Positions 1 through 64,000 of a stretch of DNA of 64,000 nucleotides are shown here, in pieces. Every line of letters begins with the position of its first letter. Position 1 is the stretch's first letter. The position numbers were made by a program, and so were the translations under genes. The notes beneath the pieces were generated by a model. The model made no database searches, had not been told where the DNA came from, and worked only from the letters and a program-made list of their open reading frames with translations. The DNA is from Leucothrix pacifica (GTDB lineage Bacteria; Pseudomonadota; Gammaproteobacteria; Thiotrichales; Thiotrichaceae). The stretch spans positions 1 to 64,000 of the forward strand of contig NZ_QGKM01000036.1 in NCBI RefSeq assembly GCF_003172875.1, in the 5' to 3' direction.

Positions 1-2
1 TG

Positions 3-335
3 AAAGGCCGTGGGTTCAACATGGAAGTTACCCGTCTGACGCATTACTTTCGAATTAAGAAGATGGTGGCTTTACTGGTGATTGGGTTTTGTTGGGCGCA
101 TAAAACAGGTGAATGGAAGCACAAAATGATTAAGCCGTTACGTGTTAAAAATCATGGCCGCCTTGAGAAAAACCTGTTCCGCTATGGCCTGGATCACCTG
201 ACCGATCAGTTGATGTCAGGTGCGTTGGATGCACTGGAGACTAGTCGCTTATTATTGTTGTTTCTGTGCCCACCTGACTGGTTGGAACCTACTAAATCAA
301 CGAATGGCCATGGTTTTTCAATCGTGGATTTCTAA
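3..335 (+). pseudogene. IS4-family transposase, C-terminal part (5' end outside window)
   Basis: The frame is open from the window edge (KGRGFN then MEVTRLTHYFRIKKM) to a stop at 333-335, so the ATG at 21 is internal. The series GFN.E.T.lt...RI.K...LL.I.FCWAH..GEW, then K.H.R..KNLFRYGLD.L, is the C-terminal signature of IS4-type DDE transposases, including the last part of the catalytic fold. Only the tail is visible, so it cannot be told whether the element is intact; the type label reflects partiality. Its stop overlaps the stop of the convergent ATPase gene, so the element's right end lies at or just beyond 335. I could not define a terminal inverted repeat because the left end is not in the window. 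Confidence 0.7.
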
Positions 336-1483
336 ATTGTCGTGTACAGAGGTAAAGATGTTAATGACTGTAAGGACTGAGTTACATTTCCTGAGTTTAA
401 TTCTACCCCCCGAGGATGTACCTTTTGTAATATATTTCTTATCTCAGCCTGTTTAAACCCTTTCTCTAGTTGCTCCATATCGCCAGTTAATATTGGAAAA
501 AGTAACCATTTATGCATTTCTAGAGTCGTGTCTTGGAATCCTTCGGAAAACTGACTTAGAAACGAATTAAACCTTCCGCCCTGTTGATTTACAACAAGGC
601 TTACAAGATCAGTACATTCAGTTATGGTACCAATCTGCTTAAGCTCTTCTTGTGTTTTGAGTATATGATATTTAACACAACACTGATGACAGGTTTCCTG
701 AACTATAAAAACGCTTCCATAACATGACTCAAGTAACTCACGTTTAAATTCTTCACCAAACGAAACATTGAGTAGGGCTTCACCATCAGAAATTACTTTA
801 TTAAGTTCAGGCTCTTCCCATTTGTCTGCATTTATTGGTAAAAGCCTTCCCGTCAAATCACCGTTGTAAACACTCAAGCGATTTTCCTCCAGCCACACAC
901 CAATGATAATGAAACAGAGTTTTGAGTTTTCATGAAACGCCTTCAATGCAACCGAGAAATCCTTCTGAGTTTCAATTGGTAAATAATGAAAGTCTTCTAA
1001 AACAATGTATTTCTCAAAACCAAGCTTTTGCAAAGCAGAAATGATGTCATTTACATCAACAGGATCCAACTCAAGAGGAGCTGTTGTTGATCCTTCTTCT
1101 TGGATTCTCTCCGACTCAGCTCCCCCTTCAGCTTCCCCCGCCAAAAAGTTAGCCTTAACCTTCGCAAATATTTTCTGCTTGCCAGAAGTCGCTTTAGTTG
1201 TAGAAACAGTTAATTCGTACCCAGCCTGTTTCAATACAGCTTCATGGACATCGTCCAGCCCCCATTTATTGGAGCAATGCACAACCACATAGTCATCTTC
1301 ATCTAAACAATGCTTTCTTAAAGAAGTTTTACCTTGCTTCGAACTCCCGTAAATAACTAAATGCTGACTTCGAGCTAAGTTATCAACAAGTACGGAATCT
1401 GCACTATCGCGCTCTACATAATTTAATGGAAGATTACGGTTAATACCGAACACTTCATCAACCGAATGTTCTTTTTCTATCAA
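332..1483 (-). CDS. P-loop ATPase of unknown role (AAA/STAND-like)
   Basis: 383 aa. A Walker A motif, GSSKQGKT, lies at about residues 46-53. A hydrophobic strand ending in LED (KYIVLEDFHYL) is the likely Walker B, with an E-D instead of the usual D-E order. A charged Glu-rich stretch (about 110-135) looks like an insert. The start is TTG at 1483, with GGGAG about 7 bases upstream; the nearby ATG is out of frame. The stop codon lies at the edge of the IS4-type transposase gene, so the last residues may be supplied or truncated by the insertion. Hand-counted GC of one line inside it is about 33%, lower than the cyd genes. It lies beside an ATPase/Toprim-like pair on the other strand, which suggests a defence or mobile region. 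I do not recognise a named family. Confidence 0.6.
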   Translation of the reverse strand: MIEKEHSVDEVFGINRNLPLNYVERDSADSVLVDNLARSQHLVIYGSSKQGKTSLRKHCLDEDDYVVVHCSNKWGLDDVHEAVLKQAGYELTVSTTKATSGKQKIFAKVKANFLAGEAEGGAESERIQEEGSTTAPLELDPVDVNDIISALQKLGFEKYIVLEDFHYLPIETQKDFSVALKAFHENSKLCFIIIGVWLEENRLSVYNGDLTGRLLPINADKWEEPELNKVISDGEALLNVSFGEEFKRELLESCYGSVFIVQETCHQCCVKYHILKTQEELKQIGTITECTDLVSLVVNQQGGRFNSFLSQFSEGFQDTTLEMHKWLLFPILTGDMEQLEKGFKQAEIRNILQKVHPRGVELNSGNVTQSLQSLTSLPLYTTI

Positions 1484-1649
1484 AACTCATCTCCCAATAA
1501 ACATAGTTCATTACAGACCAATTAGACTATCAATATAGAGCCAAGAAAGCACTGAAAACACACTAAAAAATATTACTCACCCTCAAATACCTTGACCATC
1601 AAGCCACCTCAACGTATTATTTTAAATTCCAAATACTGGAATTTATATT

Positions 1650-2795
1650 ATGATTTTCCTCAACGTAGCCCTAAAAAACATCTACATGTTTCAGGACGCC
1701 AAACTGGATCTGTCCTACCCTAGAAAGCTACCCAGCTCGACTGTCGAAAATGAGTGGCTAGAGGATTTCCCAAAAATAAATTTCAAGAGAGTGCTGATTC
1801 TGTCGGGTGCAAACGCATCGGGTAAGACAGTATTTGGCAAAGTACTTTGCATTATAAATAACTACATTGCCGGTAGCAGCATCAACCAGAGCACCAGCTG
1901 GCTCGATATAAAGAAGGTAATGTTTGATAAGAAAAAGCCAACCTCTTTCAAGGTGGAATTTCTGACGCCCAAAACTGCTCAAGCTCATAAACTCGCCGTT
2001 ATTTTCGATCAAGATGGACTAATCGAGGAGTCATATACTTGCATTGATCTGCAACGAAACGAGCCGCAGTCAGCGATGTATAAGCGACTAAGGGAATTCG
2101 AACCGACCTCTTACTACCATAAAACGAAGAACAACCACGATATAACCAACGCGGGATTCACGAGTGTTGCTGTCTCACAAGGCAAAATGAAAGTCCCTTC
2201 TATGTGGAACTATCGCCTGTGTGAAGTCGATAACACCAGCGGCAGCCAAGGAAGAATTACAGCGCACGACACCAACATCATCAAAACCTTTTTGTCGGCC
2301 TTTGATTCGTCTATCACAAAAGTTAAGTCGATTGCTGCAGAGTCATACAAGATCGAATTTTCAAATGGCGAACACGTATTAATTGATAAAGGCAAACTGC
2401 TTGATCCAGATCGGTTATCACGAGGCACGCATGAAGCGATTGATATTGCTATGTTTTATGAAGCAATGAAGAATGAAAGCTTTGGAGAGTCTGCGACTTT
2501 TTATCTGGATGAAATGTTAGCTTACTCACACACAGAAGCTGAGCAAAGTATTCTAAACTTGCTGATCGACACTTTGCCAAGGCATTCTCAGTTGTTCTAT
2601 AGCACCCATAATTACGACATATTGGATATGAACTTGCCGGTACACAGCCATGTGTTTCTCAAGAAGGACAAATACTCAGAGTTTATCCAGCCAGAAAAAA
2701 TGGGCTACAACCAAAATGATAGAAGTTTGCTTGGCTATGTGAAAAACGATGTATTTGGCACACTCCCAAGTATGGATGCGATCAATAACCTATGA
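1650..2795 (+). CDS. ABC/OLD-type AAA ATPase of a two-gene candidate defence module
   Basis: 381 aa, with an ABC/SMC-like ATPase core. Walker A GANASGKT is at 53-60, a signature-like LSRGTHEA near 268, Walker B FYLDEM with D287-E288, and an H-loop YSTHNYD. This is the AAA_15/AAA_21 style of ATPase found in OLD, RloA, Septu and PARIS-type systems. Its last four bases overlap the start of the next gene (ATGA at 2792), so the two are translationally coupled. A small downstream partner with Toprim-like acidic motifs fits an ATPase sensor plus nuclease effector arrangement. That role is inference; the exact family is not recognised. Confidence 0.75.
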   Translation: MIFLNVALKNIYMFQDAKLDLSYPRKLPSSTVENEWLEDFPKINFKRVLILSGANASGKTVFGKVLCIINNYIAGSSINQSTSWLDIKKVMFDKKKPTSFKVEFLTPKTAQAHKLAVIFDQDGLIEESYTCIDLQRNEPQSAMYKRLREFEPTSYYHKTKNNHDITNAGFTSVAVSQGKMKVPSMWNYRLCEVDNTSGSQGRITAHDTNIIKTFLSAFDSSITKVKSIAAESYKIEFSNGEHVLIDKGKLLDPDRLSRGTHEAIDIAMFYEAMKNESFGESATFYLDEMLAYSHTEAEQSILNLLIDTLPRHSQLFYSTHNYDILDMNLPVHSHVFLKKDKYSEFIQPEKMGYNQNDRSLLGYVKNDVFGTLPSMDAINNL

Positions 2796-3319
2796 GCAAA
2801 GTAGAAACGATTTATTTTGTTGAGGGTGAGTGCGAGAAGAACTTTATCAACTCTTTCAAAACGAATCGCGCCATTATCTCAGGTAAGGTGCGAATAACGA
2901 ATCTGTGGGAAACAGCCAATATCAACCGGATTATTCGTTCACTCCCAAAACAAGGGGCGGTGATCTATGTGGCTTTTGACACGGACGTCACTTCAGAAGC
3001 CGAGCGTTTTTGTGCAAACATCAAGGCTCTATCAAAGCATTGCCGAAAAATAATTCTCCTACCTCAGCATGAACACTTCGAGGACGAGTTGGCATTCGCT
3101 TGCCAGCAGGCAACCAGAGACTTACCTAGCTACCTATACGGACTTTCTTCTCTCAGCGAGTGTAAAACCAAATTAGCGCAAGACAAAAATCTTGTGAGCA
3201 ACCTTAACGCCAAAGGTTTCGTGCTAGCGCGAATGTGGAGCAGAACCGACATTATCGAGCAATTAATCCTTCCTAAAAATAACATTCAATGGGGTATTGA
3301 ATACGTTTTGACAGATTGA
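2792..3319 (+). CDS. small Toprim-like protein, partner of the upstream ATPase
   Basis: 175 aa. The N-terminal strand IYFVEGECEK (E11, E13) and the strand IYVAFDTD (D63, D65) reproduce the E ... DxD arrangement of Toprim folds (RloB/DUF4276/AriB-like). A third acidic cluster, HFEDEL (E97-E99), follows. The domain fills the whole protein, so it is shorter than AriB (about 300 aa) or OLD nucleases. It overlaps the ATPase gene by 4 bases. Metal-dependent nuclease activity is a reasonable inference from the acidic residues, but it could also be a Toprim-like regulator. No transposase or methylase is attached to the pair. Confidence 0.6.
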   Translation: MSKVETIYFVEGECEKNFINSFKTNRAIISGKVRITNLWETANINRIIRSLPKQGAVIYVAFDTDVTSEAERFCANIKALSKHCRKIILLPQHEHFEDELAFACQQATRDLPSYLYGLSSLSECKTKLAQDKNLVSNLNAKGFVLARMWSRTDIIEQLILPKNNIQWGIEYVLTD

Positions 3320-3379
3320 TCAGTAACTCTACTTGCCCACCATAACACTCTCTTCTTCCCTCTCCAATAATTCCCACCC

Positions 3380-3421
3380 TTGATAAATATCAAGGTACTC
3401 AACCCACTCCTCCTCTATAAA
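3380..3421 (+). promoter_or_regulatory. FNR box and -10 of the cyd operon (class II promoter)
   Basis: TTGATAAATATCAA at 3380-3393 is a perfect FNR/ANR consensus (TTGAT-N4-ATCAA). TATAAA at 3416-3421 sits where a -10 hexamer should be if the box is centred at -41.5, giving a start near 3428. This geometry predicts FNR activation of cydA under low oxygen. The site also rules out the upstream TTG at 3380 as a start codon. Confidence 0.85.
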
Positions 3422-3472
3422 TGCACCCTGAACATCTATTTGTCTGGTCAACAACCAAGGAGCGTTAGCCTC

Positions 3473-5074
3473 ATGATTCCAGAAGAAGTCGTCGATATAT
3501 CGCGGCTGCAGTTTGCCGCAGTCGCCTTATATCATTTTATATTCGTCCCCCTGACCTTAGGGATGACCTTCCTGCTCGCCATTATGGAGTCGGTCTACGT
3601 CATGACCGGTAAGCAGGTCTACAAGGACATGGTTAAGTTTTGGGGTAAATTATTCGGTATTAACTTCGCCTTAGGTGTTGCCACGGGTTTGACCATGGAG
3701 TTCCAGTTCGGTACCAACTGGTCGTACTACTCGCATTACGTGGGTGATATTTTTGGTGCGCCACTGGCGATTGAAGGTCTGATGGCTTTCTTCTTAGAGT
3801 CTACCTTTGTTGGTATTTTCTTCTTTGGCTGGGATCGTTTAAGTAAGGTTTCTCACCTCACAGTAACGTGGTTGATGGCGCTGGGAACGAACTTCTCTGC
3901 GCTATGGATTCTGATTGCGAATGGCTGGATGCAAAACCCGGTGGGTGCAGAATTCAATATCGACACCATGCGTATGGAAATGACCAGCTTTGCTGAGGTG
4001 TTATTTAACCCGGTTGCACAGGTTAAATTCATTCACACCGTATCAGCGGGTTACGTTGCAGGGTCTATGTTTGTACTGAGTATCAGTGCCTGGTACTTGC
4101 TAAAAGGTCGCGACATTGGTTTTGCCAAGCGTTCATTCGCGATTGCGGCGGGCTTTGGTCTGGCGTCTATCCTGTCAGTTATTTTGCTGGGTGATGAGAG
4201 TGGTTACGAAACCGGTGAATTGCAGAAAGCTAAGCTGGCTGCGATTGAAGGTGAGTGGCACACAGAGCCAGCGCCTGCGGCATTTACGGTGGTTGGTTTC
4301 CCCGATCAGGAAGACCGCGAAACGCACAATGCCATTAAGATTCCGTATGTGTTAGGCATCATCGCGACCCGTTCTTTGGATGAAGAAGTGAAAGGTTTGA
4401 ATGACATTATCGCGGAAAACGAAGTTCGTATCCGTAACTCTATGCTGACTTATGCTTTGTTTGAAAAAGTCCGCAAGGGTGAAGCGACGGATGTTGAGAT
4501 CCAAAGTTTTAATGAATCAAAATCAGAGCTGGGTTATGCCTTGTTGCTAAAGCAATTTGCACCGAATGTGGTTGATGCGACTGAGGAGCAAATCAAGGAA
4601 GCGGCGGCAGCGTCCATTCCACACGTTGCGCCGATTTTCTGGTCATTCCGGATTATGGTGGCGGTTGGTTTCACCATGCTGGCAATTTTCGCACTGGCGT
4701 TCTTCTACACCGGACGTCGTACCGTGTTTACCAAGCGTTGGTTCCTGTGGATTTGTTTCCTGAGCCTTCCACTGCCGTGGATCGCGATCGAGACCGGTTG
4801 GTTAGTCGCAGAATATGGTCGTCAGCCATGGGCTGTGGGTGAAATTCTCCCTGTTTCGTCAGCGGTTTCATCACTGACTTATAACGACGTTCTGTACAGC
4901 TTAATCGGTTTTGTTCTGTTCTATACCGTGCTGCTGATCATTGAAGTATATCTGATGCAGAAGTTTGCACGCCTTGGCCCAAGCAGCCTGCACACCGGAC
5001 GCTATTATCATGAAAAGCCCGGCGGCTCGATGTATCACGCGCCTTCTACTAACCCAGAAGCCGAGCTGATGTAA
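3473..5074 (+). CDS. cydA: cytochrome bd ubiquinol oxidase subunit I
   Basis: 533 aa from the ATG at 3473, which has AAGGAG at 3457-3462; the longer TTG-started frame would begin inside the FNR box. It is the heme-bearing subunit that oxidises ubiquinol and reduces O2 in the inner membrane. The N-terminus SRLQFAAVALYHFIFVPLT carries His21, the heme b595 ligand by homology. The block GDESGYETGELQKAKLAAIE begins a long E. coli-type (L-subfamily) Q-loop, ending before FRIMVAVG, and GRQPW is present near 440. It starts the operon cydA-cydB-cydX-cydD-cydC. Expression is predicted to rise at low oxygen through the FNR site. Confidence 0.97.
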   Translation: MIPEEVVDISRLQFAAVALYHFIFVPLTLGMTFLLAIMESVYVMTGKQVYKDMVKFWGKLFGINFALGVATGLTMEFQFGTNWSYYSHYVGDIFGAPLAIEGLMAFFLESTFVGIFFFGWDRLSKVSHLTVTWLMALGTNFSALWILIANGWMQNPVGAEFNIDTMRMEMTSFAEVLFNPVAQVKFIHTVSAGYVAGSMFVLSISAWYLLKGRDIGFAKRSFAIAAGFGLASILSVILLGDESGYETGELQKAKLAAIEGEWHTEPAPAAFTVVGFPDQEDRETHNAIKIPYVLGIIATRSLDEEVKGLNDIIAENEVRIRNSMLTYALFEKVRKGEATDVEIQSFNESKSELGYALLLKQFAPNVVDATEEQIKEAAAASIPHVAPIFWSFRIMVAVGFTMLAIFALAFFYTGRRTVFTKRWFLWICFLSLPLPWIAIETGWLVAEYGRQPWAVGEILPVSSAVSSLTYNDVLYSLIGFVLFYTVLLIIEVYLMQKFARLGPSSLHTGRYYHEKPGGSMYHAPSTNPEAELM

Positions 5075-5086
5075 GGAGAATTTGTT

Positions 5087-6232
5087 ATGGAATTTATTGA
5101 TTATCCAACACTGAAAGTGGTGTGGTGGTTATTGGTTGGAGTACTTTGGTTAGGCTTTGCCATGACTGAAGGCTTCGATATGGGCGTCGGTATGTTGCTG
5201 CCATTTGTGGGCAAGACCGATGAGGAACGCCGTGTCGCGATCAACGCGGTTGCGCCGCACTGGGATGGTAATCAGGTGTGGTTGATTCTGGCTGCGGGTG
5301 CTATTTTTGCCGCTTGGCCAATCCTTTATGCAACCACCTTCTCAGGCTTTTATTTAGCACTGATGTTGATGCTGTTCTCCTTGTTTTTCCGCCCGGTCGG
5401 TTTTGATTACCGCTCTAAGCTGGAAAACAAGCAATGGCGTAATACGTGGGACTGGGGATTATTTATCGCGGGTGTCGTGCCTCCGCTGATCCTTGGGGTG
5501 GCGTTTGGTAACCTGTTCCTGGGTGTGCCATTCCACTACGATGATTACCTGCGTTCATTCTACGACGGTAACTTCTTCGGCCTGCTACACCCATTTGCAG
5601 TATTGTCCGGCTTATTGGCAATTGCTATGTTCGTCATGCACGGCGGCGCGTATCTAATGATGCGCAGCAGCCACGATGTGTATGCCCGTACGCGTCAATA
5701 CACGCAGTGGGCGGCTTTGGCCGTTGCAGCGATCTTCATTATTGAAGGTTTGTGGTTATGGCTGGCTATCGACGGCTATGTGATCACCAGTGTGGTTGAT
5801 CAGGCAGCACCGGCGAATCCATTAGGCAAGACCGTGGAAATTGTGGAAGGCGCATGGTTTAACAACTATGAGACTTACCCACTCACCATGATCGCGCCGA
5901 TTGTCGGTATCGCAGCGGCATTGGGGACTTACCTGATGGCACGTCTGAATAAACCAGGTGCGGCATTTGCGCTTACTACAACCAGCATGTTTGGCATTAT
6001 TCTGACCGGTGCATTTGCCTTGTTCCCGTTTGTATTACCGTCAAGCACTCATCCCGGCCACAGCCTGACACTGTGGGATGCGGCATCCAGTGAGTTAACC
6101 TTGACCATTATGCTGTTCGCTACGCTGTTGTTTGTGCCCATTATTTTGATCTACACCGTGTGGTGCTACATCAAATTGTGGGGTACGTTCACTGTTGAAG
6201 ACATCCGTGCTAATGAGCACTCACTTTACTAA
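5087..6232 (+). CDS. cydB: cytochrome bd ubiquinol oxidase subunit II
   Basis: 381 aa, close to E. coli CydB (379). The N-terminal motif [18 protein letters not shown] and the following [10 protein letters not shown] are diagnostic. Multiple transmembrane helices span the length. It stabilises the heme subunit CydA in the bd oxidase. It begins 12 bases after cydA with AAGGAGAA just upstream, so the two are co-translated. Confidence 0.97.
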
Positions 6233-6244
6233 AAGGAGATAACC

Positions 6245-6346
6245 ATGTGGTATTTCGCTTGGATTCTCGGCGTATTACTGGCCTGTGCATTCGGCATCAT
6301 TAACGTGATGTGGTTAGAGCTGAATGGCTTGGATGACGATGAGTAA
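6245..6346 (+). CDS. cydX: cytochrome bd oxidase small subunit CydX
   Basis: 33 aa, reading MWYFAWILGVLLACAFGI and then an acidic tail GLDDDE. The MWYFAWILG start and single transmembrane helix are the hallmark of CydX, needed for stability and activity of bd-I oxidase. It follows cydB by 12 bases with AAGGAGA as ribosome binding site, and precedes cydD by 11 bases. No ybgE-like gene follows, unlike E. coli. Confidence 0.95.
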   Translation: MWYFAWILGVLLACAFGIINVMWLELNGLDDDE

Positions 6347-6357
6347 GCAGATATACA

Positions 6358-8193
6358 ATGTCTAAGATGACTGATTCAGCCATCCCGGCATTTTTAAAAG
6401 CCCAGAAACCGCTAGCAGGCAATTATTTGCGTCTGTCAGTTGGTCTGGGCTTACTCTCGGGTCTGTTGCTTATTGCACAGGCCTGGAGCTTTGCCAGTAT
6501 TATTAATGCGGTGATTTTTGATGACGCCAAGTTGGGCGATGTCACGCTGTATCTCGCTGCATTACTGGCCATATTTTTACTTCGCGCTGCACTGAACTGG
6601 GCGTCGGAGCAAGCAGCGGTTACTGCTGCGATGCGGGTCAAACGCGACCTGCGCCAACGGCTGCATCAACGATTATTCGATGCTGGCCCCCTCTTATTGA
6701 ATAATGAACGCAGCGGCGAGCTGGTCAACACCCTGGTTGACGGCGTCGATGCACTTGAAAATTACTACGCCCGTTATCTGCCGGTGATGTCACTGGTGGC
6801 GTTGGTTCCTTTATCCATTCTGGTGTTTATCTTTCCGATTGACTGGATCTCCGGATTAATCCTGTTGGTGACTGCGCCGTTGATTCCGTTCTTTATGATC
6901 ATGATCGGCAAGGGCACGGAGCGACTGAACAAGAAACAATGGCGCAAACTGGCGCGAATGAGTGCGCATTTTCTGGATATGATTCAGGGATTGACCACAC
7001 TGAAGTTGTTTAATGCGAGCCGTCGTGAAGCTGATGTGATTGCACGTATTTCGGATGATTATCGTCGCAGTACCATGTCGGTATTGCGGGTGGCGTTTTT
7101 GTCTTCGCTGCTGTTGGAATTTTTGTCTACGGTCAGTATTGCGATGGTGGCGGTGCTGGTGGGCTTTCGCTTGATGTATGGCGAGTTAGATTTCTTTTAT
7201 GGCTTCTTTGCGTTGTTGTTAGCGCCGGAGTTTTACTTGCCGCTGCGTAATATGGGTACGCATTATCATGCGCGTTTGGAAGCGATTGGCGCAGCGGAGA
7301 AGATGGTGGAAATTCTTGAGCCGGGCACATTGCAGCTTGAGGATGGGGTTGATCCTTTGGTAAAGGTACAAGCCTCAGTGAGTGATGGTGGGCAGTCGGA
7401 GCTGTCTGCTGCGCAAAGTCCAACGCGATATACCCCGGAAGCTATCGTAACCGCTCGCAGTATTGGCATTGCCTTCGACCAAGTCAGTTTTGATTACGAG
7501 CCGGGCCGCACTGCTCTGAAAAATATCAGCCTCGATATAAAACCCAACGAACAAATCGCCATCGTTGGTTCAAGTGGTGCGGGAAAAAGCACGCTGATGA
7601 ATTTGTTATTAGGTTTTATCACGCCGCAGACTGGTGAGATTCAAATCAATCAAACACCGCTTGAAACCCAACAGCTAGATTTCTGGCGCAAGCAAATCGC
7701 GTGGATGCCGCAGAAAGCGCATTTATTCCATGGATCGATTCGCGACAATATTTGTTTAGGTCAGGATGACGCCTCCCAACACGCAATGGAAGCAGCGGCT
7801 GAGGCTGCGCAAATTGCAGATTATATAGAGTCACTGCCAGATGCATACGACACCCATGTCGGAGAGCGCGGTGCTGGCTTGTCTGGCGGACAAATTCAAC
7901 GCATTGCGCTGGCACGCGCCTTTTTAAAAGATGCGCCTGTGATGTTGTTGGATGAACCGACTGCACACCTTGATGATGAAAGTGAGCGAATGATTCGGCA
8001 GAGCCTGAAGCGATTGGTGGAGAATCGCACAGTGATTAGTATCGCGCATCGCCTGAATACCGTGGAGCAAGCGGATCGTATTGTGTTGCTAGATGCTGGT
8101 GAGATAGTGGCGATTGGTAAGCATGACGAGTTGCTTGCAACACAACCACTGTACAAAGAAATGGTCTCGCGCTTCCGGGAAGGTGCGATATGA
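6358..8193 (+). CDS. cydD: thiol-reductant ABC exporter subunit CydD
   Basis: 611 aa, an ABC half-transporter: six-helix membrane domain (about 20-310) and ATPase domain (about 365-600). Walker A is GSSGAGKS, the signature is GLSGGQIQR, Walker B is VMLLDEPTAHLD, and the H-loop is IAHRL. With CydC it exports glutathione/cysteine to the periplasm, which is needed for bd oxidase heme assembly. A linker of about 50 residues rich in polar residues (about 330-365) separates the domains. It is fused to the cydABX operon here, whereas E. coli keeps cydDC apart. Confidence 0.95.
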   Translation: MSKMTDSAIPAFLKAQKPLAGNYLRLSVGLGLLSGLLLIAQAWSFASIINAVIFDDAKLGDVTLYLAALLAIFLLRAALNWASEQAAVTAAMRVKRDLRQRLHQRLFDAGPLLLNNERSGELVNTLVDGVDALENYYARYLPVMSLVALVPLSILVFIFPIDWISGLILLVTAPLIPFFMIMIGKGTERLNKKQWRKLARMSAHFLDMIQGLTTLKLFNASRREADVIARISDDYRRSTMSVLRVAFLSSLLLEFLSTVSIAMVAVLVGFRLMYGELDFFYGFFALLLAPEFYLPLRNMGTHYHARLEAIGAAEKMVEILEPGTLQLEDGVDPLVKVQASVSDGGQSELSAAQSPTRYTPEAIVTARSIGIAFDQVSFDYEPGRTALKNISLDIKPNEQIAIVGSSGAGKSTLMNLLLGFITPQTGEIQINQTPLETQQLDFWRKQIAWMPQKAHLFHGSIRDNICLGQDDASQHAMEAAAEAAQIADYIESLPDAYDTHVGERGAGLSGGQIQRIALARAFLKDAPVMLLDEPTAHLDDESERMIRQSLKRLVENRTVISIAHRLNTVEQADRIVLLDAGEIVAIGKHDELLATQPLYKEMVSRFREGAI

Positions 8194-9875
8194 ATACGGT
8201 GATGAGCAATTGGCAAGTCATTAAACGTTTACTGGTACTGATGCGCCCTTGGTATGGCTGGATGCTTTTGGGGACCTTGTTATCGCTGATTACCATACTG
8301 GCCAATATCAGTTTGATGGCTTTATCTGGTTGGTTCATCGCAACGATGGCAATGGCCGGTATTTCCGGTGCTAGTGTTAACTATTTTACGCCCGCTGCGG
8401 GTATTCGTGCATTTGCGATTGCGCGGACCGCTAGCCGATACGGTGAGCGTTTGGTTACACATGAAGCGACTTTCCGATTACTGGCGACACTTCGAACGTG
8501 GTTTTACGAACACCTCGAACCGCTAGCACCGGCGATATTGCAGAACTATCGATCCGGTGACTTGCTTAGTCGCATCCGAGCGGATATCGATGCATTGGAA
8601 AACTTTTATCTGCGCATACTCGCACCGCTATTAGTGGCTGCGATTACCAGCTTAGTGATTCTGCTATTTTTACTGCAGTACAGTGTTCTATTAGCACTGA
8701 TCGAACTGGTGTTTTTGATGATCGCAGGCATCATGGTTCCCTTGCTGATTAACAAGCTGGCGCACCACGCCTCCACCCGACAAGTTGAAACCACTTCAGA
8801 ATTACGCTCTGCTGTTATCGACAGCACGCAAGGCATGAGCGAGTTATTGATTTATGGCGCAGCAGAAAAACAAGCAGAGCGTGTGAATGCTCTGAGTGAT
8901 CAACTATTGGATGACCAAAAACATTTAGCAAAGTTAAACGGTGGTTCGGCTTCGGCACTCGGCTTATGTGCCAACCTCAGTATGTGGTTGATGTTGATTG
9001 TGACTATTCCAATGGTCACAACCGGCAAGCTTGCACCAGCTAATCTGCCGATGATTGCGCTCTTTGCACTGGCTAGTTTTGAAGCGATTCTGCCATTGCC
9101 GCTAGCGTTTCAAACATTACCCGGCACACTTGCGGCTGCGCGACGCTTATTCGACATAGTCGATACCAAACCTGCCATCATTGAGCCTGTCACACCGACG
9201 GCTATGCCAGAACAGTTTGATATTGAAATCGATAATGTCAGCCTACGCTACCCGAATAGTCATACCAATGCACTAAACGCCATAAGCCTCAATATTCCAC
9301 AAGGCACTCACCTTGCTATTGTTGGGCCGAGTGGCTCTGGGAAAAGCACCTTGATCAACGCACTGCTGCGCTTTTGGCCTGTCGAGTCTGGGGAGATTAA
9401 ACTGGGAGATATCAATATTGATCAGTTTAGTGGGGAAGAGTTGCGTTTGCAGTTTGCCGTTGCAACACAGCAAAGCACTCTGTTTAACAGCACCATTAAA
9501 CGTAATTTATTACTGGCTAAACGTGACGCATCAGATGAAGAGCTTGAGCAGGTGTGTAAGCTGGCACAGATTCATGAGTTTATAGAAACCTTGCCAGAGG
9601 GTTATGAAACCTGGATTGGTGAAGCTGGACATAAACTGTCCGGCGGACAGATTCGTCGTCTGGGTGTTGCCCGCGCGCTGCTGAAACCGGCTTCTGTGCT
9701 TATTTTAGATGAGCCGGGTGAAGGTTTGGACAGTGTAACTGAGCAGAAAATGATTCAGGCCATCGTTGATAGTGCTAAGGGTCGCACCTTGATTTTGATT
9801 ACTCACCATCTGGTTGGGCTAGAGAATATGGATCAGATTGTTCGGCTTGAGCAGGGGCATATTGTCAAACGCTAA
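8190..9875 (+). CDS. cydC: thiol-reductant ABC exporter subunit CydC
   Basis: 561 aa, the partner half-transporter of CydD, overlapping it by ATGA. The membrane domain begins with LMRPWYGWMLLGTLLSL and has the conserved ALSGWFIA helix. The ATPase domain has Walker A GPSGSGKS, signature KLSGGQIRR, and Walker B VLILDEPGEGLD. The LSGGQIRRLG pattern and E-G-L-D after Walker B are CydC-like. The pair works in the inner membrane to export reduced thiols. Confidence 0.94.
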   Translation: MNTVMSNWQVIKRLLVLMRPWYGWMLLGTLLSLITILANISLMALSGWFIATMAMAGISGASVNYFTPAAGIRAFAIARTASRYGERLVTHEATFRLLATLRTWFYEHLEPLAPAILQNYRSGDLLSRIRADIDALENFYLRILAPLLVAAITSLVILLFLLQYSVLLALIELVFLMIAGIMVPLLINKLAHHASTRQVETTSELRSAVIDSTQGMSELLIYGAAEKQAERVNALSDQLLDDQKHLAKLNGGSASALGLCANLSMWLMLIVTIPMVTTGKLAPANLPMIALFALASFEAILPLPLAFQTLPGTLAAARRLFDIVDTKPAIIEPVTPTAMPEQFDIEIDNVSLRYPNSHTNALNAISLNIPQGTHLAIVGPSGSGKSTLINALLRFWPVESGEIKLGDINIDQFSGEELRLQFAVATQQSTLFNSTIKRNLLLAKRDASDEELEQVCKLAQIHEFIETLPEGYETWIGEAGHKLSGGQIRRLGVARALLKPASVLILDEPGEGLDSVTEQKMIQAIVDSAKGRTLILITHHLVGLENMDQIVRLEQGHIVKR

Positions 9876-9941
9876 TATTCTGGACTATCCTACACGCCTT
9901 ATTATGACAGTTGCGCAACAGCATCGGGAGCGTGGGATAAC

Positions 9942-10655
9942 ATGGCAAAACTACAAGGCAAAGGCGATTGCCAGAGCTGCCCTATCCGGCATAAAAGTAT
10001 TTTTTCAGAAATTCCGGTAGAAAAACTTCCGGAGGTTATAGGTGACTTCCGCACATCTGTCATCACGTTAACGCATAATGAAACCATTTACACTGAAGGC
10101 GACCCGGCCAAGCACACATTCACTTTGCGCAAAGGTTTAATCAAACTCACCAAGTCACTGGCTGATGGGCGCACACAAATTGTACGAATCATTGGTCATG
10201 GTGAGCTATTTGGTTTTGATGGTTTAGCCGGTGAAGACTACAACCAGACCGCTCTTGCCCTGACTGATTGCGAAATCTGCAAGCTTCCGATGAAGGATCT
10301 CGAGCGAATTCGTGCCAATAACCCTTCAGTTGATAAGGCTATGATGCAGAGCTGGATTCAGAGCCTGCGTGCCTCTGAAAATATGTTGCTTGATCTCGGT
10401 GCTAAAAAAGCGCCTGAGCGCTTAGCCAGCTTTTTGCTGAAATGGTGCAAAGACAAAGAGCCGGGGCAATGGATTGACTTGCCCATGTCGCGCACTGAGA
10501 TTGCTGAGTTATTGGGGCTGACAGTCGAAACGGTCAGTCGCTTTTTGTCGGACTGGAAGCGTAAGGGGTTTATTCAGGATACGCGTAGCACGATTCAATT
10601 GACAGACCCTGAAGGGTTGAAACAGGCGGTTTGTAGTTCGGCTCGCGGTTTGTGA
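9942..10655 (+). CDS. CRP/FNR-family regulator with two CxxC pairs
   Basis: 237 aa: cyclic-nucleotide-binding-like beta-roll (about 30-140), dimer helix, and a winged HTH, MSRTEIAELLGLTVETVSRF (about 178-197), whose ETVSR matches the FNR recognition helix reading TTGAT. FNR needs three N-terminal cysteines plus one more, but here the N-terminus has only C10 and C13 (CQSC) and the beta-roll has C110 and C113 (CEIC). A cluster built from two CxxC pairs is possible but unproven. It begins 66 bases after cydC with GGGAG upstream, so it may belong to the cyd operon and act on the FNR box at 3380. Confidence 0.88.
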   Translation: MAKLQGKGDCQSCPIRHKSIFSEIPVEKLPEVIGDFRTSVITLTHNETIYTEGDPAKHTFTLRKGLIKLTKSLADGRTQIVRIIGHGELFGFDGLAGEDYNQTALALTDCEICKLPMKDLERIRANNPSVDKAMMQSWIQSLRASENMLLDLGAKKAPERLASFLLKWCKDKEPGQWIDLPMSRTEIAELLGLTVETVSRFLSDWKRKGFIQDTRSTIQLTDPEGLKQAVCSSARGL

Positions 10656-10846
10656 GGTGCTTAACCAACTCATTTAAACCATAAAAAACTACTTTATGCT
10701 GCATTCCTACAACTTTAGTTGTAATTATTTCACTCCTTAAGAGTAAATTTTATACACAATAAGCGCATAAAAATCAATCATTTAATGTACAATGTTTCGT
10801 CCGATTTATAGACGATTTTGATTAACCAGGCGCTCAAAATATTCCC

Positions 10847-11437
10847 GTGAGTTACCCAATACCAAAACACAGCACACTTTCCGGCGTGCCTCTGATGCTT
10901 CGTAACCTAGTGAAGCAGGAAGGGGACTCTGGTTCAGAGCTCCTCAGCATGGTGGATCATTATGTCCAGCGTTGTTGCCGTGTATATTTCACACTTGATT
11001 ATAGAGACCAGCAAGATATTGCTCAGGAAGCAGCGATCAAATTAATCCTGAACTACGAAGATATGAAATATACAATTACCAAGCGCTGGCTGTATGTCAT
11101 GGTTAAAAACCTCTGCATTGATGCAGTCAGGAAGCAAGGTAGCAAAAACCAACTAACCTCCTCTGAATCACAACAAGACCCGGATGTTCCTTTGCCCGGC
11201 ATGGAAGAGTTTACTTATTCCTCTAACTTTGATCATCATGAATGTCTGGATAATGTGTTTGCCTATATTTCTGCCCAACCGAACGGGCAGGAAGACTTAA
11301 CCATTTACTCACACTTTGCCTACGGCCTTGGTCGTGCTGATATTGCACATATAACAGGCCGTACGGTCAATGCAGTCACCAAGCGTATTTCAATATTAAG
11401 AGCACGCCTGAAGACACTTCGTGATGAACTTTGCTAA
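10847..11437 (+). CDS. RNA polymerase sigma factor, ECF-like (sigma-70 family)
   Basis: 196 aa from a GTG at 10847; an ATG at 10892 is an alternative. Region 2 is seen as DQQDIAQEAAIKLILNY and KRWLYVMVKNLCIDAVRKQ. Region 4 is the C-terminal HTH ADIAHITGRTVNAVTKRISILRARLKTL. Such small sigma factors direct a dedicated regulon and usually answer to a membrane partner. The next gene, 18 bases downstream, encodes a single-pass membrane protein, the natural candidate for that partner. Target promoters cannot be named from the sequence. Confidence 0.85.
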   Translation: MSYPIPKHSTLSGVPLMLRNLVKQEGDSGSELLSMVDHYVQRCCRVYFTLDYRDQQDIAQEAAIKLILNYEDMKYTITKRWLYVMVKNLCIDAVRKQGSKNQLTSSESQQDPDVPLPGMEEFTYSSNFDHHECLDNVFAYISAQPNGQEDLTIYSHFAYGLGRADIAHITGRTVNAVTKRISILRARLKTLRDELC

Positions 11438-11455
11438 TACTTTACGGGTATTTTT

Positions 11456-12760
11456 ATGAGTGAGAAAGATTCCAAACAAACCCTGATTCCCCGAGATGAC
11501 GATGAGCAGTGGCAGAAAGTCCTCAGGGGTGAGGTTGAAGTGGATCAAGAGAATGAAACTCACCGTGAAGCCAAAGCGTTACGCGAGTATCTACTCAGTA
11601 CGGAGGTTAGAAACGCCGTTGAGTCAGTCCCTCCTTCTCATGCATTAAATACCATCACTCCGGAAGAAGCCAGAGTAGAATACCGACGCGCTAGTGCTGA
11701 GATTCACAGAAGGGCTAATACCGGGTGGTATCGCTGGCTGAGTTACGGTCTGGTTTCCCTGTTTGGCTTAATGGCTGGCTTAATTGCTTTCTTTGCAGCG
11801 AACTACTTCTCTGATTCAAAAGACACTAACAATGAGCGAGTCGCTTTATCATCCAGTGACAATAGAATTGATACTCAGAGCTTTGGAGATAAATATCAAG
11901 TCTACAAAAACGGGAGAACACCGGGTATTTATCCGAATATGCTCCCAGTGCCCGGGGGGCAATTCATTATGGGCTGTAGTAATGGTTGGGATGATGTTGC
12001 GGGGGGCTGTCGTGAGAATGAGTACCCCGCACACACCGTTACCGTCAAGTCATTTGAACTCGCCCAACATGAAGTGACTGTCGGACAGTTTCGCTTGTTT
12101 GTAGAAGATAGCAACTATCAAACGATCGCTGATGACAGGGGATGTGTAATTGCAGACCCTGAGTCGCCTTCGCCACGCTGGATTATGGATAAAGCTTCTA
12201 ACTGGCGCTCTCCGGGTTTTGAGCAAGAAGATTCACACCCTGTTGTCTGTCTGACTCGTTCGGATGCATTAGCCTATATCGCGTGGCTGAACAAAAAGAC
12301 CAGTAAACAATACCGACTCCCGACTGAAGCAGAATGGGAATATGCTGCACGTGCCGGTACGGCCACGCCCTACTATTGGGGAAACCGGGCAGACCATAAT
12401 CAAGCTAATTTAAAAGACATTGCCGGTGCTGATATTTGGCAGCATACCTCACCGGTTGGTAGCTTCCCTGCCAATCGCTTTAACCTTCAGGATATGCTGG
12501 GAAATGCCTGGGAGTGGGTGGCAGACTGCTGGCATGATAACTATATTTCAGCCCCTCTTGATGGTTCAGCCTGGAATACCAACTGTAATGGGAGTGATTT
12601 TATTACTCGACGCGGCGGTGCATGGGATGCTTCCACGTTAAATATACGCTCCTCTTATCGTAGTCATGCTGGCAGTACCGACCGAAGCCAAGGCTATGGA
12701 TTTCGGGTTGCTCATGACATGGCGCCGACAAGCTCAGAGGTAAAAGCAACAAGCGAATGA
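11456..12760 (+). CDS. membrane-anchored SUMF1/FGE-fold protein paired with a sigma factor
   Basis: 434 aa. A charged cytoplasmic N-terminus (1-92) precedes one transmembrane helix (about 95-118, YGLVSLFGLMAGLIAFF), then a linker and a periplasmic formylglycine-generating-enzyme-like domain (about 155-425). Fold markers are GGQFIMGCS, EVTVGQFRLFVE, RLPTEAEWEYAAR, LGNAWEWVADCW and GYGFRVA. The two catalytic cysteines of true FGE near the RRGG strand are absent (RRGGAWDASTLNIRSSYR), so a ligand-binding or scaffold role is more likely than formylglycine formation. The position directly after the sigma factor suggests it acts as anti-sigma or sensor, which is inference. Confidence 0.8.
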   Translation: MSEKDSKQTLIPRDDDEQWQKVLRGEVEVDQENETHREAKALREYLLSTEVRNAVESVPPSHALNTITPEEARVEYRRASAEIHRRANTGWYRWLSYGLVSLFGLMAGLIAFFAANYFSDSKDTNNERVALSSSDNRIDTQSFGDKYQVYKNGRTPGIYPNMLPVPGGQFIMGCSNGWDDVAGGCRENEYPAHTVTVKSFELAQHEVTVGQFRLFVEDSNYQTIADDRGCVIADPESPSPRWIMDKASNWRSPGFEQEDSHPVVCLTRSDALAYIAWLNKKTSKQYRLPTEAEWEYAARAGTATPYYWGNRADHNQANLKDIAGADIWQHTSPVGSFPANRFNLQDMLGNAWEWVADCWHDNYISAPLDGSAWNTNCNGSDFITRRGGAWDASTLNIRSSYRSHAGSTDRSQGYGFRVAHDMAPTSSEVKATSE

Positions 12761-12871
12761 ACAGACATCGTTTATAATTTTATCTTTTTTTACACACCCC
12801 CGTAAGAAAAAACTCTCTCGCCCGTATCTTCAATGAGCGTCAACAAGAAACAGGTCTGGAGAGAGAGCCAA

Positions 12872-13501
12872 ATGAATATCATGATAGCTAACGAAAGTCG
12901 TTTACTCGGGGAAGGGGTAAGCATGATGATTAAAGCATCTTTTGCAAACGCCGACATTGTGCTGGCAGATTCCGCAAAAGATATTATTAGAACCATTAAC
13001 GGCCCATCAACAAACAGCTGGCATGTCATACTTATAGACTCCCAGCTATCCAAACTGATTAAACCTAAGCGCTTACATCACTTAATGCCCGGGGCGAAAG
13101 TCTGCCTGTTTAATGCTAAGAAAAGCCGGACAACTCCAGATGAGTATCTCAGAGCAGGGTTCAATGGCGTGTTAGCTGACTCCACATCCCCCAATGATTT
13201 AAAAAAGGCGATGGGGACACTGCTATCCGGAAGAGACTTTTTCCCTGAAGAAGCGAGTCATTCCCGCAGAGGCTTTTTTAGATCTCCCCAAAGAGATAAC
13301 AAAAAGACCGTAATCACACATAGAGAGCAAGAAATTCTGTCCCTGATGGCACTGGGGTTAAGTAATAAAGAAATTGCCCGTCACCTTGATGTGGCAGAAG
13401 CGACCGTTAAACGCCATATTAGCAATGCGTTTAAAAAGTTGGGCGCAAAAAACAGGGTTGAGGCCACCCAAATGGCCAATGAAAAAGGGTTGTTACACTG
13501 A
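12872..13501 (+). CDS. LuxR-type response regulator with a degenerate receiver
   Basis: 209 aa from the ATG at 12872, which has GGAGAGAG about 5 bases upstream and aligns with the usual receiver start; the longer frame begins at 12833. The receiver reads MNIMIANESRLL where active ones read ADDH; the phospho-acceptor-like Asp in ILIDSQ is kept, but the conserved Lys position is changed (GVLADS). The C-terminal HTH (THREQEILSLMALGLSNKEI ... TVKRHISNAFKKLGAKNR) is a standard NarL/LuxR domain. It closely resembles the regulator at 15863, so they look paralogous. It probably does not depend on normal phosphorylation. Confidence 0.85.
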   Translation: MNIMIANESRLLGEGVSMMIKASFANADIVLADSAKDIIRTINGPSTNSWHVILIDSQLSKLIKPKRLHHLMPGAKVCLFNAKKSRTTPDEYLRAGFNGVLADSTSPNDLKKAMGTLLSGRDFFPEEASHSRRGFFRSPQRDNKKTVITHREQEILSLMALGLSNKEIARHLDVAEATVKRHISNAFKKLGAKNRVEATQMANEKGLLH

Positions 13502-13520
13502 CCTCAACCAGACTTTTTTG

Positions 13521-14552
13521 TTAACTACACCCCGTCCCTTTCTGCAAGTAACAATTAATCAACTCTAGTTCATCAACATCGCTGGTGTCTGTGGCGCAGC
13601 TACTTTTTTCCAGATCAACAGGCTGATCTAAATCCACCATGGACCACTTCGGATGGTAATTGCCTTCACCAAGGCCACCAGATGCCAGTAGCATTAAATT
13701 ATCCCTGATGACATTACTAATTTGATTAACTTGCTCACAACGCATTCGGTAATAATAAGAATTGTCTTTACCAAAATCATGACTCACCAAAAGTGCTTTT
13801 ACTGCAATAGTTGGCACTGTGACCCGGGTTAACTGATGACGACGATCTTTTGTGACATAGTCCTGAGGTAAAAAGCTTGCTGTCGCATAAGTCTGGTTCA
13901 ATCGGTCATCATCAATTGGCACCAGATGAATCTCATCCATATACTTACTTAACTTTTCATTCGACTTCATTTCCAATAAGCCGTTGATATAACTGACTGG
14001 CTTTCCGCCAACAAAAAACACCGCATCGACTTTACCAAGAATCAGTGATTCGTAAGCCTCCTTAGGTGTCAGGTCATAAATTTGCTTAACATTGATATCG
14101 AGTATATTCAGTATATTGTTGGATGTAATATGTGTGCCACTACCGAGCTCACCAACAACGACCCGCTTATTTTCCAGTTCATTGATTGATCCAATATTCT
14201 TGCGTGCCAACAGATGAACCTCCTCATCATAGAGAGGAAGGACCAACCTCAGGTTGCGAAGCACTTTTCTGTTAACCCTACTCGGATTCTTTGATAAAAA
14301 ATCAATAACGTCCGACTGTACGATTGAGATACCTGCATTTTCAGTACCCGCCATACGTCGAAGATTCTCCAAAGAACCTGACGATTTTGTGATATTGATA
14401 TCCACACCTTTCTCAGCGGCAAGGCTAGCGATATCTGTTCCCATGGAGTAATAAGTCCCACCTGAAGTACCTGTTGGCATCCCAATAGGAGGGTTTGCCG
14501 ATGTATTCAACGAAAAGGACAGCAATAGAATAAGTGATAATATTCGCTTCAT
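13521..14552 (-). CDS. TAXI-family substrate-binding protein (orphan)
   Basis: 343 aa with a signal peptide (MKRILSLILLLSFSLNTSA). The block GTSGGTYYSMGTDIA and SSGSLENLRRM, with the later VVVGELGSGTHITSNNIL, are typical of TAXI/TRAP solute-binding proteins. No TRAP membrane subunit gene is nearby. It sits amid two-component genes, so it may present a ligand to the BvgS-like sensor at 16863-19598 rather than feed transport. It has a Cys-containing C-terminal extension (SSCATDTSD ... CYLQKGTGCS). Confidence 0.82.
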   Translation of the reverse strand: MKRILSLILLLSFSLNTSANPPIGMPTGTSGGTYYSMGTDIASLAAEKGVDINITKSSGSLENLRRMAGTENAGISIVQSDVIDFLSKNPSRVNRKVLRNLRLVLPLYDEEVHLLARKNIGSINELENKRVVVGELGSGTHITSNNILNILDINVKQIYDLTPKEAYESLILGKVDAVFFVGGKPVSYINGLLEMKSNEKLSKYMDEIHLVPIDDDRLNQTYATASFLPQDYVTKDRRHQLTRVTVPTIAVKALLVSHDFGKDNSYYYRMRCEQVNQISNVIRDNLMLLASGGLGEGNYHPKWSMVDLDQPVDLEKSSCATDTSDVDELELINCYLQKGTGCS

Positions 14553-14599
14553 AATTCATTCTCTTTTAAAGGAGTTTTGTAAGAAAGCCGGTTGATGAC

Positions 14600-15355
14600 T
14601 CAATTTGCTTGCGTTAAAAACGCTTCAATATCGGCGTTCAGGCGCTGAGTGCGTTCGGCTTTGAGCTCGGCAAGGACGGCTACTTCTGGTTCCGTCTTAA
14701 TAGACTTTGTTAACGCAGTGTTGGTTGGCTTATTAGTCTCAGGCAAAACACTCAGCGACACCGCTTCAGGTAAATCCAGCGGGGTTACGATCGCTGAATC
14801 TTTTTTATCAAAAGCTATTGACCCAACCGCAAAGTGAATTGTTGATAACGTCACCAGCACCATCGCAGTACGCAGCATTAGGGGACTGTTTTTTTGTTTC
14901 GGACTCACAGTGGTTAATTGGTCGTTAGCGGCTTCTCTGCCGTTCTGACGTGTTTCTCGCATGAGTCGTGTAACCGGCTCTGAATCTGTATTAAGTTTTG
15001 GTGGAAGCTCTGGAAAACAGTGCTGTCGAATATTTCGACGCATGACTTCGGATAGTGATAATGCAGCCGCCCAGGCATCAACGCCCCAAGCGAGGTCAGG
15101 CTCACTTTCTGGCTGTCTTGAAACAATGTCGTTGATACATGTGTAAACATCTGACTCATCAACTTCAGCGCCTCGATGAGCAATCAAAGCATCTGGCAAC
15201 GCTGATTGTCTTAGTGACGTTAGTAATTGCTTCTCATGGGGATAATCAACCATATACCCTGCCAGATAGACTTGGCAGTAAGCATTCATAGTCGCTATTT
15301 TTTCTCCGTGATTTGCAACCGCAGATACTAAAATTCCATGCGCATCATTGTTCAT
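14600..15355 (-). CDS. single-pass membrane protein of unknown function
   Basis: 251 aa. The soluble N-terminal domain (about 5-105) follows a pattern known from many uncharacterised bacterial proteins: a helix with G.KIATMNAYCQVYLAGYMVD, E..LL.SLR..ALPDALIA, and an ending AWGVDAWAAAL. A polar linker (about 110-150) precedes a hydrophobic helix (about 157-173, MLRTAMVLVTLSTIHFAV). The rest is a Glu/Lys-rich tail, probably periplasmic. It lies upstream of the TAXI gene on the same strand, 47 bases away, so they may be co-transcribed. I do not know the function. Confidence 0.6.
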   Translation of the reverse strand: MNNDAHGILVSAVANHGEKIATMNAYCQVYLAGYMVDYPHEKQLLTSLRQSALPDALIAHRGAEVDESDVYTCINDIVSRQPESEPDLAWGVDAWAAALSLSEVMRRNIRQHCFPELPPKLNTDSEPVTRLMRETRQNGREAANDQLTTVSPKQKNSPLMLRTAMVLVTLSTIHFAVGSIAFDKKDSAIVTPLDLPEAVSLSVLPETNKPTNTALTKSIKTEPEVAVLAELKAERTQRLNADIEAFLTQAN

Positions 15356-15862
15356 TTGTTAAGCCCCCTTGACAATCTGACTACCTGAAGTGCTACGCCA
15401 GATAAGTCAAATTACTTCATAACCATTGTTTCATTCAATTTGCCCAAATATGAAGTGCTGAAACAAAGTTCTACATTAATGACGAAGACATTATCATAAC
15501 AACAGAACATTTTATGTATAAATAAAAAACACATTGATTATTAAGTAAACATTGAATACACCTTAAGATGTAGATTTTTGTATTTTTTTAATGCAACACA
15601 ATCCAGCTCAGGACTACTTCATCATTCCAGGCGAGTCTTAATGCATGGATTTAAACAGGATATTGGTTCGTTGAGCGCTCGGCCTGCTTGTGCAGACCTG
15701 AAAAGAAATAATTGTCTGTAAGATACAATTATGTAATGCTAAAAAGTGACCAACTAAGTTAAAGTCGGTCTAAAATACATAACTAGCCATAAATGACTTG
15801 ATACCGACTTACAAAAAGCTACTTATGCAAACTAAAAACCGATACTGAAGCCCCATAAACCT
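15356..15862. other. intergenic region between divergent genes, no gene seen
   Basis: 507 AT-rich bases between a minus-strand membrane protein gene and the response regulator gene. I see no coding frame or RNA gene. TTGTTTCA (15426-15433) and TGAAACAA (15459-15466) form an 8-bp inverted repeat and TGAAGTGCT occurs twice, but neither matches a site I know. Promoters for both neighbours should lie here. Confidence 0.4.
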
Positions 15863-16483
15863 ATGAAAATACTGCTCGCAGACGACCACACGCTGTTTAG
15901 AGATGGATTTTCTATGATTATCAGTGCCACGACTATCGATGCAGAAATCTACCCGGCCGATAACTGGAATGAAGCACTGTCTCTGATACAGAAACAATCA
16001 TTCGATATCGCATTACTGGACTTATTCATGCCGGGAAACAAACCTTGGCAACAAGAACTGTCTACGTTTATGTCCCACGCGTCTAATGTACCTGTTTGTA
16101 TTGTGTCAGCTTCCAATAATCAGTCGCATATCAATCAGGCATTTAAACTGGGCGTGAAGGGCTATATCCGCAAAACATCCGGAGCCTCTGAAGTCAAAAG
16201 AGCATTATCCAGCGTTCTCAATGGCGGACATTACCGGGACTGGAAAATCTCGCCACCCCCTGAATCAATCAAAACGGCTGACCTAAAACTAACCAGACGA
16301 CAGAAGGAGATACTCATGCTGATTGCTGATGGTAATAGCAACAAACAAATAAGCTTGTTGTTGAGTATCAGTGAGAGCACCGTGAAGCGCCACGTCTATG
16401 ACTTGTTTAAGGCACTCGGCGCAAAAAACAGAGTAGATGCCGTACAGATCGCCAAGAAACAACACTTACTAATAGATCAATGA
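15863..16483 (+). CDS. NarL/LuxR-type response regulator
   Basis: 206 aa. The receiver is complete: acidic pair D7-D8 (LLADDHTLFRDG), phospho-acceptor D53 (IALLDLFMPG), and conserved Lys in GYIRKTS. The C-terminal HTH (LTRRQKEILMLIADGNSNKQI ... STVKRHVYDLFKALGAKNR) binds DNA. It overlaps the Hpt gene by ATGA, and a hybrid kinase gene converges from the other side, so it is the likely output of that phosphorelay. Confidence 0.93.
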   Translation: MKILLADDHTLFRDGFSMIISATTIDAEIYPADNWNEALSLIQKQSFDIALLDLFMPGNKPWQQELSTFMSHASNVPVCIVSASNNQSHINQAFKLGVKGYIRKTSGASEVKRALSSVLNGGHYRDWKISPPPESIKTADLKLTRRQKEILMLIADGNSNKQISLLLSISESTVKRHVYDLFKALGAKNRVDAVQIAKKQHLLIDQ

Positions 16484-16839
16484 ACCCCACTCCTACCGTA
16501 AACACGGGATACGACCCGATAGAAAAGCTCAGTGCGTTGCTCACTCCTGCACAGGTATTTAAATTTGTTCAACAAGCTGTTCCCGAACTAAAGCTGGCAC
16601 ATGCCTCACTTCAACACTCACTCATCAATCAGCAATGGGCAGATGCATCCAAGCAGGCACACCGCTTAAAATCAACGATTAGCCTGCTTTCTGTCGATAG
16701 TCTTGTTCACAACCTGGACCTTATCGAGTCTGCTGACAGCACAGCCGTTGAATCCTCAGACTTTAGAGAGCTAGTGGCAAGTCAGTGCCAACAATTAGTG
16801 GATAGTCTGGAGTCATATTTGAACAACAAGCCAGACTGA
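16480..16839 (+). CDS. stand-alone Hpt phosphotransfer protein
   Basis: 119 aa, helical, with HRLKSTISLL giving the phospho-accepting His61 followed by the usual Lys at +3 and Ser at +4. It starts inside the end of the response regulator gene (ATGA at 16480). The convergent kinase has a receiver but no Hpt domain, so this protein probably shuttles phosphate from that receiver to D53 of the LuxR regulator. The family normally has this domain fused to the kinase in BvgS/EvgS. Confidence 0.85.
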   Translation: MNPTPTVNTGYDPIEKLSALLTPAQVFKFVQQAVPELKLAHASLQHSLINQQWADASKQAHRLKSTISLLSVDSLVHNLDLIESADSTAVESSDFRELVASQCQQLVDSLESYLNNKPD

Positions 16840-16862
16840 TTCAGCACAATGTTGTCGCATGT

Positions 16863-19598
16863 TTACTGCTCGTTTAATACCCCATAAATCGCTCGGTATA
16901 AATCCTGATACTCAAATGGTTTAGCCAGAAAGCCATTCATTTCTGCTGCTTCACAATGTTGCTTTATGTGCGTCAGATTGTGAGCCGTGAGTGCAATTAT
17001 GGGCACATTGGGGTTTAAGCTATGATTTCTAATCCACTGACTCACCTCAAAGCCGTCCATTTCAGGCAAACTAATATCCATCAAAACCACATCAAAACTT
17101 TTTTGTTGCAACTGGACAATCGCCCCTTCTCCGGTTGAAGCCAGTGAAACGCTTCCACCCATATTTTTAATCATTTCCCCGCCAACATAACGATTTAATG
17201 GCGCATCATCAGTCAAGAGAATTTGAATACCTGCGGGTAAGGTAAAGTCATCCAAACCGTCAGCAATGATTGCCTGAGAAACCATATGATCATCAGCGAG
17301 CTCAAACGTAATATCAAAATAAAACCGACTGCCTTGGCCAAGCCTGCTTTCGACGTGTAATTGTCCTCCCATCAACTCGACCAGACTTTTACTAATTGCC
17401 AGCCCCAAGCCGACTCCTTCACTCGTATTTGACGCTGAATTAATCACACGTTGGTAGGGGTCAAACAGACTCTTAAGATCGGCCTCTGCGATACCAATAC
17501 CAGTGTCTGTGACACTAAAGGCAATTCGAACCGTATTCTCTGTTGATTCTGGTAGTTGAGTGACCACTAAACTGACCTCACCCTCTTCGGTGTATTTAAT
17601 CGCATTATTGATCAGGTTGATCAACACTTGTGAGAGATGCCCACGGTCACCAATAATAGCAATCGACTCCAGTCCCTCACTCATTACCGTCAAGGCAATG
17701 CCTCTATCGTCAGCTTTTTGCATCAATATACTTTTTACGGAGTGCAAAGCGATATCCAAACGGAAACTCTGTTGCTCCAGCTCAAAGCTATCATTTTTGA
17801 CTTTAGCAAAATCCAACAGGTTGTTGATTAGCTGCATCATGTAGCCAGATGAGGCCTCGAGTTTCTCAACATAAGACTTTTGTGTAGGATCAAGTGGGCT
17901 AAGTTTAAGCAATGCATTTAAGCCTGAAATAGCATTCATGGGTGTCCGTAGCTCATGGCTCATGACCGCCAAAAAGTCATCCTTAGCCTTTGCTCTGATT
18001 TTTACCACCATGGTGTTCCAGTAAAAAATAAGTGCTACTAGCAAAAGCGTTGCAATCAGTACTTTCCAGATGAGCGTATAATCAACCTCAGTTTCATATT
18101 TTACAGGCACCCATTTGTGAAGAATCTCTCTGTGTGTTTCATTGCTCAGGTTATTAATCGTGTTTTGTAAGATATCCAGTAAAACGGTATCTTGCTTCAC
18201 CACGGCCATTGACAGCTTTAAATCTTCGTCTATCTTTCCTGCTATTTTTAGCTCGCCGAAGTACTCACTTTGGAATTCGTAGCCGATACTCGCCAGTGTA
18301 TCGATATAGGCAAACAACGCTTCATTCTTCACGCTATCCAGGCCTTGATTGATATCATCTACCTCTACCAAGGTGAGTGAGGGATATTTAAGCCTGAGTA
18401 TATCGACAAACGCATCCCCCCGGATTATGCCGACCTTCTGTCCCTCTAAATCCAATATATTATTAATAAAGGGGACATCCACTCTTGTTGCGACCACCAA
18501 GGGCACTTCTAAATAATGGCTCGTGAAATTTAGGTACTCTTTTCTGTCATGTGTTTCCATTCCCAAAGCCAGCATGTCACACTTTTCTTCACGGATGGCA
18601 TTGATTGACTCACTCCAGCTACGGGTTTTAACGAGTTCAAACTTGGCTGACAGCATTTTTTCAAACAAGTCATAGTAATCCGCACTCATACCGACATGCT
18701 CACCTTGTTCGTTCAATCCCTCAAAAGGCAGGCCAGATGGGTTGATACAATACTTAATGGTATTTTGATCAAGGTAGGCGATTTCATGATGGCTTAGCTC
18801 GATGTGCCCTCCTGCATATTCCTTAATCGAGCCAATCCATTTATTCACTAATGAGGCTTTTTCTTTTTTTGTAATACTATCCAAGCCTTTTTGAAGAATG
18901 CTGCTGAGCAATGGCTTTTCGGGCTGAACACCAAGGCGTAAATCCTCTTTTTTTGTATTTTTTAAGCTGAGCTCACTCGCAAGTCGGATATTATTATAAG
19001 AGTGCTTCTTGATCAGGTGGTTTATATTGGTCAGGTTCTGTAGTAGAGCATCCACTTTACCAAACACTAAGTCCTTGGTTAGCTCCTCATAGGTGTCATA
19101 ATAAACCAATTCCATCGTGTTCATTGCTTCAAGCTCTGCCAGATAAAAAACGTCTTTTAGCACTCCGACCCTTTTGTTTTCAAGGCTATTTATGCCTAAG
19201 TATTCACCAAAATCATCCCTTACGAATATCATAATAGGGATTTCGTAATAGGCACTTGTGAAGGTGGTGAATGGCTCTCTGAACTTTTTATAAGAAATAC
19301 TGGTGATAACATCCCGCTCTTTATTCTTAAAAGCGTTGTAGTTGGTTGTCCAGTTTGAAAAGCTTTTTTCAAAATATAAGCCTGTCTTTTCAGAGATAAG
19401 GTTGAGCAAATCATGCTCAAAGCCGACAGGACTATTTTCGATAGAATAAGAGAAAGGAGTAAAGTCCGGCATCATTGCCACGGTGACTTTGGGATTTGAG
19501 GCGATGTATTCTTTCTCTTCTTCGGTAAACTCAATGGCTACCGCCTTAGCACTGATCAACAGACCCAACATGAAGATGAGCGCGGGTAATATTTTCAT
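16863..19598 (-). CDS. BvgS-like hybrid sensor histidine kinase with two periplasmic binding domains
   Basis: 911 aa. A signal peptide (1-22) precedes two tandem SBP_bac_3 (Venus flytrap) domains at about 28-262 and 270-500, a transmembrane helix (about 509-528), HisKA with H548 (MSHELRTPMNAIS), and HATPase (NLINNAIKY, DTGIGI, GVGLGLAI). It ends in a receiver with D797-D798 and acceptor D841 (VVLMDISLPEMDGF). No PAS domain separates the membrane helix from HisKA, unlike BvgS, and no Hpt domain follows. The Hpt gene ends 23 bases away on the other strand. It likely senses a small ligand in the periplasm. Confidence 0.95.
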   Translation of the reverse strand: MKILPALIFMLGLLISAKAVAIEFTEEEKEYIASNPKVTVAMMPDFTPFSYSIENSPVGFEHDLLNLISEKTGLYFEKSFSNWTTNYNAFKNKERDVITSISYKKFREPFTTFTSAYYEIPIMIFVRDDFGEYLGINSLENKRVGVLKDVFYLAELEAMNTMELVYYDTYEELTKDLVFGKVDALLQNLTNINHLIKKHSYNNIRLASELSLKNTKKEDLRLGVQPEKPLLSSILQKGLDSITKKEKASLVNKWIGSIKEYAGGHIELSHHEIAYLDQNTIKYCINPSGLPFEGLNEQGEHVGMSADYYDLFEKMLSAKFELVKTRSWSESINAIREEKCDMLALGMETHDRKEYLNFTSHYLEVPLVVATRVDVPFINNILDLEGQKVGIIRGDAFVDILRLKYPSLTLVEVDDINQGLDSVKNEALFAYIDTLASIGYEFQSEYFGELKIAGKIDEDLKLSMAVVKQDTVLLDILQNTINNLSNETHREILHKWVPVKYETEVDYTLIWKVLIATLLLVALIFYWNTMVVKIRAKAKDDFLAVMSHELRTPMNAISGLNALLKLSPLDPTQKSYVEKLEASSGYMMQLINNLLDFAKVKNDSFELEQQSFRLDIALHSVKSILMQKADDRGIALTVMSEGLESIAIIGDRGHLSQVLINLINNAIKYTEEGEVSLVVTQLPESTENTVRIAFSVTDTGIGIAEADLKSLFDPYQRVINSASNTSEGVGLGLAISKSLVELMGGQLHVESRLGQGSRFYFDITFELADDHMVSQAIIADGLDDFTLPAGIQILLTDDAPLNRYVGGEMIKNMGGSVSLASTGEGAIVQLQQKSFDVVLMDISLPEMDGFEVSQWIRNHSLNPNVPIIALTAHNLTHIKQHCEAAEMNGFLAKPFEYQDLYRAIYGVLNEQ

Positions 19599-19842
19599 AA
19601 AAATCCCTGAATAAAGTATGACTCAAGCTATCGGCTTAATTTTTTCGGCTACTTTACCATTAAATCTCAGTCAAATAGAATCTATAAGTATCGGGGTTTC
19701 GAGCATAGGGAGAGATAAGATTAAAGACGCAGTGCGACAACAGCTTGAACCCGAGCTCAGTGCTATTGATAAGGGAGGGTGATATTTGATGAAGCAATGG
19801 CCGCCGGCTCTCTATTTGCCGGCAGTCGATGAAAATTCTGAC

Positions 19843-20442
19843 TTAAGTGGTGACGGGTTTAGTCTTACGGAACTGCTGATGCCATACACGATAAGCTTCC
19901 AGCCCGCCCAGAATTACGATGTGCACCATCGCCGGGCCAACATTATTCTCAACAAATATCCAGTGCAGTAGTGTTAAAACCGCAGCAGGGTAAACCCAAC
20001 GCTGCAGCGGCTTCCACTTCTGACGCATTGCCTTTACTGAAGCATCATTTGAAGTGACTGCCAGTGGTATAAAGATAAAGAATGCTAACCATCCGGTCCA
20101 GATACCGAGCTTCAACGCCTCATCCAGCATGACCTGAACGGTGCCACTGTCAATGACATACAGTATGGTGTGAAATAGCGCGTAAAAGAATGCAGCAACA
20201 CCAAAGTAACGACGATTACGCACCAACCACATCGTCCACTTTTTGCCGTTAAACATTAATCTCAACGGCGTTGCCGCCATGGCAATAATCATAAAGCGCG
20301 CCGAGAACTCACCTGTCGGATGTAATAGTTGGTGAACCGACATAGTCTCATTTGCCAAGCCCATCGCGAAACCAAAGGAAGGGAGCGCTAGTATCGCCCA
20401 GAGAAAATAGCGTGAGCCAAGTACAGACTTGATAAAAGACAT
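19843..20442 (-). CDS. ferric-reductase-like membrane heme protein (MsrQ/YedZ-like)
   Basis: 199 aa with about six transmembrane helices. Conserved-looking histidines lie in SVHQLLHPTGEFSARF, YALFHTILYV and LTLLHWIFV, and WKPLQRWVYPAA is typical of the YedZ/MsrQ family. These proteins bind b heme and pass electrons from the quinone pool to a periplasmic reductase. No msrP gene is adjacent, so its partner is not visible. Confidence is good for the fold and moderate for the family member. Confidence 0.8.
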   Translation of the reverse strand: MSFIKSVLGSRYFLWAILALPSFGFAMGLANETMSVHQLLHPTGEFSARFMIIAMAATPLRLMFNGKKWTMWLVRNRRYFGVAAFFYALFHTILYVIDSGTVQVMLDEALKLGIWTGWLAFFIFIPLAVTSNDASVKAMRQKWKPLQRWVYPAAVLTLLHWIFVENNVGPAMVHIVILGGLEAYRVWHQQFRKTKPVTT

Positions 20443-20613
20443 GGGAGGAACCTGGGTTAGAGTTTAAAAACTAAATCATATCGCCAATTCGTCCGATACG
20501 AGACAAAACTTACGTGGATTTACTTATGTTTCAAATTGTAACAAGCGCAGTCTAACGCTCAGATATAACCAAGTCATAAAACGACGCATAGGCCCTATCA
20601 AATGTACTGAGTC

Positions 20614-21309
20614 TTAGTCACGAAGCGCCCACTCAACCGCTTTTTGTGCATGAATCAGTGTGGTATCAAAGAGTTTAATATCGGTATCTTTCTGTTGAAT
20701 CAGCATACCAATTTCAGTACAACCCAGAATCACTGCCTCTGCACCCTGCGCTGCTAATGCGTCTATTATTCTTAAATACTCTGCTGCCGACTCAGGCTTC
20801 ACATCACCAAGACAAAGCTCTTGATAAATCACATCATGCACAATTTTACAGTCCGATTCATTCGGGATAAGCACATTTAGACCATATTTATCACGGAGAC
20901 GGCCTTTGTAGAAATCCTGCTCCATAGTAAAGCCAGTGCCCAATAAGCCAACCGTGCTCACCCCTGCCACCAATAATTCCTCGGCAGTACCATCGGCAAT
21001 ATGCAATACCGGAATATTGATAGCCTGCTCAATCTGCGGAGCCACTTTGTGCATGGTGTTGGTACAAATCAATACACAGTCAGCACCAGCGGCTTCCACA
21101 CGTTGCGCTGCTTCAGCAAGTATCACCCCCGTTGCATCCCAATCACCGGCATGTTGTAGCTTTTCAATTTCATCGAAATCGACACTGACCATGGCTATTT
21201 TGGCAGAGTGCAAACCGCCCAAGGACTGTTTCACGCCTTGGTTAATTTGCTGGTAGTAGCCAACGGTGCTCTCCCAACTCATTCCGCCGAGCATGCCTAT
21301 TGTTTTCAT
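20614..21309 (-). CDS. aspartate/glutamate racemase family protein
   Basis: 231 aa from the ATG at 21309 (MKTIGMLGGMSWEST); an upstream frame extension to 21330 is less likely. The two catalytic cysteine regions are present: ICTNTMHK and LGCTEIGML. This matches the YgeA/RacD group of cofactor-independent amino-acid racemases. It stands alone, divergent from the FKBP lipoprotein gene. Confidence 0.9.
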   Translation of the reverse strand: MKTIGMLGGMSWESTVGYYQQINQGVKQSLGGLHSAKIAMVSVDFDEIEKLQHAGDWDATGVILAEAAQRVEAAGADCVLICTNTMHKVAPQIEQAINIPVLHIADGTAEELLVAGVSTVGLLGTGFTMEQDFYKGRLRDKYGLNVLIPNESDCKIVHDVIYQELCLGDVKPESAAEYLRIIDALAAQGAEAVILGCTEIGMLIQQKDTDIKLFDTTLIHAQKAVEWALRD

Positions 21310-21380
21310 TTCACTTGTTCCCTTCCTCATGAGCGAGGCATAATGTTGAATTAATTTACTAAAACTATAAAGGGCGATTC

Positions 21381-21851
21381 ATGAATTATAAAAATATCCT
21401 TACCATAACAGCCATCGCATCCACCACACTAATCTTAGCGGCTTGCGGCAGTAACAATAGCAGTTCGGAGTCTGCGTCTGTCGCGCCAAAAGCCATGACA
21501 AGCATTGCTGGTTTCCAGAAAATTGATACCCGAGTCGGTCAAGGGCCAATGGCTCAGGCAGGCCAAACCGTATCCGTTCATTACACGGGTTGGTTGTACG
21601 ATAACAATGCAGCTGATAAGCGCGGTACGAAGTTCGATAGCTCAGTTGATCGGGGTCAGCCATTTGAGTTTCCCTTAGGCGCTGGCCGAGTTATTAAAGG
21701 TTGGGATAATGGGGTTGCTGGTATGCAAGTGGGTGGTAAGCGTACGCTGATTATTCCTTCAGACATGGGTTATGGCACGCGTGGGGCCGGCAGTAAAATT
21801 CCTCCGAATGCGACATTATTGTTTGATGTGGAGTTATTGGGGATTAACTAA
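21381..21851 (+). CDS. FKBP-type peptidyl-prolyl isomerase lipoprotein
   Basis: 156 aa. A lipoprotein signal ends at LILAACGS (lipobox Cys22). The FKBP domain (about 43-156) shows [49 protein letters not shown] and [13 protein letters not shown]. It would assist folding in the periplasm, anchored to a membrane. AAGGGCG just upstream serves as ribosome binding site. Confidence 0.93.
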
Positions 21852-22222
21852 TCGCTAACGCTTATGTAAACAACACTCACCAGATGGCAGCCTGAGAATT
21901 TGAGGTTGCCGTTCTCAATATTCACCCGCCTCCCCCCTTCACCAAAAAAGTCCCACTTCCTTGATAGGTTAGCAAGTAACGACCTGATTCCACTTAAGCA
22001 ATCATACAAAATAAATAATTCACACATATCAGTAACTTATAGATATATCTTTAACATAAGACATATGTCTTATGACGGTTATTTCATCATCCGGCATCTC
22101 TCACACAGGTACATTTGCCTAATCTGCATACATCATTCCTCGGCTATCCGATACAACGACCAACCGCCATTATTTGATCACGCCAATGACGGCGGATCAT
22201 TTAACAACATAAGGAACACATC
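21852..22222. other. intergenic region with a perfect palindrome
   Basis: 371 bases upstream of the PepSY gene. A small frame through 21900-22253 has no recognisable protein features and overlaps the PepSY start, so I do not call it. The region holds the 20-bp palindrome listed separately and, near the PepSY start, a good AAGGAA ribosome binding site. No RNA gene was recognised. Confidence 0.5.
22055..22074. promoter_or_regulatory. perfect 20-bp palindrome, candidate operator
   Basis: CATAAGACAT followed by ATGTCTTATG is exactly self-complementary over 20 bases. It has no T-tract, so it is more like a dimeric repressor operator than a terminator. It lies about 150 bases upstream of the PepSY-cytochrome b561 pair. 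The cognate regulator is unknown. Confidence 0.5.
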
Positions 22223-22525
22223 ATGCGTAAGACAATCATTTCAGGGCTATTAGTTGCATCTACTTTCACAGCCACATCTGCATTTGCTGGACCAGACTGT
22301 ACTGAAGAGCCACAAGACACTTGGATGAGCGAGATGGATATGCAAAAGAAAATCGTGAATGACTACGGCTTTACTATGTATAAATTCAAGGTCACTAGCG
22401 GCAACTGCTACGAAATTTACGGTACAGCGCCAAAGTCAGAAGATAACGTGGAGGAGCGTGTAAAAACTGAGATCTATTTCCACCCAATCACTGGCGATAT
22501 CGTTAAGCAAAAAATCGAGGACTAA
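22223..22525 (+). CDS. secreted PepSY-domain protein
   Basis: 100 aa with a signal peptide cut after AFA (residue 22). The mature part has a PepSY pattern: a helix MDMQKKIVNDYGFTMYKFKV and a strand pair ending YFHPITGDIVKQKIED. Two cysteines (ECTEEP-like CTEEP and GNCYEIY) may form a disulfide. It is followed 2 bases later by a cytochrome b561 gene; this pairing is common in proteobacteria and suggests a periplasmic redox role. Confidence 0.85.
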   Translation: MRKTIISGLLVASTFTATSAFAGPDCTEEPQDTWMSEMDMQKKIVNDYGFTMYKFKVTSGNCYEIYGTAPKSEDNVEERVKTEIYFHPITGDIVKQKIED

Positions 22526-22527
22526 TC

Positions 22528-23052
22528 ATGCCTGGCACTCACGAAATCACTATTTGGGATCGTTTCGTCCGCCTGTTTCATTGGTCGGTTGCCGCTGCTT
22601 TTCTGCTGGATTTCTGGGTGCTTGAGGAAGGTGACCCGCCGCATGAATGGGTGGGTTATTTTCTCGGTGGATTGCTGGTACTTAGAATCATCTGGGGATT
22701 TATCGGCCCGCATAATGCACGTTTTAGTAGCTTCTTCCCGACCCCTACCCGGGTTAAGAAGCATTTAACAGACTTGCAACGTGGTCATTTTGATCATAGT
22801 GAGGGCCACAATCCGCTGGGTGGTGCGATGGTCATTGCGCTTATGACAATGCTGGCCGTTGTTTCTATGAGTGGCTGGATGCTGAACTGGGATATGTTCT
22901 GGGGCTCTGGTATTGTTGAGGAAATTCACGAAGTCAGTGCTAATGTGACGATGGTCTTAGTGGTCATTCATGTGGCTGCAATCATTGTTATGGGGCGTTT
23001 TACCGGTATCCCATTAATTCGCACGATGATTAGCGGAAAGCGCTCGATTTAG
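22528..23052 (+). CDS. cytochrome b561 family membrane protein
   Basis: 174 aa with four transmembrane helices. The WDRFVRLFHWSVAAAF start, then WVGYFLGGLLVLRIIWGFIGP and VLVVIHVAAI, carry the histidines expected to bind two b hemes (FHW, PHEWVG, EIHEVSANV, VIHVAA). It likely passes electrons between the quinone pool and a soluble partner such as a c-type cytochrome. It is co-transcribed with the PepSY gene. Confidence 0.92.
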   Translation: MPGTHEITIWDRFVRLFHWSVAAAFLLDFWVLEEGDPPHEWVGYFLGGLLVLRIIWGFIGPHNARFSSFFPTPTRVKKHLTDLQRGHFDHSEGHNPLGGAMVIALMTMLAVVSMSGWMLNWDMFWGSGIVEEIHEVSANVTMVLVVIHVAAIIVMGRFTGIPLIRTMISGKRSI

Positions 23053-23194
23053 CTTTTCGACTTCCCCACAGTGGTGGTGGTCTTTATTAGCTTCAGGCCA
23101 ACTCCACTAAACCAAACCACCGATTCAAAAAACTGGCGAAATCTTAAAACACGCCAACTAAGTATCTGCTTGATACCAGTCAAGTGTAGTAAAG

Positions 23195-23698
23195 CTATTG
23201 CAAAAAATCCTCAAAGAACCACGCTGCAAACTCATGACGGCCATTCAAGCCCGACTTTCGATAAATCGCAGTAGCCTGCTGCCTGACTGTTTTCTCTTTT
23301 GTTTCACGTACACCTGCAATTTCTTCAAAGCTTAGCCCCTTAAGCAATAACAAACCCACCTCGCGCTCACTGGGTGTCAACGACCAGTCAGTAAGCTGCT
23401 GATCAATCACCTCACGATATTGCTGATTGGCGCTTTTTAATTTTTCATTAGATTCGGATAAGCGACTATTCGCCTGCTGGAGTTGCTGCTTTACCTGCTC
23501 CATTTCACGACGGCGCATTGAAACTTCCCATAGCAAATAACCAATACCGCCGATTGATGCCACCACGAGAAAAGCCTCCTGAGCCAAATGCCAAACAGGT
23601 GACTGCTCACGGTAATCTCCAATAAAATCGGTAATATTCATAATCGCAATCATGGTCAGGAGAGCGATAAAAAAGAGTTCATTAAGGCGAAAGTTCAT
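23195..23698 (-). CDS. membrane-anchored LuxR-type transcriptional regulator
   Basis: 167 aa from the ATG at 23698 (MNFRLNELF), chosen because AAGGA lies upstream; ATG at 23710 is possible. Two transmembrane helices (about 8-25 and 41-58) are followed by a coiled coil rich in Glu/Gln (about 62-102) and a LuxR HTH (LTPSEREVGLLLLKGLSFEEI ... KTVRQQATAIYRKSGL). There is no receiver domain. This is a short one-component regulator tethered to the membrane. Confidence 0.83.
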   Translation of the reverse strand: MNFRLNELFFIALLTMIAIMNITDFIGDYREQSPVWHLAQEAFLVVASIGGIGYLLWEVSMRRREMEQVKQQLQQANSRLSESNEKLKSANQQYREVIDQQLTDWSLTPSEREVGLLLLKGLSFEEIAGVRETKEKTVRQQATAIYRKSGLNGRHEFAAWFFEDFLQ

Positions 23699-23742
23699 TA
23701 CAGCATCCATCCTTGAAATACAGCTGTTTTTTAGAAAGACCC

Positions 23743-23775
23743 AGTTGCTCTGGTTAAAAATAAACCAGAGCAACT
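23743..23775 (-). terminator. hairpin after the FccB gene
   Basis: A perfect 13-bp stem (AGTTGCTCTGGTT pairing with AACCAGAGCAACT) has a 7-base loop. It lies 24 bases past the FccB stop in the direction of transcription. The following tract is only moderately T-rich, so it may end transcripts partly or stabilise the 3' end. Confidence 0.65.
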
Positions 23776-23798
23776 AGCATTAGAGAGTAACAAAATTG

Positions 23799-25061
23799 CT
23801 AAGCAAAAGTATCTCCAAATAAACTATCGGCCCAATCAAACATTTTATTGTAGTTTGACCGGCTAGCGCCTTGTGAAGCACCCAATGACTGTGGCACTAA
23901 CTCCATAGCACCACTCGCGGAGTTATAAGCAAACACAGCTGTTAACCATGAAGCAGTATCAGCGCTAATTGGGCTATAGCAGGCGGAGTTTGTCATTGGT
24001 GCAGCATAAGGCTGCCCACCAGCTAATAATCTCAATATCGCATCAGCACAAACCTTTGCTTCCGCATTTGCGATATGACCTGCTTTGGGTTGTCCGGTCG
24101 CTTGAGAGTCTCCAATTACATGGATATCAGCAGCGGCTGTTGATTCATAACTAAGCGGATTTATCACTGCCCAGCGTCCGCTTGCATCATTAGCTAAACC
24201 CGCCTGATGAATTAATGATCCCGCCTGATGTGGCGGAATGACGTTCAATACATCCGCTGCGTATTCTCCATAGTTAGTAGTCGCAATACGTTGTACCGAA
24301 TCAACCGCCTGTAACTCTGAGTCCGGCAAATACTCAACAATCCCTGCATATGTCACCGTGAAGGCATGGTTAAATGTCTCCTGCTCAACAATAATGCCAG
24401 CGTTCGCATCCAACACAATGAGCTTTGCAGTTGGGTTATGGCGCTTCAGGTAGTCTGCCACCACACAGGCACGCTCATAAGGCCCGGGAGGACAGCGATA
24501 GGGTGCTTTTGGAATCGTCATTACAAAAGTGCCACCCGCTGGCATCGCCGCAAGTTGCTGTTGTAATTGTTGAATCTGCGGACCAGATTGCCATGCATGA
24601 GGAATCAGGTCACTATCCAGTCCTGGTACCGTCATAAAGTCAATACCCGGGGCCAGAATCAAGCGGTCGTAAGCCAGTGTATTACCCCCTGCCAAGGTGA
24701 CAGTATGGTTCGCGCTATCGATTGTATTTACCCGATCCTGAACCACAGAAATTCCATATTGCTGCGCCAAGGTAGCGTAATTAAAGCTCAGCTGACTTAA
24801 GTTCCGCTGCCCGTTTAGTACCAAATTGCTTAATATCGGTGAGTAATAATTTGCATTCGGCTCGATCAGTGTAACGTCTACACTTGTTGACCAATGGCGA
24901 AGGTATTTGGCAGCCGTGGCTCCAGCAAAACCACCGCCAACCACTATGACGTGCGGCCGGGTAGTTGCTGCACGGATAACACTAGGTGCTGTCGCAAAAC
25001 CTGCCCCTAAACCTAGTGCCTTTAGAAAGTTACGTCGCGAAGAATGATTAGATTGGCTCAT
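23799..25061 (-). CDS. fccB: flavocytochrome c sulfide dehydrogenase flavoprotein subunit
   Basis: 420 aa with a twin-arginine signal (SSRRNFLKALGLGAGFA). The FAD site is VIVVGGGFAGATAAKYLR. RCPPGPYERACVVADYL and the later NSACYSPIS carry the two cysteines expected to form the active-site disulfide of FccB. In this family periplasmic FccB oxidises sulfide (or a related sulfur compound) and hands electrons to a c-type cytochrome subunit. The gene directly upstream in the operon encodes a c-type cytochrome, consistent with that, although its tail is unusual. Confidence 0.87.
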   Translation of the reverse strand: MSQSNHSSRRNFLKALGLGAGFATAPSVIRAATTRPHVIVVGGGFAGATAAKYLRHWSTSVDVTLIEPNANYYSPILSNLVLNGQRNLSQLSFNYATLAQQYGISVVQDRVNTIDSANHTVTLAGGNTLAYDRLILAPGIDFMTVPGLDSDLIPHAWQSGPQIQQLQQQLAAMPAGGTFVMTIPKAPYRCPPGPYERACVVADYLKRHNPTAKLIVLDANAGIIVEQETFNHAFTVTYAGIVEYLPDSELQAVDSVQRIATTNYGEYAADVLNVIPPHQAGSLIHQAGLANDASGRWAVINPLSYESTAAADIHVIGDSQATGQPKAGHIANAEAKVCADAILRLLAGGQPYAAPMTNSACYSPISADTASWLTAVFAYNSASGAMELVPQSLGASQGASRSNYNKMFDWADSLFGDTFA

Positions 25062-25121
25062 GCTGAAGCCCTCCGAATAAAGTTGTATGAAAAAGGGGAA
25101 GTGAAAAAATAATCATTTTTC

Positions 25122-25652
25122 TTAGTCATCACTTTCATCCTCTTCTAACTCATCCTCTTCTAACTCATCCTCTTCTAACTCATCCTCTTCTAACTCATCC
25201 TCTTCTAACTCATCCTCTTCATATTCACCGTCTTCATAATCATCTTCGCCGCCGCTATACCCTGAAAGACTGGCAATATAAGCCGCAATCGCTCTAACTT
25301 GCTCCTCTGAATAGCCTCTTGCCTGATAGTGCATCAGGTCATCATCCGTCTCGTAAACCATCTCCAGCATTTCGTCCACTAGCTCGGCTCCACTTTCACC
25401 ACTCAGGCTATCAATGCCAGTTCTGGAATAGCCATCAGTCCCGTGACATTGAAAACATTGTGATGCCAGCAAACGTGCCCCATCAGGAATGGTTGTGCCA
25501 GATGGTGATGTCTCCTGATCAGTTTCTCCTCTGGTATCCACCGCGGCTGAACTGCTATCATCTGCGCTTGGGCTGCTGCTTGTGCCTCCGCCGCAGGCAG
25601 TGACGAATACCCCTACTGCCAAAAGCAGAGGGATAGTTGTATAAAATTTCAT
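25122..25652 (-). CDS. c-type cytochrome lipoprotein with an acidic repeat tail
   Basis: 176 aa from the ATG at 25652 (GGAGC upstream). A lipoprotein signal ends at FVTACGGG. One heme c motif, CFQCH, follows a low-complexity Ser/Asp linker; the Met ligand is probably in the LMHYQARGYSEE region, and EEQVRAIAAYIASLSG ends the domain. The last 40 residues are almost wholly acidic, with five or so EEDEL repeats encoded by a 15-bp tandem DNA repeat. It lies between DUF5666 and FccB genes and is the likely electron acceptor of FccB. FccA-type subunits are usually di-heme without such a tail. Confidence 0.88.
   Translation of the reverse strand: MKFYTTIPLLLAVGVFVTACGGGTSSSPSADDSSSAAVDTRGETDQETSPSGTTIPDGARLLASQCFQCHGTDGYSRTGIDSLSGESGAELVDEMLEMVYETDDDLMHYQARGYSEEQVRAIAAYIASLSGYSGGEDDYEDGEYEEDELEEDELEEDELEEDELEEDELEEDESDD
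25136..25210 (-). repeat. 15-bp tandem repeat, five units
   Basis: The unit catcctcttctaact (plus strand) repeats five times without change and continues as a partial copy. It encodes the EEDEL acidic repeats at the cytochrome C-terminus. The unit length is a multiple of three, so copy-number change would keep the reading frame, a feature of length-variable loci. Confidence 0.95.
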
Positions 25653-25698
25653 AAAAGCTCCATTGTTCAAAGTGCTTACCCTTACGGGTAGGTATTTC

Positions 25699-25728
25699 GA
25701 TAGCCCGGTACTGCAATACCGGGCTATC
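25699..25728. repeat. 12-bp hairpin between DUF5666 and cytochrome genes
   Basis: GATAGCCCGGTA pairs with TACCGGGCTATC over 12 bases with a 6-base loop. No T-tract follows on the minus strand. It lies inside the operon, so it may tune expression or mRNA stability rather than terminate. Its arms share the core AGCCCGG/CCGGGCT with the repeat at 27749-27799. Confidence 0.6.
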
Positions 25729-25737
25729 ACCTAGTTT

Positions 25738-26763
25738 TTAGTCATCAATCTCTTCTTCGTAGTCCTCCTCTTCTTCATCCTCTGATTCACCACCACTCCG
25801 CTTGATAGAAACCTCATCAGCGATCAATACACCTTGCTCATTGATGTAACCCTCAACCTCAATAAAGCTATTCAAGCGGATATCCGCCAGCAAACCATTT
25901 TCAACCTCTGTAGAAGCATCAGTCATCACAGGCTGGCCACTCACACTGAACTGCAGTGAAGATGTATATGATGTGACATAGCCTTCCAGCTCAACCTCCT
26001 GACCTGACTCAAACTCAGCATACTCATCAGCAGACTCCACCTCCGATGCCAGAATGAGATTTCCCTCAGGTGCTAATTCGCTTTCTACTTCCACATACAG
26101 ACCATTCACTGGTGTGTTGTTTGACAGCTCAACATCAGCAACAGAGTAATCGATTAACAAACTCCCTAAGCTAAATGTCATGGCACTCAAATCAACGTCA
26201 CTAATCACACCTTTCACTTCCAGCTTGGATTCACTAGCGGTAAACACCTGCTGCTTTAACACAATGCTACTGGCCTGAATCACACCCAGTGCATCCTGAG
26301 TTCCTGATATTTCCAGCACATTTCCTAGCTGCAAGTCGCTAAGCTGACCAAAGCCGTAGAGCAGCGTTGATGCATCGGTCTGAACTACGCTCCCCAATAC
26401 TTCAATACGACTGTTATCGGTACTGATATTAGTCACTGTGCCTTCTAAGGCATCATCGAACTCAACGGTTTCCGCGACACCGGAAACACCATCTGCGTTA
26501 ATCACACCGGTAATCGTCACCACTTCGCCAATCAAGTAATCATCCTGACCACTCGCTGCAGCACCATCACGTACAAAGCTCGCCTGACTCACGTCATAAC
26601 GCACTCCATTAACCCAAATGCTGCCAAACCCGGTAATCGATCCTACGGAAATTCCCGTCCCGCCAATGCCGCCTTCTGACAGCAACATACCGCCTGAGCC
26701 ACCACCGCAGGATGACAACATTAGACAAGTAACCGCACTCAGTAATATCTGTTTAAGATGCAT
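25738..26763 (-). CDS. DUF5666-domain lipoprotein
   Basis: 341 aa from the ATG at 26763 (MHLKQILLSAVTC), giving a lipoprotein signal with Cys at LSSCGGG. The remainder is several repeated small beta domains of the DUF5666 type, with patterns such as VGSITGFGSIWVNGVRYD, GEVVTITGVIN, VLEISGTQD and VEVEGYINEQG. The C-terminus is Glu/Asp-rich. It overlaps the upstream DUF6502 gene by a few bases, so the two are coupled. Function is unknown; such proteins recur with DUF6502 genes. Confidence 0.85.
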   Translation of the reverse strand: MHLKQILLSAVTCLMLSSCGGGSGGMLLSEGGIGGTGISVGSITGFGSIWVNGVRYDVSQASFVRDGAAASGQDDYLIGEVVTITGVINADGVSGVAETVEFDDALEGTVTNISTDNSRIEVLGSVVQTDASTLLYGFGQLSDLQLGNVLEISGTQDALGVIQASSIVLKQQVFTASESKLEVKGVISDVDLSAMTFSLGSLLIDYSVADVELSNNTPVNGLYVEVESELAPEGNLILASEVESADEYAEFESGQEVELEGYVTSYTSSLQFSVSGQPVMTDASTEVENGLLADIRLNSFIEVEGYINEQGVLIADEVSIKRSGGESEDEEEEDYEEEIDD

Positions 26764-27595
26764 GCTTTGAATCCTTAATGCTTTGATCGTTATCTGCTTC
26801 CAGTGACTGTTCGAAATAGTAAATACCGACACCAGCCCTTATTTTTCCACTTCCTTTGCTGGCAGGGTTTGAGTCCTTATCATGCTTCGCCAACCATTTA
26901 TTAAATTTCAGCAAAAGCTCCATTGAGTCTTGATTCACCATTGATTTAAACGTCTCGACAGCATGCTCAGGGAGATTGTCATAGCTCACTTTTCGCTGGA
27001 AATAAGGCTGTTGACCACTCTGCTGCAAATTATGGTCGATGGTATTAATTAACAAACTCACATCACTCCCCAAAATAGCGAGCTTTTCTGCCTCATCCTG
27101 CTTAGGGATATAGGCATCACTCAATAGACTTAACTCATCTTTATCACTCAACTGCACCAGCCCACTGTGTTCCAGCTCCTTCAACATGGCACGGTATGGC
27201 ATATCACCACTGTAACGACTCACTAAAGCCTCAAAGCTTTTTTCTTGTCCTTGTAATGACAGCACTGCAGGGTCACCCTGAGCATCTTGAAACTCCACAT
27301 CACTTAACCAGCCACTAATGACTCGCACACTCCGGTTATATTTAGTCGCGGTCAGGTCACTGTCCGCTTCACTCTGACGAAGTTGTGCAACATCCTTACG
27401 TGTCAGCCCTGTGGTAATAGCAATACGTGATGTGGTGGCTTTTTCACCTGCCTGCAACAAAGCCGCTTCAGCAGTTTCAACATAGACCTGACGCGCAATC
27501 TGGCTGAACTCACCGAAAGAAACCCCTCGCTGATGCAGTATCCGAACCAAAGGCCGAAGAATATGAAAAATGATAGAATGTAGAATTTTTTGCAT
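26753..27595 (-). CDS. DUF6502 family protein, possible regulator
   Basis: 280 aa from the ATG at 27595 (MQKILHSIIFHILRPLVRIL); an in-frame ATG at 27661 lies right after a terminator-like hairpin and is less likely. The N-terminal segment has GVSFGEFSQIARQVYVETAE and ATTSRIAITTGLTRKDVAQLR, the latter looking like a helix-turn-helix. No enzyme motif is seen. It heads the operon DUF6502-DUF5666-cytochrome c-FccB. The palindrome over its translation start could be an autoregulatory operator. Confidence 0.78.
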   Translation of the reverse strand: MQKILHSIIFHILRPLVRILHQRGVSFGEFSQIARQVYVETAEAALLQAGEKATTSRIAITTGLTRKDVAQLRQSEADSDLTATKYNRSVRVISGWLSDVEFQDAQGDPAVLSLQGQEKSFEALVSRYSGDMPYRAMLKELEHSGLVQLSDKDELSLLSDAYIPKQDEAEKLAILGSDVSLLINTIDHNLQQSGQQPYFQRKVSYDNLPEHAVETFKSMVNQDSMELLLKFNKWLAKHDKDSNPASKGSGKIRAGVGIYYFEQSLEADNDQSIKDSKHAS

Positions 27596-27618
27596 TTTTG
27601 GGATTATATTCCCAAAAA
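27595..27618. promoter_or_regulatory. inverted repeat over the DUF6502 translation start
   Basis: TTTTTGGG and CCCAAAAA are separated by 8 bases (27595-27602 and 27611-27618), extending inward by one A-T pair. It touches the start codon and covers the ribosome-binding region, which lacks a good Shine-Dalgarno. As DNA it could be an operator; as RNA it could hide the start. Confidence 0.5.
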
Positions 27619-27661
27619 TAAAATAAGCAATACTCAGCACTAAATCAAAAGTAATAGACAT

Positions 27662-27691
27662 AAAAAAGCCACTGCAGATATACAGTGGCTT
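27662..27691 (-). terminator. rho-independent terminator or attenuator on the minus strand
   Basis: AAGCCACTG pairs with CAGTGGCTT (27666-27674, 27683-27691) and is followed on the minus strand by six T residues. No minus-strand gene lies upstream between here and 28134, so it must end an unannotated RNA or attenuate the leader of the DUF6502 operon, whose start codon is about 66 bases downstream. Confidence 0.7.
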
Positions 27692-28062
27692 AGGAAGTGA
27701 AACAAATCAGACTTGGGGTCGATCTGACTTGGTTGAATCACTTTCGCAGTAGCCCGGGCTAAGGCCGCTGCGCTTTTATTAACTACAAATCCGGGCTAGG
27801 AATGCAGTTTTTGAGGAGGAATCTTTTGCTTGTTATTTGCTTCTCTCGGGGCTTGTTTTTATTTACTTTAGCATAGAGTTTTCTGAATGTCATTCAGGTA
27901 GCATTCATTTTAATGAAAGATTTTTAACTGAATCACCGTTAACATTAAGAAAGTTGCTATAAATCAAGCACAATATTACCGTCCGTCTTGTTAAAACCGC
28001 TCTGACTGACCTAATCTGAAAAGCTAAATTGGCTTATTATTAACCTCTAATATAGATACAAA
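27692..28062. other. intergenic region, possible leader or small RNA
   Basis: 371 bases with no coding frame I trust. It contains a repeat-like palindrome (27749-27799), and a short direct repeat with ATCAGACTT then ATCTGACTT near 27705-27730. The DUF6502 operon promoter should lie here on the minus strand. Confidence 0.4.
27749..27799. repeat. REP-like palindromic element
   Basis: GTAGCCCGG (27749-27757) and CCGGGCTA (27791-27798) bracket a G/C-containing centre with CCGCTGCGC. Elements of the form GTAGCCCGG ... CCGGGCTAC are common dispersed palindromes in gammaproteobacterial genomes. Copy number in this genome cannot be judged from the window. Confidence 0.5.
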
Positions 28063-28104
28063 TTGATAAATATCATTTTTTATATAAGCAATTGCTAATA
28101 TAGT
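28063..28104 (+). promoter_or_regulatory. FNR box and -10 upstream of the 28135 membrane protein
   Basis: TTGATAAATATCAT at 28063-28076 matches the FNR consensus except for the last base. TATAGT at 28099-28104 lies at the -10 position expected for a box centred at -41.5, with a start near 28111. The spacing is the same as at cydA and ccoH. Confidence 0.75.
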
Positions 28105-28134
28105 TCTCAGAAATAACTCTCAGAGGACTTAACT

Positions 28135-29346
28135 ATGTTCACTATCACCAAAAATATGGGAGAAAAGTTCTCCCCAATGTACTTCCTCGCCTCATTAGGT
28201 GCAGGTGGATTGACGGTATCATTCTTCATGTATCTCATGTTTATGACGCCACATAAAGACACTCCAGTACCAACTTTTGGCTCGCTGCTTGAGGTATTTC
28301 AAAGTGGTAATGTGGTGCAAATGCTAATGGTGGTTGCCGCACTGGTCGGCATCATTATCTTTGCCACCTTGCACTACCGTTTACTTGCCTGGAACATCAG
28401 TGAATACAAGCAATTCAAACAAACTGACAGCTTTCAAACACTGCTCAAAGGCAATGGTGAAGTTCAGTTAATGGCTATTCCATTGACATACGCGATGTCG
28501 GTGAATGTTGCTTTTATTCTTGGCGCACTGTTTGTGCCGGGCTTGTGGACCATTGTTGAGTACATGTTCCCACTGGCACTGCTGGCCTTTGCTGCTATTG
28601 GTGTTTATGCCTTAAGAATTTTCGGTGATTTCTTTGGCCGTATCCTGACTTCAGGTGGTTTTGACTGCAGTAAAAACAATAGCCTGAGTCAAATGCTGGC
28701 AGTTTTCGCCTTCGCTATGGTTGGAGTTGGTTTCTCTGCTGGTGGTGCGATGAGCCACACTGTTGTGACTTCGGGTATCGGTATTATCTTTGCGATTCTG
28801 TTTTTCACCATCGCTGTATTGTTGGCCTTGATTTCACTGGTGCTTGGTTTCCGCTCTATGCTGGAAAATGGTGTGGATCGTGATGCTGCAGTTTCACTAT
28901 GGATTGTGATTCCAATCATTACCGTACTGGGCATTGGTTTCTATCGCATCATTATGGGACTACACCACAATTTTGATATGCCAACCTCAGCACCGGGCGC
29001 ATTAGTACTGTTCTCCATACTGGGTAGCATTCAAGTGATGTTTGGTCTGCTGGGTTACCGTGTGATGAAAGATACTGAATACTTCAAACGCTTTATCCAT
29101 GGTGATGATAAGCATGCGGTTTCATACGCACTGATTTGCCCTGGTGTCGCCGGAACAGTAATGGCGTTCTTCTTCTTGCACAAAGGACTCGTTGCAACAG
29201 GCATCGTGAGCATGTTCTCAGCACCCTACTTTATCTTGTTAGTGCCGGTGGTATACCTGCAATACAAAACTATCAGCGTCTTGCTTCGTTTGAATAACAA
29301 GATGTTGACTGGCAAACCAGCACCGGTACTCAAGCCAGCAACCTGA
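28135..29346 (+). CDS. multipass membrane protein (TDT/TsoY-like), FNR-controlled
   Basis: 403 aa with about ten transmembrane helices. The start GEKFSPMYFLASLGAGGLTVSFF and the following TPVPTF are features I associate with the TsoY-type family of membrane proteins and, more loosely, TDT-type carriers. Histidines in membrane-edge positions (LHYRLLAW, GAMSHTVV, GLHHNFDMP) are notable. GAGGACTTAACT precedes the ATG. A class-II FNR promoter upstream puts it in the low-oxygen regulon. Function is not known; the family call is tentative, the membrane nature is certain. Confidence 0.8.
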   Translation: MFTITKNMGEKFSPMYFLASLGAGGLTVSFFMYLMFMTPHKDTPVPTFGSLLEVFQSGNVVQMLMVVAALVGIIIFATLHYRLLAWNISEYKQFKQTDSFQTLLKGNGEVQLMAIPLTYAMSVNVAFILGALFVPGLWTIVEYMFPLALLAFAAIGVYALRIFGDFFGRILTSGGFDCSKNNSLSQMLAVFAFAMVGVGFSAGGAMSHTVVTSGIGIIFAILFFTIAVLLALISLVLGFRSMLENGVDRDAAVSLWIVIPIITVLGIGFYRIIMGLHHNFDMPTSAPGALVLFSILGSIQVMFGLLGYRVMKDTEYFKRFIHGDDKHAVSYALICPGVAGTVMAFFFLHKGLVATGIVSMFSAPYFILLVPVVYLQYKTISVLLRLNNKMLTGKPAPVLKPAT

Positions 29347-29381
29347 CTTTCAATGATTGGTAAACCTTACTAATCAGTCTA

Positions 29382-29415
29382 AAATCGGCAGACGCTTTTG
29401 CATCTGCCGATTTTT
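29382..29415 (+). terminator. rho-independent terminator
   Basis: AAATCGGCAGA (29382-29392) pairs with TCTGCCGATTT (29403-29413), and the right arm runs into a T-tract. It closes the 28135 gene transcript, so the next gene needs its own promoter or read-through. Confidence 0.88.
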
Positions 29416-29434
29416 CGTTTGGGGTATCGCTTCT

Positions 29435-30307
29435 ATGTTACGTATTAATTTTATTGGCTGCGGCCAGCTTGGCCAAACACTAGGCTCCTTATGGCAACAG
29501 CAGCACCTACTCACCATAGGCGATGTATTAACCCGCTCCGCCGACAGCGCAGCGCAAGCGGTTAAACAAATCGGTGCGGGGCGCGCTATTTCATCGATAC
29601 AGGATATGCAAGCTGCTGATATCTACATGCTGGCGTGTGGCGATGATGCGATTGAGTCGTGCAGTCAAACACTGGCGGACAGCCAGCTGATACAGCCAGG
29701 AAATAGTGTATTTCATTGCAGTGGTGCGCAATCCTCTCAGCTGCTGCATGCCTGCCAATCGCAAGGCGCGCTGATTGCCAGCATCCATCCGATCAAAAGC
29801 TTTGCCGATATTACACTGGCAGCACAAAGCTTCTCAGGAACCTATTGTGGTGTCGAGGGTGATGAAGCTGCTCTGGCGACCCTAAGCCCCTTATTTACAG
29901 AAACAGGCGCGAAGCTACTGCCAATCCTTGCTGAGCATAAAACGTTGTATCACGCTGCTAGTGTGATCGCCTGCAACTACCTTGTCGCTCTGGAAGAGTT
30001 AAGTATTCAAGCTTTTGAACAAGCGGGTATTGAGCGTCAACAGGCTCTCGCAATCTTACAACCCATTGTCACAGGAACGGTTGAGAACATTTTTAACTTA
30101 GGCACTGTCACTGCGCTAACCGGCCCTATCAGTCGTGGTGACCACAGTGTAGTGACGAAGCAATTAGCTGCAATGGAAGACTGGAATCCGGACTATGCAA
30201 CCGTCTATCGGCAATTAGCTAAGATTGCCGTCCCCTTGTCTCAGCAACAAGGCAACGCCAGCGCAGCAAGCCTGAGGGAAATTCTGGGTTCACTTAATTC
30301 GGATTAG
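29435..30307 (+). CDS. Rossmann-fold / DUF2520 oxidoreductase-like protein
   Basis: 290 aa from the ATG at 29435; the longer frame starts inside the terminator region. The N-terminal NAD(P)-binding motif is INFIGCGQLGQTLG. SIHPIKSFAD and the C-terminal helical half (HAASVIACNYLVALEELS, TGPISRGDHSVVTKQLAAM) match proteins with a Rossmann-like plus DUF2520 organisation. They resemble pantoate/6-phosphogluconate-type dehydrogenases; the substrate is unknown. Confidence 0.88.
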   Translation: MLRINFIGCGQLGQTLGSLWQQQHLLTIGDVLTRSADSAAQAVKQIGAGRAISSIQDMQAADIYMLACGDDAIESCSQTLADSQLIQPGNSVFHCSGAQSSQLLHACQSQGALIASIHPIKSFADITLAAQSFSGTYCGVEGDEAALATLSPLFTETGAKLLPILAEHKTLYHAASVIACNYLVALEELSIQAFEQAGIERQQALAILQPIVTGTVENIFNLGTVTALTGPISRGDHSVVTKQLAAMEDWNPDYATVYRQLAKIAVPLSQQQGNASAASLREILGSLNSD

Positions 30308-30410
30308 TTTATCTAAACTGTAGGCGAAAATCTTGTCTCTTGTGCGGTGCGGCAAAAACCTTATTATTGCAACCATGAAAACACACTTAAACACAGACGG
30401 AGTAAATAAA

Positions 30411-30755
30411 ATGTCTACATTTAAAAAACTAACAAGCTCAATCTTTAACGCACTTGAAATGGCTGGTCGTGCTAAAACGCTTGCACACTTAGAAGGCTTA
30501 AGTGACCGTACATTGGAAGATCTGGGTTTTTCACGTGCATTAATGAGTCAGGGTGTACAGGCTTGGCCTTGGAAAGTGGATACTGAGTTAGCTGCTCAAA
30601 CTGCTTCTACAGACTCTAACGAAATTAGCGCTGCTATTAAAGAACTTGAAGCGTATAACGACAGAGACCTTGCAGATCTGGGTATCTCTCGCGGTGAAAT
30701 TCGTGAAGCAGTTGTTCACGGTCGTAAGGATGTCGACTCTGCGCACGCTGCATGA
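30411..30755 (+). CDS. DUF1127 protein with two motif copies
   Basis: 114 aa from the ATG at 30411 with GGAG 8 bases upstream. The pattern LAHLEGLSDRTLEDLGFSRA (about 24-43) is repeated as IKELEAYNDRDLADLGISRG (about 78-97), two copies of the DUF1127 motif that most proteins have once. These small proteins are linked to RNA turnover or phosphate/carbon metabolism in alphaproteobacteria; the role here is open. The FNR gene follows 108 bases later. Confidence 0.82.
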   Translation: MSTFKKLTSSIFNALEMAGRAKTLAHLEGLSDRTLEDLGFSRALMSQGVQAWPWKVDTELAAQTASTDSNEISAAIKELEAYNDRDLADLGISRGEIREAVVHGRKDVDSAHAA

Positions 30756-30863
30756 TTAGTCTACAGCAAGTACTGACCATCGATTGATAAGTGTATTAAT
30801 CACTTGTCAGTCGGTATTCAGGGGTTTAATCTGTCATGAATCCAGCTAATACTACACTTGCAT

Positions 30864-31613
30864 ATGGCAGACTCGAAAAAACAGGCGCATTCTTGCAGCC
30901 ACTGTTCACTTAGTGAAATTTGCCTACCATTAGGCGTTAGTAAACAAGACCTTGAAAAGCTAGAACAACTCGTTCAAAACTCTCAGGTGCAACACGATGG
31001 TGATGTTGTGCTTCATCAAGGCGACTCATTTCATAAAATATATGCCGTCAAATCTGGTATGTATAAATCCATTAAACTTAGTCCGGATGGTCATGAAACC
31101 ATTATCGGCTTTCACTTGCCCGGTGAATTAATTGGTTTAGATGCGATTTACCCGGAAGAATATACAAGTAGTACGGTTGCACTCACCAGCTCCGTACTGT
31201 GTCAGATGGACTACGACCAGTTGACCGAGCTATCTGCACACATCCCTGCGCTGCAGCGACAACTAATGAGCTTACTCAGCAAAGAAATTAATACCTCAAA
31301 TGCCATGCACGGCGAGCTAACTGCTGAGCAAAAACTTTCTTCTTTTATCCATAATCTTGCGACTCGCTATGAAGTGCGTGGCTATTCTGGTACTGAGTTA
31401 GTACTCGCTATGACCCGTCAGGACATTGCGAATCACTTAGGTATGGCCGCAGAAACAGTAAGCCGTTTATTAAAACGCTTTCAGGATAAAGGTGTATTGC
31501 AGATTAAACACCGTGAAGTGAAGATTCTCAAACCCGATGTATTGTTAGCATTGACTGGTTGTGAAGCTCCTGCTCAAAGCGTCAACCTGACACGACTACA
31601 CAAACAAGCTTAA
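30864..31613 (+). CDS. fnr: FNR-type oxygen-responsive regulator
   Basis: 249 aa from the ATG at 30864. The N-terminus SCSHCSLSEICLP has the three cysteines (C11, C14, C20) of the FNR [4Fe-4S] cluster, and a fourth lies in SSVLCQMDYDQ. The HTH MTRQDIANHLGMAAETVSRLLKRF has E..SR for reading TTGAT. It is the likely activator of the three FNR-box promoters in this window. No strong ribosome binding site is visible, and an in-frame TTG lies two codons upstream. Confidence 0.92.
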   Translation: MADSKKQAHSCSHCSLSEICLPLGVSKQDLEKLEQLVQNSQVQHDGDVVLHQGDSFHKIYAVKSGMYKSIKLSPDGHETIIGFHLPGELIGLDAIYPEEYTSSTVALTSSVLCQMDYDQLTELSAHIPALQRQLMSLLSKEINTSNAMHGELTAEQKLSSFIHNLATRYEVRGYSGTELVLAMTRQDIANHLGMAAETVSRLLKRFQDKGVLQIKHREVKILKPDVLLALTGCEAPAQSVNLTRLHKQA

Positions 31614-31667
31614 AACGAAAAGCGTTCACCATGTGTGTTATAAGAGCGGTGCTTTAGAGTATGCGAA

Positions 31668-32390
31668 TTACAAGATGCAGCGGGCAAGGTTATAGAATAA
31701 AGGGTGTTGCTGAATTGCTTCGTGACTAGCAAGTTGTGGTGCAAGAAAGATTAAAGACCCAATCAGGATAAAAAATACCCCACCGCTTTGCTGCACAGCC
31801 CGCTTCTGTAAGATATTTTTAAATCCCCAAAAGACATGCCCGGTGAGTAACATCGCGGGCAATGTGCCGACACCAAAGCCCAACATCGTCAGCGCCCCCC
31901 CCCAGGCAGACCCACTGACACTGGCCACGGACAATACTGAATACACCAAGCCACAGGGTAAAAAGCCCCACACCAACCCTTGTCGGAATGATTGTGTGTA
32001 TGTCGCGGGTGCGCCTAATTTCAAATAGGGTTTAATTGCTTCCCAGAGCTTATAGCCAAATTTTTCCAGAAAGCCGAATGGCTTTTCAATGCGAAATAAC
32101 AGCTGAAAACCAATCACGATAATCATGATCGCAGCGATGCGACGCAGCCATACTGACCAGTCGGGCAAGTTAAGCACCGTACCAACTTCGGCGCCAATAA
32201 AACCGAATATAGCACCGGCCATGGTGTATAACGTTACTCTGCCGAGGTTCATGTACAGCAAGTGGAGTTGGTTTTCGATTGGTTTGCGCAATGCTTGTGG
32301 TCTGTTTAGAGCGGCTTGTAAACCACCACACATCCCTGCGCAGTGCAAACTAGCCAACAGACCTAATAATATCGCTGATACAAATCCCAT
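31668..32390 (-). CDS. COG2836 (TauE/SafE-like) membrane protein of the cco assembly operon
   Basis: 240 aa with about six transmembrane helices and the family motif LASLHCAGMCGGLQAAL near the N-terminus, plus FLPCGLVYSVLS later. Members are found beside ccoI/ccoS and are thought to help copper supply or maturation of cbb3 oxidase. It is the last gene of the operon ccoH-ccoI-ccoS-this gene. The HCAGMCGG and PCG cysteines are candidate metal ligands. Confidence 0.9.
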   Translation of the reverse strand: MGFVSAILLGLLASLHCAGMCGGLQAALNRPQALRKPIENQLHLLYMNLGRVTLYTMAGAIFGFIGAEVGTVLNLPDWSVWLRRIAAIMIIVIGFQLLFRIEKPFGFLEKFGYKLWEAIKPYLKLGAPATYTQSFRQGLVWGFLPCGLVYSVLSVASVSGSAWGGALTMLGFGVGTLPAMLLTGHVFWGFKNILQKRAVQQSGGVFFILIGSLIFLAPQLASHEAIQQHPLFYNLARCIL

Positions 32391-32409
32391 GATGATGCCT
32401 TAGCTGAGT

Positions 32410-32589
32410 CTATTTAGTGGGTATCGTTTGCTTATCTGATTCGTTTTGAATTTTATCATCATCCAATACTTTCAGTGCAGGGGTATGTAAATCATCAAAC
32501 TGACCTGACCTGACTGCCCAGAAAAATGCACCAATCGCAAACACAACCAGTACCAAGCTCAGCGGGATTAACAAGTAGATAATATTCAT
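32410..32589 (-). CDS. ccoS: cbb3-type oxidase assembly protein CcoS
   Basis: 59 aa, read by hand: MNIIYLLIPLSLVLVVFAIG, then FFWAVRSGQFDDLHTPALKVL. The single transmembrane helix and the WAVRSGQFDDL block are diagnostic of CcoS (FixS). It lies 20 bases after ccoI and 19 before the COG2836 gene. It is needed for cofactor insertion into cbb3 oxidase. Confidence 0.95.
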   Translation of the reverse strand: MNIIYLLIPLSLVLVVFAIGAFFWAVRSGQFDDLHTPALKVLDDDKIQNESDKQTIPTK

Positions 32590-32609
32590 AATAATCTCAG
32601 TAAGATACC

Positions 32610-35117
32610 TTAGTCTTCCAGCGTTATTCGGTTGATTCTGCGTGCGTTTAAAACCACCGCTAAGGAGCTAAGTGACATGCCAATTGCTGCCATCCAGGGC
32701 GCTAATAAACCACTGGCCGCTAGAGGTAATACCGTCAAATTATACATGACCGCCCAGCTAAGGTTTTGACGAATCACTTGCTGTCCGCGCTTTGCAATCT
32801 GTTGGGCAATATTAAGACCTTTTAAGCGCCCACCCAATAAAATTATGTCTGCCTGGCTTTGGCTAAGCTGGCTACCACTTGCCATTGCAACACTCACATT
32901 GGCCTGCCCAAGTACCGGAGCATCATTCACACCATCTCCAACCATCGCTACCTGATGACCTGCGGCTTGTAGCTCTTGTAGATAAGCCACCTTGTCAGCA
33001 GGTAATAAATCCCCCAGAGCCGTATCAATTGGTAAAGTTTGCGCGAAACGAGATACCACCGCTTGCCGGTCTCCACTAATCAAACTGATTTGTGTTACTT
33101 GCTTCTGATCATTATCAGGAGTCTGTTTAAGTGCTGTCAGCACATCGTTGGCATCTCTTCGGACTCTGTCCGACAAATACACCGCCGCCAGTACTTTGCC
33201 GTGAACCGCTAATACCACAACACTGTGTTCATCCTGCAATACTGGCATGTCGCTTATCTCGCATGCCTTGGCGATCCAAGTCGCATTTCCGGCAAAATAT
33301 TGCGTTCCTTGCACCACACCATAGACGCCAGATCCATGAACGGACTGAACATCCGTCGCACTTAACTCCGTCGGACGGGTCAATGCACTGGCCAATACAT
33401 GATCAGAATGTTGCTCAATCGCAGACAAAATTTGCAGGCATTGATCAACTGACAGACCTGTGGATACCTTGTTAGGATGATCAAACAGATCCACATACTC
33501 AATCACCAGCTCGGCAGTACTCAAGGTACCCGTTTTATCAAAACACCAATGATCAACGGTCATCAATGCTTCGCAAGAATCTGCATTACTAAGCAGTACA
33601 CCATGACGACTTAAAAAGTGACTGACAACAGTCAACACGGCGGGCGTAGCTAATGAAAATGCACAGGGACAACTGGCAATCAGTACTGATAAGACAATAC
33701 TAAACACCCGGTCCGGCGCGACGATATACCAAAACACACCAACCGCTACCGCTATCACTAATAGCACGGTGACAAAATAGCGAGCCATCTGATCGGCAAA
33801 GCGTACCCGCTCCGGACGATGTGATTGGGCGCGATCTAATAATTGTTTGATTGAAGCAACCGCAGACTGCTCCCATGCTTGGGTGACCACTAAACGTAAG
33901 CTACCGGATTGTAACTTTGTGCCACCGGTCACCAAGTCATCCTGAGCATATGAAACAGGACGTGCCTCACCAGTCAATAGTGACTCATCTAACTGCGCTT
34001 CGCCACTTAATACCCTACCATCACAAGGAATCGTCTCCCCTGCTAGCACATCTACTTCATCACCTTTCCCAAGCTGCTGAGGACTGATCACTAAGGTTTC
34101 ACCATTGCGCCAAACTGTCACCAGCGGAGGCAGTAATTGCCTCAACGCATCCGCACTGGAAGCGGCGCTATAACGTGCCCGCATTTCCAAAAAGCGCCCC
34201 AAGGACAGGAAGAATACAAACATGACGGCAGAGTCAAAGTACACCTCAGCAGCCACATTGCGTTGAATTAAGAGCTGCCAGACACTCGCAGCATAAGCCC
34301 CCCCAATCGCCAATGCCACCGGCACATCCATACCGAGATGACGATTTTTAAGGTCAAACCAAGCATGTTTGAAAAAGGGAGAACCCGCGTAAAACACTAC
34401 AGCCGTAGCCACGAGCATACTCACCAGATTTAAAAACTGGCGAATACCTTCATCCATCCCCTGATAATCACCTAAATAGACACCAATGGCATAGGTCATT
34501 ACCTGCATCATGCCAAAGCCAGCCACAGCCAGACGCTTTAAAGACTGACGGTTTTCAAACTCACGCTTATCGACTCCGGTTTCACTGTCATTAAGGGGGC
34601 GGGGTTGATACCCCAATCGGGCAATCGTGCTTAAAATATCACTCAGTGCACTCTGCTCCGGTTGCCAATATAGCTGTACCTGATGAGTGTCCGGGTTGAG
34701 TTGCACACGCTCTACTCCCGGTAGTTTGGACAAGGAACTATCAATTAACCATGAGCAACTACTGCAATACATGCCTTGCACATAAATACGCGCACAGGCT
34801 TCGCCATCTTGTTCTTTTTGATACTGCGAACGCACTTCCGGCTGATCGTAATATTGCCAGCTATTGCTATCACCGTATTGGTCAGACACAGCCGCTTCCG
34901 GCAACTGTCCACCACGATACTGATAGAAATCACCCATACCATTTTGCTGAATAAAGTCGGCAGCCGCCAGACAACCGAGGCAACACATCGGCTCCTGCTT
35001 ACCGTTTACGTCCAGATGATAATTGCTGTGTGCGGGGACTTCTAAACCGCAATGATAACAACTCACGTCCTCATGCGTGTGCTGATGGGAATGTGCAGAG
35101 ATGGCTAGATCAGTCAT
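32610..35117 (-). CDS. ccoI: copper-translocating P-type ATPase CcoI/FixI
   Basis: 835 aa. The N-terminus has a His-rich stretch, a Cys pair C20/C23 and CCLGC (45-49), then an HMA domain with GMYCSSCS (C118, C121). The membrane part carries the SCPCAFS copper motif, followed by DKTGTLS and GDGVNDAPVL. The extra Cys-rich N-terminal segment is characteristic of FixI/CcoI. It supplies copper for the CcoN CuB centre, and sits between the short ccoH and ccoS. Confidence 0.96.
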   Translation of the reverse strand: MTDLAISAHSHQHTHEDVSCYHCGLEVPAHSNYHLDVNGKQEPMCCLGCLAAADFIQQNGMGDFYQYRGGQLPEAAVSDQYGDSNSWQYYDQPEVRSQYQKEQDGEACARIYVQGMYCSSCSWLIDSSLSKLPGVERVQLNPDTHQVQLYWQPEQSALSDILSTIARLGYQPRPLNDSETGVDKREFENRQSLKRLAVAGFGMMQVMTYAIGVYLGDYQGMDEGIRQFLNLVSMLVATAVVFYAGSPFFKHAWFDLKNRHLGMDVPVALAIGGAYAASVWQLLIQRNVAAEVYFDSAVMFVFFLSLGRFLEMRARYSAASSADALRQLLPPLVTVWRNGETLVISPQQLGKGDEVDVLAGETIPCDGRVLSGEAQLDESLLTGEARPVSYAQDDLVTGGTKLQSGSLRLVVTQAWEQSAVASIKQLLDRAQSHRPERVRFADQMARYFVTVLLVIAVAVGVFWYIVAPDRVFSIVLSVLIASCPCAFSLATPAVLTVVSHFLSRHGVLLSNADSCEALMTVDHWCFDKTGTLSTAELVIEYVDLFDHPNKVSTGLSVDQCLQILSAIEQHSDHVLASALTRPTELSATDVQSVHGSGVYGVVQGTQYFAGNATWIAKACEISDMPVLQDEHSVVVLAVHGKVLAAVYLSDRVRRDANDVLTALKQTPDNDQKQVTQISLISGDRQAVVSRFAQTLPIDTALGDLLPADKVAYLQELQAAGHQVAMVGDGVNDAPVLGQANVSVAMASGSQLSQSQADIILLGGRLKGLNIAQQIAKRGQQVIRQNLSWAVMYNLTVLPLAASGLLAPWMAAIGMSLSSLAVVLNARRINRITLED

Positions 35118-35128
35118 GCCGAAGACGC

Positions 35129-35302
35129 TTATTTAGACTGAGTGATTGCAGGGGGGACAATGTCAGGTGCATTTCTGTACGCGATGTAGATGGTGAAGCT
35201 ACTTGCCAGCACGACTAACATTGGCAGTAAAATCACCATCCACACCATGCCATAGCGATACCACGGTAGTTCGATTTCCTGAGAGTTTTGAAGCATATCC
35301 AT
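35129..35302 (-). CDS. ccoH: short CcoH/FixH-like membrane protein
   Basis: 57 aa from the ATG at 35302, which has GGAGG upstream; the longer frame starts at 35350. ELPWYRYGMVWMVILLPMLV and TIYIAYRNAPDIV correspond to the N-terminal PWYR...P.......VT..IA.RN.D part of FixH. Full-length FixH is about 150-170 aa, so the periplasmic part is missing. It is first in the operon and 11 bases from ccoI, directly behind an FNR site. Confidence 0.78.
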   Translation of the reverse strand: MDMLQNSQEIELPWYRYGMVWMVILLPMLVVLASSFTIYIAYRNAPDIVPPAITQSK

Positions 35303-35340
35303 TTTAACATCCTCCGGGAGGGTACTTTGTGTGAGTGTAG

Positions 35341-35382
35341 ATACTAACAAAGCAATCGATTAGATAAATTGATATGGGTCAA
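35341..35382 (-). promoter_or_regulatory. FNR box and -10 of the ccoH-I-S operon
   Basis: On the minus strand TTGACCCATATCAA (35369-35382) matches the FNR consensus TTGAC-N4-ATCAA. TAGTAT at 35346-35341 lies at the exact -10 position if the box is centred at -41.5, with a start near 35334. The operon should be induced at low oxygen. Confidence 0.85.
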
Positions 35383-35407
35383 ACTTGTGGTGGTCTAAAA
35401 CATAGCG

Positions 35408-35436
35408 AAAAAAAAGAGGAGCTAAAAAGCCCCTCT
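35408..35436 (-). terminator. rho-independent terminator of the CotH gene
   Basis: On the minus strand AGAGGGGCT pairs with AGCTCCTCT around a 4-base loop (one mismatch) and runs into eight T residues. It lies 40 bases past the CotH stop and separates that gene from the FNR promoter of ccoH. Confidence 0.88.
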
Positions 35437-35477
35437 TGGTGTTACTCATAACACTAGTTCAGATCATGATAGAAACA

Positions 35478-37985
35478 TTAGTACACTCTTACAGTGACTT
35501 TAGCTGCATTATCACGCCCAAAGCTGTCTCTGATGGCATACCAGAAACTGTCCGTACCGCGATATCCTGATCTTGGCGTGTAGCGTAGCTTACCATCAAC
35601 AATCGCAATCTGTCCGCCATTAACAGAGTATTGATTTACATCCAGAATCGTTAAACCGGCACCCGTATCATTCGCCAACGGATCAAACGTAATCGGTGTA
35701 TACGCAATGGTGGTTACATAATCACTGTATGCCACCGGATACTCTGCTTCACCAGACACATTAATCGTAACCACACTGCTGTTCGTGCGGCCTAGTGAAT
35801 CTTCAAACACGTACCAAATTTTATCTTCACCCGTGAAGTCAGTCTTAGGCGTATAGACAATTTTATTACTGCCGATAGATACTGTGCCACCACGTAGTGA
35901 CCATGGATTGGTCGAAGTAAGCTCCAGGCCACTTCCGGTATCGTTGGCTAGTACATCAATATTCAGTCTGGTGTTGAGTGAAGAGTAAACCGTGTCAGGG
36001 TTGCCCACTGGGTAGGCATTTTCTGTCACCGTTATGGTAGCTACGCCATAGTTGGTTCGGCCCTGATTGTCTTTAATGTTATACCAAAGACGATCTGTAC
36101 CACTGAATCCACTCTTAGGTCTGTAATTGATTTTGTTATTCACAATATCAACACGACCACCCTTCTCTGACCACTGATTAGTGCTGTCAATGGTCAAGCC
36201 AGCACCTGTGTCATTGACCAAAACATCAATCGTGATAGCAGTACCCTCCTGAGTACTCACGTAATCAGGGTTACCAACAGGGGCTGCACTACTGCCGCTA
36301 TTCTGCGCATAGAATTTCACAACACCATAAACAGCGGGAGAACTACCACGGGTAATCTCGTTATAGCCAACCTGCCAGTACTGCGACGGTGCATTAGCAT
36401 CACGTGCAATGACGCGATAGTAATATTCACCCGTTGCATACAACCAGGGAACAGTCAGATTCGTTGCCTGAATGCCATCCTGACTAAACACAACGCTTCC
36501 CGAGTCAAAGGTTGGAGTTGTTGCGATATCCAGATCATAACGAATCGTTTGTCCCGTCAATGACTCAGATGTATTCCACTTGAACGTATAACCACCGCCG
36601 TTAACTTCAGGATCTTCAAGCGTGAACGGCATTGGGTCGCCGATTCTCTCAACAAACTGATTATAGTTTTGTTCAACTTTCGCCGCTAGGCTCGAGAAAA
36701 TCCGATTGTAGGCAGCGACTTTTTCGGGGTTCGTGCCGCCAACATATAATTTATCGATATCAGGACTTGAGGTAATCACCGGGAACACAACATTGTAATA
36801 ACTATCCGCTTTCTCCTGAATTTTCTCAGCCGTCAGATACTTATTCTTAATCTCAAGCATCGCCTCTTTAAGCAGGTTTAAATTACCCGGCTGCCTTAAG
36901 AATTGCTGATGCAGCTCTTGGCCCCACCAATTCGCATGTGACTGAGTCCAGCGAGGCAGGTCGGTACGCTCGGTGTAGCCTGTATCAAACAAAGCACCTA
37001 ATCCAAGGTCATAATCCCACGGTACCATGTAGAATTTTTCAGTATCCTTTGGGTTGTACAGGTAGAAGTTATGGAAGTTGGTATCGTAATTATCTAACAG
37101 TAAATTCACTGCTAACCAACTCAGGTAATTATCCCGATTAAAGTATCTATTGAAGACCTGACTGGTGAAGTCCAGAGATGGATTGTTCAATGCCTGCAGC
37201 ATCTCCACAAATTTACGGTGATCATCACCTCGCTTAATCTCCATGAGCTTTTCAAAGGCATCTTCATCCAGTGGCTCACCTGCTTCATCCAGCGCAAATG
37301 CCGGATCATCTCTGAAAAAGAAATTCTCAGCTTTATACACCCCGGAATCATCATCCCAACCACGTTGAATAAGGTATTCTTTTCCAAAATACTCAACGTG
37401 GGTATACAGACCATAGTCCTCAACCACACCCTGATCTTCAACTTTGAAGTTTACAAACTGGGTCTGCATACTGGGTAGATTTGGAATGTCCGCAAACAGG
37501 TCATAACTTAGTTTGTTACGAATACGGCTAAAGTCCCAAAAGCTCTTCACTAGCTGAATGCGACGCTCGCCACGCCATAAATCATCACTGCTATCGAGCT
37601 TCACCCGGAATGATTTTTGTGGTGCGCCACGGCTGGTTGCACCCCGTTGGCGTAACTCAGCATTAGAGACTAAGCCATCATCCGGAAAGTCATCAGCCGT
37701 CATATGGACTTTTATTTCCGGCTTAAAATCATCACTGCCATCAACGTCATTAAGTACATCCTCGAGTGTACAGCCGTCATAAGTACCCGCCACACATGGA
37801 CCTGTACCAATGACAGTTTTGACTCTCATATTTAATAATGTCGGGGCCGAGCTATCATAAATGCCCGCAGGCTCTACTAAATGACTGGTCGTGACTGACG
37901 ACAAGACATCCGCAGACAAGTGTGTCGCTGGCAAAACGCACGCTGCGAATAATGCGATACGAAACGGTGTATTACTTTTAAACAT
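35478..37985 (-). CDS. secreted CotH-kinase-domain protein with three Ig-like repeats
   Basis: 835 aa with a signal peptide (cut after about residue 25). The CotH core (about 85-450) shows LRQRGATSRGAPQKSFRV, WDFSRIRNKLSYDLF, the ESM-like EIKRGDD, LLLDNYDTNFHNFYLY and VPWDYDLGLG with the DNYDTN and WDYD acidic metal sites. The C-terminal third carries three similar ~80-aa domains with NDTGAGLTI and FSGTDRLWY motifs. CotH proteins phosphorylate secreted substrates in Bacillus; here it is a lone secreted protein without a VTC/polyphosphate partner. Substrate unknown. Confidence 0.9.
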   Translation of the reverse strand: MFKSNTPFRIALFAACVLPATHLSADVLSSVTTSHLVEPAGIYDSSAPTLLNMRVKTVIGTGPCVAGTYDGCTLEDVLNDVDGSDDFKPEIKVHMTADDFPDDGLVSNAELRQRGATSRGAPQKSFRVKLDSSDDLWRGERRIQLVKSFWDFSRIRNKLSYDLFADIPNLPSMQTQFVNFKVEDQGVVEDYGLYTHVEYFGKEYLIQRGWDDDSGVYKAENFFFRDDPAFALDEAGEPLDEDAFEKLMEIKRGDDHRKFVEMLQALNNPSLDFTSQVFNRYFNRDNYLSWLAVNLLLDNYDTNFHNFYLYNPKDTEKFYMVPWDYDLGLGALFDTGYTERTDLPRWTQSHANWWGQELHQQFLRQPGNLNLLKEAMLEIKNKYLTAEKIQEKADSYYNVVFPVITSSPDIDKLYVGGTNPEKVAAYNRIFSSLAAKVEQNYNQFVERIGDPMPFTLEDPEVNGGGYTFKWNTSESLTGQTIRYDLDIATTPTFDSGSVVFSQDGIQATNLTVPWLYATGEYYYRVIARDANAPSQYWQVGYNEITRGSSPAVYGVVKFYAQNSGSSAAPVGNPDYVSTQEGTAITIDVLVNDTGAGLTIDSTNQWSEKGGRVDIVNNKINYRPKSGFSGTDRLWYNIKDNQGRTNYGVATITVTENAYPVGNPDTVYSSLNTRLNIDVLANDTGSGLELTSTNPWSLRGGTVSIGSNKIVYTPKTDFTGEDKIWYVFEDSLGRTNSSVVTINVSGEAEYPVAYSDYVTTIAYTPITFDPLANDTGAGLTILDVNQYSVNGGQIAIVDGKLRYTPRSGYRGTDSFWYAIRDSFGRDNAAKVTVRVY

Positions 37986-38228
37986 AGAGTCTCCCTCTCT
38001 TAGCGTCTATATGTTTCTATCCGTAACAAAGCATATAAGTTCAAGGCTGAATATCTGCTATGTGATCAGGACTAGTGGCTGTAATTCACTATCAACTGGC
38101 AACTCAGGCAATAAAATAGTTAAACGAATGTTCATTATTATTCTGCGCTTGGTTTGGTTATCTTGTCAGTCAGCAGGTAAACATAAAAATAATCAACTTG
38201 CAGATAACAGTCACATTGGGAGTCATTT

Positions 38229-38855
38229 ATGAAACATTCGAACTACTCACGTCGCGGCTTTTTGGCTAGCGTGTCATCTGTTATAGGCGGATTACTTGTT
38301 TACCGAAGTGCTAATGCTCGCGCGTTGACCCCTCGCACAACCGAAGGTCCTTTCTACCCCCGTCCGTCCATGCGTTTTGCGGATGTGGATAATGATCTGG
38401 TGAAAGTAGAAGGTGCAGTCCGTGAGGCCGGCGGTGAAATCATTCATCTAAAAGGCGTGCTCACTGACAAACAAGGGAGACCACTTGCCGGGCATCGCGT
38501 CGAAATCTGGCAATGTGATGTGAATGGTAAATATCTGCATACCGGCGATAGACAATCAACTGCGTATGATCAGGGATTTCAGGGGTTTGGTCACGATATA
38601 ACGGATGCCAATGGCGCTTACCAATTCCGCACGATTAAACCAACGCAGTATCCTGGTCGTACGCCACATATCCACGTGAAGGTGCTGAGTGCTGAGAGGG
38701 AACTGCTAACTACACAGTTCTATATTAAAGATCACCCTAATAATGCACGGGATGGCTTATTTAACTGGATGTCTGCAGAGGAGCAGGAAGTGGTGTCTAT
38801 GGGGTTCCGGAAGGGAGAATCGGGTATTGAGACATCGGTGAATATCATCGTTTAA
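38229..38855 (+). CDS. intradiol ring-cleavage dioxygenase-like protein with Tat signal
   Basis: 208 aa, starting with a twin-arginine signal (SRRGFLASVSSVIGG). The dioxygenase fold is seen in TTEGPFYPRP, VLTDKQGRPLAGHRVEIWQC, YQFRTIKPTQYPGRTPHIH. Tyr in NGKYLH and PTQYPG and the two His of HIH are the expected non-heme iron ligands. Export to the periplasm is unusual for catechol/protocatechuate enzymes, and no ring-cleavage pathway genes are near. Substrate is unknown. Confidence 0.88.
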   Translation: MKHSNYSRRGFLASVSSVIGGLLVYRSANARALTPRTTEGPFYPRPSMRFADVDNDLVKVEGAVREAGGEIIHLKGVLTDKQGRPLAGHRVEIWQCDVNGKYLHTGDRQSTAYDQGFQGFGHDITDANGAYQFRTIKPTQYPGRTPHIHVKVLSAERELLTTQFYIKDHPNNARDGLFNWMSAEEQEVVSMGFRKGESGIETSVNIIV

Positions 38856-39326
38856 CGACGTACCACGAGATTCATCACCTCTTCAAACGAATTGCCGCGC
38901 AAGCCATATCGCTGTTAACAATATGGCTTGCAGCAACGGACTATCGGATCGCTAAACATCTTATCATTAACAACCATTTAAAAAATCCTTTATATTTAAT
39001 ACGTTAAAAATCGAAATGAGGGAATGAGAACGATAACGACCGAGGTTTATCTTTTCCCAGGTAGCGATTACGGGTATCAAATGTGTTTAGATCAAAAATA
39101 TGCAAAGTTTTCCAATTTGTAATATTCCTGAAAAGCTGACGACTTAGTATCTCGATTGCTTAGCCAAATAATCAGCTATACCAGATACATTTTTTATTGA
39201 AAATTACGAACAAAATTCAATCACTCCAATACAATCACTTCACATTTGTTTCCGTTACTCCTAAGATGAAGTGAAGAAATTCATGAGTTTTACCCCGTTA
39301 TTTCACCGTTTAACCTCAGGATTGCT
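38856..39326. other. intergenic region before the polyamine ABC operon
   Basis: 471 AT-rich bases with no gene seen. It holds a hairpin near the start (listed separately), and the promoter of the downstream transporter operon is presumably in the last 150 bases, but I cannot place its -35/-10 with confidence. Confidence 0.5.
38899..38931 (+). terminator. hairpin after the dioxygenase gene
   Basis: GCAAGCCATAT (38899-38909) pairs perfectly with ATATGGCTTGC (38921-38931) around an 11-base loop. There is no T-tract, so termination would be partial or factor-dependent. Confidence 0.5.
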
Positions 39327-40400
39327 ATGAAAAATTTCAAATTGAAAAAACTACTTCTTTCTTCTCTCGTCGGTGCTGCTTTATTTAGCAGTGCATTATC
39401 CGCCGAAGAACTTCGCTTGCTGACATGGGGCGGATATGCGCCTGATGACGTCATCGAACTGTTTAAAAAAGAAACCGGTATTGATGTCAAAGTCACCAAG
39501 TCTAACAACGAAGACATGATTTCAAAGCTGCGTGCCACCGGTGGTTCTGGTTTTGACTTGGTACAGCCGAGTCAGGATCGCGTGACTGGTGCTCAGGAAA
39601 ACTACGACATCTACAAACCGATGGATCTGTCTAAGATCAAAGCGGAATCTTTCATTGCTTCCATGCTGGAGGCCACTAAAACCAATACAACACTCAATGG
39701 CGATGTTTACAGTGTGCCGCATATCTGGGGAACCAGTGGTTTAGTGGTAAACACTGCCGCAGCAAAAGATGTGAAGGACTATACCGACCTGTGTAGTGCC
39801 GATCTCAGTGGCAAGGTTTCTTACCGTCTGAAACGCCCAACCCTCATTGGTTTTGCATTTGCGATGGGCGAAGACCCTTTTGCCGCCTACTCCGATGTTG
39901 AGAAGTACACGGAACTCATGTCAAAAGTCGAAGCGAAGCTGGTGGAGTGTAAGCCTGTCGTAAAAACCTACTGGACCGGCGGAGACGCGCTACTCAATCT
40001 ATTACGCTCTGGTGAAGTAACCGCATCGATGGCTTGGGATACTGGTGGCTGGAAGCTTAACAAGGAAAACAAAGACATCACTTTTGTAGCGCCAACATCC
40101 GGTGCCTTAGGCTGGATTGATACCTTCACGCTACCCCGCAAAACCAAAAATGAAGAAGCCGCTTACAAGTGGATTAACTTCGTGATGCAGCCTGAAATTG
40201 CCGCCCAAATCACGGCATCTGCCGGTAACTTTACTGCATCAGAAGGCGCGGATGCCTTTGCTGACGACGTCTTAAAAGCACAGTTTCAGGCAAGCTTCCC
40301 AAAAGAAGCACTGGATAATGTGAAGTGGTATCCACCAGTTCCTGCTGGTTTAGAAGCCATTGAAGGTAAAGTGTTAGACCGTGTAAAAGCGGCGAAGTAA
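39327..40400 (+). CDS. potD: polyamine-type ABC transporter substrate-binding protein
   Basis: 357 aa with a signal peptide ending about residue 25. LRLLTWGGYAPDDVIELFKKETGIDVK, then PHIWGTSGLVVNT and GGWKLNKEN, are PotD-like features. It binds spermidine/putrescine or a related cation in the periplasm. It starts a four-gene operon; potA begins 6 bases after its stop. Confidence 0.9.
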   Translation: MKNFKLKKLLLSSLVGAALFSSALSAEELRLLTWGGYAPDDVIELFKKETGIDVKVTKSNNEDMISKLRATGGSGFDLVQPSQDRVTGAQENYDIYKPMDLSKIKAESFIASMLEATKTNTTLNGDVYSVPHIWGTSGLVVNTAAAKDVKDYTDLCSADLSGKVSYRLKRPTLIGFAFAMGEDPFAAYSDVEKYTELMSKVEAKLVECKPVVKTYWTGGDALLNLLRSGEVTASMAWDTGGWKLNKENKDITFVAPTSGALGWIDTFTLPRKTKNEEAAYKWINFVMQPEIAAQITASAGNFTASEGADAFADDVLKAQFQASFPKEALDNVKWYPPVPAGLEAIEGKVLDRVKAAK

Positions 40401-40406
40401 ACACGG

Positions 40407-41519
40407 ATGACCTCTACACTTATTGATCTGGAAACCCGTCATGTGAATAAGCATTACGGGGACTTCACTGCCGTCAATAACGTTAGCCTGAAGATTGAAA
40501 AAGGCTCGTTCTTTTCAATCCTCGGGCCTTCGGGCTGCGGTAAAACCACCTTACTGCGTATGATTGCTGGCTTTGACGAACCCGACTCAGGCGACATTCT
40601 CATACAAGGCGACTCCATGCTTGGCGTACCACCAAACAAACGCCCGGCTAACATGGTGTTCCAGCACCTCGCCCTATTCCCGATGATGTCAGTTGCAGAA
40701 AACGTCGCATACGGTTTAAAGCAACGCAAAGTGCAGGCGGCGGAAATTACCAAGCGCGTGAATAATGCTTTGGAAAGTGTTGATCTCGGTGACTCAGGAA
40801 ACAAACGAATCTCACAACTTTCCGGTGGTCAAAAGCAGCGTATTGCCATCGCACGTTGCTTAGTGCTGGAACCAAAGTTATTGCTACTGGATGAACCATT
40901 AGGTGCGCTCGATCTGAAACTGCGTGAGCACATGAAAGTCGAGCTAAAACAGATGCAAAGTCGCGTCGGCACCACCTTCATCTACATCACACATGACCAG
41001 TCTGAAGCCTTGGTTATGTCCAATAATATTGCAGTAATGAACAAAGGCTCCTTTGAACAAGTCGGCTCACCTTCGGACTTGTATTATCACCCTGAAACCG
41101 CCTTTACCGCAGGGTTTGTCGGCGATGCTAACCAATGGCAAGCGAGCGTTAGTCACATTGAAAACGGTGTGTGTACCGCCAAAGTCAGTGATGGTCTGAC
41201 GTTAACTGGCCACATCAACCCGAACGATGCACTCCAGACAGGTGACCTTGTCGATGTGTTTGTCCGCCCAGAAGCCATCAAAATAATTGCTGACCACACA
41301 AGCCAAAACGACCAACAAAGCAATCAAGTGGACTGCATCGTTATCGATTTATTATTTAATGGAGCCAACAGTACCGCCCTATTAAAAGAAACCATTAGCA
41401 ATAAAGAACTGCATGTTGCTTTACCGCAAACCGGTGAATACTCCGGCTTACAAAAAGGCCAGACAATCACCATCGCCTGGAACCCGGAGCAAACACATTG
41501 CTTTAAGGTAGTCTCGTGA
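40407..41519 (+). CDS. potA: polyamine-type ABC transporter ATP-binding protein
   Basis: 370 aa. Walker A is GPSGCGKT, signature LSGGQKQRIAIARCL, Walker B LLLLDEPLGALD, and the H-loop THDQSEA. The C-terminal TOBE-like domain (about 290-370) is typical of PotA/UgpC-type ATPases. It overlaps the next gene's GTG start by 4 bases. Confidence 0.94.
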   Translation: MTSTLIDLETRHVNKHYGDFTAVNNVSLKIEKGSFFSILGPSGCGKTTLLRMIAGFDEPDSGDILIQGDSMLGVPPNKRPANMVFQHLALFPMMSVAENVAYGLKQRKVQAAEITKRVNNALESVDLGDSGNKRISQLSGGQKQRIAIARCLVLEPKLLLLDEPLGALDLKLREHMKVELKQMQSRVGTTFIYITHDQSEALVMSNNIAVMNKGSFEQVGSPSDLYYHPETAFTAGFVGDANQWQASVSHIENGVCTAKVSDGLTLTGHINPNDALQTGDLVDVFVRPEAIKIIADHTSQNDQQSNQVDCIVIDLLFNGANSTALLKETISNKELHVALPQTGEYSGLQKGQTITIAWNPEQTHCFKVVS

Positions 41520-42376
41520 AGGCACAATCGCGCTTATTCTTCTATTTGCTACTCACGCCCTTTTTCTTGTGGCTGTTACTTCTGGTGATTTTGCCGCACA
41601 TCGACATGCTCGGCATTGCACTACGTGAGCAAACCGCACCCAGACAATACGCCTTCAGCTTTAGTAATTTCAGTGAGTTTTTCAAAGAGCCATTGTACTG
41701 GCGTACTTTTTTACGCACCGCCATCATGTCGATAGTAGCCACTGCACTGACGCTCCTGATTGCATTTCCGGTGTCTTACTACATCGCCAAAATGCTACGT
41801 GGTCGCTCCAAGTCCTTACTATTCTTACTCTGCCTGATTCCGTTTTGGGTGAGTGAATTGGTGCGCACCTATGGCTGGATGATTCTGCTACGTGAGACAG
41901 GTGTGATAAGCAATGCTTTACAGTGGCTGGGGCTGGTGTCCGGCCCTGTCGAACTACTGTATAACGATGCCGCCATTATGGTGGGGCTCGTCTATACCTC
42001 AATGCTATTTATGGTTGTACCTCTGGTAACGGTGCTGGAAAGTTTAAGCGACGACATCATCGAAGCCAGTTATGACTTGGGCGGCAATATGTGGACGACC
42101 ATGAAGAATATTGTCATTCCTCACGCCATGCCGGGTATTGTCTCTGGCTGCATTATTGTTTTTATGATGACGCTGGGGAATTACCTCACACCCAATTTAC
42201 TCGGGGGTAAAGACAGCCTCTGGTTTACCGAACAAATTTACACACAATTCATCACCCGCTTTAACTGGGAACTAGGTTCTGCCTTTGGCATATTACTGTT
42301 ACTGCTGTCCTCTCTCATCGTTTGGCTTGGCCTCAAACTCACTAAACAAACCCTCACGAGTACCATGGCCTCATGA
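41516..42376 (+). CDS. potB: polyamine-type ABC transporter permease (first subunit)
   Basis: 286 aa from a GTG at 41516, six transmembrane helices. The EAA-like loop EASYDLGGNMWTTMKNIVIPHAMPGI is the ATPase contact. PotB-like order is implied by position directly after potA. It overlaps potC by ATGA. Confidence 0.92.
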   Translation: MKAQSRLFFYLLLTPFFLWLLLLVILPHIDMLGIALREQTAPRQYAFSFSNFSEFFKEPLYWRTFLRTAIMSIVATALTLLIAFPVSYYIAKMLRGRSKSLLFLLCLIPFWVSELVRTYGWMILLRETGVISNALQWLGLVSGPVELLYNDAAIMVGLVYTSMLFMVVPLVTVLESLSDDIIEASYDLGGNMWTTMKNIVIPHAMPGIVSGCIIVFMMTLGNYLTPNLLGGKDSLWFTEQIYTQFITRFNWELGSAFGILLLLLSSLIVWLGLKLTKQTLTSTMAS

Positions 42377-43230
42377 TTCCTTCTATTGCACAACCCGCAT
42401 CGTTACGTTGGACGTATAGAATCTATATTCTGATGTTCTATATTTTTCTGGTTGCACCATTGCTAGTGGTAGCAACCTTTGCATTTAATGACTCCCTATT
42501 TCCATCACTACCATGGAACGGTTTTACACTGGATTGGTTTGTGAGTGATACCTCCGAGCGTTTAGGTGTTTTTAGCGACTCAGCCATGCTAGAAAGCGTG
42601 GGCATCTCAGCATTTGTCGCGTTTTGGGTAACAGCTTTATCCTTATTAGTGGCGACCAGTAATGCATTTTTGTTTGAACGCTATGATTTTCGCTTTAAAG
42701 AATTTTTCTACATGCTGATGTTATTGCCTCTGGTAATTCCGGGCGTCATTCTGGGCATTTCTATTCTCATTGCCTCTAACTCCTTTGTGAATGCAGTCGA
42801 TGAGGCATTTAATATTGAAGTGGAGTTTTTAAGGCCGGGCTTGGTGCTGGTGATTCTCGGGCAATTCGCATTTATCACAACTATTGCAACCATGGTGATT
42901 AGCGCGCGTTTGCGTAAAATGGATCGTTCCCTAGAGGAAGCCGCTTACAATCTGGGTGCAACGAAATCAGCAGTGTTACGCACCATTACGCTGCCCTATC
43001 TAAAGCCTGCACTGGTAGGCGCAGGTATCGTTGCATTCCTGATGAGTTTTGAGAACTTTAACACCACGCTGATGCTAACCAGCTCAGATTCACCACTGAC
43101 TATCACAATGTTCGACCGCTTGCGGGAAGGCTCAACACCGGAGTTAAACGCAGTCTCGTTGTTACTGATGATTGTGTCAGGGATATTGGCGCTGCTTAGC
43201 GTGCTGGTGCAGATAAAAGAAGCATCATAA
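42373..43230 (+). CDS. potC: polyamine-type ABC transporter permease (second subunit)
   Basis: 285 aa, six transmembrane helices. The EAA loop EEAAYNLGATKSAVLRTITLPYLKPALVG is clear, and SFENFNTTLMLTSSDSPLT follows. With PotB it forms the transmembrane pore. It is the last gene of the operon; a hairpin follows at once. Confidence 0.92.
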   Translation: MIPSIAQPASLRWTYRIYILMFYIFLVAPLLVVATFAFNDSLFPSLPWNGFTLDWFVSDTSERLGVFSDSAMLESVGISAFVAFWVTALSLLVATSNAFLFERYDFRFKEFFYMLMLLPLVIPGVILGISILIASNSFVNAVDEAFNIEVEFLRPGLVLVILGQFAFITTIATMVISARLRKMDRSLEEAAYNLGATKSAVLRTITLPYLKPALVGAGIVAFLMSFENFNTTLMLTSSDSPLTITMFDRLREGSTPELNAVSLLLMIVSGILALLSVLVQIKEAS

Positions 43231-43262
43231 GCAAGCTGAGTCTTATCAACAACTCAGCTTGC
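43231..43262. terminator. bidirectional hairpin between convergent genes
   Basis: GCAAGCTGAGT (43231-43241) pairs with ACTCAGCTTGC (43252-43262) with a 10-base loop. It lies right after the potC stop and near the creA stop, so it can serve both, though the T-tract on either side is short. Confidence 0.65.
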
Positions 43263-43282
43263 CAATTTGACAGCGTGAACGG

Positions 43283-43777
43283 TTATTCCTCAGTCCATGT
43301 GACGTCTTGGCCATACAGTGGCACCGTTGACAAACTCATCTTCGCTGAACCATTCTGTAACTCAGTAGCATGCGACAGATAAATTAGCGTCTTGTTTTCT
43401 TCATCATAAATACGAGTCACTTTTAACGACTTCACCACTAGCGAAGTACGTTTAGAGAACACACTCTCGCCTCCATCATCCTTTTCAATATCACCGATCA
43501 CTAAAGGGCCGGTTTGGCGACAAGAGATGGATGAATTGGAAGGATCACTAAACACATCACCATTACGAAAACGCTCAATCAGCCCACGATCAAAGTAAGA
43601 TACATGACAGGTAACACCTTTTACTTTGGGGTCTTCGATCGCCTCTATTTTAATATCGCTACCCAGCCAGTCGACATTCACATCACCAACCTCATCTGCA
43701 ATAACAAGTGATGAAGCTATCAAAGAAAATCCGCAGCCTAGCAGCGTTGAAAGTACAGTCACATGTCGTTTATTCAT
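43283..43777 (-). CDS. creA: CreA family secreted protein
   Basis: 164 aa from the ATG at 43777 (AAGGAGAA upstream); an in-frame TTG precedes it. A signal peptide is followed by VGDVNVDWLGSDIKIEAIEDPKVKGVTCHVSY and ISCRQTGPL, which are the CreA family hallmarks. The function of CreA is not known. It is convergent with the polyamine operon. Confidence 0.92.
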   Translation of the reverse strand: MNKRHVTVLSTLLGCGFSLIASSLVIADEVGDVNVDWLGSDIKIEAIEDPKVKGVTCHVSYFDRGLIERFRNGDVFSDPSNSSISCRQTGPLVIGDIEKDDGGESVFSKRTSLVVKSLKVTRIYDEENKTLIYLSHATELQNGSAKMSLSTVPLYGQDVTWTEE

Positions 43778-44034
43778 CAAGCTTCTCCTTATACATCGGG
43801 GGATTTGTTAAAGCCTCATCTTATACCCTGCCTCGCTATAAAAACAGGGCGTTCATTAGACCCTCGTACTCGAAGATACCATCCATCTCTTAGCCACATC
43901 CTCTTATTCCAATCTGAGGTGATTGCTTAATACATGATCAGGTGACTAAAACCACTCATCCATGCCAATACTGTCCTGCCCTCAGTGATCGCTTAGGCTT
44001 CCACCCAATAATTGTAAATACCCCCGGATTTCTT

Positions 44035-45423
44035 ATGAAACATTCACTATTAAAGCCGAGCACTCGTTCGTTACTACTCCCACTGCTTTGTTCAAGCCTA
44101 TTAGTAGCCTGCGTGAGTGAGAAAAAACAAGCGACTACTGACCCTGCTACTCAGGACGCCCCCACTAGTACACAACCAACGGCTGTGCCGCTAACCACTT
44201 CTGACACGACACAAATCAGTGTACAGGCACGCTCTAAAGAGTCTCAGTTTAGCGTTGCAGACACCGGTACTGAGCTGGACATTTCAATCAGCTATACCGA
44301 TGTCGTCGCGGCATCACATAGCCAGATTTTCCTAAACACTGATAACGATACCTCAACGGGTTTTAGTTTTGATCAGGAAGCATGGGGTGTGATAGGTGCG
44401 GACTATATGGTTCAGGATGAATACCTTTATATGGCGCTGTCTGATAACGCAGACTGGGACTGGCAGCCAATCGGGCGAGTCAGTAACTATGCGCACTCTA
44501 GTAACCAGATCAATATGACGATCAGCAAAAGTCTGATTGGTAACCCTTGTGGCAGTATTCAGGCAGGTACCATGGGACGCAATGATGCATGGGGTGTAGA
44601 AACCATGTATCCGGTAGCGAAAGAGCTGACAACGGTGTCTATTGCTAATTGCTCAGTGGATGCTGAAGCACCAGTAGTCACTTTGAATGGCGATACGCAA
44701 ATCACGCTAACTCAGGGCTCTTCATTTACTGACCCTGGTGCAACAGCGATTGATAATATGGATGGTGATATTTCTTCACTGATTCAGACAACAGGTTACG
44801 TCAATACCAGCACGATCGGCTCTTACACGCTGGCTTATAGCGCAACTGACTCTTCTGGTAATGTCGGCACTGGTCCAACGCGTACAGTTACTATCATCGA
44901 GTCCACAACCACTCTGCCACCGGTTGGCCTGAATGACGACTGGAGCACGCTTGTAAATAATCAGTCATTATATGCTGGAACGGATACCAGCTTATCGCTG
45001 AATGCTTACCAGCATGGGACGACTAATGACATCTACCTCAACTTAAGCAAAAGCTTTGGCACTTCAGTGGGGCATATTCAGATTTATCTGGATACGGATA
45101 ACAATCCTGCGACCGGCTATCAGGCATGGGGTAATAACAGCACCTCTGCGGAAGCTGGCGCTGAATACATGATTGAAGACGGCCAGATGTATCAATACAC
45201 CGGTGCAGGAATTGACTGGAGCTGGTCAAATCAGCCGGAGCAAACGGCGTATTCTTATGTTGAAGATACCTCTGCTGGTGCAACGACATTCTCTGAGATG
45301 AAATCAATCTTCTCATCGTCAATTGTTAGCGGCGATAATGTTGGCATTATGATTATGAAGATGAGTGCTGACTGGGTAAGCCAGGATGTGTTTACGCCTA
45401 ATTCGGTTTATACGTTGCGATAA
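44035..45423 (+). CDS. lipoprotein with a DUF5011-type domain between two similar beta domains
   Basis: 462 aa from the ATG at 44035 (MKHSLLKPSTRS), giving a lipoprotein signal ending SSLLVACVSE. The central DUF5011-like domain is seen in VVTLNGDTQITLTQGSSF and SYTLAYSATDSSGNVG. Domains before and after it resemble one another: IFLNTDNDTSTGFS ... GADYMVQDEYLY ... DWDW and IYLDTDNNPATGYQ ... GAEYMIEDGQMY ... DWSW. This internal duplication suggests a surface carbohydrate- or metal-binding protein; the exact role is unknown. A terminator follows. Confidence 0.82.
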   Translation: MKHSLLKPSTRSLLLPLLCSSLLVACVSEKKQATTDPATQDAPTSTQPTAVPLTTSDTTQISVQARSKESQFSVADTGTELDISISYTDVVAASHSQIFLNTDNDTSTGFSFDQEAWGVIGADYMVQDEYLYMALSDNADWDWQPIGRVSNYAHSSNQINMTISKSLIGNPCGSIQAGTMGRNDAWGVETMYPVAKELTTVSIANCSVDAEAPVVTLNGDTQITLTQGSSFTDPGATAIDNMDGDISSLIQTTGYVNTSTIGSYTLAYSATDSSGNVGTGPTRTVTIIESTTTLPPVGLNDDWSTLVNNQSLYAGTDTSLSLNAYQHGTTNDIYLNLSKSFGTSVGHIQIYLDTDNNPATGYQAWGNNSTSAEAGAEYMIEDGQMYQYTGAGIDWSWSNQPEQTAYSYVEDTSAGATTFSEMKSIFSSSIVSGDNVGIMIMKMSADWVSQDVFTPNSVYTLR

Positions 45424-45468
45424 CATAAGCACTTTGGGCGTCAATGGCGCTTAGATAAAGGCTGACCT

Positions 45469-45503
45469 CCCACTTCAAGAGCAATTTTGAAGCGGGATTT
45501 TTT
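45469..45503 (+). terminator. rho-independent terminator
   Basis: CCCACTTCAA (45469-45478) pairs with TTGAAGCGGG (45487-45496) with one mismatch, followed by ATTTTTT. It ends the lipoprotein gene transcript. Confidence 0.85.
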
Positions 45504-45564
45504 ATGATGAAATCAGCCTGCATAGTACCTAGTCTGGCAGCAAGCAATGTCACAATAGCAACTG

Positions 45565-46068
45565 CTAAGCTTGATTAACGCTTCGGCTAAATAAGGCTAA
45601 TACACCGAAAACAAAGGCTGCACCGGAGGTGATGACGCGTATAGCATTGGCGCTATTCCATTGACTTCGGACAGCTTCCCAGTGAGCAGGTAGGTTCTTC
45701 GGATCCCACGACTCAGTGTCGTAGTTCAACGGTAAATTCACTTGCCGCGTGTAAACAATCACACCCAGTATATAAACCAGTGTAGCGGCAATGATGAGCC
45801 AGAACGACCAGTGCCCACGGTGCGGCAGATTAAGCAAGCAGACCACGACTCCAACTGCTCCGGTGCCGAAAAAGAAGCTAAAGAACATTGGGTTGCGTAC
45901 ATGGACGTTAAACAAAGACTGGACGGTGGCGTAGTATTCACCACTGACTTGCAGCATGGCGGGGTTAACGCTGAAGGTATACGTCCAGAAGAAGCCCGCC
46001 ATAATGCCTGACATGATGATAAACAGGCTCAGACTGAGATTTTGTGTGAGGGTGTAGCTTATTTGCAT
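45565..46068 (-). CDS. DUF1772 membrane protein
   Basis: 167 aa, about four transmembrane helices. AGFFWTYTFSVNPAML, the FNVHVRNPMFFSFFFG block and WNSANAIRVITSGAAFV match the DUF1772 (anthrone-oxygenase-like) family. The regulator gene is upstream on the same strand, 81 bases away, and may control it. Function is unknown. Confidence 0.85.
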   Translation of the reverse strand: MQISYTLTQNLSLSLFIIMSGIMAGFFWTYTFSVNPAMLQVSGEYYATVQSLFNVHVRNPMFFSFFFGTGAVGVVVCLLNLPHRGHWSFWLIIAATLVYILGVIVYTRQVNLPLNYDTESWDPKNLPAHWEAVRSQWNSANAIRVITSGAAFVFGVLALFSRSVNQA

Positions 46069-46149
46069 GATGGTCTCCCGAATGATGGTGGTTGAGCATG
46101 GTCATCATCATCCGGAAAAGCGCGGTGCTGCGCCTTATCATTTGTTAAG

Positions 46150-46740
46150 TCAGGGCGATTTTTTTAGATCTGCACGTAAACGTGACAGCGTGACGGGCGT
46201 CATGCCCAAGTAGGAGGCCAGATGGTGCAAGGGAATGTGTTCCGCCAGATCCGGGCGTTGCTCCAGAAGCTTTTGATAGCGTTGTTTGGCGCTTAGCGTG
46301 AGCAGATCGTGTTCTCGCTGGAGTTTGCCATCCAACAGGCGTGTCAGCAGTTGATATTTCAGGGACTTTACCGTGTCTTCAGGCAGTATGGCCTCGAATT
46401 GCTGCATGTCGCATTGCCACAATGTGCCCACTCCAATGCAGCTAATGCTGAACAATGAAGGCTCGTGTTGCATGCTGGGCGTGAGTGGCAAAATGAGTGC
46501 GCCGGGGCCGAAGAAGTTTTTATTGAAGGCTTTTCCGTCTTTATTCAGAAAGTACATTCGGATGTGGCCGGACTCGATGAGGTAGGCATTTGACCAGCGG
46601 CTGCCTTGGTGGAGTAGCGTAGTGTTGGCGTCGAATTGTTTGGGAGCAAAGGCACTTTCCAGAGTGTTGAAGGACTCCGAGTTTAAGTCTGGGAGGGTGC
46701 TTTCTAGTAATAGTTTCAGATGTTCTATTGATTTTTTCAT
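46150..46740 (-). CDS. Crp/Fnr-family regulator without cysteine cluster
   Basis: 196 aa from the ATG at 46740 (MKKSIEHLKLLLES); the longer frame would overlap the neighbouring gene. The beta-roll is seen as NTTLLHQGSRWSNAYLIESGHIRMYFL. The short HTH HHLASYLGMTPVTLSRLRADL ends the protein. There is no FNR cysteine set. Such regulators commonly precede the small membrane gene they control, here DUF1772. Confidence 0.85.
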   Translation of the reverse strand: MKKSIEHLKLLLESTLPDLNSESFNTLESAFAPKQFDANTTLLHQGSRWSNAYLIESGHIRMYFLNKDGKAFNKNFFGPGALILPLTPSMQHEPSLFSISCIGVGTLWQCDMQQFEAILPEDTVKSLKYQLLTRLLDGKLQREHDLLTLSAKQRYQKLLEQRPDLAEHIPLHHLASYLGMTPVTLSRLRADLKKSP

Positions 46741-46756
46741 ACCCAGCAACTCAGAC

Positions 46757-48034
46757 TTAATCTGCAAGCAGCCAACGCCACAAAGGAATCAAATTAATAC
46801 ACTTGCCGTCAACTTCAATCTGCTCATCACGATGCTGAGTAACTAACTCTGCGCTATCAAGCTTCATGTATTTCATACCCTCCACCAAGCCATTGATCTC
46901 ACGGTCAAATGTTTTAGCACCCTCAATATTGACGCTCACATTGATCAATCGGGCTTGCTTTCCGGGTACATAAAAATCGACCTCCTGCACACCTTTGTAG
47001 TAATACACTTCCCGATGATTGCGACGCAGCTGAAGGAAAACTAAATTCTCATACAGTTTGCTTAAATCATCAGAGAGCGAGGTATTCAGCAGTGTCTTAA
47101 ACCCATTATCGATTGCATAAATCTTCTTTGGATTACGTTGTTCTTCCTGAACAGAATTCCTGAAGATAGGCACAGAAAACATCGCATACGCATCCTCAAG
47201 ATAACCAAAGTACTGATAGAGCGTATCCTTGCTGAGCTTATGCCCCCGCCCTTTGTACTCATTGAACAGTTTGTTAATACTCACCAAGGTACCGATATTG
47301 CTCAACGAATACTTAATCAGGTGTCGTAGCAAATGTGTGTTCTTAATATCGTAACGCTCGATGAGGTCGCGATAAATAATCAGATCCAGATAATCCCGCC
47401 AAATTCGTTGTTGGATATCCTCATCCTGCTCAAACGTTTCTGCAAAACCGCCTTGTGTCAGGTATTTAGCAAAGGCATGCTCGATATAGCTGATACTCTT
47501 TGAAGAATTGAGATTGACCTCGACTTGGTGAAACCGCAAATACTCTGCAAACGAAAAAGGGAAAATTTCATAACTTAAGGTACGCCCTCTTAAGCTGGTC
47601 GCGATCTCTTTACTTAACAGACGCAAAGACGAACCCGTCACAAAAATTCGCACATTCAAGGTGTCATGAATACGACGTATATAACGTTCCCACTGCGGAA
47701 TGTTCTGAACCTCATCTAAAAACAAATACACCCGCTCATCACGCTTGTCGGGATACAGCGCGTAGTAGCCTTCCATTAAATGATCAAGATCTGCCAAAGT
47801 AATATCAAACAGACGATCATCTTCAAAGTTGAGATAAATGAGATTTAACGGGTCGACCGTTTTTCTCAATTCATTAATCAGGGCATAACAGAGATGCGTT
47901 TTTCCACAGCGGCGTACACCAATGAGAGAGATGATTTTTTGACTATCCAGTGGGATTTTATAGTCGCGGGGAACGACTGTTTTGGGTTTGGACTCGTGGA
48001 AATCGGTGATTAGACGCTGAAATAATGCTTTCAT
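46757..48034 (-). CDS. AAA_14/DUF4143 ATPase
   Basis: 425 aa. Walker A is GVRRCGKTH (about 38-46), and Walker B RVYLFLDEVQNI is followed by RIFVTGSSLRLLSKEI and the RGRT ... FPFSFAEYL block typical of this family. The C-terminal DUF4143 part (about 210-425) includes AIDNGFKTL and YYKGVQEVDFYV. Members are abundant in bacteria, often in accessory regions, with no settled function. It directly borders the defence operon on the left, transcribed divergently. Confidence 0.9.
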   Translation of the reverse strand: MKALFQRLITDFHESKPKTVVPRDYKIPLDSQKIISLIGVRRCGKTHLCYALINELRKTVDPLNLIYLNFEDDRLFDITLADLDHLMEGYYALYPDKRDERVYLFLDEVQNIPQWERYIRRIHDTLNVRIFVTGSSLRLLSKEIATSLRGRTLSYEIFPFSFAEYLRFHQVEVNLNSSKSISYIEHAFAKYLTQGGFAETFEQDEDIQQRIWRDYLDLIIYRDLIERYDIKNTHLLRHLIKYSLSNIGTLVSINKLFNEYKGRGHKLSKDTLYQYFGYLEDAYAMFSVPIFRNSVQEEQRNPKKIYAIDNGFKTLLNTSLSDDLSKLYENLVFLQLRRNHREVYYYKGVQEVDFYVPGKQARLINVSVNIEGAKTFDREINGLVEGMKYMKLDSAELVTQHRDEQIEVDGKCINLIPLWRWLLAD

Positions 48035-48387
48035 TGTTTCCCCCTAGAGAAGGAAAAAAAACTAAATTATAGACTTATTAAAAAAGAAATAATAGTGAGC
48101 AAGCATTATCTAGCTGATACAGTGCCCACTAGTGTCCAAAGCATTCCAATGTTAGAAACTGACTCAGTCGTTTTCACAAACTTCGTTCAGATACCAAAAT
48201 TGATTCCCTCGTCACGATTAATATTAGATTAAACTTCAGTATTAGAAAAAAAGATGATTATTAAACGCCTTTCCCAACACAAGAACCCTTAAAACTAGGT
48301 TAATATACCCCCACTCTGTCGAAGTATTCTTTTTCGATTTATTTAGATTGAAAAATACACCTAAAGGCTGAGAAACAGAGGTGATTT
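48035..48387. other. intergenic region between DUF4143 gene and defence operon
   Basis: 353 AT-rich bases containing the divergent promoters. No RNA gene or repeat was recognised, and there is no obvious retron-type ncRNA structure. GAGGTGAT before the ATG at 48388 is the ribosome binding site of the operon. Confidence 0.5.
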
Positions 48388-51300
48388 ATGTTAAAGCTAG
48401 AAGATATAAAAAAAGACGCGCAAGTTCGTGGTATTCAAGCAGAAGACATTGTACGAATCGTTCAAGTAGAGCCGGTTGGTGGCGATGCGATGACAGTCTA
48501 CTATAAAGACAGTCAGGGCAATCTAGGCGAGCAAATGTTATTCCGCTCAGACGAAGTACGTCTTGAGATGGCCACTGTTGGCAAGCCATGGGCATTTGAT
48601 GCGCCGGGTGCTGAATTCAAGTTGGGTATCGAAGCTTATCGAGTGAGTCAGGCGTCATTATTTGATCCCATGATGGCGGTACACACCTCAAACGTGGAGC
48701 CATTGCCTCACCAGATATCGGCAGTATACGAAGCCATGCTACCTAGACAGCCACTTCGGTTTGTCTTAGCGGACGACCCTGGTGCCGGTAAAACCATTAT
48801 GGCTGGGCTATTAATTCGTGAGCTCATTATGCGGGGTGATGCCAAGCGGATTTTGATCGTTTCGCCAGGCTCACTCACCGAGCAGTGGCAGGACGAGTTA
48901 CTCGAAAAGTTCGGTGTTACCTTCGATATCTTTAGCCGTGAAAAGCAAGAGCAATGCGCTTCTGGAAACTACTTCGATGAGTCTGACCAACTCATATGCC
49001 GTTTAGATCAGTTGTCGCGCAGCGAAGAGCTACAAGAAAAACTCAAAAACACTGAGTGGGACATTATCATTGTGGATGAAGCCCACAAGCTATCGGCTAG
49101 TTATTTCGGAAATAAAATCAATAAAACCAAGCGCTTTCAGTTGGGTGAAATGCTTGGCTCCATTACCCGCCACTTTTTGTTGATGACTGCAACCCCCCAT
49201 AACGGTAAAGAAGAAGACTTTCAGATTTGGTTGTCTCTTTTAGATGGTGACCGCTTTTACGGTAAGTTCCGAGAAGGTGCCCATAAAGTCGACGTGTCAG
49301 ACATGATGCGCCGAATGGTGAAAGAAGAGCTACTCAAGTTTGATGGTACGCCGCTGTTTCCTGAACGACGTGCATATACCGCTAATTACGAGCTTTCTTT
49401 AATGGAGGCATCACTTTACGAACAGGTGACTACCTACGTGCGTGAAGAGATGAATCGCGCCGATAACCTCGACAGCAAAAAGAAGAACAATGTTGGTTTC
49501 GCACTAACCATGCTGCAACGCAGACTTGCTTCCAGCCCTGAAGCTATCTACCAGTCATTGAAACGTCGTCGCAAGCGCTTAGAAGATCGTCTTGAAGAAA
49601 CAAAGTTAATGGCGCGTGGTCAGGCTGCCCAGAAAGGTGGCGTGGCTGAAACACTAGGCGAATACACCGTCACAAAGAAAATCGATATTCCCGACAATTA
49701 CGATGACCTTGATGAAGATCTCAGCGCAGAAGAGTATGAGATTCTTTCAGAACAAGTGGTCGATCAAGCTTCCGCCGCAGAAACCATCGCGGAACTAGAA
49801 GCTGAAATACTAATTCTAAAAGATCTTGAGCACCAAGCGCTCACAGTTGTTCAATCCGGAAACGACAAAAAATGGGAAGAGCTATCATATCTGTTGCAAG
49901 ACAAGCCAGAAATGTTTACTGCCAGTGGTGCCCGTCGCAAGCTGCTGATCTTTACTGAGCACAAAGACACCCTTAATTATCTGGTTAAGCGGATTAGTGA
50001 CATGCTGGGCAACGAGAATGCGGTACGCACCATTTATGGCGGTACCAACCGGGATGAGCGCCGCAAAATACAGGAAGAATTCCGCAACGATCCAGAAGTT
50101 ATTGTATTGATTGCCACCGACGCGGCAGGCGAAGGCGTGAACTTGCAAAACGCCAACCTCATGGTGAATTACGATTTACCTTGGAACCCAAATCGGCTGG
50201 AACAGCGCTTTGGTCGTATTCACCGTATTGGACAAACCGAAGTTTGTCATCTCTGGAATATCGTTGCTGCCGAAACCCGTGAAGGTGAAGTATTTAAAAA
50301 GCTCTTCGACAAGATTGAAATTGAAAAAGAAGCGCTGGGCGGTAAAGTCTTCGATGTGCTTGGTGAAGCCTTCGATAATGTCTCGTTAAAAGACCTACTG
50401 GTTGATGCCATTCGCTACGGCGAAGCGCCAGAAACTAAAGCCAAAATGAACGAAGTGATTGATGGTGCGCTCGATGCCGAGCACTTAAAAGAAATCCTGC
50501 GTCGAAATGCTTTGGTCGAACAGCACATGGGGCTGGAAGAACTCTATGCCGTAAAAGAAGAAATGGAAAAGGCCGAAGCCCGTAAACTACAGCCTTACTT
50601 CATTCGCGCCTTTTTTACCGAAGCATTTCAAACCTTGGGTGGCGAAATGCGCAACCGTGAATCGGGCCGCTTTGAGGTGCGACATGTACCCGCAGCCATT
50701 CGTGAGCGCGACCGCATCATCGGCGAGACGCGCACTCCGGTTCTACGCAAATACGAGCGCATCTGCTTTGAAAAGCAGTATGTTCGCCAGCAAGGCAAAC
50801 CAATGGCTGACATGATTCACCCGTCGCACCCATTAATGCATGCCTCAACCGATTTAGTGTTAGAAGCCCATCGCCCTAAACTTAAGCAAGGCGCCGTGTT
50901 GGTAGACCCAAATGATGATGGTTTAGAACCTAAAGTACTCTTCATGGTGGACCATACGGTAAGAGAAGGCGGCAATTCCACTGAGATTGCATCGCGTCGA
51001 TTACAGTTTGTAGAGATCGACGAAAAAGGCAATGCCATCAATGCAGGCTGGGCACCTCACCTCGATTTGCAACCCATCGACGACTACGACTTAAAGCTCG
51101 TTGGCGATGTTCTTAATGCGCCTTGGTTGAATGGAGAGCTAAACAACAATCTTGAAGCATTGGCCCTAAACCACGCGTCACAGCAGTTAGTGCCAGAGCA
51201 CTATGGCGAAGTGAAAAGCCGCCGCGAACGCCAAGCTGATAAAACCCTTGCAGCCGTGAATGAGCGGCTAGTCAAAGAAATTAATTACTGGTCTGATCGT

Positions 51301-51939
51301 TACATAAAACTGCAAGACGATGTAAACGCAGGCAAACAACCTCGCATGCAGCCTGAAATGGCACGTCGCCGCGTAGATGAACTCACCGCTCGATTAGAGC
51401 AGCGAAAAACTGAACTAGAAGCACTAAAAAACGTCGTCTCCAGCACGCCAGTAGTAATGGGTGGTGCCTTGGTCATTCCACAAGGCTTATTGGCTCATCG
51501 CAAAGGCGAAACCCAATTTAGTGTTGATGCCGAAGCCCGCTTACGCGTGGAACGCATCGCCATGAACGCGGTAATGGATGCCGAACGAAGCTTTGGCTTT
51601 GAAGTAAAAGATGTAGGCGCAGAAAAATGTGGTTGGGATGTTACCTCACGCCCACCGGCCAATGCCGATGGTTCAATCCGGCCCGACCGCCACATCGAAG
51701 TCAAAGGCCGCGCCAAAGGCCAAAGCACTATTACCGTTAGCCGTAATGAAATCATCTATGGCTTAAACCAAGCAGACAAATTTATGCTCGCCATAGTCAT
51801 TGTTGATGGGGAAGAATTTGAAGGCCCCTACTACGTTAAAACGCCGTTCACCGTCGAGCCAGACTTTGGTGTAGCCAGTATTAATTATGATCTCAGTGAC
51901 CTGCTCTCAAAAGCAGTATCACCGGAGCAAACGCTATGA
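48388..51939 (+). CDS. SNF2-family helicase with DUF3883-like C-terminus (defence operon gene 1)
   Basis: 1183 aa. Helicase motifs are ADDPGAGKT (129-137), [10 protein letters not shown] (DEAH 230-233), LMTATPHNG, and in the second lobe [19 protein letters not shown] and [12 protein letters not shown] coiled-coil-rich middle (about 380-520) separates the two lobes. The end has [19 protein letters not shown] and [17 protein letters not shown], a DUF3883-like domain with an EVKG nuclease-like motif. It starts a five-gene run and overlaps the next by ATGA. Helicases of this build occur in DISARM (DrmD) and Hma-type defence. Confidence 0.92.
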
Positions 51940-53273
51940 AAATAGAAAGACTGTATTTATCGAACTTTCGTCGGTTTCGAGAGTTAGAAATCAGCTTTGA
52001 TTCCAAACTCACTGTTCTTGTTGCCCGCAATGGCCAAGGGAAAACAACCATTTTAGATGCAGCAACCGCCGCACTAGGGCCATTTACGGGCGCTTTTGAC
52101 CTTGGTAAATCAAAGCATATTGAAGTGAGAGATGCTCGCTACCTCCGTAAGGAAGACCGATCAGACAGCGAACAACAATTTCCGGTTGTGATTAAAGCTG
52201 ATTTTGATTTGCTTGATGAGCCTGTAATCAGAGAGCTCAATAGCGTAAAAAGCAAAACGACCACCAAAGGTTCCGCGCATTTAAATAAATTGGGCAAAGA
52301 TTTGATGGAACAAGTGCGTCAGCTGCAAGACATTAATTTGCCCATGCTGGCTTATTATGGCTCAGGGCGTTTATGGAACAGCCATAAAAACATGCAGCGC
52401 AAAGCCGTACTCAGCGAAAGCCGCAGTATGGGTTACGAAGACTGCTTCTCCTCGGCCTCCAGTTTTACCCAAGTGCAGCAATGGATGAGCAAAGCAACTT
52501 TTGCGGCCTTGCAACAACAAAGCATGGAAGCCTATGAGGGTTACCCATTACAAGACCAAATAGATGGTATTAAGCAAACCGTAAACCGTGTGCTGCAAAA
52601 CCAAGAGTGGTCGGGCTTTCACTACAGCATGCAACATGAAGAGCTAGCCATGACCCATGCTGACTTAGGCGTACTGCCCGTGAGCCTGCTCAGCGACGGC
52701 GTGCGTGCGATGGTCTCGTTGGTGGCAGACATGGCCTGGCGCTGCGCCAAACTCAACCCGTACTTAGGTAAAGACGCACAAACTAAGGCAAAAGGTATCG
52801 TATTTATCGATGAAGTGGATATGCACTTACATCCACAATGGCAACAAACCGTGATTGGCTCATTGCGAGAATCTTTTCCAAATATCCAGTTTATTGTGAC
52901 CACCCACAGTCCGCAGGTATTGTCCACAGTACCTGCTGAATGTATTCGCGTGCTAAAAAACCAAACCGACTCAGAAACGGGTGAACTGGAATCTACAGCA
53001 AAGGCCCCTGGGCATCAGAGTTTAGGTGTTGCCAGTGCCGATGTTATGGCGACCATACAAGGCGTAGACCCAATACCCGACGTTGAACCTGCACATTGGT
53101 TAACCGAATTTAAATCGCTTATTACTAATAGCCAATTAGAGACTGAGCGAGCGCAAGAGCTTAAAGATAAAATCATGGATCACTTCGGCGAACACCACCA
53201 AGAGTGGTTAGAGTGCCAACGCTTAATTCGCTTACAGGTGATGAAAGCTAAGCTACCGAAGCGTAACGGTTAA
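51936..53273 (+). CDS. PtuA-like ABC-type ATPase (defence operon gene 2)
   Basis: 445 aa, an SMC/ABC-type ATPase. It starts [18 protein letters not shown], with Walker [10 protein letters not shown] (30-38), signature [10 protein letters not shown], Walker [17 protein letters not shown] and H-loop [11 protein letters not shown]. This architecture and the adjoining HNH gene match the ATPase of Septu (PtuA) and retron-Ec78 effectors. No reverse transcriptase or retron ncRNA is nearby. It overlaps the helicase gene by 4 bases, showing it is part of this operon rather than a separate insertion with its own promoter. Confidence 0.85.
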
Positions 53274-53283
53274 AGGGGCAGTT

Positions 53284-53922
53284 ATGCACAAACTCAATCG
53301 CCCCATCCCGCCTGCTTGCCTAAGCCAATACCAGCACGGCCTTGATAACTGGCGCGCGGTAACACCAGCGCATAAAACCGAAATATGGCTAAAGCTGGAT
53401 GAAATGCAGCAGCAACGCTGTGCCTACTGTGAATGCGCCATTAAAACAAACAGAGAAAACAGTAATTCTCATATAGAGCATTTTCGTCAGCGTAGATCAT
53501 ACCCACAAGGTACATTCCTATGGAGTAATTTGTTCGGTTCTTGCAACCGCGAAGACAGCTGCGGCAAGCATAAAGATGACCTACCGCCTTACGACCATCA
53601 AGATTTAATCAAGATGGATGTGGAAGACCCAGAAACATTTTTAGAATTCTTAGCGGATGGTAATGTAGTGCCCGCCAAAGGGTTAAACCCAGACGACAAA
53701 CATCGTGCAGAAGAAACCATTCGCATTTTTAACTTGAATGGCTCATTGCGCCAAATTCGAGAAACGGCAATTAAAGGCTACATACAAACTGCCGAAGAAC
53801 TTGCCAGCTATGCAGAGGAATTTGACGAAGACGAATGGCTGCCATTACTGCAAGAAGAATTAGACAGCATTAAAAGCTTGCCCTTTACAACAGCCATTAA
53901 GCATACCTTGTTACCCGCGTAA
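53284..53922 (+). CDS. PtuB-like HNH endonuclease (defence operon gene 3)
   Basis: 212 aa. It begins [19 protein letters not shown]. The HNH core shows CAYCEC (zinc Cys pair), [21 protein letters not shown] and [10 protein letters not shown], the set seen in the retron-Ec78/Septu HNH nuclease PtuB. The catalytic His is in IEHF. It follows the ATPase gene by 10 bases. In Septu, PtuA and PtuB form a nuclease complex that is activated on phage infection; the same is likely here, possibly gated by the other operon products. Confidence 0.85.
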
Positions 53923-53953
53923 TTGTGGTGGTAAACAGGCTAAAGAGAACACT

Positions 53954-56857
53954 ATGAGCAACACAAAAGAACATAAAATCATCAGCCCCAAAAAACTCAT
54001 CGAAGTGGCCTTGCCATTAGATGATATAAACGCCGCTGCAGCGCGAGAAAAATCCATTCGCCACGGCCATCCAAGCACTCTGCATTTATGGTGGGCACGT
54101 CGCCCATTAGCCGCAGCCAGAGCAGTGATTTTTGCTCAGATGGTGAATGACCCATCGGAGACTGTTCAAGGCGATAAGCGCCTTCGTGAAACTCAGCTAA
54201 AGATCACTAACGAGCGTGAAAAGCTATTCGACATTATTCGCGAGTTGGTCAAGTGGGAAAACACCAATAATGAAGAGGTATTGAATAAAGCGCGTGAAGC
54301 TATTAAAGAAAGCTGGCGCTATACCTGTGCGCTAAACAAAAAACATCCGCAAGCTGATGAGTTATTTAATCCTGAAAAACTGCCCGCGTTTCATGATCCT
54401 TTTGCTGGAGGTGGTGCCATTCCACTTGAAGCGCAGCGCCTCGGTTTGGAAAGTTATGCCAGTGATCTAAACCCGGTTGCAGTCATGATTAATAAAGCCA
54501 TGATTGAGATTCCGCCTAAATTCGCTGGTCAAGCACCCGTAGGGCCGGTTCCAGCGGGTGAAAAGCAAGGCAAACTTGTAGAAGACTGGTCTGGTGCGAA
54601 AGGATTAGCAGAGGATGTTCGCCGTTATGGCTATTGGGTTCGTGAGCAGGCCTTTAAACGTATTGGTCATGCATACCCTCAGGTTTTAGTTACTGAAGGC
54701 ATGGCCTCAGAAAGAGAAGACTTACGTCCCTATGTAGGAGAAAAGCTTACCGTAATAGCGTGGCTTTGGGCTAGAACAGCTAAGAGTCCAAACCCTGCTT
54801 TTAGTCATGTTGACGTACCTTTAGTTTCAAGTTTTGTTGTCTCTGGAAAAAAAGGAAAAGAAGCGTGGGTTGAACCAATAATTTCAGGCGATACTTATCA
54901 ATTTAAAGTTCATACGGGAAAACCTGATGATTTAGCGAAAGTTAAGCTAGGTACGTCCGCAGGAAAATGGAAAGCGTTTAACTGCTTATTGTCAGGATCA
55001 CCAATTTCTTATGATTATCTCAAATCTGAAGGACAGGCAGGAAGAATGGGGGAAAGGCTACTCTCTGTAGTAGCAGAGGGTAAATCCGGCCGCGTATTTA
55101 TTAACCCAACAGATGAAATGGTAAATATTGCAAAAAGTATAACGCCTTCTTGGAAGCCTAGTTTAGATATCAACTATCATCCCCGAGATATCAAAACACA
55201 AATCTATGGAATGACCAAATATGGAGACTTATTCACCAATAGGCAATTAGAAATGTTGACCGTATTCTCTGACCTGGTTGCAGAGGTTAGAGAAAAAGTG
55301 CTTGTTGATTTAGAAAGCCAAAACAACCAGAAAGTAGATGCGCAAAAATACGCCGACGCTATATCGACATACTTGGCATTTATCGTCGAACAAGTTGCTA
55401 ACCATAGCTCTACAATTTGTGGCTGGAATTCAGCAAATACTCAGATGAGGAGCGTTTTTGCTCGCCAAGCCCTGCCTATGAGCTGGGATTATGCGGAGTG
55501 TAACGTCTTTAGTAATTCTTCTGGTAGTTTTAACAATCTATTTGAAAGAATGATAAAAGGGTTCTCTTCATTAGGTGATGGGAAAGTCGGTAATGTTGAG
55601 CAAGCTGATGCTGCATGTCAGAAGATAAGTCAATTTAAAGTTGTTTCGACAGACCCCCCGTATTACGACAATATTGGTTATGCTGACCTCTCTGACTTTT
55701 TTTACGTTTGGATGCGACGATCTTTAAAGTCAATCTACCCAGAACTATTTTCTACATTAGCGGTTCCAAAAACGGAAGAGTTAGTTGCCACTCCATATCG
55801 TCATGGAAGCAAAGAAAAGGCTGATAGTTTTTTCTTAGATGGGATGACCAATGCAATACGATCACTAGCGCAGCAAGCTCATCAAGCATTCCCTGTGTCA
55901 ATTTACTATGCCTTTAAACAGTCCGAAAGTAAGAATGAAGGAACTTCAAGTACTGGCTGGGAGACTTTTTTGGCAGCAATAATTGACGCCGGTTTTACGA
56001 TTGATGGTACTTGGCCAGTTAGAACAGAAAAAGAAGGTCGGGCGATTGGTAATGGTTCAAATGCATTGGCGTCATCAGTTGTTCTTGTTTGTCAGAAAAG
56101 ACAAATTGATACAAATTCGGTATCTAGACGCCAATTCCAACGTGAACTCCGTGAAGAAATGCCCGAAGCCCTTGAAGCGATGATCGGTGGCAGTACTGGC
56201 GCATCGCCTATCGCCCCGGTGGATTTAGCACAAGCCGCTATCGGCCCCGGCATGGCTATCTTTTCAAAATATGAAGCGGTCCTGAATCAAGACGGTAGCA
56301 AAATGAGTGTGCATGATGCGCTTATTTTGATTAACCGCGCCATCACCGATTACCTTAACCCAGACAGCGGTAACTTTGACAACGACACCTTATTCTGTGA
56401 CGACTGGTTCAGCCAATACGGTTGGGGCCAAGGCCAGTTTGGCGAGGCCGATACTCTCGCTCGAGCCAAAGGCACATCGGTTGATGGTGTGCGAGACGCC
56501 GGTGTGATTGAATCCGGCGGCGGTAAAGTACGTCTATTGAAGTGGAGCGAATACCCCACCGATTGGGACCCAAAAACCGACACCCGCACCCCAGTATGGG
56601 AAGCCTGCCACCAGATGATTCGCGTGCTGAATCAACAAGGCGAAGCCGAAGCCGGCAGCCTGTTGGCCAAAATGCCAGAGCGTGGCGAGCAAATTCGACA
56701 GCTGGCCTACCACCTATACACATTGTGTGAACGCAAAAAGTGGGCAGAAGAAGCCCGCGCCTATAACGAATTGATTGGTTCCTGGCACGCCATTGTTGCT
56801 GCTTCACATGAAGTAGGTCATCGCGGTACCCAGTCTGAACTTGGCTTAGATTTTTAA
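53954..56857 (+). CDS. DUF1156 adenine-specific DNA methyltransferase (defence operon gene 4)
   Basis: 967 aa. The DUF1156 start is [25 protein letters not shown], then [14 protein letters not shown]. The SAM site is [28 protein letters not shown] (motif I near 148), and the catalytic motif is DPPY at 567-570, an N6-adenine type. A long region around 230-700 would hold target recognition. Base composition is mosaic: hand-counted 60-base lines give about 62% GC at 54061, 38% at 54841, 27% at 55501 and 65% at 56161. In Hma and DISARM-like systems this methylase marks self DNA. Confidence 0.93.
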
Positions 56858-56873
56858 GAGGGAGAAAAAAAGA

Positions 56874-59708
56874 ATGAGTTTAAAACCATGGCGTGAAATT
56901 GCCCGCCCTCACAAAGATGTTTTAGAAGGCACTTTTAAGCAATCTGAATTTGCGGCTGATATTTCGCAAGTTGCTTCAGGGACGGCAACCGAAGAATATC
57001 AAGATGCCGAAAAGTTCTTCTCCCGTACCTTTATTACTGAAGGCATGCGCTTACTGTTAATGTCGGTTGCACAGCGCTTAGCGGGCCAAGGTGGTGACCC
57101 GGTCATCCAGCTGCAAACCGCATTTGGTGGTGGTAAAACCCATACCATGTTGGCGGTTTTGCATTTGGCCTCTCGCCAAGTCAGTACCGATAAACTGGAA
57201 GGCATTCCACCTCTATTGGATGAAGCAGGCATCCATGACTTGCCCAGTGCAAAAGTGGCAGTCATTGATGGCATTAAGCTGTCACCTAGCCAGCCACAAC
57301 AACACGGCTCAGGTAAGGAAAAGGTTGCAGCGAACACACTGTGGGGTGAATTAGCTTGGCAACTTCTCGGTGACGAAGGTTATGCCATGGTTGCCCAGAG
57401 CGATGCCGATGGCACATCACCGGGCAAAGAGGTCGTGCGGCAGCTGGTTGAGAAGGCGGCGCCTTGTGTCATTCTCATTGACGAGCTCGTGGCCTTTATT
57501 CGCCAGTTAGAAGTCGGCAAACAATTTAAAGCAGGTACCTTCGATAGTAATATCTCATTTATTCAGGCGCTCACCGAAGCCATGAAAGCGGTCCCCAACG
57601 CGATTCTATTGGCCTCGTTACCGGAGTCTGAATTAGAAGTGGGTGGCACCATGGGCCAACGTGCTCTGGAATCGCTGGAAAAATACTTTGCGCGTGTTGA
57701 ATCGGTTTGGAAGCCTGTTGCCAGTACTGAAGCCTTTGAAATTGTACGCCGCCGTTTGTTTGAATCGGCTGGTGAACGTGCTGAAGTGGAAGGCATTAGT
57801 CGGCAGTTCTCTGATTTCTATCGCACTAATAGTGATAAGTTTCCGTTGGAAACTCAGTCGAATGTGTATTTTGAAAGACTTTGCCAGTCTTACCCCATTC
57901 ACCCAGAAGTGTTTGACCGCTTGTATGAAGACTGGTCGACCCTGGATAAATTCCAGCGCACGCGTGGCGTGTTGCAGTACATGGCCATTGTAATTCACCG
58001 CCTTTGGAATTCAGATAACAAAGACGCGTTGATTATGCCGGGTTCCATTGCCTTGGATGACAGCAATGTGCGTAACAAGAGCATTCACTACTTACCCCAA
58101 GGCTGGGAGCCGGTTCTGGAAAAAGAAGTGGATGGCCCACGCTCAGAGCCCGCTAATATTGATGGCCATGACACCCGATTTGGCAGTGTACAGGCTGCCC
58201 GCCGCGCGATGCGCACCATCTTTTTAGGCAGTGCCCCCTCAAATGCGGAACAAGGTGTTAAAGGCTTAAATCAAGAACATATTTTATTAGGCTGTGCTCA
58301 ACCTGGTCAGACCCTTGGTGTATTTGAAGATGTGCTGAAGCGTTTACGAGATCGTCTTCATTATTTGTATTCAGAGCAAGATCGCTACTATCTGGATACG
58401 CGGCCAAATCTGCGGCGTGAAATGGAAAGCCGAAAGCATAATATTAATGAGTTCCAAGAGCTTCACCCGTTATTAAAAGAGCGTGTAGGAAATGTATTTG
58501 GGCGCAATCACTCCTTTGGCGGGGTTCATGTTTTCACGCCATCGGTAGATGTACCTGATGACTATGGCTCGGGCCCACGCTTAGTAGTGCTACCACCAAA
58601 CGCTGCATACAGCCGAGGTGATGCCAGACAAGCTTATGAGGCTGCTGAAGGGATACTGCGCAACCGAGGTGACCAGCCACGACAAAAGCAAAACCGGTTG
58701 ATTTTCTTTGCTCCGGAATATGATGTGGTTAGCCGTTTAAAAGATGCAGGTAGGACCTATCTTGCTTGGAAGAGTATCGTGTCTGATGTGGCTGATGGGA
58801 AGTTGGATCTAACTGTATCACTGTCCAAGCAGGCTAAGCGCAATATGGATACCGCCGAACAAAGCTTGCATCAAATAGTGCGCGAAACTTACAAGTGGAT
58901 TATTTGTCCAGTTGAAGATTTTGTGCGAGGCAAGCCGAAGCTGACTTGGGAAGCAGTTTCAGTTTCACCTACTGCGCAAAACCTCGTGACTGAAATTGAA
59001 AACACGCTGCGTGAAGAAGAGTGGTTGATTTATGAGTGGAGCCCTATTCATCTGCGTAACACACTTCAGCAGTGGTATTTAAAAGATGATGTCACTGAAG
59101 TAGGTGCATTAAAAGTCTGGCAAGACAGTTGCCATTATTTGTACCTACCTCGCCTTGTGAATGACCAGGTTTTCCAAAATGCGATTACTTCGGGCTTAGA
59201 TAGTGAAGACTACTTTGGTTTTGCTTCGGGTAAAGATGATGATCGTTATTTAGGTTTTGTTTTCGGTCGTGGTTCCATGTCGATTTTGGATGATTCTTCA
59301 TTGTTGATCGAGCGTGAAGCAGCCGCTGCTTACCGAGAGCGAACAAAGCCAGCGCCCCCACCAGCCCCAGTTGGTGGTGGAACTTCACCGTCCCCAGGCG
59401 GTGTTAATGACCCTGGACCTGAAATTGGCCCGACTCCTGGAGGTGGTGGAGGGACTATTCCCACACCGGCAAAAAATAAGAAGCAATTTTACGGCAGTAT
59501 TGAACTCGACCCTGTTAAAGCAAAAATGGATTTTGCGAATATTGTTGACGAAGTGTTGGAACAGTTTACTTCTAAACTGGGTGTTGAGGTTTCAATTTCT
59601 GTTGAGATTCAGGCTAAGTCAAACGAGGGCTTCGACGAGGCGGTAATACGTACTATTTCGGAAAATTGTAATGTTCTTAAATTCAGTCATTCAGAGTTTG
59701 AAGAGTAA
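56874..59708 (+). CDS. DUF499 ATPase (defence operon gene 5)
   Basis: 944 aa. The start [21 protein letters not shown] is typical of DUF499. Walker A is [11 protein letters not shown] (GGGKTH 85-90), Walker [13 protein letters not shown] (D203-E204). A Pro/Gly-rich linker of about 40 residues (about 824-863) separates a final ~80-aa domain. DUF499 ATPases occur next to DUF1156 methylases and helicases in defence loci. It follows the methylase by 16 bases with GGGAGAA as binding site, and ends the operon. Confidence 0.92.
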
Positions 59709-59805
59709 TGCCGTAGCTACCTAGTAGTATCTTTCATGCACATTATTCGGGCTGGGCTCTCTAAAAAAGAAGAAACAGCCCTCAATCAAAAAAGCAACTT
59801 CATAC

Positions 59806-59844
59806 CCCCCTCTGACAAAGGATAAATATCAAGGTCAGAGGGGG
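59806..59844. terminator. hairpin between convergent DUF499 and ccoG genes
   Basis: CCCCCTCTGAC (59806-59816) pairs with GTCAGAGGGGG (59834-59844) around a 17-base loop. It lies 7 bases past the ccoG stop on the minus strand and about 100 past the DUF499 stop. The T-tract on either side is not immediate. Confidence 0.6.
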
Positions 59845-59850
59845 AGAAAC

Positions 59851-61236
59851 TTACTTCCCCGGCCCAAAGAACCGCGTCTCCTCAACAATTGTATCGCGTG
59901 AATCCCCTTCCAGTTCACTCAGTTTCAAGTGCACCGTCTGACTCATCGCGACTAACTTATCCTTAGGCACCGTTACCTGCGCAGTGACATTCGCGATCTC
60001 ACCCGCCGCAATCACACGGTCATTCAGCACCTTAATCTTGGCATCTGGCAAGCCTTCTACTACCAGCTGATAACGCTGATCAAGATTACCTTTATTCATG
60101 ACTTTCAAGGTGTAAGTATTTTCAACCAGATTACCGGACACCACTTTATACAGAGCGTTGCGGTCACGAATAATATCCATCTGCACAGTACTACGCATAA
60201 ACAGTGCGATCAGGAAGCCTATTGCCAACACACCTAACAACCCTGCATAGATCAATATACGAGGTCGCAGGAAGTTGGTTTTACGCCCTTCCGTATTGGA
60301 TTCTGTGGTGTACTGCACCAGATTTCGCGGCTTACCCACGCTATCCATGACTTCATTGCACACATCAATACAGGCTGCACAGGCAATGCACTCGTATTGT
60401 AAGCCGTTACGAATGTCGATACCGGTTGGGCACACTTGCACACAGAGTCCACAGTCAATACAGTCTCCGGCTTTATTCTCGTTTTCGTTACGCTTTTTGC
60501 CTTTCATGCGCGGCTCACCACGCTTTTCGTCGTAGGCAATAATCAGTGTGTCTTTATCAAACATGGCACTCTGAAAACGCGCATAAGGACACATGTACTG
60601 ACACACTTGCTCACGCAGGAATCCGGCATTACCGTAAGTCGCGAAGCTGTAAAACAGCACCCAGAAGACTTGCCAGGCAGAGGCTTCAAAGGTCCAAAGC
60701 TCTACTGCCAGTTCCTTAATTGGCGAGAAGTAACCCACGAAGGTAAAGCCAGTCCATAGAGCGAACGTTACCCACAGGAATTGCTTGAGAACACGTTTGC
60801 GGATTTTCTCCGGCGTCCACGGTGATTTTGTCAGCTTGATCTGCTTAGCCCGCGAGCCTTCGACCAAACGCTCCATCCAGATGAAGGCGTCCGTCCAGAC
60901 AGTTTGCGGACAGGCATAACCACACCACAAGCGTCCGGCAAGCGCGGTAAAGAAGAACAGCGACAGGCCTGCCATGATCAACAGCAGGGTCAAAAAGAAG
61001 AAATCCTGAGGCCACATAGTGAGGCCAAAGATATGGAATTTACGGGCAGGAAGATCAAACAAGATGGCTTGCCGTCCGTTCCAGGTGATCCACGGCGTGA
61101 TGTAGTAAATACCTAACAACAGCAATAAGGTGATATTCCGCAGGTTCTGGAAGTAACCCTTGGTCTCACGCGGATACACTTTTTCATGCGATTTGTAGAA
61201 TTTAATCGGCTGGGGAGAAGGATTAGCATTGCTCAT
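59851..61236 (-). CDS. ccoG: cytochrome c oxidase accessory protein CcoG
   Basis: 461 aa. Membrane helices near the N-terminus precede CGYACPQTVWTDAF, CQYMCPYARFQ, and two ferredoxin-like clusters (CIDCGLCVQVCP and CIACAACIDVC). The C-terminal Ig-like domain ends the protein. CcoG reduces or supplies copper for cbb3 oxidase assembly. It overlaps the small membrane gene upstream by 4 bases and ends the cco operon. Confidence 0.96.
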   Translation of the reverse strand: MSNANPSPQPIKFYKSHEKVYPRETKGYFQNLRNITLLLLLGIYYITPWITWNGRQAILFDLPARKFHIFGLTMWPQDFFFLTLLLIMAGLSLFFFTALAGRLWCGYACPQTVWTDAFIWMERLVEGSRAKQIKLTKSPWTPEKIRKRVLKQFLWVTFALWTGFTFVGYFSPIKELAVELWTFEASAWQVFWVLFYSFATYGNAGFLREQVCQYMCPYARFQSAMFDKDTLIIAYDEKRGEPRMKGKKRNENENKAGDCIDCGLCVQVCPTGIDIRNGLQYECIACAACIDVCNEVMDSVGKPRNLVQYTTESNTEGRKTNFLRPRILIYAGLLGVLAIGFLIALFMRSTVQMDIIRDRNALYKVVSGNLVENTYTLKVMNKGNLDQRYQLVVEGLPDAKIKVLNDRVIAAGEIANVTAQVTVPKDKLVAMSQTVHLKLSELEGDSRDTIVEETRFFGPGK

Positions 61237-61565
61237 GATGCGTCCTCCTCACTCTCCAACTGACTATTGCGTGCTTCGCGCTCACGCAACAGTGCAGCCG
61301 AGCGCTCTGGCAGGTGGATTAACCACGCGACCATTGCACCGGTTGCACTGGTAAGTCCCCAAAACAGGAAGAACCCAATGCTGTAACTTGTTGTGCGACT
61401 CCAATCCAGCGGATACGTGGCACTTTCCACTATTACCAACGGATCGAAAGTTGCAAAAAACAGTGCGGTGGCGACCGCAGCGGCAACAAATGACACCCAG
61501 ACCACAACTCCTATTCGGCGATATAGCTCATGGTGAGGATGCTTACTTTCAGACAAGGGGCTCAT
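61233..61565 (-). CDS. two-helix membrane protein in the cco operon
   Basis: 110 aa. Transmembrane helices at about 19-40 (IGVVVWVSFVAAAVATALFF) and 63-85 (IGFFLFWGLTSATGAMVAWL) flank a short loop. It is between ccoP and ccoG with GGGAGAA upstream and overlaps ccoG by 4 bases. It is not FixH: there is no PWYR motif. Function is unknown, probably in cbb3 assembly or stability given its place. Confidence 0.75.
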   Translation of the reverse strand: MSPLSESKHPHHELYRRIGVVVWVSFVAAAVATALFFATFDPLVIVESATYPLDWSRTTSYSIGFFLFWGLTSATGAMVAWLIHLPERSAALLREREARNSQLESEEDAS

Positions 61566-61578
61566 TCTATTCTCCCAA

Positions 61579-62457
61579 TTACTTGGACAGGGACATTACA
61601 TAGGCGGTTAACAAACGAGTCTCTGCTTTAGTCAGCAGGTTCTCGTGTGCGGGCATCTGACCCTGACGACCTTCACGGATTACATCCTGAATGTCTGCCA
61701 GCTCAGAGCCATGTAACCAGATATCATCGGTCAGATTCGGTGCACCCAAGGCGTGCATACCTTTTGCATCTGGTCCGTGACAGGCGATACAAGTAGCAAA
61801 TAAGGCTTCACCTTTCTTTGCTTCCTCGGCATCCGCTTCTGCTTCACGGCCACTTAATGTCAGCACGTAATTTGAAACCTGAACGATTTGTACATCACTC
61901 AAGCCCAACTTAGGCATCACACCCGCGCGACCTTTTACAATGGAGTGCTCGATTTGCTCTGGAGAGTTACCATATAACCAATCGTTATCGGTCAGGTTCG
62001 GGAAGCCTTTAGCACCCTGAGCCGCAGAACCGTGACAGCTTGCGCAGTTGTTTGAGAACAAACGACTTGCAGTTCCCATCGCCTTTTCATTTTTTGCCAG
62101 ATCAGTCAGTTCCAGATCCGCAAACTTTTCAAAAGCAACCTTTTGGCGATCAATCATATCCTCACGGGCTTCTTCAAACTGCGACATTTGCGTCCACTTC
62201 AAAGCACCTTTGTAGTTACCTAGGCCCGGATACCAGTACAGGTAAATGATCGCCATACCAATGGTAATCACGAACAACCACAACCACCATTTAGGCAAAG
62301 GATTATTATACTCCTGGAGTGTTTCATCCCAGACATGACCGGTGGTTGATTCTTCGTCTTTACCGTTCGACTGGCTGGTGGCAAACAACAACCACGCAAC
62401 ACCGACAATATTTCCCACCACTAAAATGATGACATACCAACTCCAACCGTCAGTCAT
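61579..62457 (-). CDS. ccoP: cbb3 oxidase diheme subunit CcoP
   Basis: 292 aa from the ATG at 62457 (MTDGWSWYVIILVVGN). It overlaps ccoQ by 8 bases. N-terminal membrane helices (including NPLPKWWLWLFVITIGMAII) precede two c-heme motifs, CASCHG and CIACHG. It takes electrons from the bc1/c pool to the CcoO/CcoN core. The frame start upstream (62490) is rejected because it would intrude into ccoQ. Confidence 0.96.
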   Translation of the reverse strand: MTDGWSWYVIILVVGNIVGVAWLLFATSQSNGKDEESTTGHVWDETLQEYNNPLPKWWLWLFVITIGMAIIYLYWYPGLGNYKGALKWTQMSQFEEAREDMIDRQKVAFEKFADLELTDLAKNEKAMGTASRLFSNNCASCHGSAAQGAKGFPNLTDNDWLYGNSPEQIEHSIVKGRAGVMPKLGLSDVQIVQVSNYVLTLSGREAEADAEEAKKGEALFATCIACHGPDAKGMHALGAPNLTDDIWLHGSELADIQDVIREGRQGQMPAHENLLTKAETRLLTAYVMSLSK

Positions 62458-62614
62458 GGCTAGTCTCCTTCTTTTCTGGTGCATTTTCATTCAGGGGCAT
62501 CTGCGCCATCTCATCAAATGCTGCTTTGTTACGTTTGCTGTAAGCCCAGAACACGATTCCGAGGAATACAACGATCAAAATACCGGTCATTACACCGCTG
62601 AAGGTTCCGCTCAT
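62450..62614 (-). CDS. ccoQ: cbb3 oxidase small subunit CcoQ
   Basis: 54 aa read by hand: MSGTFSGVMTGILIVVFLGI, VFWAYSKRNKAAFDEMAQMPL, then a charged tail. One transmembrane helix and FWAYSKRNKAAFDEMA are the CcoQ (FixQ) signature. Its ATG overlaps the ccoO stop (ATGA at 62614-62611) and its end overlaps ccoP, so translation is coupled through the three genes. Confidence 0.93.
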   Translation of the reverse strand: MSGTFSGVMTGILIVVFLGIVFWAYSKRNKAAFDEMAQMPLNENAPEKKETSHD

Positions 62615-63231
62615 TTCTGATCCCTCCCGTTATTGGCAACACCCAGGAATTGCAGATATGCAATCAAGGCATCCATCTCTGTCACGCCCTTCACTTTCTC
62701 AGCAGCACCATCAATCTGCTCCTGTGTGTAAGGATGTCCCAACATAGTGAGCACATTCATTTTGGTGGTGATCAGATCACCATCCAGCTCGCGCTCAGCT
62801 AACCATGGGAAACCAGGCATGTTTGACTCTGGTACCAAGTCGCGTGGATTCATCAGGTGTAAGCGATGCCATTCATCCGTATAACGACCACCCACACGGG
62901 CTAAGTCAGGGCCGGTACGCTTAGATCCCCACTGGAAAGGACGGTCATACACCGACTCACCCGCCACCGATGCAGGGCCATAACGCAAGCTCTCAGACAC
63001 AAATGGACGAACCATTTGTGAGTGACAGTTGTAGCAACCTTCTTTGACGTAAATATCACGACCAGCCAGTTCCACTGCAGGATAAGGCACTACCCCTTCA
63101 GCCGGCTCTGTGGTTTGTGCCTGATACATTAGCGGCACAATTTCCGCCATTCCCGCGACGCTGATGACCAGTGCAATCAACACACCCATCACGCCAACAT
63201 TGCGTTCTATAAAATCATGTTTAATCATCAT
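62611..63231 (-). CDS. ccoO: cbb3 oxidase monoheme subunit CcoO
   Basis: 206 aa. One N-terminal membrane helix is followed by the periplasmic c-type domain with GCYNCHSQMVRPFVSE. It begins at ATG 63231, sharing a base with the ccoN stop. CcoO passes electrons from CcoP to the heme b/CuB core of CcoN. Confidence 0.96.
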   Translation of the reverse strand: MMIKHDFIERNVGVMGVLIALVISVAGMAEIVPLMYQAQTTEPAEGVVPYPAVELAGRDIYVKEGCYNCHSQMVRPFVSESLRYGPASVAGESVYDRPFQWGSKRTGPDLARVGGRYTDEWHRLHLMNPRDLVPESNMPGFPWLAERELDGDLITTKMNVLTMLGHPYTQEQIDGAAEKVKGVTEMDALIAYLQFLGVANNGRDQK

Positions 63232-64000
63232 TAAGCTCCTTGTGCCGCAACTGCAGGTGTTTTAATTGTGACCACTGCAGGTTCTACATCTTTGATTGTT
63301 TTCATCACGTTCCAAGCCATCAGGAACATACCGCCTAAGAACATCAGGCCGCCTAAGAAACGAACCACGTAGTACGGATAAGTCGCTTTAATACTTTCGA
63401 TGAAGGTGTAAGTCAGCGTGCCGTCATCGTTCACCGCGCGCCACATCAGACCTTGCATAACACCCGCAATCCACATCGCAGCGATGTATAGCAGCACACC
63501 AATTGTGGCCAGCCAGAAGTGCGTGTTAATCATGGAAGTACTATACATTTCAGTCTTGCCGTATAGCTTTGGAATCAAGGCATACAGTGAACCGATAACG
63601 ATAAATGCAACCCAACCCAATGCACCGGAATGTACGTGGCCGATTGTCCAGTCAGTGTAGTGAGATAATGCGTTAACAGTTTTGATAGACATCATCGGAC
63701 CTTCGAAGGTAGACATACCGTAGAAAGACAATGACACGATCATGAACTTCAGAATTGGATCGGACCGTAACTTATGCCAGGCCCCGGACAGGGTCATGAT
63801 TCCGTTGATCATGCCACCCCATGATGGCGCTAACAAAATCAGCGAGAACACCATTCCTAACGACTGTGCCCAATCTGGTAAAGCTGTGTAGTGAAGGTGG
63901 TGCGGGCCAGCCCACATGTAAATTGAAATGAGTGCCCAGAAGTGAACGACTGATAAACGGTAAGAGTAAACCGGACGATTCGCCTGCTTAGGAATGAAGT
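63231..64000 (-). CDS. ccoN: cbb3 oxidase catalytic subunit CcoN, C-terminal part
   Basis: Partial: the frame runs off the window at 64000, and the ATG at 63917 is internal because [20 protein letters not shown] is in frame across it. The paired His of AGPHHLHY are CuB ligands. [20 protein letters not shown] and the following helices complete the heme-copper fold. It begins the operon ccoN-ccoO-ccoQ-ccoP-x-ccoG. Confidence 0.97.

Follow-up and report, generated by a model that had tools for sequence, protein, structure and literature searches.

The ECF-type sigma factor and the membrane protein encoded directly after it in the window, the stretch of 64,000 nucleotides of Leucothrix pacifica DNA analyzed here (contig NZ_QGKM01000036.1, positions 1 to 64,000), probably form one signalling unit, in which a membrane-held sigma factor would be released through a sensor of the FGE fold. 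Judging from the sequences, we give this reading a probability of about 0.58. The N-terminal cytoplasmic domain of the partner would hold the sigma factor at the inner membrane, and the periplasmic FGE-fold domain, devoid of the FGE cysteines, would be the sensor, binding either a ligand or a protein. Ligand binding (or cleavage) would then cause a change passing inward via the juxtamembrane and transmembrane helix, and the freed sigma factor would drive the transcription of its targets. The features of the pair are presented in Table 1.

Table 1. Features of the sigma factor/membrane partner pair in the window.
Feature	Position	Strand	Details
ECF-type sigma factor gene	10847..11437	+	196 aa, GTG start; Pfam Sigma70_r2 and alignment of 17 family sequences
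Cys133 codon, start of region 4	11243..11245	+	same residue in 17/17 aligned sigmas
Cys196 codon, final sigma residue	11432..11434	+	C-terminal Cys in 18/18 complete family members
Single-pass membrane protein with periplasmic FGE-fold domain; candidate anti-sigma factor or sigma regulator	11456..12760	+	434 aa
Cytoplasmic N-terminal domain, residues 1-92; candidate sigma-binding domain	11456..11731	+	alignment of 16
Transmembrane helix, residues 97-115	11744..11800	+	hydropathy 2.01, one segment
Periplasmic FGE/SUMF1-fold (C-type-lectin-like) domain, residues 158-424	11927..12727	+	six conserved cysteines, FGE catalytic cysteines absent

The first-pass annotation had paired a sigma factor with a membrane protein of the SUMF1 fold, and Pfam matched both proteins accordingly. 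The sigma factor matched region 2 above the cut-off (PF04542, Sigma70_r2, E 6.1e-7, 29.6 bits for a cut-off of 24), and the partner matched FGE-sulfatase on residues 160-419 (PF03781, E 2.5e-55). Region 4 of the sigma factor was weakly recognized (PF08281, E 0.079, 13.1 bits, below the cut-off of 25.7), and the NCBIfam model TIGR02937 reached 36.4 bits on residues 40-189, below its cut-off of 42.9. Cys133 and the terminal cysteine are constant across the 17 aligned sigmas, at identities as low as 24%. In 24 of the loci compared, 201 non-overlapping ORFs reach 150 aa or more; 17 of them end in cysteine, and 16 of these are family sigmas, leaving 1 of the 185 other ORFs. That all 18 family sigmas end in cysteine, with another invariant cysteine where region 4 begins, is new here. 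The model of the sigma factor from its single sequence (pLDDT 33.9) was too poor to place Cys133 relative to Cys196. We speculate that through the invariant cysteines the sigma factor also responds to metal or redox state in the cytoplasm, as a second input. The sigma factor OrbS can be inhibited by Fe(II) through cysteines located at the end of region 4.2 and beyond it (PMC9023288), and CorE and ECF57 are further sigma cases with cysteines (PMC8999054). No motif common to the regions upstream of the sigma genes rose above shuffled sequences in 19 of 20 regions, the window's own having been left out; an extended -10-like TGCTAT was seen by eye in some of these regions.

The partner gene of the window starts 18 nt past the sigma stop. 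Its product was described at first as a single-pass protein with a periplasmic domain, and we indeed observed one hydrophobic helix, flanked by 5 K/R residues on the N side and 2 on the C side, which indicates an N-in orientation; the same K/R bias was present in 18/18 partner proteins examined. W19, G25, L46 and Y76 are invariant in the alignment of 16 N-terminal domains. The AlphaFold model of the partner, built on 24 sequences of which 23 cover the FGE part alone, is confident over most of the ectodomain and weak at the N-terminus, where it predicts helices at residues 15-23, 31-46 and 49-56 (pLDDT about 46-71 in these three), a low-confidence linker, and a long fourth helix (69-119) running into the membrane. 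The class I anti-sigma domain plan (PMC7406223) has a three-helix bundle, then a flexible linker, then a fourth helix. Membership of this class was considered and not assigned, in view of the weak model in this region and of the comparison with RseA_N, in which no likeness was detected above reversed controls (hhalign probability 0.14, for 0.48 and 0.78 with reversed sequences and 0.12 with a sigma control).

Scanning the 16 N-terminal domains against Pfam at E<=5 gave no convincing family. The 19 names obtained were scattered over 1-2 members each, with DUF2157 as the best (E 9e-4, two members) and Sigma_reg_N found once (E 0.17), and they were taken as chance or TM-driven matches. FecR_N (PF16220) was absent from the families given for these domains at the same threshold with the HMMER filters on, and it was matched in 1 of 56 genomes, the window's genome not being that one. 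Similarly, no anti-sigma or defence family was detected on the membrane protein in the Pfam, NCBIfam and PADLOC scans. From synteny, topology and the weak helix model, we infer an anti-sigma role for the N-terminal domain, which would bind and inhibit the sigma factor, and residues 1-92 are plausibly the domain concerned. The first-pass proposal that the usual anti-sigma partner is replaced holds at the window locus and fails at the scale of the genome, which encodes an RseA_N protein elsewhere (C63).

The proposed FGE/SUMF1 fold was well supported by structure. The model of residues 157-422 superposed on PvdO with a Z of 32.8 (2.1 A over 243 residues) and the ectodomain model on human FGE with a Z of about 31, and the search, which covered residues 154-424, also returned the DGR protein TvpA (Z 25.9) and the phage protein Mtd (Z 13.0). 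FGE catalysis relies on a cysteine pair, and PDB titles for FGE name the C336S and C341S mutants. In the window's protein, the corresponding segment reads GGAWDASTLNIRSSYR, and no cysteine was found there in any of the 17 aligned members, in agreement with the loss of catalytic cysteines noted at the outset. Six other ectodomain cysteines are conserved, five of them in 17/17 and one in 16/17 members, a number that would suit three periplasmic disulfides. PvdO was also the best sequence match of the ectodomain (E 3.7e-44), and the NCBIfam PvdO equivalog scored 171.4 bits, thus not reaching its cut-off of 500. PvdO is reported to be needed for dihydropyoverdine oxidation, the purified protein being inactive (PMC6206403). 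Because PvdO has this reported oxidation role without the FGE cysteines, their absence is no proof of lost catalysis. FGE folds are ligand binders elsewhere, as in the structural matches TvpA and Mtd, and by analogy it is plausible that the FGE domain of the partner binds a ligand.

The conservation of the pair was analyzed in 63 genomes of the family, which also make up the whole sample for the order, an order of one family with 8 genera. The sigma-family profile gave 22 matches in 15 of these genomes, from which three contig-edge fragments (G040, G041 and G003:C24) and an ordinary ECF sigma ending in His (G018) were left out. Directly after each of the 18 complete family sigmas lies a partner gene, reduced in one case to a broken remnant, so the separation in relatives that was to speak against the pairing was not observed. 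Fifteen partners carry the N-terminal domain, the TM helix and the FGE domain, one lacks most of the N-terminal domain, one lacks FGE and one is broken (C46). The partner that keeps only the juxtamembrane part of the N-terminal domain, with TM and FGE (G002:C1:5015116), was missed by the N-domain profile and has an intact sigma neighbor; the one from G004, counted among the 15, leaves its contig after 99 codons and continues on a second contig with an overlapping start. The distance from sigma to partner ranges from -7 to +18 nt in the 16 cases measured (C46 and G039 left out), the alignment-fitting start having been used over the longest ORF in several loci. With the N-domain profile, we obtained 21 matches in 12 of the 63 genomes, including a weak match to an unrelated protein (C125) and the continuation of the G004 gene on its second contig. 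Only two genes with the N-terminal and FGE domains stand without an intact sigma neighbor, C88 and G002:C1:4593649, the latter with no sigma at all.

In an even class-wide sample of 369 genomes searched at E<=1e-14, family matches came from three genomes of the same bacterial family only. A fourth genome (G162) was rejected, its match being an unrelated ECF that lacks the terminal cysteine and, by reading, neighbors a von Willebrand-type gene. A scan of 78 related loci with the sigma profile gave no family sigma. We read the pair as a putative lineage-restricted family of sigma factors and membrane regulators. Among the papers listed in searches of open-licence PMC, including PMC8195603, PMC7253367 and PMC12452194, none was seen to couple an ECF sigma to a membrane protein bearing an FGE domain.

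The sigma tree (14 sequences) and the membrane-protein tree (16 sequences) have most supported groups in common, with a weakly supported conflict inside one group (G6+G1c versus G2b+G1c); the window's sigma lies on a long, unresolved branch. Pairwise distances of sigmas and partners correlate at 0.74. Over 14 pairs, sigma distances correlated with those of the FGE part (r 0.73) and of the N-terminal domain (0.58), and the partial correlations were 0.54 and -0.03, respectively. The latter values speak against a simple co-evolution reading, as they point to the FGE part and not to the N-terminal domain.

The window's genome possesses four loci of the family, two intact and two damaged. The second intact pair is located at C77:119.5-121.3 kb; in C46 the sigma is intact and the partner gene broken, and C88 has an intact partner gene with a sigma reduced to its last 38 codons. 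The C88 membrane protein is the nearest to the window's (68% identity). A different arrangement, likewise new here, was observed in G037 (C1:108.3-110.5 kb), where three genes stand in a row, for a caspase (Peptidase_C14 in Pfam, E 2.7e-14), a terminal-Cys sigma and an FGE-less membrane partner. The sigma has 24% identity to the window's and was matched at E 4e-28 by a profile built without it. The 240-aa partner consists of the N-terminal domain and the TM helix, and the former gave an hhalign probability of 24% and an E of 8e-4 against a profile also built without it, which indicates a modest kinship. Since this partner stands beside the sigma without FGE, the membrane/N-terminal part can persist without the ectodomain. 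The C-terminus of the caspase looks like a degenerate FGE by eye, with no Pfam call. Fusions of caspase and FGE domains have been described, as have metacaspase operons that include sigma-70 factors (PMC3501461).

In six genomes of the genus, the pair or part of it occupies the same neighborhood, with glnS upstream in 6/6 and cobS in 5/6 (by reading). On the downstream side stands a solitary gene for DUF772 (transposase N-domain), and if the contig extends far enough, a YigZ-like gene comes after it. The DUF772 calls come from Pfam in two genomes, and the remaining names in this core locus from reading. These DUF772 (IS5-type) genes (L010:10895-11311, minus strand; L032:7931-8353, plus strand; and counterparts) lie directly or nearly directly past the pair, and the solitary gene is possibly a domesticated DNA-binding protein. 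TIR and nSTAND1-WD40 genes come next in 2/6 core loci, in the window's genome (L010:4457-9318, Pfam) and in G006 (in L035, by reading), the G004 contig ending before this point. The window copy lies outside the core locus and adjoins cydDC-like ABC genes and an FNR/Crp-type regulator (by reading).

The gene following the pair (12833-13501) is, as first annotated, a response regulator with a degenerate receiver: its LuxR-type HTH was detected at E 3.8e-20, the receiver scored 14.1 bits for a Pfam cut-off of 30.2, and by reading N-E stands at the acidic pair, with other residues at the positions of the conserved T and K. It had also been proposed to share the output of the sigma factor, which was not borne out. 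No ORF like it was found at E<=1e-3 in ten other loci (nine of relatives and one of the same genome), and across 7 genomes of the genus its only other matches at E<=1e-20 have 32% and 34% identity, the 34% match being the response regulator at 15854 of the window. The region 12833-19598 contains the degenerate response regulator, an NMT1_3 (TAXI-like) protein, a second response regulator, an HPt-like protein and a hybrid sensor kinase (16863-19598), the last two named by reading, and looks like a separate two-component cluster.

In the genome as a whole, 15 FGE matches were counted, the strongest in a TIR-FGE fusion (G000:C59:69314-70075; TIR_2 E 1.6e-21, FGE E 3.6e-66), together with four reverse transcriptase matches, none on the window's contig. 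A diversity-generating retroelement (DGR) with two FGE-domain targets is present at G000:C80:11000-22000 (L198), with the reverse transcriptase at 5300-6367 (minus strand), the targets at 2440-5247 (plus) and 7111-10140 (minus), and the template near 6926-6985. Over the best 60 bases, the template shows 8 differences from each target copy, every one an A in the template. Both targets start with a TIR-like sequence by eye.

If the pair works as proposed, signalling would be added to the roles of FGE folds, here as the sensing part of a transmembrane sigma regulator, and the N-terminal domain, absent from Pfam, would be a candidate family of anti-sigma domains. A two-input sigma switch, responding to periplasm and cytoplasm, could be what the invariant terminal cysteine means. 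FGE domains occur in conflict systems (PMC7159879 and PMC10907252), and a link to self/non-self recognition is worth testing because four loci are present in one genome and TIR/STAND genes lie by 2/6 core loci. A bolder and rather improbable proposal would make the pair a new, order-limited family of transmembrane sigma regulators, with an undescribed sigma-binding domain, a C-terminal cysteine switch on the sigma and a lectin-like FGE ectodomain recognizing foreign or kin molecules. It would then be the transcriptional arm of a recognition repertoire made of the TIR-FGE protein and the FGE-diversifying DGR of the window's genome and of the caspase/sigma operon of a relative.

Several other readings were weighed. 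The membrane protein could be a positive regulator like FecR, with an N-terminal domain needed for sigma activity or freed as an activator by proteolysis. Gene order and topology are those of FecI/FecR, two membrane genes persist without a sigma, and at G049 an ORF that by reading resembles a TonB-dependent receptor (L142:8304-10280, minus strand) is located three genes upstream of the pair; with FecR_N missing both from the 16 N-terminal domains and from the window's genome, we consider this role unlikely. It is quite unlikely that the FGE domain is instead a periplasmic enzyme of the PvdO type, the sigma merely controlling its operon. PvdO is the best match in sequence and in structure is equally Cys-free in the catalytic segment, and is required for its oxidation step (PMC6206403), but the NCBIfam score lies far from the cut-off, and such an enzyme would have no need for a conserved cytoplasmic domain, which the FGE-less partner of G037 has kept.

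Very unlikely in our view is a sigma factor that itself senses metal or redox through Cys133 and Cys196, as OrbS does, with the membrane protein being secondary. The invariance of both cysteines in 17 sequences and the terminal cysteine (18/18 for 1/185 other ORFs) fit such self-sensing, and OrbS is a precedent with C-terminal cysteines; however, OrbS has a C-terminal cluster of four cysteines and no adjacent anti-sigma gene (PMC9023288), whereas one terminal cysteine and a fixed partner are found here. Finally, we give hardly any credence to a single output system joining the pair and the degenerate response regulator: the genes share a strand with a gap of 72 nt, but the regulator has no counterpart in the ten other loci compared. 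Overall, release of a membrane-held sigma through the FGE-fold sensor is the reading we prefer.

Compared to known systems, the window pair resembles RpoE/RseA in that a single-pass N-in protein is encoded directly downstream of a short sigma and, in a low-confidence prediction, has three helices and a fourth leading to the membrane. Unlike RseA, its N-terminal domain has no RseA_N profile likeness, its ectodomain is an FGE fold, and the RseA_N protein of the genome is separate. In FecI/FecR, the sigma gene is likewise followed by a single-pass membrane regulator. The window pair has the same layout, but its partner has no FecR_N match and an FGE ectodomain. PvdO, nearest in sequence and structure, shares the Cys-free catalytic segment; its chain of 286 residues aligns with the ectodomain alone, unlike the full partner of 434 aa. 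OrbS and CorE (PMC9023288 and PMC8999054) have in common with the window's sigma that a cysteine is conserved where region 4 ends on the C-terminal side, and they have a cysteine cluster or a Cys-rich domain where the window's sigma has one terminal cysteine. The helix order predicted, with low confidence, for the N-terminal domain resembles that of class I anti-sigma domains (PMC7406223). The metacaspase-FGE and metacaspase-sigma-70 systems (PMC3501461) have a parallel in the caspase, sigma and membrane partner of G037; unlike them, the window pair adjoins no caspase gene and carries its FGE domain on the membrane partner.
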